DNA from: a virus
DNA: 28,446 nt
Strand: one strand, 5' to 3'
IMG/VR virus record: IMGVR_UViG_3300024518_007042
Location: 1 to 28,446 of that record
Below the pieces are notes generated by a model. That model searched no databases. It worked only from the letters and a program-made list of their open reading frames with translations, and was not told where the DNA came from. The position numbers and the translations under genes were made by a program. This document shows positions 1-28,446 of the stretch, piece by piece. The stretch's first letter is position 1. Every line of letters starts with the position of its first letter.

Positions 1-252
1 TTACACGAACTCCATGAGATTAACTATGCCAATAGAGGCAACCATACGAGAGTTAAAATACATGCGGGTAACATAATCATCTAGATCAATGTAGAACCCT
101 ACAGGTTCATTAGCGTTGATCTTCCCAAAAATGTAATCAATGTACTTCGGGAAGTCATTGTACTGCTCTGATCCCTCACGTTCTGGCGCAGAAAGGTAAG
201 GTTCTTCTCGCCCAATTACGTCTATCCGCACTTGTCGTGTCTTTAGTTTCAT
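1..252 (-). CDS. Hypothetical protein, predicted leaderless mRNA
   Basis: Complete 83-residue reading frame whose TAA stop is the first three bases of the window. I do not recognise the family. The product is mixed acidic/basic, with a basic N-terminus (MKLKTRQVR) and no Cys, signal peptide or membrane segment. The ATG has no Shine-Dalgarno sequence. Instead a near-consensus promoter (-10 box at 259..264) ends 6 nt before it, so transcription should begin at about the A of the ATG. It is therefore the first gene of a new transcription unit that continues beyond the window. The start is well supported by that promoter; the function is unknown. Confidence 0.75.
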   Translation of the reverse strand: MKLKTRQVRIDVIGREEPYLSAPEREGSEQYNDFPKYIDYIFGKINANEPVGFYIDLDDYVTRMYFNSRMVASIGIVNLMEFV

Positions 253-258
253 GCAGTA

Positions 259-287
259 ATTCTAACACACATGGGATCACTTGTCAA
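259..287 (-). promoter_or_regulatory. Near-consensus promoter, leaderless type (P1)
   Basis: On the minus strand the -35 box is TTGACA (282..287), the spacer is exactly 17 nt, and the -10 box is TAGAAT (259..264) preceded by TGT, an extended -10. The predicted start of transcription, about 7 nt after the -10 box, falls at 252, the A of the next gene's ATG. The -35 box lies within the last sense codons (Leu-Asp-Lys) of the upstream metalloprotease-like gene. Confidence 0.8.
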
Positions 288-714
288 GCGGGATGGCCCT
301 CAAAGCTTTCAGTGCTTTCTTCTGACTCAAGATATTCCCATAAAGCGAGCTACTGAGTTGCTTGGCTAGTTCCTTCTCGTACCAACGGCGGCTGTCCCGG
401 TTGTGGTGCTCATCGATGTACGCAAGCTGGGCACGGTAGGCTTCCAGTTCCTGATCTAGACGGAACCGTATATCGGCTAGGTACTCATCCCACCATGCCT
501 CAACGTTACCGAACTCGTCTTGCTGACGATGATGCACCGCCTCGTGAACGAAGATGTCTTCAGGCAGAATGGTTTCTCCATCAGCGCCTTGTGGAAAATA
601 AATCTTACCATCATACGCGAACACTACTCCGTGGGTGCTCATAGCGTACCCTAAGACAGTGGCAATCTTCTCAACATTCGGCGGGAAGTCATGGACGACT
701 TCAGGCTTACTCAT
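277..714 (-). CDS. HExxH zinc metalloprotease-like protein
   Basis: The 145-residue product carries the zincin motif HEAVH at residues 57-61, in a hydrophobic context (EDIFVHEAVHHRQQ), followed about 30 residues later by the acidic segment QELEAYRAQ (88-96). That segment could supply the third zinc ligand, Glu91. This layout, short with a basic C-terminal half, matches small phage-encoded putative metallopeptidases whose substrate is unknown. There is no signal peptide, so it probably acts in the cytoplasm. Its start overlaps the stop of the upstream FmdB-like gene by 4 nt (ATGA), which indicates translational coupling. Catalytic activity is inferred from the motif only. Confidence 0.65.
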   Translation of the reverse strand: MSKPEVVHDFPPNVEKIATVLGYAMSTHGVVFAYDGKIYFPQGADGETILPEDIFVHEAVHHRQQDEFGNVEAWWDEYLADIRFRLDQELEAYRAQLAYIDEHHNRDSRRWYEKELAKQLSSSLYGNILSQKKALKALRAIPLDK

Positions 715-908
715 TGATTGTGCTTATGTTCATAGATGGGGTCCGTTGACTTCGTGAAACCCTCTGCATTGAAAGATAGTGAAGGGGCGGACCAGATACG
801 CTTAAGCTGCGCACCACAGTCTGGGCACTCGTCTGGATGCAGACCGGCGCTATGGTTAATCTCGTATATCTTGTTAGTAGCAACGCATTTGTATTCGTAC
901 TCAGGCAT
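711..908 (-). CDS. FmdB-type zinc ribbon protein
   Basis: Product of 65 residues if started at the ATG at 908. This start is preferred over upstream in-frame ones because AAGGA sits at proper spacing and the protein then opens with MPEYEYKC, the typical FmdB-family beginning. The C-terminal half has the family's CPDCG knuckle (Cys28, Cys31), then LKRIWSAPS and a GF...STD segment. Oddly, the first knuckle is incomplete: Cys8 is followed by Val-Ala-Thr, so the usual second Cys is missing and metal binding may use His19 or be lost. FmdB-like proteins are thought to be small regulators, and phage copies have no defined role. It overlaps the upstream gene by 8 nt. Confidence 0.75.
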   Translation of the reverse strand: MPEYEYKCVATNKIYEINHSAGLHPDECPDCGAQLKRIWSAPSLSFNAEGFTKSTDPIYEHKHNQ

Positions 909-1347
909 CTTCATTTCCTTTATATCGATCATCTAGTTCGGGGTGCTCATCAGCAAATGTAAGTAATGCTAGTGCATGAAATACTACGGCAGCAAGGTGA
1001 TTACTTCCAGTGTCTGCATCAATGTCTTCGCCCGACTTCCAAGCGTTTAGGTGCCGCTCAAGGGCAGCAGTGGACAGAGACCAATCGTAACCTCGCCTCC
1101 AGTTGTTAGGAGCATATTTTTGAGCACCTATTCCATAATGGCGAGCGATCTGTCTCATAGCCCCTGCGGGGATAAGGTCAAATCGTTCCATCTTGGAACC
1201 CTTCTCTCCACCAGTCTTTTCGTTCACTATGCGAATTTCCTTCTCATCCTTGGCGTCTTCGTCAAGGTTCACCACATGGACTTTAGCGCCGGACATCTTA
1301 TTCAAATTCATCCAGTGATTTTGACGCTGTTCATAGTCTTCACTCAT
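901..1347 (-). CDS. dATP/dGTP diphosphohydrolase-family protein
   Basis: The 148-residue product contains, from residue 53 to about 132, the pattern of the dATP/dGTP diphosphohydrolase N-terminal family (PF18909 by recall): MERFDLIPAGAMRQIARHYGIGAQKY, then NNWRRGYDWS, ALERHLNAWKSGEDID and SNHLAAVVFHALALL. Family members are MazG/HD-like, all-helical phage enzymes thought to remove dATP or dGTP from the nucleotide pool. The first 50 residues are charged and poorly conserved. It lies in an overlapping set with the HNH endonuclease gene (8 nt overlap) and the FmdB-like gene. Together with dCMP deaminase at 6975..7424 it suggests active control of dNTP pools. The exact substrate is not readable from sequence. 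Confidence 0.75.
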   Translation of the reverse strand: MSEDYEQRQNHWMNLNKMSGAKVHVVNLDEDAKDEKEIRIVNEKTGGEKGSKMERFDLIPAGAMRQIARHYGIGAQKYAPNNWRRGYDWSLSTAALERHLNAWKSGEDIDADTGSNHLAAVVFHALALLTFADEHPELDDRYKGNEDA

Positions 1348-1723
1348 CTTGTACCATTTCTAGTAGTTTCGGTTGCCAGTATTTCTTATTGCCATGAACG
1401 GTCGTATGGCAAACACCGCACAGAACTATAAGATTCTCTACAGTATGTGGACCACCCTCAGAACGATATCTGATATGGTGGATCTGAGTAAGGTCAGTGC
1501 CTCTACACAGTCTACACGTTCTATCGTCTCTTGTCAAGACTGTTTCAGCGATTGCTGGTGGCATAGGATCTTTCTTTGCCTTACGCTTGATCGCAGTACG
1601 CTTCGCTGCTGAGGCAGTGCGGTTAGCGATGAAGTGGTCATTACTACAATAGCTGGAGAGTCCAACCCTGTAAGCGCCGTCACGATCAACGAACGCTCCG
1701 CAATGTTTGCACTTCACCTTCAT
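1340..1723 (-). CDS. HNH endonuclease
   Basis: The 127-residue product has a complete HNH nuclease domain in its C-terminal half: C70-x2-C73, the histidine pair at 82-83 (IHHIRYRSEGG), Asn97 in ENLIVLC, then C102-x2-C105 and His106/His110 (CHTTVHG). The N-terminus carries a separate zinc knuckle, C5-x2-C8 with Cys26. A basic linker at about residues 36-52 may contact DNA. It could be a homing-type nuclease or an HNH protein working in packaging. Against a recent homing insertion, it is embedded in the operon, overlapping its upstream neighbour by 4 nt and its downstream neighbour by 8 nt. The terminase genes are not in view. Confidence 0.85.
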   Translation of the reverse strand: MKVKCKHCGAFVDRDGAYRVGLSSYCSNDHFIANRTASAAKRTAIKRKAKKDPMPPAIAETVLTRDDRTCRLCRGTDLTQIHHIRYRSEGGPHTVENLIVLCGVCHTTVHGNKKYWQPKLLEMVQDE

Positions 1724-2010
1724 AGCGTCTGTAAGTCGAACAGAAAGAACGTGTTATACCGAGCACGATGATAGTTTGCTTTGGTACGAATACTTTCACT
1801 CAAACCACGATACCCAACAGCCACAGGCTGCGAATACTCTGCGCACCAATCCAAGTCTTCTTGAATGCATTCCATCTGCACTGGGCAGGCTGAACACACA
1901 GACTCGGCTTCCTTCTCCCGAAGATCGTCAAAGAATATTGTGTTGCTCATGTCTGAGCATGAGGCATACTCTTCCCATCTAACGGTACGACCCTCAGTCA
2001 TCTGATTCAT
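1720..2010 (-). CDS. WhiB-like iron-sulfur transcriptional regulator
   Basis: Product of about 96 residues with the Wbl signature. In numbering from the in-frame TTG at 2016, Cys20, then Cys41-x2-Cys44-x5-Cys50 would bind a [4Fe-4S] cluster, followed by GYRGLSESIR, which matches the family's G-[VI]-W-G-G turn and R/K-rich segment. Wbl proteins bind the primary sigma factor and redirect transcription, and several actinophages carry one that modulates host genes. An extra Cys58 is present. The start is uncertain: ATG at 2010 or at 2001; the longer TTG start is unlikely. It overlaps the HNH gene by 4 nt. This gene is the main evidence for an actinobacterial host. Confidence 0.85.
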   Translation of the reverse strand: MNQMTEGRTVRWEEYASCSDMSNTIFFDDLREKEAESVCSACPVQMECIQEDLDWCAEYSQPVAVGYRGLSESIRTKANYHRARYNTFFLFDLQTL

Positions 2011-2287
2011 CTTCAACCAATGCTTCGATCGCTGCGGCAGAATCCGTCAGAACGTCCAGACCAATATCGACTGCATAGGAACCCATCTCCAACATCTTGA
2101 TCACAACGCTTTCAATCTCACGAGAGATCAATTCATCATCTGTACGATAGATTACGCTGATAGTCTTCAGAAGCTGCGCCACGGGGGTTGACCCGTTTTG
2201 CTCTAGATAGGAGATCTCCAGTGCGTCCTCATGGAACGTAATACTAAAGACCTGATTGTCGTTTGCGTTTTCAGTCACACTACTCAT
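1994..2287 (-). CDS. Hypothetical acidic protein
   Basis: Complete 97-residue frame preceded by GGAG seven nt before its ATG, which overlaps the stop of the upstream gene (ATGA). The protein is acidic, begins with a polar stretch, has an alternating hydrophobic segment (QVFSITFHEDALEISYLEQ, residues 12-30) suggestive of beta strands, and then a helical acidic C-terminus ending DESDD. No family is recognised. Its place between a replication gene cluster and the WhiB-like regulator gives no clear role. Confidence 0.7.
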   Translation of the reverse strand: MSSVTENANDNQVFSITFHEDALEISYLEQNGSTPVAQLLKTISVIYRTDDELISREIESVVIKMLEMGSYAVDIGLDVLTDSAAAIEALVEDESDD

Positions 2288-2712
2288 AATACTTCTCCAA
2301 ATGTAAATGACAGATCTGTCGAGCCAATCTCGCCAGTCTCTTTATCCACGTTAGTGATGTAGCTTCCCTCAGGATGTGTAGCCACGTTATCGTCTGATTC
2401 TATCAACCCATCGTTGACACCCTCTACTGCTTCACCCATATTGTCTAGCAGGTAGCGAGCTTCATGCCCGTCCAACAATGCAACATGCTCAGCACGAAAT
2501 GTGTTTGCTCGTTTCAAGTCACCAGTCTTTTTAAGATAGGTAAACTTTGGTGCCTCTACTCGACAGGTCACAATGAATGTCAACTGTTCATCATGACATA
2601 GCGGTGCTGCAATATCTTCTTCCATCTCAAATGACCCAGCCATCCGGCCTTCATAGATAGTTACAGGTTGCCCATCGAAGTACTCTGTACCGTCAATAAG
2701 TTTCTTGCTCAT
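2284..2712 (-). CDS. Hypothetical protein
   Basis: Complete 142-residue frame with a strong ribosome binding site (AAGGAG, 7 nt before the ATG). The product is acidic. A central beta-like segment (LTFIVTCRVEAPKFTYLKKTGDLKRANTF) is followed by a helix rich in Glu and Asp, and the last 30 residues are again beta-like. The arrangement resembles small phage proteins often found beside replication genes in actinophages, but I cannot assign a family. It is coupled to the downstream 97-residue gene by a 4-nt overlap. Confidence 0.7.
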   Translation of the reverse strand: MSKKLIDGTEYFDGQPVTIYEGRMAGSFEMEEDIAAPLCHDEQLTFIVTCRVEAPKFTYLKKTGDLKRANTFRAEHVALLDGHEARYLLDNMGEAVEGVNDGLIESDDNVATHPEGSYITNVDKETGEIGSTDLSFTFGEVL

Positions 2713-2727
2713 GCTCTTGCTCCTTCT

Positions 2728-2949
2728 CTAGTCATCGTAATCGAACTTCATACTCTCAGCAGATACTGAGGTAACTCCGACTCCATAGCCGGTTAAACCT
2801 AAAGCTCCCTCTTTAACGAGAGCCTCTAACCAAATTGTAATATCCTTGCGCTCTGCGTCTGTGGCGGCAATAATACCTGTAACAGCAAACGTAGAAGTGA
2901 ATGTTCCAGTGTGGTCAGATTCGATCTTCCCAACTCTACCTTTAGCCAC
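2728..2949 (-). CDS. Hypothetical protein, GTG start
   Basis: 73 residues when started at the GTG at 2949. A perfect GGAGG lies 6 nt before that GTG, and the start overlaps the primase-helicase stop by 8 nt. The longer in-frame version begins with TTG at 2988, would overlap the primase gene by 47 nt and lacks such a site, so I reject it. The protein has a Thr-rich beta-like N-terminal half and a helix (DITIWLEALVKEGALGL, about residues 36-52). The family is not recognised. Confidence 0.65.
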   Translation of the reverse strand: MAKGRVGKIESDHTGTFTSTFAVTGIIAATDAERKDITIWLEALVKEGALGLTGYGVGVTSVSAESMKFDYDD

Positions 2950-4861
2950 TCTCAGCCTCCGCAGCTTTAGCTTGTAACGCTTGCTCAAGCGAGTTGTGGG
3001 GAAGGTCTAGTCTATTGTCCCCGGTCATATGTCTGTAGACGGCAACCCTCCAGTCATCTCCAGCCATCCCATATTGGACTTCCTTTAAGGCTCGACCATA
3101 CAAAGGATCAGACTTGGGTATCACTGCTAAGGTGAGTGGAGCGAACTGTAGGATTACTTTAGTATTCACACCACCATCACGAGACTTCAGGATCTTCAGG
3201 TGAAGTTGGCGCTTTTGCTCATCTTCCTCTGTCCCTATCTGCTGATCCGGTGCCCAGAGGGCAAGGAGAAGGTCTGAGGTCTCTTCTACGGCCCCAGAAC
3301 CACGCCCCATGTCCGCTGATACCTCTTTACCAAAGTCGCCTGAGCGGTTAGCCTGATGAGGCATCAAAACACTGACGCCACGGTCCTTAGCTAACGCCTT
3401 GGTATCCATGATACAATCTGTGATACGAGTGTACTCTTCGCCACGATAAGACCTAGCAAAGTAACCTAGGTAATCAATGACAACGAAGTTGGGATACTTC
3501 CCAGTCTCGAAAGCATACTGGTCGATACAGGTTTCTAGATCATCGATAGAGAGCCGGTTCTTGTCAATCATCAAAAGACTCTTGGCCCAGAAGGCTTGCG
3601 TGTCTAGAACTGTTGCACCGGGGTTATAAAAATTATGTATACGATGTGCTCGCTCAAACCATTCGTTCCTAGTCTGCTCTAGAGAGACATAGAGGAACTG
3701 CAAGGTTGGATCTTTCAGCAACATGCGATACATTATGTTAATAGTTGTCAACGTCTTACCGCTGTTGCTGCGGGCAATCGTAGTCACAACTTGTCCCGGC
3801 AGAATGCCATGCTGCAAGTGACCATCTAGTTCATCAATGTTGAACCAAGTTCCTGCAAGGTTAGCGTTGCCCTCAACTTCAAGCCACTGCTCATAGGCGT
3901 CATGCACTGTAACCAGTAGACCACCCTTGGCTTTGATGAGCAACATATCAATGTCATCTTTAGTCTTGCCCTTGCCAACCACAAACTCTGTTACATCGAG
4001 CTTCTTCTTGGAGTCTGGGAATGAGGCGATGCGAGCACGAGGACCAAACTTTAGGGCCAACTTTTCTGCACCATTATGTCCAGCGGTATCGTTGTCGAAT
4101 AGGATGAACACTCGTCCAGCTTCATCGAAGTAGGACATCCACTCGTCATTCCAAATATTCTCTCCCGGCACTCCACAAGCAGCGTAACCCATCTGCTGCA
4201 AAACTGCGGCATCGAACTCTCCTGCGGTAATGATTACATCACGCTCGCCACGGATCTCGTCAGCACCAAATAGCTGTGCCTTGGAACCGGGGAGACTCAT
4301 ATACTTCCCACCGATCCGTTTGCCACGGACAGCGGTAGTATTACCGTAATCGAAGTATGGAATCGTGATCTGATCCTCAAGAAACTCTGTGCCACTATGT
4401 TTAATAAGGCCAGCCTCTTTAATGCTGTCCATGCTGTAGCTCTGGGAGATGAGGTAAGCCAGCAAACCATTGTCTGCCCAGCCCAACTGCATGTCCTCGA
4501 TCTTCTCTTTAGTCAACCCACGATCATACAGAAGATAATCATACACTTCTGCGTTCGCTTTGAGACACTCTGTATAATATCGTGTGGCATCATTAAAGAT
4601 CTGGCTACTGGTGACAGTAGCTGTAGCGCCATACTTGTTTGGGTCATCACCGAAATGGGCGATCAGAGAACTGAACACACCTTTCGACTGACACAAGTGA
4701 CAGAAGTATTTGCCGTGGTCGTCATCTGGGGCAGTGTGAACATAGAGACGCCCCTTCTTGTTCTCGTCTTCATCGCAGAAGAAGCAATGAGTGTGACCTT
4801 CGCCACTGTTAGTACTTTTAAGCTCGACACCCTGTGTCTCTAGATAGCTAGTTACATCCAT
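2942..4861 (-). CDS. DNA primase-helicase
   Basis: 639-residue bifunctional replication protein of the T7 gp4 type. A zinc-binding domain comes first (C26-x2-C29 and C54-x2-C57). A TOPRIM primase domain follows, with TAGEFDAAV (Glu215) and LFDNDTAG (Asp256, Asp258) as the metal-binding residues. The C-terminal half is a DnaB/RecA-fold helicase with Walker A ARSNSGKT (363-370), Walker B FVVIDYLG (Asp463) and a HQANRSGD element (502-509) matching the DnaB H4 region. It would unwind the fork and lay primers during phage replication. It follows the 136-residue unknown gene by 2 nt. No DNA polymerase lies in this window, so that enzyme is encoded elsewhere or supplied by the host. Confidence 0.93.
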   Translation of the reverse strand: MDVTSYLETQGVELKSTNSGEGHTHCFFCDEDENKKGRLYVHTAPDDDHGKYFCHLCQSKGVFSSLIAHFGDDPNKYGATATVTSSQIFNDATRYYTECLKANAEVYDYLLYDRGLTKEKIEDMQLGWADNGLLAYLISQSYSMDSIKEAGLIKHSGTEFLEDQITIPYFDYGNTTAVRGKRIGGKYMSLPGSKAQLFGADEIRGERDVIITAGEFDAAVLQQMGYAACGVPGENIWNDEWMSYFDEAGRVFILFDNDTAGHNGAEKLALKFGPRARIASFPDSKKKLDVTEFVVGKGKTKDDIDMLLIKAKGGLLVTVHDAYEQWLEVEGNANLAGTWFNIDELDGHLQHGILPGQVVTTIARSNSGKTLTTINIMYRMLLKDPTLQFLYVSLEQTRNEWFERAHRIHNFYNPGATVLDTQAFWAKSLLMIDKNRLSIDDLETCIDQYAFETGKYPNFVVIDYLGYFARSYRGEEYTRITDCIMDTKALAKDRGVSVLMPHQANRSGDFGKEVSADMGRGSGAVEETSDLLLALWAPDQQIGTEEDEQKRQLHLKILKSRDGGVNTKVILQFAPLTLAVIPKSDPLYGRALKEVQYGMAGDDWRVAVYRHMTGDNRLDLPHNSLEQALQAKAAEAESG

Positions 4862-4863
4862 AT

Positions 4864-5274
4864 TTATACCAATCGAATATTCTGGCTGACAGTAAGCTTG
4901 GTCCCTCTTGTGACGGACTCGTTGTGATCGCTGCGCCTCAACCGAACACTGCGGTCTCTACCATCGTACAGGTCAATGAATGCGACATCCGTAGTCATCA
5001 ACGCTTTCCCAACAAATTCCATATCAATAGAATCTAATCTGGGGATATTGAAATCATAGAAGCTGCAGATAGCCACCACTTGTTCATGTTGATCTCTACA
5101 TACTGCGATAATGTTCTCATACTCCATGCCCATCAAGAGATCAGTGATTAGGAATGCTCCAGTCAGCACTTGGGGGTCCACGTCTTCTGTCACAAATTCC
5201 TCAATTCGATCCACTGTTTTATAAACCATCTCAAAGACACGGGTTGTCACGGACCACAGCATAGATTTCATCAT
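4864..5274 (-). CDS. Hypothetical protein upstream of primase-helicase
   Basis: Complete 136-residue frame whose stop lies 2 nt before the primase-helicase start, so the two are likely cotranslated. Residues 36-60 are hydrophobic helix-like (LTGAFLITDLLMGMEYENIIAV), and 62-110 alternate in a beta-like way. There are two Cys (59 and 70) but no zinc motif and no membrane helix. The position suggests an accessory role in replication, which is inference. The frame opens Met-Met; either ATG could be used, and the first overlaps the upstream stop by 4 nt. Confidence 0.7.
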   Translation of the reverse strand: MMKSMLWSVTTRVFEMVYKTVDRIEEFVTEDVDPQVLTGAFLITDLLMGMEYENIIAVCRDQHEQVVAICSFYDFNIPRLDSIDMEFVGKALMTTDVAFIDLYDGRDRSVRLRRSDHNESVTRGTKLTVSQNIRLV

Positions 5275-5501
5275 CGTACTACGACTCCACTAACTACTTT
5301 AAAGTGGCGGGTAGGCATACACTTCTTGCAATAAGAGGCGTATAGGGAAACAGGATGTTTTTGTCCGATGGTCCATCGGTGGTCTACTTCTCGTCTACAC
5401 ATAGTCATCTTGCCGTCAGTATACAACCTATGAAAGACATAGCCTTTCGGTGACGATGCAAACTCTGCTGTTATGAAGGTACTTGTAACTGGTGCGTTCA
5501 T
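5271..5501 (-). CDS. Small putative zinc-binding protein
   Basis: 76-residue basic protein with a possible metal site formed by Cys35, His41, C58-x2-C61 and His66 (MCRREVDHRW and YCKKCMPTRHF). I do not recognise a named family. Its start overlaps the stop of the 54-residue upstream gene by 4 nt, and its stop overlaps the next gene by 4 nt, so it sits in a tightly coupled operon. DNA or RNA binding would be a reasonable guess for a small basic Cys/His protein, but it is only a guess. Confidence 0.65.
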   Translation of the reverse strand: MNAPVTSTFITAEFASSPKGYVFHRLYTDGKMTMCRREVDHRWTIGQKHPVSLYASYCKKCMPTRHFKVVSGVVVR

Positions 5502-5662
5502 GTAATCTCTCGCTTAGGGGTGGTTTCTAGTCGGTAAGCTACCAATTCCCAGCCGGGGGCATCTGAAGGAGCGTTCTTACGCACCCAACCTGCCAGCTCT
5601 TCATTGGTAGTAGCGTGGAAAGCAATCTGTGCTAGCGCATCTTGATCTATCTCTATGTCCAT
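5498..5662 (-). CDS. Small hypothetical protein (54 aa)
   Basis: I found this short gene by translating the gap between its neighbours. It begins at the ATG at 5662, 2 nt after the upstream stop, and ends in a TGA that overlaps the next ATG (ATGA). The product opens MDIEIDQDALAQIAFHATTN and contains a GWVRKNAPSD-type segment and a Gly-Trp-Glu-Leu pair before a charged tail. It is mildly acidic, without Cys or membrane segments. The perfect tiling with both neighbours is the main evidence that it is real. Confidence 0.65.
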   Translation of the reverse strand: MDIEIDQDALAQIAFHATTNEELAGWVRKNAPSDAPGWELVAYRLETTPKREIT

Positions 5663-5664
5663 AA

Positions 5665-6138
5665 TCAGTGTCCAGCCCCTTCGGTCAGTTCAAAAATGGC
5701 GTCTTCAAGTAACTCGTACATATGGTCAGTATTAATATCCTCACAAACTATAGAGGCCATCGCATCATCCATGCGCTCTACAAGAGACTTTGCTGGTGCT
5801 ACCTTGGGGACGGGGAGTCCATGCTCCAACAAGCGATCTTCGTTAGTCCATCCGAAGGCACGGCCATTCGGAGTAATCATACGCCTAGTTGCTTCGGATG
5901 GACTCGTTCGCTCATTCTGCATCATATCGATCCACACAATAGCGGGCAGAGCATGTTCCGATGCTTCCTCTGGTCGTTCCGCTGGGAGTAGTGGAGTCAT
6001 CGGGCCTTCCTTCTCGCAAAGCTCCACCCATGAGTCGCACAGGGTGATATCGCACGCCCACTGGCCCTGCTGAGTTGTCCTCCACAAGCAATTATCTCTG
6101 TCGAGTGCGTACCCTGATTCGGGTTCTGGCGTGCTCAT
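5665..6138 (-). CDS. Hypothetical protein, paralogue of next gene upstream
   Basis: 157-residue acidic protein. Residues 51-111, from LPAERP through TPNGRAFG to LPVP, align with most of the 69-residue product of 6135..6344: LPAxRP, a W-[IV]-D pair, an I-x-[ST]-PNG core, then Leu-Glu and a Pro-rich end. It also has an N-terminal block with four Cys (17, 29, 34, 41) and a C-terminal acidic helix (VERMDDAMASIVCEDI...ELLEDAIFEL). The family is unknown. It overlaps the upstream paralogue's stop by 4 nt, which fits tandem duplication followed by fusion or loss of flanking parts. Confidence 0.65.
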   Translation of the reverse strand: MSTPEPESGYALDRDNCLWRTTQQGQWACDITLCDSWVELCEKEGPMTPLLPAERPEEASEHALPAIVWIDMMQNERTSPSEATRRMITPNGRAFGWTNEDRLLEHGLPVPKVAPAKSLVERMDDAMASIVCEDINTDHMYELLEDAIFELTEGAGH

Positions 6139-6344
6139 ATCTGTTCCGTTCGTGTAGGGATGGGCATATCAACCTTCTCTAACTGAAGTGAACTGCGAGT
6201 GCCGATCCACCCACCATTAGGGCTGAGGATCTCGTATCGGTCTGGCTGGTGCATGTGGGGATGCAGAACATCTACCCATGTAACTACAGGGACAGCTTGA
6301 GCCGAAATACTATCTGGCCGGATCGCCGGGAGAACATGAATCAT
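6135..6344 (-). CDS. Small hypothetical protein, paralogue of 5665..6138
   Basis: 69-residue protein made almost entirely of the domain shared with its downstream neighbour: LPAIRP (5-10), VTWVD (21-25), ILSPNG (39-44), LEKVDMPIP (55-63). The His-rich insert HPHMHQP (28-34) is specific to this copy. Its ATG overlaps the stop of the 52-residue gene upstream by 4 nt. No function is assignable; the shared domain is probably a small protein-protein or nucleic-acid binding unit, which is inference. Confidence 0.6.
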   Translation of the reverse strand: MIHVLPAIRPDSISAQAVPVVTWVDVLHPHMHQPDRYEILSPNGGWIGTRSSLQLEKVDMPIPTRTEQI

Positions 6345-6499
6345 TTCTTCTTCTTCTTTCTAGGGCCAGACTGTTGCACAAGATCAGCGCCACACTCTTT
6401 CCCATGAACAAAGCCGATGCAATGCATCAGCCTGTCTGGAGAAACAATCTGGTGAGACGGATTGTGTTTACAGCGATAACCAAATCTAATTTGTGCCAT
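6341..6499 (-). CDS. Small Cys/His protein with polylysine tail (52 aa)
   Basis: Found by direct translation. The frame starts at the ATG at 6499, has 52 codons and ends in TGA overlapping the next ATG (ATGA). The product has Cys10, His12, His16, Cys27, His32 and Cys36, enough to form one zinc site, and ends in RKKKKK. That basic tail suggests nucleic-acid binding. Its 5' end overlaps the stop of the upstream gene by 14 nt. No family recognised. Precise tiling with its neighbours and the Cys/His pattern support it. Confidence 0.6.
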   Translation of the reverse strand: MAQIRFGYRCKHNPSHQIVSPDRLMHCIGFVHGKECGADLVQQSGPRKKKKK

Positions 6500-6758
6500 C
6501 GTTGATAACCCTTTCGACCGTTACGCTCAATGCTCCAGTGAGGCGTCCAACATGAGGACTGCCTCTGAGTCTGGCATCGACCAACTTCATTGTAGTAGGA
6601 AACTTCTTACCGCCACCGTGGATACCAACCCACACAACGTCTGCAACTTCTGCAGACTGGGGGTCGTAGATGGCATCGCCAACCTCAACATCGAATATGC
6701 CAATAACTTCTGTGTCAGGCTTGGCGTTTTTCTTCTTGCGTTTCTTCTTCGGCGGCAT
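6486..6758 (-). CDS. Hypothetical basic protein, predicted leaderless mRNA
   Basis: 90-residue protein when started at the ATG at 6758, giving the N-terminus MPPKKKRKKK followed by a folded region with several Gly/Val beta-like stretches (EVIGIFDVEVGDAIYD, VVWVGIHGGGKKFP). An ATG six codons upstream (6776) lies inside the promoter spacer and could not be transcribed from that promoter. The -10 box ends 6 nt before the chosen ATG, and no Shine-Dalgarno sequence is present, so the mRNA should be leaderless. The lysine-rich head suggests DNA or RNA contact. The family is unknown. Confidence 0.7.
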   Translation of the reverse strand: MPPKKKRKKKNAKPDTEVIGIFDVEVGDAIYDPQSAEVADVVWVGIHGGGKKFPTTMKLVDARLRGSPHVGRLTGALSVTVERVINDGTN

Positions 6759-6764
6759 GTTGTT

Positions 6765-6793
6765 AGTATAACACATCCTCTGTCAGATGTCAA
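6765..6793 (-). promoter_or_regulatory. Near-consensus promoter, leaderless type (P2)
   Basis: Minus strand: -35 TTGACA (6788..6793), spacer 17, -10 TATACT (6765..6770) preceded by TGT. The predicted start of transcription is 6758, the A of the next ATG. It lies 12 nt beyond the 3' end of the tRNA-Tyr gene and so restarts transcription for the block of small genes and the primase-helicase. Confidence 0.85.
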
Positions 6794-6805
6794 CTCGATT
6801 AGTAG

Positions 6806-6887
6806 TGCCGAAGGCAGGATTTGAACCTACACTGCTCGAAAGCGGGAGATTTACAGTCTCCTGAGCGGCCAGTTGCTCAACTTCGGC
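6806..6887 (-). tRNA. tRNA-Tyr (GTA)
   Basis: 82-nt class II tRNA. The acceptor stem GCCGAAG pairs perfectly with CTTCGGC, the anticodon loop is CTGTAAA (anticodon GTA), there is a long variable arm, and the T-loop is TTCAAAT. Discriminator A; CCA is not encoded. It is the last member of the tRNA cluster in transcription order. Confidence 0.93.
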
Positions 6888-6896
6888 GGGGGTGTC

Positions 6897-6970
6897 TGGC
6901 AGGGATGCACAGAATCGAACTGCGAGCCTTTGATTTGGAAGCAAAAATGTTACCGTTACACCACATCCCC
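6897..6970 (-). tRNA. tRNA-Trp (CCA), CCA tail encoded
   Basis: A 71-nt body (6900..6970) plus encoded CCA (6897..6899). Acceptor GGGGATG pairs with CATCCCT, with G-U at 1-72. The D arm GTGT...ACAT resembles short phage tRNAs, and the T-loop TTCGATT is canonical. The anticodon loop reads TTCCAAA (anticodon CCA), with a C-T mismatch at 31-39 and a 4-nt variable loop. G73 followed by CCA fits tRNA-Trp. The alternative, tRNA-Gly (TCC) with the loop shifted by one base, needs two mismatches at the top of the stem. Confidence 0.7.
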
Positions 6971-6974
6971 CTGT

Positions 6975-7424
6975 TTAATAAACGAACTCTACTTCAATAC
7001 GGTCGTCCGAGTCAAATAGGTTCATCCACGGAATACGAGGACAGACTACACGAGTAATTGCAGTTCCTAAGATCGCACGCTGGCATCCAACGCATGGAGC
7101 CTTGTTCACATACAATGTGGACTCATGGAACTGCGTAGGATCGCCGTGAGTGAGCGCATTAACTTCAGCGTGGGCTGCGAAGCAAAGCCCCGGTCCAGAG
7201 TCATAGGTGGAACCTGAGGGCACGTCAGACGTACCTCTGGGGCACCCACCGTCCCTACAATGCTGCCAGCCACTCGGAACTCCGTTAAAACCTGTACCGA
7301 TGATACGCTGAGTCTTATTATTTACGATAACGCTGTAAACTTCAGCTTTACTACAGGTGGAGAAGATGGGTGCTGCGGCACTGCACAGGTCAAGCCATTG
7401 TTGATCTTTGCGAATAATTGTCAT
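6975..7424 (-). CDS. Deoxycytidylate (dCMP) deaminase
   Basis: 149-residue zinc deaminase that converts dCMP to dUMP, feeding thymidylate synthesis. The catalytic signature is H85-A-E87-V-N-A with PC111-x2-C114. A second Cys/His cluster (C24, H56, C57, C61) resembles the structural site of T4-type enzymes. The usual FNGVPSGWQHC substrate loop is present at 47-57. Start chosen at the ATG at 7424; the longer frame would run into the tRNA-Asn gene, which ends at 7428. There is no Shine-Dalgarno sequence, only CTT between the tRNA discriminator and the ATG. It sits between tRNA genes, an unusual placement. It also has the nucleotide-pool partner at 901..1347. Confidence 0.9.
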   Translation of the reverse strand: MTIIRKDQQWLDLCSAAAPIFSTCSKAEVYSVIVNNKTQRIIGTGFNGVPSGWQHCRDGGCPRGTSDVPSGSTYDSGPGLCFAAHAEVNALTHGDPTQFHESTLYVNKAPCVGCQRAILGTAITRVVCPRIPWMNLFDSDDRIEVEFVY

Positions 7425-7427
7425 AAG

Positions 7428-7500
7428 CTCTGAGGGGAGGGGACGATCCTCCAACCTTCGCATTAACAGTGCGCTGCTCTGCCAGTTGAGCTACCCCAGA
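7428..7500 (-). tRNA. tRNA-Asn (GTT) with swapped T-loop pair
   Basis: 73-nt cloverleaf: acceptor TCTGGGG with CCTCAGA (one G-T pair), anticodon loop CTGTTAA (GTT), discriminator G as expected for tRNA-Asn. The T-loop reads ATCGTCC, so the nearly universal T54 and A58 are replaced by A54 and T58, a paired swap. Position 27-43 is a G-A mismatch. CCA is not encoded. The dCMP deaminase ATG follows after 3 nt. Confidence 0.85.
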
Positions 7501-7556
7501 AAAGGTGAGTAGTTTTACACCGTGCTCAGGGTGTCTGTGTTCAATCAGAATTTGAG

Positions 7557-7629
7557 AGCCTGAGAGGAGAATCGAACTCCTGACCTGCTGATTACAAAAC
7601 AACTGCTCTGCCGACTGAGCTACTCAGGC
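7557..7629 (-). tRNA. tRNA-Thr (TGT)
   Basis: 73-nt cloverleaf: acceptor GCCTGAG pairs perfectly with CTCAGGC, D stem GCTC/GAGC, anticodon loop TTTGTAA (anticodon TGT), T arm AGGAG-TTCGATT-CTCCT. Discriminator T; CCA is not encoded. It is the first tRNA of the cluster, 7 nt after the 64-residue gene. Confidence 0.92.
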
Positions 7630-7636
7630 ATATTCT

Positions 7637-7831
7637 TTATTCGTCTAACCATTCCCTGAATTGCTGTCCCAGAAAAGCTGCGAACATTCCTTCAATTATC
7701 GCTGCAGTTTGTTTGGGGTTCTCGGTGTCTGACAACGGCCTACTAAATATTACTGCATCCCCTAGGGAGATTTTAACCTCATCGTGAGTGGCTTTGGTTT
7801 CAACTACTGACTCCGTGCGGAAGGGCACCAT
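7637..7831 (-). CDS. Small hypothetical protein (64 aa)
   Basis: 64-residue frame with AAAGGA 4 nt before its ATG. The first half is beta-like (ESVVETKATHDEVKISLGDAVIFSRPL), and the second half is a helix (KQTAAIIEGMFAAFLGQQFREWLDE) that could be amphipathic. No family is recognised. It lies 20 nt after the upstream 230-residue gene and 7 nt before tRNA-Thr, so it is probably on the tRNA precursor transcript. Confidence 0.6.
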   Translation of the reverse strand: MVPFRTESVVETKATHDEVKISLGDAVIFSRPLSDTENPKQTAAIIEGMFAAFLGQQFREWLDE

Positions 7832-7851
7832 GACATCCTTTTGGATTGGGT

Positions 7852-8544
7852 TTATAATTTACGAGTGGGTGGAGGGTTTTCACGATCTGGGAGATCCTGA
7901 GGATTTATTCTAATAGGGTCAGGCTGCACACGAGAACTCTTCATATCCTCGGGCATGTCTGGCATCGTGAAGCCCTCACGTTCACGCACCGGCGGCGCAT
8001 CTGGAGTAACTTCTTTAGGTAGAATATCCATATCATGCTCTGCGGCCAGATCCTCGAACATTTTGAGAAACGCAAGAACCTCTTCTTCGGGGGCTGGCGG
8101 GTTCGGAAGATCATCTGTGATGTGATGAATGTCATCATCGATCAGACCACTGTAGAGTCCTGTTCCATCAGCCGCTACGCATGTCACGATGTCTCCGTGG
8201 ACAGAAGGCTGTATGAATACTTCAGTAATGCGTTTACCCATCACCCTGATATCAGCATCCTCAAACGTTACTGCTGCTGCAACATCCACCGCAGACATTG
8301 ATGTCTTGGCGGCTTTTCCTTCGACTGCAATAAGAAATGCTGACAGTTCTTCGGCTGCTTCGTAGAAGGCAAACGCTTCGGTGGACATGCGCTCTTCTTT
8401 GGGGCGAGTCTCCGTGGGGCGATTAGCGTTCTTGGCTTCTCTCTCTTCAGCCGTCATGGGAGGAAGCTGAGTGGTCCCATTCATAGGAAGAAGATGAATC
8501 CGTTCTTCCAATTCTTCTGGCGTCAGTTCAATTCTAGAATCCAT
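7852..8544 (-). CDS. Hypothetical acidic protein
   Basis: 230 residues when started at the ATG at 8544, which has AGGA 8 nt upstream. A longer start at 8601 would place the first codons in an 11-bp hairpin and is rejected. The product is acidic and Pro-rich at both ends (LPPMTAEEREAKNANRPTETRP; NPPAPEEE; PPPTRKL), with a central structured portion of about 55 to 150 that includes an Ala-rich helix (FAFYEAAEELSAFLIAVEGKAA) and a beta-like VFIQPSVHGDIVTCVAADG. No known family. It follows the structured spacer after the SSB-like gene. Confidence 0.65.
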   Translation of the reverse strand: MDSRIELTPEELEERIHLLPMNGTTQLPPMTAEEREAKNANRPTETRPKEERMSTEAFAFYEAAEELSAFLIAVEGKAAKTSMSAVDVAAAVTFEDADIRVMGKRITEVFIQPSVHGDIVTCVAADGTGLYSGLIDDDIHHITDDLPNPPAPEEEVLAFLKMFEDLAAEHDMDILPKEVTPDAPPVREREGFTMPDMPEDMKSSRVQPDPIRINPQDLPDRENPPPTRKL

Positions 8545-8574
8545 AATACGTGTCCTGTTCCTTCCGAGGGAAGA

Positions 8575-8605
8575 GGGGATGGATGCTGCGAAAACATCCA
8601 TCCCC
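8575..8605 (-). other. Strong 11-bp hairpin in leader of 7852..8544
   Basis: Read on either strand, GGGGATGGATG pairs perfectly with CATCCATCCCC around a 9-nt loop, and flanking GGAAG/CTTCC bases extend it with a bulge. It lies 31 nt before the ATG at 8544. No T-run follows on the minus strand, so it is not a classic intrinsic terminator. It may protect an mRNA end, mark a processing point or control translation of the gene below it. Confidence 0.6.
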
Positions 8606-8668
8606 CTTCCGGTTGTAAATCAAGGGAGAAGGCTCTCCACGACAAGAGTCTCTCAACCTATATTTACG

Positions 8669-8700
8669 GCATAAAGGCGGCGGGAGGAACGCCCCTATGC
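8669..8700 (-). other. Imperfect hairpin after SSB-like gene
   Basis: GCATA and GGCG pair with CGCC and TATGC across a 2x2 internal mismatch and a 10-nt loop. It begins 13 nt after the stop of the SSB-like gene. With the smaller hairpin at 8625..8638 and the strong one at 8575..8605, it fills the 168-nt gap between the two genes. I see no protein-coding frame or promoter there. Confidence 0.4.
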
Positions 8701-8712
8701 GACTTTGGTATG

Positions 8713-9267
8713 TTAGAAGGGTTCAAACTCTGAGTTTACCTCAGCTTGAGCTTCACGAGATACCGGTGCCACTGCTACGTTGCCGTCTGTCTGTGATGCA
8801 GATGCTGTGTCGGCTCGTAGAACCTCACCCACACAGTCAACCATCTCACCCTTCTTCTTGTTGAACTTTTCGCCAACAAGGATGCGGCAGTTAAGTCCAA
8901 CGAAGTCGTCGGATTCAAACTCGTAGCCATCTGGAAGATCGCCACCACCGAGAATGGTTTTGGTCCAGTTGCGGAGACGACAGGTGTTGCGCTCGTCTTC
9001 GTACCAGTTAGCTTTGGCGTCACCGAAAAGAACACGCTTCTCATAATCGCCGTCCACTACACGGAACCAGAACTTAACCTGATGGGTAGAGCCGTCTTTC
9101 TGAGGGTAGTTCTCAAGGAACCACTGTGAGTACTCTTCAACGAAACACTTCTCGATAACTACGTTAACGATCTCGTTTGCTGGGATGGGTGTGAACTTCT
9201 TGTCCTCGCCACCTGAGTTCCCAGCGGATGCTGGTGCTGGTGCCGTGGCTGATGCGGGTAGTTTCAT
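8713..9267 (-). CDS. Putative ssDNA-binding protein (phage SSB-like)
   Basis: 184 residues with a disordered Ala/Pro/Ser-rich head (1-22), a central domain and a polar tail ending in an acidic-aromatic SEFEPF, reminiscent of the acidic C-terminal tips of SSB proteins. The core has the pattern of phage proteins that accompany recombinases: FWFRVVDGDYEKRVLFGDAK, CRLRNWTKTILGG and DFVGLNCRILVGEKFNKKKGEMVDCVGEVLRA, the last close to the GxxCRvxvg...kNxVxxvl motif of DUF669-like proteins. It overlaps the Sak4-like ATPase gene by 4 nt, which fits a shared recombination role. The ssDNA-binding role is inferred from pattern and context. Confidence 0.65.
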   Translation of the reverse strand: MKLPASATAPAPASAGNSGGEDKKFTPIPANEIVNVVIEKCFVEEYSQWFLENYPQKDGSTHQVKFWFRVVDGDYEKRVLFGDAKANWYEDERNTCRLRNWTKTILGGGDLPDGYEFESDDFVGLNCRILVGEKFNKKKGEMVDCVGEVLRADTASASQTDGNVAVAPVSREAQAEVNSEFEPF

Positions 9268-10034
9268 TGTGAATCTCCGTTGTTGAAAATGATCTCTAAG
9301 TCTTCGTCAGCGCCTTCGATTTCGACGCCTTCCTCTTCAGAGGATGCACACATTATAGCACCTTGCTGGTTGTGTGTCAAGTGGAATGACCCATAATCTT
9401 GGATTATTGGGTCTGTGCCCGTTAGGGCATGAGTCCAACTATCGTCATTTGTAAGACGGTAGGTTCCAAGAACTGGGTCCGCACCTTCTGGGAGTTCCTT
9501 GAGCGGAACTTCTGTACGAAAGGCGTAATCGATGTAGTTGTGAATCTGGTTCCCGAACTGTCCACCGATAGCCAGTTTGTCCATCTCGTCGTTAATTCGA
9601 CAGGTGATGACAACGTGCATATCTAGACTGGTTATGGCCGTAAAGATCTTGTTGAATCGTGTAGCGATCCAGCCCCAGTCTTCCATAGTGGTTTCTGATC
9701 GTTTCTTATCTGCCAAGCGGCTCATAAGAATTCGGCGCTGGAGTTCATCGACTGAATCGATTACTAGAGTTTCTGGAACATAGTCACCAAGCGCCCCCTC
9801 TGGGCCAGCCTTGATGGCCTCGACCACGGTTGCCACATCAGCTTCGCTGTAGACATCGGCGTAGGGAAACTCTCTGTTTGTCACAGAGGCGAGTCCTGCC
9901 GCACAATTGACCACGAATGGGTTAGGAAACCCTGTAGCGAAAGAGGTCTTGCCTGAGCCGGGGTCACCGGCAACAAGAACTTTCAGATGCTCGGGCCAAA
10001 ATTTGCCCTTGGTGCTGAAGTGGATAATTCCCAT
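9264..10034 (-). CDS. Sak4-like RecA-fold ATPase
   Basis: 256-residue single-domain ATPase. Walker A is GDPGSGKT (23-30), Walker B is LVIDSVDE (90-97), and a later strand ending in VVITCRIND matches the sensor region of phage AAA_24/Sak4 recombinases. Sak4 proteins are RecA/Rad51-like single-strand annealing helpers that work with a phage SSB and a nuclease, and all three are adjacent here. The C-terminal 40 residues are acidic. The ATG abuts the upstream TAA, and AAAGG lies 8 nt before the ATG. A near-consensus promoter is buried in the 3' part of this gene (9352..9380). Confidence 0.85.
   Translation of the reverse strand: MGIIHFSTKGKFWPEHLKVLVAGDPGSGKTSFATGFPNPFVVNCAAGLASVTNREFPYADVYSEADVATVVEAIKAGPEGALGDYVPETLVIDSVDELQRRILMSRLADKKRSETTMEDWGWIATRFNKIFTAITSLDMHVVITCRINDEMDKLAIGGQFGNQIHNYIDYAFRTEVPLKELPEGADPVLGTYRLTNDDSWTHALTGTDPIIQDYGSFHLTHNQQGAIMCASSEEEGVEIEGADEDLEIIFNNGDSQ
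9352..9380 (-). promoter_or_regulatory. Near-consensus promoter inside the Sak4-like gene (P5)
   Basis: Minus strand: -35 TTGACA (9375..9380), spacer 17, -10 TATAAT (9352..9357) preceded by TGC. All three elements lie within coding sequence for the Sak4-like protein. The predicted start of transcription near 9345 is about 78 nt before the SSB-like gene's ATG, so unlike its siblings it would give an mRNA with a leader. It would raise SSB-like expression over the ATPase. Confidence 0.7.
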
Positions 10035-10259
10035 TTATGAAGCCTTTAGTTTAGATGGTGACTTGAAAGGTGCGACAAGGAGAGATAGAAGGAGGGACAT
10101 GCCAATGGCTGGTCCAAATCCTACCGTCACGGGAAGTAGTCCCTCGTGAAATCCCATCCCTACCAATACCATGAGTGCCCAAGCTTTAATCCCTATAATG
10201 AGGGGAATGGTTATGATCATGAATAGTACGAGTATGACCGCTTTTGATTCCTTGTCCAT
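10035..10259 (-). CDS. Small membrane protein, predicted leaderless mRNA
   Basis: 74 residues from the ATG at 10259 (MDKESK). A longer open frame exists, but this ATG is 7 nt after a strong -10 box, so transcription from that promoter begins at about the start codon. There are two hydrophobic segments: residues 7-24 (AVILVLFMIITIPLIIGI) and about 41-63 (LPVTVGFGPAIGMSLLLSLLVAP). The C-terminus is basic (FKSPSKLKAS). Two helices and a charged tail are compatible with a holin-like protein, but no lysis genes are nearby and the place between nuclease and recombinase genes argues for caution. The next gene starts immediately. Confidence 0.75.
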   Translation of the reverse strand: MDKESKAVILVLFMIITIPLIIGIKAWALMVLVGMGFHEGLLPVTVGFGPAIGMSLLLSLLVAPFKSPSKLKAS

Positions 10260-10266
10260 ACTAGCT

Positions 10267-10295
10267 AGTATAGCAGATCCGCAACCTTTTGTCAA
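10267..10295 (-). promoter_or_regulatory. Near-consensus promoter, leaderless type (P3)
   Basis: Minus strand: -35 TTGACA (10290..10295), spacer 17, -10 TATACT (10267..10272) preceded by TGC. Predicted start near 10260, with the ATG at 10259. The -35 hexamer contains the TGA stop codon of the Cas4-like nuclease gene. Confidence 0.85.
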
Positions 10296-11122
10296 GCCAA
10301 TTCGATTGAACGGCCCAGTTGGTCTTCGTTGAGATAGATAAGGCACTGATCTTGAAAATCGCAGAAGCGACATGAGGCGGCAGAGATGTTGGGCATGAAC
10401 ACTTCAGCTTCAATGGAAGCCTCAATAGCTTCTATGCAGCGATACAAACGAACTATATCAGTAGTTCCCCGAGGTCCACAGAAATACTCTTTGCCATTGC
10501 GAGTGTCGAACCAGTATACCCTATGCTCATAATCCTTGTACTTCTCGTACAGTTCTTCGCCGTTCGGGTAGCCAGTGTACTTATCAGAACCCTCTACGCC
10601 TACCCAGAACTCGCGCTGGGCTACGGCCCATGCGTATGATGTCATCTGAATATCGAGACTTAGGTTATCTGCATTAGGGCGGAAGCCAGTTTTGTAGTCT
10701 CTGATGTAGAGGATGCGAGCGTGCTCATCCACTGATACCTCATCTATGATGCCAGAGATTTCGTGGTTCCCTATAGGCACACAGAAACGTTTCTCTGCAC
10801 CGATTACTACATCGTTAGCAGCGGCACGAAATTCAACGAAGTCATGGACTTGCGCTTGACCCTTCTCGTGGTATCCACTAGCCGATGTACGGCGGGGCCA
10901 ATCCATCTCCTGCTTCAGGGAAGCTTCCCAGAGGTCTAGGAACTCTTGTACGGCAGCGTCTTCGTCACCATTATTGTTATAATGCTCGAAAGCTGCGTGC
11001 ACGGCAGTACCAAATTCTGCTGCGGCATTGACACGCCATTCCTGTAGGCCATCGACATAAGCGAACTTAGCCTTGAGGCTACAAGACATCCAATTCTTTA
11101 GTAATGAGGGGGATACTTTCAT
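10292..11122 (-). CDS. Cas4-like PD-(D/E)XK exonuclease with Fe-S site
   Basis: 276-residue RecB/Cas4-family nuclease. The N-terminal GTAVHAAFE (His42), GIIDEV (Asp127), DYKTG (Asp142, Lys144) and the following Gln159/Tyr163 form the PD-(D/E)XK active site. Cys14 together with Cys251, Cys254 and Cys260 (CRFCDFQDQC) would hold a [4Fe-4S] cluster. Such enzymes resect DNA ends and, with an annealing or Sak4-type protein, drive phage recombination; both partners follow downstream. Its ATG overlaps the upstream stop by one base (TGATG). There is no CRISPR array or cas1/cas2 in view, so this is not a CRISPR adaptation gene. Confidence 0.88.
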   Translation of the reverse strand: MKVSPSLLKNWMSCSLKAKFAYVDGLQEWRVNAAAEFGTAVHAAFEHYNNNGDEDAAVQEFLDLWEASLKQEMDWPRRTSASGYHEKGQAQVHDFVEFRAAANDVVIGAEKRFCVPIGNHEISGIIDEVSVDEHARILYIRDYKTGFRPNADNLSLDIQMTSYAWAVAQREFWVGVEGSDKYTGYPNGEELYEKYKDYEHRVYWFDTRNGKEYFCGPRGTTDIVRLYRCIEAIEASIEAEVFMPNISAASCRFCDFQDQCLIYLNEDQLGRSIELA

Positions 11123-11604
11123 CAGGTGATATTGCTCCGATAAGGAACGAAGTATAGTTGAAACGTGGCGTTCTTAATAGTTCCTATAGTTCCGCCAGTA
11201 TTGGAAAAGAATATAGTGTCTAGTGGTGACACAATGCGTTCTGGCAAGGCTACTCCACCGCTCGAAAGTTTGTTACCCAAATCATAAGAAGTGATACGAT
11301 CACCGGGGTAGGAGGCGTCTCGATAGACCCAGATATTTTCCATAACGGTGTCTGGTGAAGGGGTGGCTGTCGAAGTCTTTCTAAGACTATAAATAAGATA
11401 AGAACCGGCTATGCTAGAAAGACACATTGTCTTAATTCCTATTAGGTACAAATCCTGAATTGGAGAAAAGGTGCTGGATACATGACCCGACAATGCTGCA
11501 TCGGATTGAGATATTGTCATAGTGGCCGTGATGGGATCATGATAACGATCAGCGCTAACAATCTCCTGATTTTGTAGTGTTCTAAGTTCCCTATAATCTG
11601 GCAT
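11122..11604 (-). CDS. Hypothetical beta-rich protein
   Basis: 160 residues from the ATG at 11604, chosen because AGGAG lies 8 nt upstream and the ATG overlaps the upstream stop (TAATG). The protein is Ser/Thr-rich with many short alternating strands (ITATMTISQSDAALSGHVSSTF; ATFQLYFVPYR), a composition common in virion surface or tail proteins. One hydrophobic patch (LYLIGIKTMCLSSIAGSYLIYSL, about 59-81) could be a buried strand pair. The family is unknown. It lies at the border between virion and recombination genes. Confidence 0.6.
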   Translation of the reverse strand: MPDYRELRTLQNQEIVSADRYHDPITATMTISQSDAALSGHVSSTFSPIQDLYLIGIKTMCLSSIAGSYLIYSLRKTSTATPSPDTVMENIWVYRDASYPGDRITSYDLGNKLSSGGVALPERIVSPLDTIFFSNTGGTIGTIKNATFQLYFVPYRSNIT

Positions 11605-12038
11605 TACACCATCTCCTTGCCGCATCCGAAACAGATGAAGTGATCTGTGTTGAACTTGTAGCCACCGAAGTAGCCCAAGTGTTTACATTCCTGTGCGAAT
11701 TTAAGAACACCAGCTTTGGGCATTTTATTCAAAGCCCCTACTGGCATCATCCAGCTTTCTCCCGAGTCTATGAAGTCGGATCTCCGACCCCAACCCAAGA
11801 GCATTCCATCTTGCACTAGAACAAATATATCCGCATTAGCTTTCTTAAAGTGGAAGTACCTGTCTTCAATTGTGCCAGCTACAAGGACCACCTTGTTAGA
11901 TAGCTCATCTTCGAACTTGATTCCCTGTGGGTGGACCATAGAGATAGTAAGCTCTGGATTATATCGGTCCATGAATGACCGAACACCACCAACCACATCG
12001 TCATCCAATTTGCTATAAAGATTTTCTAACGTGGTCAT
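11604..12038 (-). CDS. Hypothetical protein, predicted leaderless mRNA
   Basis: 144 residues from the ATG at 12038 (MTTLENLYSKL). An in-frame ATG three codons earlier overlaps the -10 box of promoter P4 and cannot be on its transcript. The -10 box ends 7 nt before the chosen ATG, and no Shine-Dalgarno sequence is present. The C-terminus has a knuckle-like CFGCGKEM with an upstream Cys and His (ECKHLGYFGGYKFNTDHFICFGC), a plausible zinc site. No family is recognised. It starts a new transcription unit at the end of the tail gene cluster. Confidence 0.7.
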   Translation of the reverse strand: MTTLENLYSKLDDDVVGGVRSFMDRYNPELTISMVHPQGIKFEDELSNKVVLVAGTIEDRYFHFKKANADIFVLVQDGMLLGWGRRSDFIDSGESWMMPVGALNKMPKAGVLKFAQECKHLGYFGGYKFNTDHFICFGCGKEMV

Positions 12039-12045
12039 TCCAGTC

Positions 12046-12074
12046 ATTATAGCATACCTAACCTCTTATGTCAA
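12046..12074 (-). promoter_or_regulatory. Near-consensus promoter, leaderless type (P4)
   Basis: Minus strand: -35 TTGACA (12069..12074), spacer 17, -10 TATAAT (12046..12051) preceded by TGC, a full consensus match with an extended -10. Predicted start near 12039, with the ATG at 12038. The TGA stop of the upstream structural gene (12071..12073) lies inside the -35 hexamer. Confidence 0.88.
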
Positions 12075-12466
12075 GCCGGTGATTTCAGAGCCTTACCATT
12101 AAACGACCAGTGAACCATCATCTTTTGGAAAGACACCCCGCCGGAAACCACTCCAAGACGAGCACCAAGGTAGAGCCTACCTTGTGGTGGAGATTCCTTT
12201 GTGGTCCAGCTAAGCACACATACGTTGGCCCACGGCATGAAGCCGGGAACCTGAGAGTCGCCCTCGATTAACTCTGCGCCAAACGAAAGAATGGGTTTCT
12301 CTACGAACCTAGTGGGGAAGGTCACATCGATTTGAGCTTCGCCCTGTCCATTGACACGGAACTGTCCAGTTACGGCAGTAGCTGTGGCTTGAAAGCCGCT
12401 CTGACCCTTCCTGTCCACATTGCCAGCATTTATTTGTGACTGAAAATTTTGAATGTAGTTGTTCAT
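12071..12466 (-). CDS. Putative minor structural (tail) protein
   Basis: 131 residues with AGGA 8 nt before its ATG, which overlaps the stop of the giant tail protein gene (ATGA). The sequence is Gly/Gln/Val-rich and beta-like (TAVTGQFRVNGQGEAQIDVTFPTRFVEKPILSFGAEL), with motifs seen in receptor-binding or host-contact tips of tails. There is no Cys cluster or helical segment. The role is inferred from its place as the last gene of the tail block. Confidence 0.6.
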   Translation of the reverse strand: MNNYIQNFQSQINAGNVDRKGQSGFQATATAVTGQFRVNGQGEAQIDVTFPTRFVEKPILSFGAELIEGDSQVPGFMPWANVCVLSWTTKESPPQGRLYLGARLGVVSGGVSFQKMMVHWSFNGKALKSPA

Positions 12467-15400
12467 AGAACGTTTCCTATTACTGTAATAGTACCAGTGT
12501 TAATACCAGAATGAGACTCTACTTCATCTCCATACAGTCTCACACCCATAGTCATAGTGCCATGAGTTACGTCAATACCGTACTTGCCCTGTAATACAAG
12601 TCTGTATTCTCCAGAATCAACAGTGCCAAAGTCAAACGAAGTAACGGCTGGAGGGAAATTGGTGGCAGCGATAATATTTCCAGTCTCGAACTCATTGAGG
12701 CCAGTTACATCGATCAAATACCAGACACCGACATGGCCGAAACTGTCTTTCAAACTGATCTCTGGGGAGAACTGGAAGATTTCCATGCTAAGATCGATTT
12801 GATCCTGCAGGGAGAACCTGAATTCTGATTGCCCAATTTGACCAGCGTTAGTGAAGCCGGGAGTCCAATAGTTTTCAAAGTTGTCAATTGTCTTTACATA
12901 ATTGATAGAATCATATGTTGACGCAAGCCCCAGACCAAGATTACCCTGCCAAGTATCTGTTCTGTTACTTACGTTAATGCGGTTGTATTCAGGAGGAGAT
13001 CCGACATCAGCAGAGATAACCCAATTATCGGGCAGTCCGAGCCAGTTGGTTTGAAAGGTGGAGGTATAGGAACCAGTATCAAGGTCCATAGAAGATGAAT
13101 GCCCACGAATATAATGAGAGAATACTTCAGAGGTATTGCGCTCTTTGATATTCACCTGATCATTGATATCGATCTGTGGATTGCCTAGCGCAGTGGCTGA
13201 ACCGACCCGCTGAGAGAACCAAATCTGCAGGTTGACTAGTTCCGCCATGAGATGCAACTCTTCATCATCCCTGAAAGCGTCATTGATCCACATGGCAGGC
13301 TTAACGATCCCTCGTAGAGACGGTACGCCGGGGCGGATATCAGCGGTTGCACTACTAGGGTAATGTGTTATAAAGCCAGTGCTTGTAGGATCTTTAGTGT
13401 CAGGAGTGTCATTACCAATGGTGATCTGCGAACGCAGAGCGTTGCCAGAGAGACTGGAAGTATAACCTAGAAGGTCAACGTCTTCGTCCAGTGTGGGGAT
13501 ATACATCTCCAGAGTATCACCGACAGCTAGTTCAAAGACATATCCATCAGCACTAACTTCCCAATATTCATTCTCGTTCTCTGCCCAAATACGCAAGCCG
13601 GGAGGCATATCGATGTGAGGCAAAAAGTTTGTGAAGTCTGGATCGACCCCCGTAAATAGTAGCTGCCCCTGATTCCAATGGTCGGGAGGGAATAACTCGC
13701 CCATAGAAGTCATTACTCCAACCGGGTCACGACTGTCCAGTGGACCAATCCAGTGAGGACACTGACCGTACAATGAAGTCTGGTCTGAATGAGGCCAAGT
13801 GCCGGGGTAAATCCCTGCACCACCATCTACGTTAGTAAACCAAGCATCCATTGATGCCCATCGAGTGGGCGCTAGGACGCTGGGATAAACGATCCCATTT
13901 TTGGTCGCTTCGCTCTGGGGTGTATCGTAATAGTATGGATCATCAATAATACCAGGGATAATAGACATATTAGGATCATTGTCAGCAGAGGCGATGACCA
14001 TATCGTATGCAGTATTTGGAAGCGTTTCGTTTCCGTCCTGATCGAGCCAGAGTCTGAAGCCAGTGTAGCTAGAAATGTTCCCAGCCTGCCACCAGTTAGG
14101 TGAAGTAAACTGGAATGACCCATCATGATCGATCCAAGTAGAAAATCCAACGATCTGTTTAAGTTCGTTGATAACATCCAAGACGGTACGTTTATCAAAC
14201 TTGTCGCCGGGGAATCTTGCATCAGCAGGAATACCAGTGGATTCTAGAGATCCCCAAACGGGTGGTGGTTCGTTCGGGTCATCGGTGCCCTTGAGTAGCC
14301 ATCCAGACCAGAGGAGAACCTCTTTAACGATGTCCACGTAATCAGAATAATTCCCTTCGAACCATTCGAAACCAGTGTTCCCAAAGAAGCCCGGTTGCCC
14401 CCAGAATTTAGCATCATAGTGTCCCACAGACCCATCTGCAGCAAGAAGCCAAAAACCAGACCCATCAGGGTCAGGAGCAATAGACCAAATAAGTGCACGG
14501 AAGAATTCCCATGTCTGGAAATCAGACTGTGTGATGTCCAATTCGAGCTGGGGGTTGGTCTGATAGAAGTCGGTTGGTCCCTTGCCAACAGCGGTTCCGA
14601 ATTGAGCGATGTGGCCGGAACCAAATGCCATATACAGGCCATTGCCATCCGGTGTGGGCTTCATGGAGTGAGTAAACTCTGACTCGGTAAGTCGGAACTC
14701 CTGAGACGATCCCTTATTGTAAACGCGATAGTCTAGTCCACCGGGGATTGAGGTCTCAGCCGTACCGCCGAAATTGGGAACGCCTACGGAGAATATCTCT
14801 CCAGAGCCTGTGGTCATCCACATGCCGGGTTTGGTCGGGTGGGCAGCTATTGCTGTGCCACGGCGAGCAACATTATACATGGCTACATAAGAAATGACGA
14901 AACCTAGAGGGTTGGCTGCTGGCACCAGCGTTACGATAGGTACCGGCTGCATAATTTGGGAGACGTCCGTACCAGCGCCGGATTGTGGCTCCCAGCCCAC
15001 ATAATGACCCCATCCAGCAAAAGCTTTCTGGTTCTGGGAAAGTATGTTTGCAAAGACGAACCGCTCATCGCCCCCGACTCCATCTGCATCAGTAGCGTCA
15101 CCAAAACAACATACACGCCCATCACTGAGCAGAATAAAGTATCCCTCTCCAGTGTGAGTGGCAGCTATGTCCATAGCTTGACCATCTAGGTATAGAGAGG
15201 TCACTCCCCAAGCATCGCTGCCCCAAGTAGGAATAGCATTATTTCCAACACCATTGGCCGGTCTTCCGGCAAGGTTATTATCTAGACCGGGAGCGCCATT
15301 AGGGCCACAATGCAACCAACCGTTAAGGTCTTCCTTCAGGTGTGCTGAGCCGTAGCCCAGAACCTCCCCAGAACGATAGAGTATCCAGAACCCTTCGCCG

Positions 15401-16968
15401 TCTGGATGCGCAGCCATAGCCATGACATTATTAGCGTTAGAATCCGCGCCGGGGCTAATTGTAAGAACTCCAGCGTTATTTGGTGCCGCCGCATAGCTCA
15501 CTCGGTTCTTTGCATCGCCGTAACCGTATACTATAGGATGTCCACCAGAAAAAGCACTGTCTGCGACCCAGTAGCCACGAGTTGGATGAGCAGCCATAGC
15601 GTAGGTCCAAGGAGTGGCTGATCCACCGGGGTTATTTTGTCCAGTAAGTTCATCTCCAATAGAATAGGCTACGATATTTCGGATGCCGCAACGATATGGA
15701 GAGGCTGGGGTCTGACCCTGAAGGTTGCCGTAATACATGTTTTGGAAAGTGACGCGAATGTATTGAACATCGTCTCCAGTGTCTATTTCCATTCTAGTTA
15801 CGGATTCTTGTCCATCGGGAATATGTCGTGGTACGACGAATTTATGAGTGTAAAGCAGGTTGTCCAGACTCTCCTCATCTATACTGCTATGTGCAGGGAT
15901 TGTATCAGTGCCCTGCCATGCTCCATTCTTATACACTGACAGGTAACAGGTGTAACCACCGGCCCACGGAATGAGGGCAAGCTGGTCGATATCGAATGTG
16001 GTACCTGCATTCTTGTGCTCAAACTGAAACCATTGTGTCCATTTGTTGGGGTTATCACAACCGTTCCCTACGAAGAAGGTGTCTCTCTTCCCATCAGTCA
16101 TCATCCCGACATTTTGAGTTGTGATCCCCGGCTGATCTTGGACATCGTAACTGCCGCCCCGAGAATGAAACTCAATGGGAATCATGCCCTGAGAGGCTCT
16201 CTCCACGCCTGTATGTGGATCAGGCTCCCAGTACGAGTCGAACGCTGAAGTGCCCGCAGGGACGTACTCAAGAGGATACAGAGCATCTGGGATGAGAGGA
16301 GGGAGAATGATCTGGTCTAGAAGGAGTTTTCCGATGTCTTTACAAGTAATTGTGAGCATTCCATCGTTGCCACCCTCAATAGTCTCTATAATCCAAACAC
16401 CTGTCTGAAGAACCTCGGCAGCGTCAATATGGTCTTGAAGGGTAGTACTTGTAGAGAGGTAAGGCAGGTAGCCCTGATATGTCCGAAGAAGTGCGTAGGG
16501 CACTAAGGCACCCGCCCACTCGAAGCCCGCATTCACACTGCCATCTTTTTCTACTGCACCGATTGCTGGACTCTGGTTCCATTCAGCTTGTGCTTCTGGG
16601 GTGGCCCCATGACCGGGCCAGAAGTAACCGGGTTTTCCTAAGACGCCCGGTTCATCAGGAACAACTGAACCGGGAGCGCCATTACCAATTTGGTCGTGCC
16701 ATTGGTTGTACATGGAAATCGTGCAAGAGGCGATATCGTTACCAAATGCTCGCTCTACGTTGATAGTTTTGATATTAGGCAGGACCGTCTCAACCTGAGA
16801 GTCATCGTCTTGTTGAAAGTATCTAAAGGGTCCACGAATAGAATCGCCCCAGTTAGGACCAGTATCAGTGGTCTCTAGCTGCCAGTCAGCCTCTACCGTC
16901 ACAAACCCCAAGGGAGTTTGCAAAGAGTCTGACTCGATTACATCCTGAATTGCTTTAGAATATCTCAT
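12463..16968 (-). CDS. Large tail hub/adhesin with propeller-like repeats
   Basis: 1501 residues. The N-terminus (about 1-225) and a later part (about 870-1100, including VDIVKEVLLWSGWLLKG and TVLDVINELKQIVGFSTWIDHDGSFQF) resemble siphovirus tail hub or minor tail proteins, possibly one domain split by insertions. Residues about 265-440 look like a discoidin (F5/8 type C-like) carbohydrate-binding beta-sandwich, from TDGKRDTFFVG to YRCGIRNIVAYSIGDE. Residues 455-855 carry six degenerate copies of a blade motif of the kind AxAAHPxGxGYWxxxSDGxVxxFGDA, near 458, 517, 600, 707, 770 and 829. The C-terminal 400 residues are beta-rich. It probably sits at the tail tip and binds host surface sugars. 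It overlaps the upstream gene by 14 nt. Confidence 0.8.
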   Translation of the reverse strand: MRYSKAIQDVIESDSLQTPLGFVTVEADWQLETTDTGPNWGDSIRGPFRYFQQDDDSQVETVLPNIKTINVERAFGNDIASCTISMYNQWHDQIGNGAPGSVVPDEPGVLGKPGYFWPGHGATPEAQAEWNQSPAIGAVEKDGSVNAGFEWAGALVPYALLRTYQGYLPYLSTSTTLQDHIDAAEVLQTGVWIIETIEGGNDGMLTITCKDIGKLLLDQIILPPLIPDALYPLEYVPAGTSAFDSYWEPDPHTGVERASQGMIPIEFHSRGGSYDVQDQPGITTQNVGMMTDGKRDTFFVGNGCDNPNKWTQWFQFEHKNAGTTFDIDQLALIPWAGGYTCYLSVYKNGAWQGTDTIPAHSSIDEESLDNLLYTHKFVVPRHIPDGQESVTRMEIDTGDDVQYIRVTFQNMYYGNLQGQTPASPYRCGIRNIVAYSIGDELTGQNNPGGSATPWTYAMAAHPTRGYWVADSAFSGGHPIVYGYGDAKNRVSYAAAPNNAGVLTISPGADSNANNVMAMAAHPDGEGFWILYRSGEVLGYGSAHLKEDLNGWLHCGPNGAPGLDNNLAGRPANGVGNNAIPTWGSDAWGVTSLYLDGQAMDIAATHTGEGYFILLSDGRVCCFGDATDADGVGGDERFVFANILSQNQKAFAGWGHYVGWEPQSGAGTDVSQIMQPVPIVTLVPAANPLGFVISYVAMYNVARRGTAIAAHPTKPGMWMTTGSGEIFSVGVPNFGGTAETSIPGGLDYRVYNKGSSQEFRLTESEFTHSMKPTPDGNGLYMAFGSGHIAQFGTAVGKGPTDFYQTNPQLELDITQSDFQTWEFFRALIWSIAPDPDGSGFWLLAADGSVGHYDAKFWGQPGFFGNTGFEWFEGNYSDYVDIVKEVLLWSGWLLKGTDDPNEPPPVWGSLESTGIPADARFPGDKFDKRTVLDVINELKQIVGFSTWIDHDGSFQFTSPNWWQAGNISSYTGFRLWLDQDGNETLPNTAYDMVIASADNDPNMSIIPGIIDDPYYYDTPQSEATKNGIVYPSVLAPTRWASMDAWFTNVDGGAGIYPGTWPHSDQTSLYGQCPHWIGPLDSRDPVGVMTSMGELFPPDHWNQGQLLFTGVDPDFTNFLPHIDMPPGLRIWAENENEYWEVSADGYVFELAVGDTLEMYIPTLDEDVDLLGYTSSLSGNALRSQITIGNDTPDTKDPTSTGFITHYPSSATADIRPGVPSLRGIVKPAMWINDAFRDDEELHLMAELVNLQIWFSQRVGSATALGNPQIDINDQVNIKERNTSEVFSHYIRGHSSSMDLDTGSYTSTFQTNWLGLPDNWVISADVGSPPEYNRINVSNRTDTWQGNLGLGLASTYDSINYVKTIDNFENYWTPGFTNAGQIGQSEFRFSLQDQIDLSMEIFQFSPEISLKDSFGHVGVWYLIDVTGLNEFETGNIIAATNFPPAVTSFDFGTVDSGEYRLVLQGKYGIDVTHGTMTMGVRLYGDEVESHSGINTGTITVIGNVL

Positions 16969-17383
16969 TCTCTGACCAGTCCAATTTTGTCATATTAATG
17001 CTATAAGTCATACGCCACGGAAGTAACGCTAAGGTAGCACCAACAAGTCCACCATACCTAGTGGGTGCCCGTGTTGGCTTGAAGCTTTCGATAAGCACCC
17101 ATAAATCTCTATTCAAATCATCTGTTAACTTTAGCTGAAACATTTTATCTGCGAGTGTTACGAAACTATCGTAATCTGCTTCCTCGAAGAAGGTTCCACT
17201 TATCTGCATAGTGTCTGCATTCATGCGACCCTTCTGCACGATTCTGCGGCCACCAGTACTCATAATGGGATTAGTGACCGACCCACCCTTAGTTACGCTA
17301 ACCTCTGAAGGGTTGAGAGTAAATGTAGAGGTTAGGGCGGGACTCTCTGTCTCGTCTGTAAAGACCCATTTAACCACAGTCAT
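16955..17383 (-). CDS. Distal-tail-like (Dit-like) protein, copy 2
   Basis: 142 residues. Core segments ISGTFFEEADYDSF (61-74), TDDLNRDLWVLIES (87-100) and WRMTYSINMTKLD (123-135) align with those of its upstream neighbour, suggesting tandem duplication. Position right after the tape measure, and this small beta-rich design, fit distal tail or tail-tube-cap proteins that join the tube to the hub. It overlaps the hub gene by 14 nt and the upstream copy by 4 nt. The Dit assignment is from position and pattern. Confidence 0.6.
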   Translation of the reverse strand: MTVVKWVFTDETESPALTSTFTLNPSEVSVTKGGSVTNPIMSTGGRRIVQKGRMNADTMQISGTFFEEADYDSFVTLADKMFQLKLTDDLNRDLWVLIESFKPTRAPTRYGGLVGATLALLPWRMTYSINMTKLDWSENEIF

Positions 17384-17787
17384 GATGGCCCCGGCAAGGT
17401 GGTATCATACTCTTGACATGTCATTGTGTAAGTATGCTTCCAAGGCCATTTCTCCGAATAGTCACGATCCATTGACAGTTCTTCTGGTACTACGTATACA
17501 AATCGACCCAGATCGTCAGAGATGCTAGCTCGGTCTGCCACTACGAAGTTCTCCATAAAGGTAACGTCTTCTTCGGTGTAAAGTATACCAGAGAATGTAT
17601 ACTTTCTGTGCGAGAAGCCACCCGACATGATCACAGTACGTCCATCGAGGGTGGCGTTTACTGCGTAAGTTATCTCTTTTGTATGAGCGAAAGAGTCCCC
17701 AGTTGCGTTAGGGTTGGCATACAAAGGACCGCCAAGCAGCGTAGCCCCATTGTCAATGGCGTAAACAAACTGCCAGCTAGTAGCCAT
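17380..17787 (-). CDS. Distal-tail-like (Dit-like) protein, copy 1
   Basis: 135 residues, immediately after the tape measure gene (2 nt gap). Shared blocks with the next gene are FSGILYTEEDVTFMENFV (65-82), DDLGRFVYVVPEE (91-103) and WKHTYTMTCQEYD (116-128). The N-terminus is specific (WQFVYAIDNGATLLGGPLY). Tail proteins in this place usually form the distal ring at the tube end and nucleate tail assembly. No enzymatic motif is seen. Confidence 0.6.
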   Translation of the reverse strand: MATSWQFVYAIDNGATLLGGPLYANPNATGDSFAHTKEITYAVNATLDGRTVIMSGGFSHRKYTFSGILYTEEDVTFMENFVVADRASISDDLGRFVYVVPEELSMDRDYSEKWPWKHTYTMTCQEYDTTLPGPS

Positions 17788-17789
17788 GA

Positions 17790-20700
17790 TCAGTACACCG
17801 TGGTTTCTAGACCGTTAGAGCCTGTTCCCAGAGCCTGTCCAAGGATATGTACGACTTCTTGCTCGCCCATTCCATTGTTGACGTAGATGGTGATATCCTG
17901 ATTACGGTTATCTTGATAACCAACAGAAGAACCACTTACTCCAGTACCTGTGGTCTGATTAAGGCGGCGGGCCTCATACAAAGTGGGGAGAGCTAGTGAG
18001 TCAGGAAGGTTAGTCTGGAGGTCTCCAGAGATGTCATCCTTGATTCCCTTGATCGCACGAGAGAGTTCACGGAAGGCGTCTGTTCCCGGCTGTAGGCCAG
18101 TGAGTAGAGCCTCAAGGTATGCGAGATATTGACGTTGAGTGATCTCTTCCATGTCATAGAGGAAGTCATAGTTCTCACGAGCTTCTGCCAAACGAGTATC
18201 ACGCTGTTGTTTCTCAGCGTTTATAAGGTTGGCACGAGCACGGTTGATCTCTGCGGGGCCTTGACCCTGTTCCTTCGCTCTTGCCAGTTGTTCTCTTGCA
18301 CGTTCCACGGCAAGGGCTGCGCCCTCAATAGTTCTGTCAGCAGAGTTCAGTTCCGCTGCACGGAGATCAAACTGTGACTCTCGGACTGCTGCCATCGCAT
18401 CTTCAACAGCATTGTTAGCTTGCTGTACTGCAAGTTGCTTCTGAAGTTTATCGTCCACTCCGAGAGCTTGGGACAGTTGCTGTTGTGCGAGCTTCAGTTG
18501 AGCATTAGAGGTCTCGATTGCGTTGCGCTCTAAGTTGTTCATTCCAAGCAGCACAGAAACGAAAGTCTGCTTACGGGCATCTGTAGCGTCACGGACGGCA
18601 ACCATTGCTTGAGCCAGTTCAGCACGAGCTTGTAGGCCTTGCACAGAGTCAGCACCGTAACGGTTTGCCATATCTTTGTACTCGGCTAGAGCTATGTAGA
18701 GTTCCTGTTCGGCTGCGCCAACAGTGTCTCCTGTGGCTGACTGGAATAACTTAACTGCGGTACGGAACTGTTTAGCTTGCTCTTTACGTTGATCAGCAAT
18801 AGCACGTTCAGCTTTAATGCGTCTGGCGATTGCTTGAAGATTGTCTGCTTGCTCTGGAGTTCCCTCTGCTTCACGGGCATCAATCGCTGCTTCCATGAGT
18901 TCTATATTTGCCAGCACAGCATCATTACCAGCGTTTTCTGCTTTAGCTATTTCTAGACGGGCACGATCAATATCGGCCTGAGTTTCTTGGTTACCACCAC
19001 CACCACCGCCGCCGCCAGCGCCGATATCACCGGGACCAACCCCGCCGAATGCTCCAAGATCACTCTTGGAAATGGCTGAGATCGTGCCGGTGTCTGCCAG
19101 AAGGTCAGTGGCCTCATCAAGATCACTCTGTCGGCCTGCGTTATAGTCGTCAATGTCAATCACGCCCTCTTCATCTGCACCTTGGTTAGCTCGCGCAACC
19201 GCCAATGCGGCTTGGCCCATCTGTATTTGAATAGCTCGAATACGTTTCATGAGAGCAGCTTGAAGACTCGCCAGATCCTGCGCTGCCTGAATAGCAGCGT
19301 TACCACCAGCGGCCAATCCGTTAACGATCTGTACCATCCCGGTAGCAGCAGCATCTGCGGAAGCATAGGCAGTCGCGCCCATTACATTAAAGAGGGTAGT
19401 ACCCAGAGCCTCCATCGTCTGCCCTAGCTGGAGTTCAATAAGGTTTTGTGCAGCTACATTTTTAATCTCTTGCTCTACTCGAATAATTTCTGCGGCCAGA
19501 GTTTCTCTCTCTGCTTCGGTTGCTCCTAAGCTAGCTAGCTCATCTCGACGTTTGGTCAGTAGCCCGTAATAAGTGTCAAGAAGCCCCGCTTCATCGGTAG
19601 TGGTGAGCGTACTTTGATTATTAAGGATAGCATTTTTAACCTGTTCAATTTGCGCATTGAGTCCAGCACTATCATTTTGTCCATTACGTTCGGCGGCTGC
19701 TAGTAGTGACTCAACGCGAGTAACGATGGAAGCAGAGACATCTTCTTTATAGGCCAACTCCGCTTCAGCGAGTTGCACTTCTTGTTCTGGGGTAACGGAC
19801 CCAGCATCACGAGCGGTTTGGATTACCTCTCGAAGGGCCTCAACGTCCTCTTTGCGCTTCTTGAAATAGGTTGTGTAGCCCACTAGGCCAGCATCGAATT
19901 GTTTTTGCACCAATGCTAGATTATCCTCAAGGGCGGCGATATCTAGATCTGTTTCTATCTGGTTGCCAGTTATCGTATCTCCAACAAGAGTATCTGTAAT
20001 AGCAGAAGCTTGTTCTTGTGCTGTTTTATTTCCTGTAGCATCTTCGTCTAGAATAATATCGGAAAGCGCTTCTTTTACCCTCCCCTTAGACTGTAGAGCT
20101 TCAATAACTTCGCGCTCCAGCGTGGTAATATCAATTCCAAGCTTTTCATTGAGTTCATCGGCTGTTGCGGCTATTGCGTCGATGTCCTTTACACGTTCGC
20201 CGCCAGAGACTTCACGCTGCTTATTGATTGCACTTTCTACTTTCTTGAGCAGCTCGTCTCCTTTTAGGTCAGGGTAACTCTCTAGCACGTCTTCTTTTAT
20301 TTCTTGGAAATTCTTGGCCTCGGTTATAGTACCAGCTTTTTCAAATTCTGGTTCTTGTATTTCTGGCAAGGTGGCCTCTAGCTCGGCCTCAGTAACTCCA
20401 TCCGCACCGAGTATAGCCAAAACCCTCTCTTGAGATTTAGCAAAGGCAGCACTGCGCAGAGCCTCGGACTGCGTTACAGCGTCTTCGCCCGTAACGAACG
20501 CTCCGATCTTTGCCCAGTAATCAGGCTCGTTAGCATTAGTACCTTCTAAGGCATCTGCGTCTTGCACAATGGCGTGAACAGTTTGCTCTCCATCTCGCGC
20601 TGCGGCTGTCAGTTCTTTAAGATCATTATTCCATTCTTCTAGACTGCTCTGTGTTTTGTTGAATGCTATGACCGCTGCGCCTAGGCCAACACCAGCAGCA

Positions 20701-23024
20701 ATCCCACCTGCACCCAAGGTCGCAACTAGACCAGCCCCGGCGGCGCGAAGCTTGCCTCCAGAAGCAGCGGTGCCTCCGGCTCCTACAGCCGGAACTTTTC
20801 TACCCACAGTAGCTAATCCGTACTGAGCAAGGCCTGCTCGGCCAGCATTGAGTCCACTACCAGCACCAGCAGCAGCAGCGCCGTATCCACCCTTATTGAT
20901 AAGACCACCCAAGAGGCCCACCTTACCGCCGCCTCCTAAAAGATTCATGGCGGAAATTGCGCCGTAGGCTTTGGCTGCTACCTTCATAGCTGCTCCATAC
21001 GCAAGAGCCGTACCAAGTAGTCCACCAGTCAAATCGTTTATTTTGCCCAAAACTTGACCCAAAGCACTGACAACTTTAAGAATAATTTCAAAGGTTTTGG
21101 CGATCTGTTTGAGGCTGTCCCCGAGACCATTCTCGAATAGTTCGAAGAACGCGATCTTGAGTTGCTCTGCTACACGACCGAACGTGTTGCCTAGAGTGTT
21201 CTTTACCTTCTCAAAACGAGCATCTAATGCTCCGGCGGAATCTCCCAGAGCATCCATCAGTTCTACTTGCTGATCCGCATTAGCGAGGGCTGGGATAAGA
21301 GAACCGGCTTCACGACGACCACCAAGCAGGGTAATCACATCGTCCTGAGCAGTCTTGCTCATTTCGGCAAAAGAGTTTGCGACTTGTTCTAGCTGAGACT
21401 GAACGTCTCCTTTTGCAATAGCTGTCAAAAATTCAGGAGTGTTAAGGCTACTGTTAGTTTTTGCAAGGTTGGTCATCTCGTCTTTAGCTTGTGATACTGC
21501 TGGAAGGATACGACTGAACTGCTCTGCGATAGCCGTACCGGAACGACCAGAAGCTAACTGGACCTGCGCCGCAAGAGTGGCGATCTCTTCAAGTTCAAAA
21601 CCTGCTGCCTTAGCAGTGGGAGCGATGTCACCGATGAAGCTTACAAGCTCCTTACCAAGTACACCAGTACGGTTAGCTAGAGTTACTACCGTATCTCCAA
21701 TCTGGTCAAAGTCTACATCGAAGGCGATGGCAGCGGCTGTGAGACCATCAGTAATCTCGGTAAGAGGCAAATCCACGACCTCTGCAAGTTTGGCACCTGC
21801 AAGAGAGAATTCGGTAGTGGCTGACGAAAGTTTTTCTGAATCGATACCACCGTCTTCATTCCTAACATTAATGTTCTGATTGTCGGTTGAGTTAAGAGCG
21901 CTTAGTGCACCAGTAATTTGCCTTTGCAGTGCGGTCAGTGCGGTAACGGACTGACCAGTGGCAGCAGCGGAGTCAAGTGCTCCTTGTGTGATCTCATCAA
22001 AAGCAGCAGTGCCGACGATTCCCATGCCCACAAGCTGATCATCGATAATACCGAATTCAATTTCTAGCTCCTGAGCGGCGGACAGCCCCTCTTTGAGCGC
22101 ACCGATCGTTCCATAGAGTGCAGCAGCAGGAAGACCGTACTGAAGTGTGGATGCTAGTCCACGACCGAAGTTAACAGGATATCCAGCAACGGAAGCGCCG
22201 CCTCCGCCTTTGCCCCCACCACCGCCGCCCACGGGCGGGATGGCACCAGCAGCGGCACCCTGTCTGCCGGGACGGGCAGCAGCAGCGGCACCAGTTGTGG
22301 CGGCTGCACGCAGAAGTGACTTCTCATAGATATTAGCTGCGGCGGCAGCTTCTGTGCTTTCTTTGTTCAGGAGAGCGAGAGTTGCTCCAAGACGTTGCTG
22401 TTGCGCACTATTGCGCTTACTGGCCTTGGTTTGGTGAGCCATTGCGGCTGCGAGTTGAACCTGTTGAGAATCGACAGCGGCGGCGGAACGGGCTGCGGCC
22501 ATTGGAGCGGCAGCGGTGCCAAAGACTCCAGCCTTATTAGCTATGGGAGTAGATGCTTCGCCAATCTGTTTAATCGACTTATTCTGGTTCTCTTTGAATG
22601 TGGATTTGCCAAGCCGAATAGCATCCTGTTGGATCTGCTTACCAAGAGCTGTGCTAACATTCCCCATACTGGCAAATGCTGGGGCTAGCTGCTGTTTCAG
22701 ATAGCTAGCGGAAAGCTGTCCGGTTTTGGTGAGTGCACCCTTGCCCGGTGTATCAAAGCCGGGGAGTCCACCCTGCTTCCCAGCAGCAGCAGCCAGCGCT
22801 GCCAACTGAGCTTGTGCTTTTACTCCAGACTGGACATTCCCAGTTGCACGAGTACGAGCAGTTACTCCAGCAGCGGCACCCTCGATCCTGCCAATGGCAG
22901 AAGCAGCTTGCTTCTGTTTGGGCGTGGCTGATACAGTTTGATTAATCTCTTGTCGCAGTTTGCGGAGACCACGTTCTACACCAGTGAAATCCGCCGCAAC
23001 CCTGAGAAGTACATCATCGACCAT
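17790..23024 (-). CDS. Tail tape measure protein
   Basis: 1744 residues, the longest gene, with AGGAG 6 nt before its ATG. The N-terminal 260 residues are Ala/Gln-rich helical. A Gly-rich hinge follows (264-276), then a TP901-like tape measure core domain (about 300-510, FDEITQGALDSAAATGQSVTAL to GRSGTAIAEQFSRIL). Two hydrophobic Gly/Ala-rich segments (about 660-730 and 755-791) match membrane-inserting parts of tape measures. Long charged coiled coils fill the rest, interrupted by a polyglycine stretch near 1336. Tape measures set tail length at roughly 0.15 nm per residue, giving about 260 nm. It follows the frameshifted chaperone genes, as is usual. No lytic peptidase motif is evident. Confidence 0.95.
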   Translation of the reverse strand: MVDDVLLRVAADFTGVERGLRKLRQEINQTVSATPKQKQAASAIGRIEGAAAGVTARTRATGNVQSGVKAQAQLAALAAAAGKQGGLPGFDTPGKGALTKTGQLSASYLKQQLAPAFASMGNVSTALGKQIQQDAIRLGKSTFKENQNKSIKQIGEASTPIANKAGVFGTAAAPMAAARSAAAVDSQQVQLAAAMAHQTKASKRNSAQQQRLGATLALLNKESTEAAAAANIYEKSLLRAAATTGAAAAARPGRQGAAAGAIPPVGGGGGGKGGGGASVAGYPVNFGRGLASTLQYGLPAAALYGTIGALKEGLSAAQELEIEFGIIDDQLVGMGIVGTAAFDEITQGALDSAAATGQSVTALTALQRQITGALSALNSTDNQNINVRNEDGGIDSEKLSSATTEFSLAGAKLAEVVDLPLTEITDGLTAAAIAFDVDFDQIGDTVVTLANRTGVLGKELVSFIGDIAPTAKAAGFELEEIATLAAQVQLASGRSGTAIAEQFSRILPAVSQAKDEMTNLAKTNSSLNTPEFLTAIAKGDVQSQLEQVANSFAEMSKTAQDDVITLLGGRREAGSLIPALANADQQVELMDALGDSAGALDARFEKVKNTLGNTFGRVAEQLKIAFFELFENGLGDSLKQIAKTFEIILKVVSALGQVLGKINDLTGGLLGTALAYGAAMKVAAKAYGAISAMNLLGGGGKVGLLGGLINKGGYGAAAAGAGSGLNAGRAGLAQYGLATVGRKVPAVGAGGTAASGGKLRAAGAGLVATLGAGGIAAGVGLGAAVIAFNKTQSSLEEWNNDLKELTAAARDGEQTVHAIVQDADALEGTNANEPDYWAKIGAFVTGEDAVTQSEALRSAAFAKSQERVLAILGADGVTEAELEATLPEIQEPEFEKAGTITEAKNFQEIKEDVLESYPDLKGDELLKKVESAINKQREVSGGERVKDIDAIAATADELNEKLGIDITTLEREVIEALQSKGRVKEALSDIILDEDATGNKTAQEQASAITDTLVGDTITGNQIETDLDIAALEDNLALVQKQFDAGLVGYTTYFKKRKEDVEALREVIQTARDAGSVTPEQEVQLAEAELAYKEDVSASIVTRVESLLAAAERNGQNDSAGLNAQIEQVKNAILNNQSTLTTTDEAGLLDTYYGLLTKRRDELASLGATEAERETLAAEIIRVEQEIKNVAAQNLIELQLGQTMEALGTTLFNVMGATAYASADAAATGMVQIVNGLAAGGNAAIQAAQDLASLQAALMKRIRAIQIQMGQAALAVARANQGADEEGVIDIDDYNAGRQSDLDEATDLLADTGTISAISKSDLGAFGGVGPGDIGAGGGGGGGGNQETQADIDRARLEIAKAENAGNDAVLANIELMEAAIDAREAEGTPEQADNLQAIARRIKAERAIADQRKEQAKQFRTAVKLFQSATGDTVGAAEQELYIALAEYKDMANRYGADSVQGLQARAELAQAMVAVRDATDARKQTFVSVLLGMNNLERNAIETSNAQLKLAQQQLSQALGVDDKLQKQLAVQQANNAVEDAMAAVRESQFDLRAAELNSADRTIEGAALAVERAREQLARAKEQGQGPAEINRARANLINAEKQQRDTRLAEARENYDFLYDMEEITQRQYLAYLEALLTGLQPGTDAFRELSRAIKGIKDDISGDLQTNLPDSLALPTLYEARRLNQTTGTGVSGSSVGYQDNRNQDITIYVNNGMGEQEVVHILGQALGTGSNGLETTVY

Positions 23025-23065
23025 CGAAATCTCCTGATCCTATAATAGTAGCAACGGATCGTAAA

Positions 23066-24183
23066 TCAGCGGAATCTAGCTGCATGTTCATTCTGAACTG
23101 GATCTGGGATTTCTTCCACATTATCGCCACCATTATTTCCATATTTAGCGTCTCTAGCATCAGAGACCCTCTGGAAGTGATTATCTAACTCCCAAGGAAG
23201 ACTCCACATCCATCTGTCAGGCATTTCTGATGGCGACAGTTCTTTCTGCCAGTGAAGAATTGTTAGGGCATGATCTAACGCCGCAACAAATTCTGCGGGA
23301 CAGGTTTCTGCGGTTGTCCCCTCAGGCCACAGCCTTTCACCCGACCCAGATCTTTGAGCCGTGTTGACCAGTCGAAGGAACTCAGGGTCGCCCCCTAGCC
23401 TTTTCCCTCTGATACAGAAGTGGTTAGCTCTTCAAAATGATCGGTGAGTGTATCGAACACTATCGTATCTAGTGTCTCCACTTCTACAACTGATTCGAAG
23501 TAGCGATGAGTGCGATTCTCATTATCTCGTACAGAGTAGAACAAGCGCCAACGCAAGTATGATTCAGTCCATACATTGTTAGCATCTATTTCAATAAGAC
23601 GTACAATCGCATCTTCCACTATGTCATCATAGGGACGATCTTCTAGAACTGAGATAAGGTCAGCCTTGACAGCATCTACTTCAACTTCAACCTGCTCTTC
23701 GAACCGAAGAAGTTCTTCGAAAACCCTTTTAGCCTCTTCATCCTCTGGATCAAGTGTAAAGGTGTGTTCAAGCCCATTGACCCATGCTTCACGCAGGCCC
23801 AAGATGTAGTCCTCGTTAGCCCACTCGTCTTCTGCGGCGATGCGCTCAGAGGATGTACCCACTGCTTCGCCAACCGCTTCACTGATTACGATGTTAATTA
23901 GATTCTCTTTGTCGTCAAGACCGTATGCGAAGATCTGGTCTTGGTACTGCGCACGGCGGGGATCGTCTTTGTTCTTGCGGAGTGAAAGGTGAGTAACACG
24001 AGCACCCTGAGCCTTCTCGATAGCCTTACGGTTCTCAAGGTCATTGGGCTTAGCCATATACACAGTGATTGAACCATCTTCGTCACCGATGGTTACTTCT
24101 TTGCCACGCTGATAAAGATCAGTCAGACGGCGAGGACGTGCTACGCTAGGGGTCTTCTGTTCTTCAATCATCTCTTCGCTCAT
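23066..24183 (-). CDS. Tail assembly chaperone GT (-1 frameshift product)
   Basis: Predicted fusion of 372 residues. Residues 1-261 are read from the G frame to the slippery heptamer GGGAAAA (23401..23407), then a -1 shift gives AGG CTA GGG and 111 further codons without a stop, ending at the TGA at 23066. The extension begins RLGGDPEFLRLVNTA and has the typical GT sequence PDRWMWSLPWELDNHFQRV followed by a basic DARDAKYG segment. No start codon or ribosome binding site in that frame would allow separate translation of a comparable product. GT binds the tape measure and recruits tail tube subunits in lambda-like tails. It is followed by the tape measure gene after 41 nt. Confidence 0.88.
23395..24183 (-). 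CDS. Tail assembly chaperone G
   Basis: 262-residue acidic protein in the usual position between tail tube and tape measure. AAGGAG lies 5 nt before the ATG. The sequence is mainly helical (RKAIEKAQGARVTHLSLRKN; YILGLREAWVNGLEHTF; EEAKRVFEELLRFEEQVEVEVDAVKADLISVLED) and ends SEGKG, right after the frameshift site. G proteins act in excess over GT as chaperones for tape measure assembly and are absent from the mature virion. The ratio is set by frameshift efficiency. An upstream terminator and new promoter elements suggest its level is also controlled transcriptionally. Confidence 0.88.
   Translation of the reverse strand: MSEEMIEEQKTPSVARPRRLTDLYQRGKEVTIGDEDGSITVYMAKPNDLENRKAIEKAQGARVTHLSLRKNKDDPRRAQYQDQIFAYGLDDKENLINIVISEAVGEAVGTSSERIAAEDEWANEDYILGLREAWVNGLEHTFTLDPEDEEAKRVFEELLRFEEQVEVEVDAVKADLISVLEDRPYDDIVEDAIVRLIEIDANNVWTESYLRWRLFYSVRDNENRTHRYFESVVEVETLDTIVFDTLTDHFEELTTSVSEGKG
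23401..23407 (-). other. Programmed -1 frameshift slippery site
   Basis: GGGAAAA in the X-XXY-YYZ phase (G GGA AAA in the G frame), four codons from the end of the 0 frame counting the stop. A short stem-loop with an AGGG/CCCT stem just downstream might stimulate slippage. The 111-codon -1 frame it opens supports real use. Confidence 0.88.
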
Positions 24184-24207
24184 GCGAACTCCTTGAAAAT
24201 CATCCTA

Positions 24208-24226
24208 CCACTGCATCCTACAGTGG
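24208..24226 (-). other. Hairpin in leader of chaperone G gene
   Basis: CCACTG and CAGTGG form a 6-bp stem around a 7-nt loop. It lies 24 nt before the G start and near the predicted start of transcription of the nearer -10 box (24234..24239), so it could cap and stabilise the mRNA 5' end or affect translation. Confidence 0.4.
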
Positions 24227-24233
24227 GTGTACT

Positions 24234-24277
24234 ATTATAACAACGGTTATTATAGCATACTAAAAGGCTCTCCCTAA
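24234..24277 (-). promoter_or_regulatory. Extended -10 promoter pair upstream of chaperone G
   Basis: Two minus-strand TATAAT boxes, at 24249..24254 (preceded by TGC) and 24234..24239 (preceded by TGT). The first has a weak TTAGGG at -35 with a 17-nt spacer (24272..24277); the second has no recognisable -35. Both share the TGn extension of the stronger phage promoters. They lie directly after the terminator and before a Shine-Dalgarno-led gene, so here the mRNA has a leader of about 45 to 60 nt. Confidence 0.5.
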
Positions 24278-24280
24278 CGA

Positions 24281-24303
24281 GAAAAGCCCCCGCCGAAGCG
24301 GGG
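24281..24303 (-). terminator. Intrinsic terminator after major tail protein gene
   Basis: On the minus strand CCCCGC-TTCG-GCGGGG forms a 6-bp GC stem with a stable UUCG tetraloop, followed by GGC and TTTT. It lies 29 nt after the stop of the major tail protein gene and would end or attenuate that highly expressed transcript. Confidence 0.8.
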
Positions 24304-24332
24304 ACCATTCTCAAATTCAGAGCAAGCCAATA

Positions 24333-25700
24333 TTATGTTATTGGAAGGGCACCCTTTGCAACCTTCATGGCACCAGTGTCAGAGATAAAGTCGAACTGTG
24401 ACTCTAGCTTTGTCTGCACCTGTGGGTTGAAGCCCGGTACTTGGAAACGTGCTTCTGGGAGGTAGATGGACTTCAATGGAGTGATGTTGTCAGCAGGATC
24501 AGTAACCACAATCTTAACACGGATTGGGTCAGTGATGTCTGGTCCGAGAACCTCGCCTGCAGCTACGTTAGTAACAAGACGGATCTTATCGAAGAGGTCA
24601 TCTACATCGAATGCCTTGACGGTCATTGAGCCGGAAACCTCAGCAACATCATAATCCTGATCGACGTACCGGGCGTTACCCAGCTCTTCGTCATTCTCAA
24701 GAGTTACAGACCAAGTGGCATCGAAGTTCTGGACGCCGGTAAGGCGAGTCCAAGTTCCGTCACCAATTTGTGCCTGTGCTTCTGGATCATCAGTTGATGT
24801 ATAAACGTTGATGTTCTTTGAACGAACGGCGGCTGGCTTAGCACCAGTGTCGTATGGGGAGGTTGTTCCCGCTGGGTCAAGAGGACCACCCTCAGCACCT
24901 TCGGCGTATGCTCCGGTGGTTGGGTGAACAGAAGCATCGTAGTCTACTGAGGTTGCTGCTGGGAGACGAGACCATACAACTTGTGCATAATCCCAAGTTG
25001 TGCCAGTGTTCTCACTGGCAGGGATTGTGAATCCAGCGGCTGTAGCAGAAGTCATGTCTTGCTCATAAAGGCGCTTTTGCACCTTGAGGGACACGTCAAA
25101 GAGACAGATATTAAGAGCATACTCGGTGCCGTAAGGGGCAGCGTTCTCAACTCCACCAAGTGGGTCTGCAGGAGATCCACCGAATGCGATAGCAACAGAG
25201 CCGCCAAGATTATCCATAACGAACTGTTCCATCACTGGCTGTCCGGGGGTGTAATAGATTGAGTCCCCACGAAGGGAGAAGCTCTGAGACGCTGAAGCGC
25301 CTACACCGAAGGAATAAGCCACTGACTCAAGTGTTAGGTAAGGGCAAGCAACACCGGCAACAATGTCAAACTGGTTACGGTTTGATTTGAATGGTGAAAG
25401 AATGTCCATAGCTAGGGCATCTTGGAAGTCGATGACCGCTCCAACGCCGCCAGTGGAACCAGCTACTGCTGTAGTTGGATCTTGGCCGACAAGGAGAAGC
25501 TCAAATTCAGGGGAAACATCATATGACTCAAGGTCAAAAGAAAGGTCGGGGGTATCATATACCGTACCAACAGACTCCCAGTTGCCAACTTCGTAAACCT
25601 TCTCTTCAGGAATGTTTAGTGAAGCTGGACCACCGGACTGAATGCGGTCGATAACGAAACCGTTTGCGTCAAATAGTATAGCACCGGCTTTAATACTCAT
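24333..25700 (-). CDS. Major tail tube protein
   Basis: 455 residues, preceded by GGAGG 5 nt before its ATG. It is acidic, rich in Gly/Ala/Thr and beta-like, begins SIKAGAILFDANGFVIDRI, and carries a Pro-rich insertion in the middle (about 255-290, GGPLDPAGTTSPYD) that may be an Ig-like or surface loop. Gene order (tube, chaperones G/GT, tape measure) and the tight terminator behind it identify it as the tube subunit, which is made in hundreds of copies per virion. It is longer than minimal tube proteins (about 150-250 residues), consistent with an extra external domain. The alternative, a capsid protein, fits the order less well. Confidence 0.8.
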   Translation of the reverse strand: MSIKAGAILFDANGFVIDRIQSGGPASLNIPEEKVYEVGNWESVGTVYDTPDLSFDLESYDVSPEFELLLVGQDPTTAVAGSTGGVGAVIDFQDALAMDILSPFKSNRNQFDIVAGVACPYLTLESVAYSFGVGASASQSFSLRGDSIYYTPGQPVMEQFVMDNLGGSVAIAFGGSPADPLGGVENAAPYGTEYALNICLFDVSLKVQKRLYEQDMTSATAAGFTIPASENTGTTWDYAQVVWSRLPAATSVDYDASVHPTTGAYAEGAEGGPLDPAGTTSPYDTGAKPAAVRSKNINVYTSTDDPEAQAQIGDGTWTRLTGVQNFDATWSVTLENDEELGNARYVDQDYDVAEVSGSMTVKAFDVDDLFDKIRLVTNVAAGEVLGPDITDPIRVKIVVTDPADNITPLKSIYLPEARFQVPGFNPQVQTKLESQFDFISDTGAMKVAKGALPIT

Positions 25701-25793
25701 TGGAACCTCCGAGGGGCAGAGTACAATCGAATTTTACACCCAGCGGAAAGACTAGGCTTGCTCATGTATAGTAACGGTAGAGAAAATCAGTTA

Positions 25794-26561
25794 TTAGACC
25801 CTCGTACCGGGGTTATCTGGCTTGAGATAAACTTTCACTGCTCTGACTAAAAGCTTAGGATATATTGCATTTGCGGCGGATACTCCAGCTTGTACGAAGC
25901 CCATAGGATGGATAACCCTACCGTCAATTGGCCTGTTTAGCTTAAACCTACTTCTGGGACTGGACTGAGAAAATCCTTGAGTGGCAGAGCGTCTGGTTAC
26001 ATGCAATTGCATTCCCCCCGTAGCACCACCCTTAAAGAAGAATGCGCCCCTACCAGAACCGGGAATGCTGAATGAATCACCACCCTGCGTGCTGGTGATA
26101 ATGCTTGGACCAATGATCTTGCCGCTCGTGGGCATTTTCATAGGGGTGATCTGATTGTTGGCACCAGTGCCAGCACCAAAGGATAGCCTGTTCCATTGTG
26201 GCGCAGTAGAATCCATAAAGCCCCTATCGAAGAAGGAGAAGGTAGTTCCTCTGAGTTTCAGGTTGGATGGTGAGCTGAGTGCAGTGAGAAGCTTACCACC
26301 TGCATACCGACCAGTCTTGCCGGGATCGCCTACACGATAGGAAGGTCTGCCGCTAGCTTTAGCCAAGTACTGCTGAACCATAGCTGCTTGTGCAGCCTTT
26401 CCAGCCTTTTGGTTAACAGTCTTTATCTTCTTTCTCATCTTCTGATTAGGACTAGCTTTGGACGCAACGTATTTCATCATTGCTTTTTTAAGCTCTTTGT
26501 TCGTATTGGCAGCAATAGTAGCACCTACGTCTCTACCCAGATTGAGCTGGAAATCAGCCAT
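25794..26561 (-). CDS. Putative head-tail connector / tail-completion protein
   Basis: 255 residues, very basic at the N-terminus (KKAMMKYVASKASPNQKMRKKIKTVNQKAGKAAQ). The middle is Gly/Ser/Phe-rich and beta-like. The C-terminus has PMGFVQAGVSAANAIYPKLLVRAVKVYLK, a pattern like the C-terminal helix of HK97 gp10-type neck proteins. It lies directly upstream of the major tail protein gene, where connector and tail-terminator genes usually are. It ends with tandem stops (TAA TAA). The role is inferred from position and weak resemblance. Confidence 0.5.
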   Translation of the reverse strand: MADFQLNLGRDVGATIAANTNKELKKAMMKYVASKASPNQKMRKKIKTVNQKAGKAAQAAMVQQYLAKASGRPSYRVGDPGKTGRYAGGKLLTALSSPSNLKLRGTTFSFFDRGFMDSTAPQWNRLSFGAGTGANNQITPMKMPTSGKIIGPSIITSTQGGDSFSIPGSGRGAFFFKGGATGGMQLHVTRRSATQGFSQSSPRSRFKLNRPIDGRVIHPMGFVQAGVSAANAIYPKLLVRAVKVYLKPDNPGTRV

Positions 26562-26793
26562 TGACTATTTCCTCAATCCTATCAAGAAAGATCTCATTGA
26601 TAACACTTGACTCATCAACTAGATCGATAGCTATATTAGCTACATCGTTGAATAGATCCAAGACTAGCTTGCGCAATTCATCAGAAACGTCATTATCAAT
26701 GAACGGATCAACTTCGTCCTCTTTGAAAGACAGAAGCGTAGCAATTGCCCGATCTCTTTTCCTAGCAATAAGCTGGGACTTAGCTGCACTCAT
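26554..26793 (-). CDS. Small helical protein, putative head-tail gene
   Basis: 79 residues from the ATG at 26793, preferred over an in-frame GTG two codons upstream because AAGGAG lies 5 nt before it. The protein is acidic in its second half and helical throughout (SDELRKLVLDLFNDVANIAIDLVDESSVINEIFLDRIEEIVNG). It overlaps the next gene by 8 nt. Neighbours suggest a connector or assembly factor, but no family is recognised. Confidence 0.6.
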   Translation of the reverse strand: MSAAKSQLIARKRDRAIATLLSFKEDEVDPFIDNDVSDELRKLVLDLFNDVANIAIDLVDESSVINEIFLDRIEEIVNG

Positions 26794-26802
26794 AACCACT
26801 CC

Positions 26803-28446
26803 TTAGTAGGTGGCAACAGTGAAGAAGAAGAAATCATCATCGGTTGCACCGGGAATCCATACCAGACCAAATTCGTTACTATTAGCAACGGCTTGTGGGA
26901 AGATAGTCTGATCGATGGTGACCGTACCGAAAGTATTCTCGTTCTGTAGTCCAACTACCGGAGTAACTGCAGTGACGTTGATGACTCCGAAGGTGTTAGT
27001 GTTCTCAAAGCCTGTGGCTGCAACTTCTAGGGTAATGAGAGGGATTCCGAAGGAGTTGGCGTTCTCGTATCCTGTAGGAGAGATTAAGCCCGAGAACTCT
27101 ATCGTGCCGAACTCATTGCTGTTCTGGAATCCAGAGACAAATATCGTTTGGTTGATCGTGGGGGCTGGGATCTCGTTGACATTCTGGGCCGGAACAGGGA
27201 TGAGAGGTTCAGTGAAGGCGGGTAGGCCAAAGGTATTAGGATTCTGGTAGCCACCCTGATCAATGAGACGCTGTGCGATCTGCTCAAGGGTACCGAACTC
27301 GTTAGTGTTCTGGTGCCCAATGGGGGTAATTACCCGAGTAGCTGTGGCCGTACCGAATGTATTAGTGTTCTGGAATCCAGTAGGAGTACGTTGCTGATCA
27401 GATCCGATGACCGGATTGCCGAATGTGTTGGGGTTCTCGTAACCTGTAGGCAGGATCTCATGGTTGATACCAGCTATACCGAACGTGTTCACATTCTCGA
27501 AGCCGGTAGGAGTTACCTGTTGATCAGCAGTCACGAGATGAGTGCCAAAGGTATTCGTATTCTCATAACCAGTAGCTGAGAGCTGCTGATCTATGCTTGG
27601 AGTTCCGAACGTGTTACCGTTCTCGTAGCCCGTAGGGGTACGCTGTTGGTTAGAACCGATAACTGGGTTACCGAATGCACTTGGGTTCTCATAGCCAGAA
27701 GGCAAGATCGTCTGGTCGATCTGCGGAGTTCCGAAGTCATTGGCATTCTGGTATCCGGTAGGTAGGGTGTTCTGATCTGTTGTGATGAGCGGAGTACCGA
27801 ACTCGTTAGTGTTCTGGTATCCGGTAGGTAGAGTTTCCTGATTTGTTGTGATCTGCGGAGTACCGAACTGAGGGCTACCGCTACCATCGTATGATCCATG
27901 ATCGAACTCTTCTCCAGAGTCGAACGGTTCAGAGCCTTCCCACTGCTGATAACCGACAGCATCTATAGTCTGATCTATTTGGACAGTGCCAAAGCTATTG
28001 GCATTCTCGAAACCAGTTGGGAAGACATCTTGTACTGGTAACTCTGAAGCGATAGAGCCAACTAGCGCATTACCGACTAAGGCGTCACCGACTAGAGCGG
28101 TGGAATCTGCGGAGATAGGGGGAGTTGGACCTTGGGCAACACCAAAGGTATTGATGTTTTCGAAACCAGTAGGCGTGAAGGTCTGATCAATTGTGATGAG
28201 AGTACCAAACGTGTTGGTATTCTCGAAGCCTGCTGGGGTTAGGTCAGAGCTTGCATCGGCTGTGCCGAACTCATTTGCGTTCTCATAGCCCGTTGGCTCG
28301 ATGGTTTGATCGATTTGTGGAGTGCCGAAATCATTAGCGTTCTGGTAGCCAGAAGCGTTGAAATTTTGATCTCCACCAGAGCCTTCATACTCAATCGTAA
28401 TGTTAAAGGGATCATATGTGGCGTTCTCTATGGAAGCATAGGAAAC
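26803..28446 (-). CDS. Repeat-built fibre-like virion protein (5' end missing)
   Basis: The frame is open from its TAA at 26803 to the window edge, at least 547 residues, so the true start lies outside the window. A TTG at 27705 is only an internal leucine codon; the repeats run on uninterrupted upstream of it. About 22 units of 20-22 residues follow the pattern P-[TS]-G-[YF]-[EQ]-N-x-N-x-FG-T-P-x-I-x3-Q. Three regions depart from it: a Pro/Ala/Leu-rich insert near 28030-28130, a block near 27840-27960, and a hydrophobic end FFFFTVATY. Such repeats resemble the GI-x-S-x-EAFG-TP-x-V tandem arrays of phage tail or head fibres. It probably forms an extended beta structure on the virion. Upstream of the tube gene, it could be a head or neck fibre. 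Confidence 0.8.
   Translation of the reverse strand, partial: VSYASIENATYDPFNITIEYEGSGGDQNFNASGYQNANDFGTPQIDQTIEPTGYENANEFGTADASSDLTPAGFENTNTFGTLITIDQTFTPTGFENINTFGVAQGPTPPISADSTALVGDALVGNALVGSIASELPVQDVFPTGFENANSFGTVQIDQTIDAVGYQQWEGSEPFDSGEEFDHGSYDGSGSPQFGTPQITTNQETLPTGYQNTNEFGTPLITTDQNTLPTGYQNANDFGTPQIDQTILPSGYENPSAFGNPVIGSNQQRTPTGYENGNTFGTPSIDQQLSATGYENTNTFGTHLVTADQQVTPTGFENVNTFGIAGINHEILPTGYENPNTFGNPVIGSDQQRTPTGFQNTNTFGTATATRVITPIGHQNTNEFGTLEQIAQRLIDQGGYQNPNTFGLPAFTEPLIPVPAQNVNEIPAPTINQTIFVSGFQNSNEFGTIEFSGLISPTGYENANSFGIPLITLEVAATGFENTNTFGVINVTAVTPVVGLQNENTFGTVTIDQTIFPQAVANSNEFGLVWIPGATDDDFFFFTVATY
26860..28370 (-). repeat. About 22 tandem 60-66 nt coding repeats
   Basis: Each unit encodes a 20 or 22 residue motif with a conserved FG core. 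Some segments are identical at the DNA level: for example a 20-bp stretch recurs at 27746..27765 and 27812..27831, 66 nt apart. A four-unit block of 84 residues (252 nt) recurs with few changes, shown by GNPVIGSNQQRTPTG against GNPVIGSDQQRTPTG. This points to past expansion by unequal recombination or slippage. Confidence 0.85.

Follow-up and report, generated by a model that had tools for sequence, protein, structure and literature searches.

Gene layout and probable host

The window analysed here, that is the whole IMG/VR record IMGVR_UViG_3300024518_007042, is a linear fragment of 28,446 bp with a GC content of ~49%, and all of its called genes reside on the minus strand. When read from right to left, tail genes, which encode tape-measure and tail proteins at 12.5–23 kb as well as a minor tail protein, give way to a non-structural block comprising genes for a RecB-like exonuclease, a Sak4-like annealing protein, four tRNAs, a dCMP deaminase, a primase-helicase, WhiB, an HNH protein and a dATP/dGTP diphosphohydrolase. 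The WhiB-family gene (1720–2016, minus strand) matches Pfam family PF02467 above the family cut-off (E = 2.1e-9). WhiB is limited to Actinobacteria and their phages and serves as an actinophage marker (PMC10202952), and its presence indicates that the host is probably an actinobacterium, which supports the original prediction in this respect. An exact 32-mer of the tRNA-Thr, used as an additional host clue, had no match in genome_contigs.

Five extended -10 promoters in the non-structural block

Scanning the 28.4-kb record for the strict pattern TTGACA-N14-TGN-TANNNT, with no mismatch allowed, returned five exact matches, all of them on the minus strand and within the non-structural 12.1 kb. 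With a TTGACA hexamer, a 17-nt spacer and a TGN motif preceding a TATAAT-like -10 box, the five sites fit the extended -10 class of sigma-70/sigma-A promoters. Promoter 1 (259–287; TTGACA-N14-TGT-TAGAAT) is followed by the 6-nt discriminator TACTGC and an ATG at 252, and promoter 2 (6765–6793; TTGACA-N14-TGT-TATACT), which is located immediately downstream of tRNA-Tyr, by the 6-nt discriminator AACAAC and an ATG at 6758. At promoter 3 (10267–10295; TTGACA-N14-TGC-TATACT) the 7-nt discriminator AGCTAGT leads to an ATG at 10259, and at promoter 4 (12046–12074; a perfect TTGACA-N14-TGC-TATAAT), which marks the border between tail and replication genes, the 7-nt discriminator GACTGGA leads to an ATG at 12038. 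These are the four minus-strand promoters of the original prediction, and they are present as described, with ATG offsets of 6, 6, 7 and 7 nt. The set was incomplete, however, as the search of the whole record uncovered a further perfect site, promoter 5 (9352–9380, minus strand; TTGACA-N14-TGC-TATAAT with the box at 9352–9357), which lies inside the Sak4-like gene (9264–10034). A weaker possible sixth promoter (1509–1537, minus strand; TTGACA, 17 nt, TAGACT) is found within the HNH gene, and the next gene follows ~160 nt downstream.

Promoters 1 to 4 occupy intergenic gaps of 24, 46, 32 and 32 nt, respectively. The -35 hexamers of promoters 3 and 4 contain the TGA stop codon of the upstream gene (GCT TGA CA in both cases), which for promoter 3 is the exonuclease gene, and the -35 hexamer of promoter 1 is located inside the upstream coding sequence.

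Dinucleotide-preserving shuffles yield 0.025 strict promoters per window as compared to the five observed, that is, a 200-fold excess over chance. A promoter with an ATG at 6–7 nt was not obtained even once in 400 shuffles, whereas the window has four. Given the observed ATG frequency, the probability that at least four of five promoters carry an ATG at offset 6–7 is ~1.6e-5, or 6e-4 when offsets of 5–9 are permitted. A match to a consensus alone is not evidence of function, and scanning the first 15 kb with less strict criteria detected 24 promoter-like sites where 18.8 are expected, as might be seen if the sites were chance matches or inactive. Against this stand the excess of the strict pattern, its invariable location on the coding strand and the placement of four of the five sites at a gene junction, which together make such an explanation extremely improbable.

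Start codons of the four predicted leaderless genes

The ATGs following promoters 1 to 4 open minus-strand reading frames of 83 aa (gene 1, 1–252), 90 aa (gene 2, 6486–6758), 74 aa (gene 3, 10035–10259) and 144 aa (gene 4, 11604–12038). The N-terminus of the gene 2 product is lysine-rich, and the gene 3 product is hydrophobic and a probable membrane protein. None of the four has a convincing match to a Pfam or PHROG family, and to this extent the assignment of all four to unknown function holds. For all four genes, the codon-usage score is highest in the gene's own frame, at 0.03–0.15 bits per codon, and negative in the other five.

In-frame ATGs further upstream exist at three sites (6776, 10373 and 12047), all of them ahead of the predicted +1 position. 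Those at 6776, from which the longest ORF of gene 2 runs, and at 12047 are 18 nt and 9 nt ahead of the ATGs at 6758 and 12038, respectively; as they precede the expected +1, transcripts from these promoters would be unable to use them. Both extensions are too short for a coding score. The 38-codon extension of gene 3 to 10373, in contrast, scores -0.35 bits per codon, i.e. as non-coding, and passes through the promoter, which favours the start at 10259. Longest-ORF rules would consequently give a wrong start for three of the four genes, making this locus a clean case for the correction of start calls in uncultured phages.

No Shine-Dalgarno (SD) sequence precedes the four start codons in the predicted mRNAs, where at most 1–2 nt could lie ahead of the ATG. 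The anti-SD energy of -6.5 computed at 6758 arises inside the promoter and hence outside of the predicted mRNA. The offsets between box and ATG also agree with the definition of TA-led genes, in which the last base of the -10 box lies ~6–7 nt before the start codon.

Distribution of the architecture in other sequences

A scan of IMG/VR with TTGACA-N14-TGN-TATAAT-N0-30-ATG matched at least 120 stretches. Among the matches listed, ATGs opening reading frames of at least 60 codons occurred 12 times at offset 6 and three times at offset 7, as compared to about one ATG per offset at 8–18, and a separate, broad leadered hump appeared at 23–35. In 50 records drawn from the listed matches, TTGACA-N14-TGN-TANNNT-N6-7-ATG was found 27 times versus zero times in the reversed control, although 18 of these records had been picked for such sites, so that the 27 matches do not represent an unbiased rate. 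An ATG placed 6 nt behind an extended -10 promoter thus seems to recur across many uncultured phage contigs, and the bimodal box-to-ATG distance, with its 6–7-nt peak and 23–35-nt hump, could serve systematic annotation.

A WhiB match was obtained for none of the 50 records, and the architecture is therefore not restricted to actinophages. A sample of genome_contigs matching the strict TATAAT-N6-ATG pattern consisted mainly of Clostridia and Saccharibacteria, and the frame of the ATG was open for at least 60 codons in 38 of 112 cases as compared to 8 and 13 for the remaining two frames. A host therefore cannot be identified from the architecture by itself. At near-consensus stringency, the cultured actinophages Adephagia, PA6, AppleCider and KeaneyLin have no leaderless site, and the strict consensus is thus untypical of these four phages.

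Close relatives of the fragment were not recovered by any of the searches carried out: protein searches of IMG/VR with genes 1, 2 and 4, the Sak4-like protein, the primase-helicase and a tail-protein alignment as queries found none, and neither did tblastn of three leaderless proteins or megablast of the window against INPHARED. The tail proteins (12463–16968 and 17790–23024, minus strand) have their sole recognisable INPHARED relatives in GX15bay (MK557849), a metagenomic phage from mangrove soil with 63% GC; these are remote kin, and a promoter of the present type was looked for in GX15bay and is absent.

One other IMG/VR record bears on the meaning of the nearby ATG. Within the 18 kb from 66 to 84 kb, IMGVR_UViG_3300042402_002641 has about a dozen TTGACA-N14-TGN-TATAAT promoters that are nearly identical and share a conserved, ACACAT[G/A]-like sequence at the start site, through which several of them acquire an ATG at 6 nt. 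This conservation, together with the presence of further in-frame ATGs, means that an ATG at 6 nt does not by itself prove a leaderless start. Genuine promoters in our window might likewise have start-site sequences in which the ATG is incidental, with translation commencing at a downstream in-frame codon that has its own ribosome site, giving short-leadered mRNAs. Such a scenario would fit the TATAAT-ACACAC-AT[G/A] that the promoters of the other record have in common and the in-frame ATG located 21–24 nt further on at two of its sites with an ATG at 6 nt. However, the four discriminators in the window are unlike each other, and the ATG is therefore not merely part of a copied promoter, its position being kept independently of sequence. 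Moreover, none of the four genes has an in-frame start with a strong, well-placed SD sequence within ~60 nt downstream; the in-frame ATG at +66 of gene 4 is accompanied by an SD-like GGTGG that is poorly spaced. On balance, we regard the short-leadered alternative as unlikely, and initiation at the four nearby ATGs as the better reading.

A leadered member of the promoter family and the ribosome sites of other genes

The next gene start behind promoter 5 is an ATG at 9267, 84 nt past the box and preceded by an SD-like GGAG. The corresponding gene (8713–9267, minus strand; 184 aa) encodes a possible ssDNA-binding protein according to a weak PHROG match. As promoter 5 drives a gene with a leader and an SD sequence, leaderless initiation does not extend to all members of the promoter family.

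Neighbouring genes had been credited with good ribosome sites. This is true for ~17 of the 32 other called starts, whose anti-SD energy is -4.4 kcal/mol or better, but not for the rest, several of which are overlapping ATGA-type junctions that are probably translationally coupled, or are miscalled. The called start of the gene at 11122–11625 (minus strand) overlaps the previous gene, and an ATG ~21 nt downstream with an SD-like AAGGAG is the likelier start. The ORF of the dCMP deaminase has its called start at 7463 (minus strand), inside tRNA-Asn (7427–7500), and an in-frame ATG is present at 7424, ~3 nt past the 3' end of this tRNA; 3' processing of tRNA-Asn could itself yield a near-leaderless deaminase mRNA.

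It had also been proposed that the phage may employ two modes of initiation to keep gene classes apart. If so, the two modes could constitute a regulatory switch, with the leaderless genes forming a functional class that is selectively expressed upon impairment of leadered initiation. The promoter and initiation architecture common to four genes of unknown function is compatible with this idea, as is the different response of leaderless mRNAs to initiation factors and some antibiotics (PMC4633059, PMC3160421). However, promoter 5 of the same family drives a leadered gene, and the leaderless genes appear simply to occupy the first position of operons, followed by SD-led or coupled genes. In addition, the leaderless genes of M. 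smegmatis (PMC4633059) and C. glutamicum (PMC3890552) show no enrichment for any function. The separation of gene classes consequently finds no support, and we consider a switch of this kind improbable. A translation-level timing switch, in which dedicated strong leaderless operon-head genes would keep or raise their translation once leadered initiation is impaired by infection or host stress, we judge to be very improbable.

Predicted leaderless operon heads and packing as their possible reason

In sigma-A promoters, the distance between the -10 box and +1 is usually 6–7 nt. The layout in the window is most probably explained by five promoters of the host sigma-A/sigma-70 extended -10 type, four of which would generate leaderless or near-leaderless mRNAs for the genes at the head of operons. 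As judged from sequence, this is also the best reading of the four mRNAs that were originally predicted to be leaderless. Consecutive transcription units in the non-structural half, which is devoted to recombination, tRNAs, replication and nucleotide metabolism, would each begin at one of the five promoters. Four of these promoters would have been squeezed into the 24–46-nt gaps, and at three sites the -35 hexamer overlaps the upstream gene at its end or stop codon. Host RNA polymerase would then start at the A of the ATG that follows, or within 1–2 nt of it, and the 70S ribosome would bind the resulting mRNA via its 5'-terminal AUG. The genes that follow on the same transcript would be translated from SD sequences or by coupling. 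A leadered start would need ~25 nt more, and we infer that packing is a sufficient reason for the arrangement.

This scenario is in agreement with work on Actinobacteria. TA-led genes, which are leaderless, account for more than 20% of the genes in this phylum, and TA-like -10 boxes ~10–12 bp upstream of start codons mark such genes (PMC3160421). For translation in mycobacteria, an ATG or GTG at the 5' end is both necessary and sufficient (PMC4633059). In C. glutamicum, 33% of the mRNAs are leaderless and the distance from the -10 box to the transcription start site (TSS) ranges from 3 to 11 nt (PMC3890552). As this distance varies by several nucleotides, the two sites with a 7-nt offset could carry a 1–2-nt leader, which is reportedly less efficient.

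Comparison with known systems

The leaderless architecture as such is already known from TA-led actinobacterial genes and from promoters of the cluster O mycobacteriophages, and it recurs in unrelated IMG/VR contigs. Among the closest known systems are the promoters PL1, PR2 and PL2 of the cluster O phages (Corndog and its relatives; PMC4351075), which also possess a promoter, PL6, inside a gene, reminiscent of the site at 9352. Hosts and gene content differ from those of the present phage; moreover, a perfect TTGACA, a TGN motif and a 17-nt spacer are common to all five promoters described here. TA-led genes of Actinobacteria (Zheng et al. 2011, PMC3160421; Shell et al. 2015, PMC4633059; C. 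glutamicum, PMC3890552) likewise lack an SD sequence and have a TANNNT box immediately ahead of the start codon, but their -35 region is usually weakly conserved, whereas the phage sites combine a perfect -35 with an extended -10. P90 of the cluster K mycobacteriophage Adephagia (PMC11373665) similarly precedes a predicted leaderless phage gene, as compared to four under one tight consensus in a single genome fragment here. Finally, IMGVR_UViG_3300042402_002641 has promoters of the same form, several with an ATG at 6 nt, but it is a 280-kb record that lacks a WhiB match and in which the sequence following the box is itself conserved. What distinguishes the present set is its uniform, near-perfect consensus.
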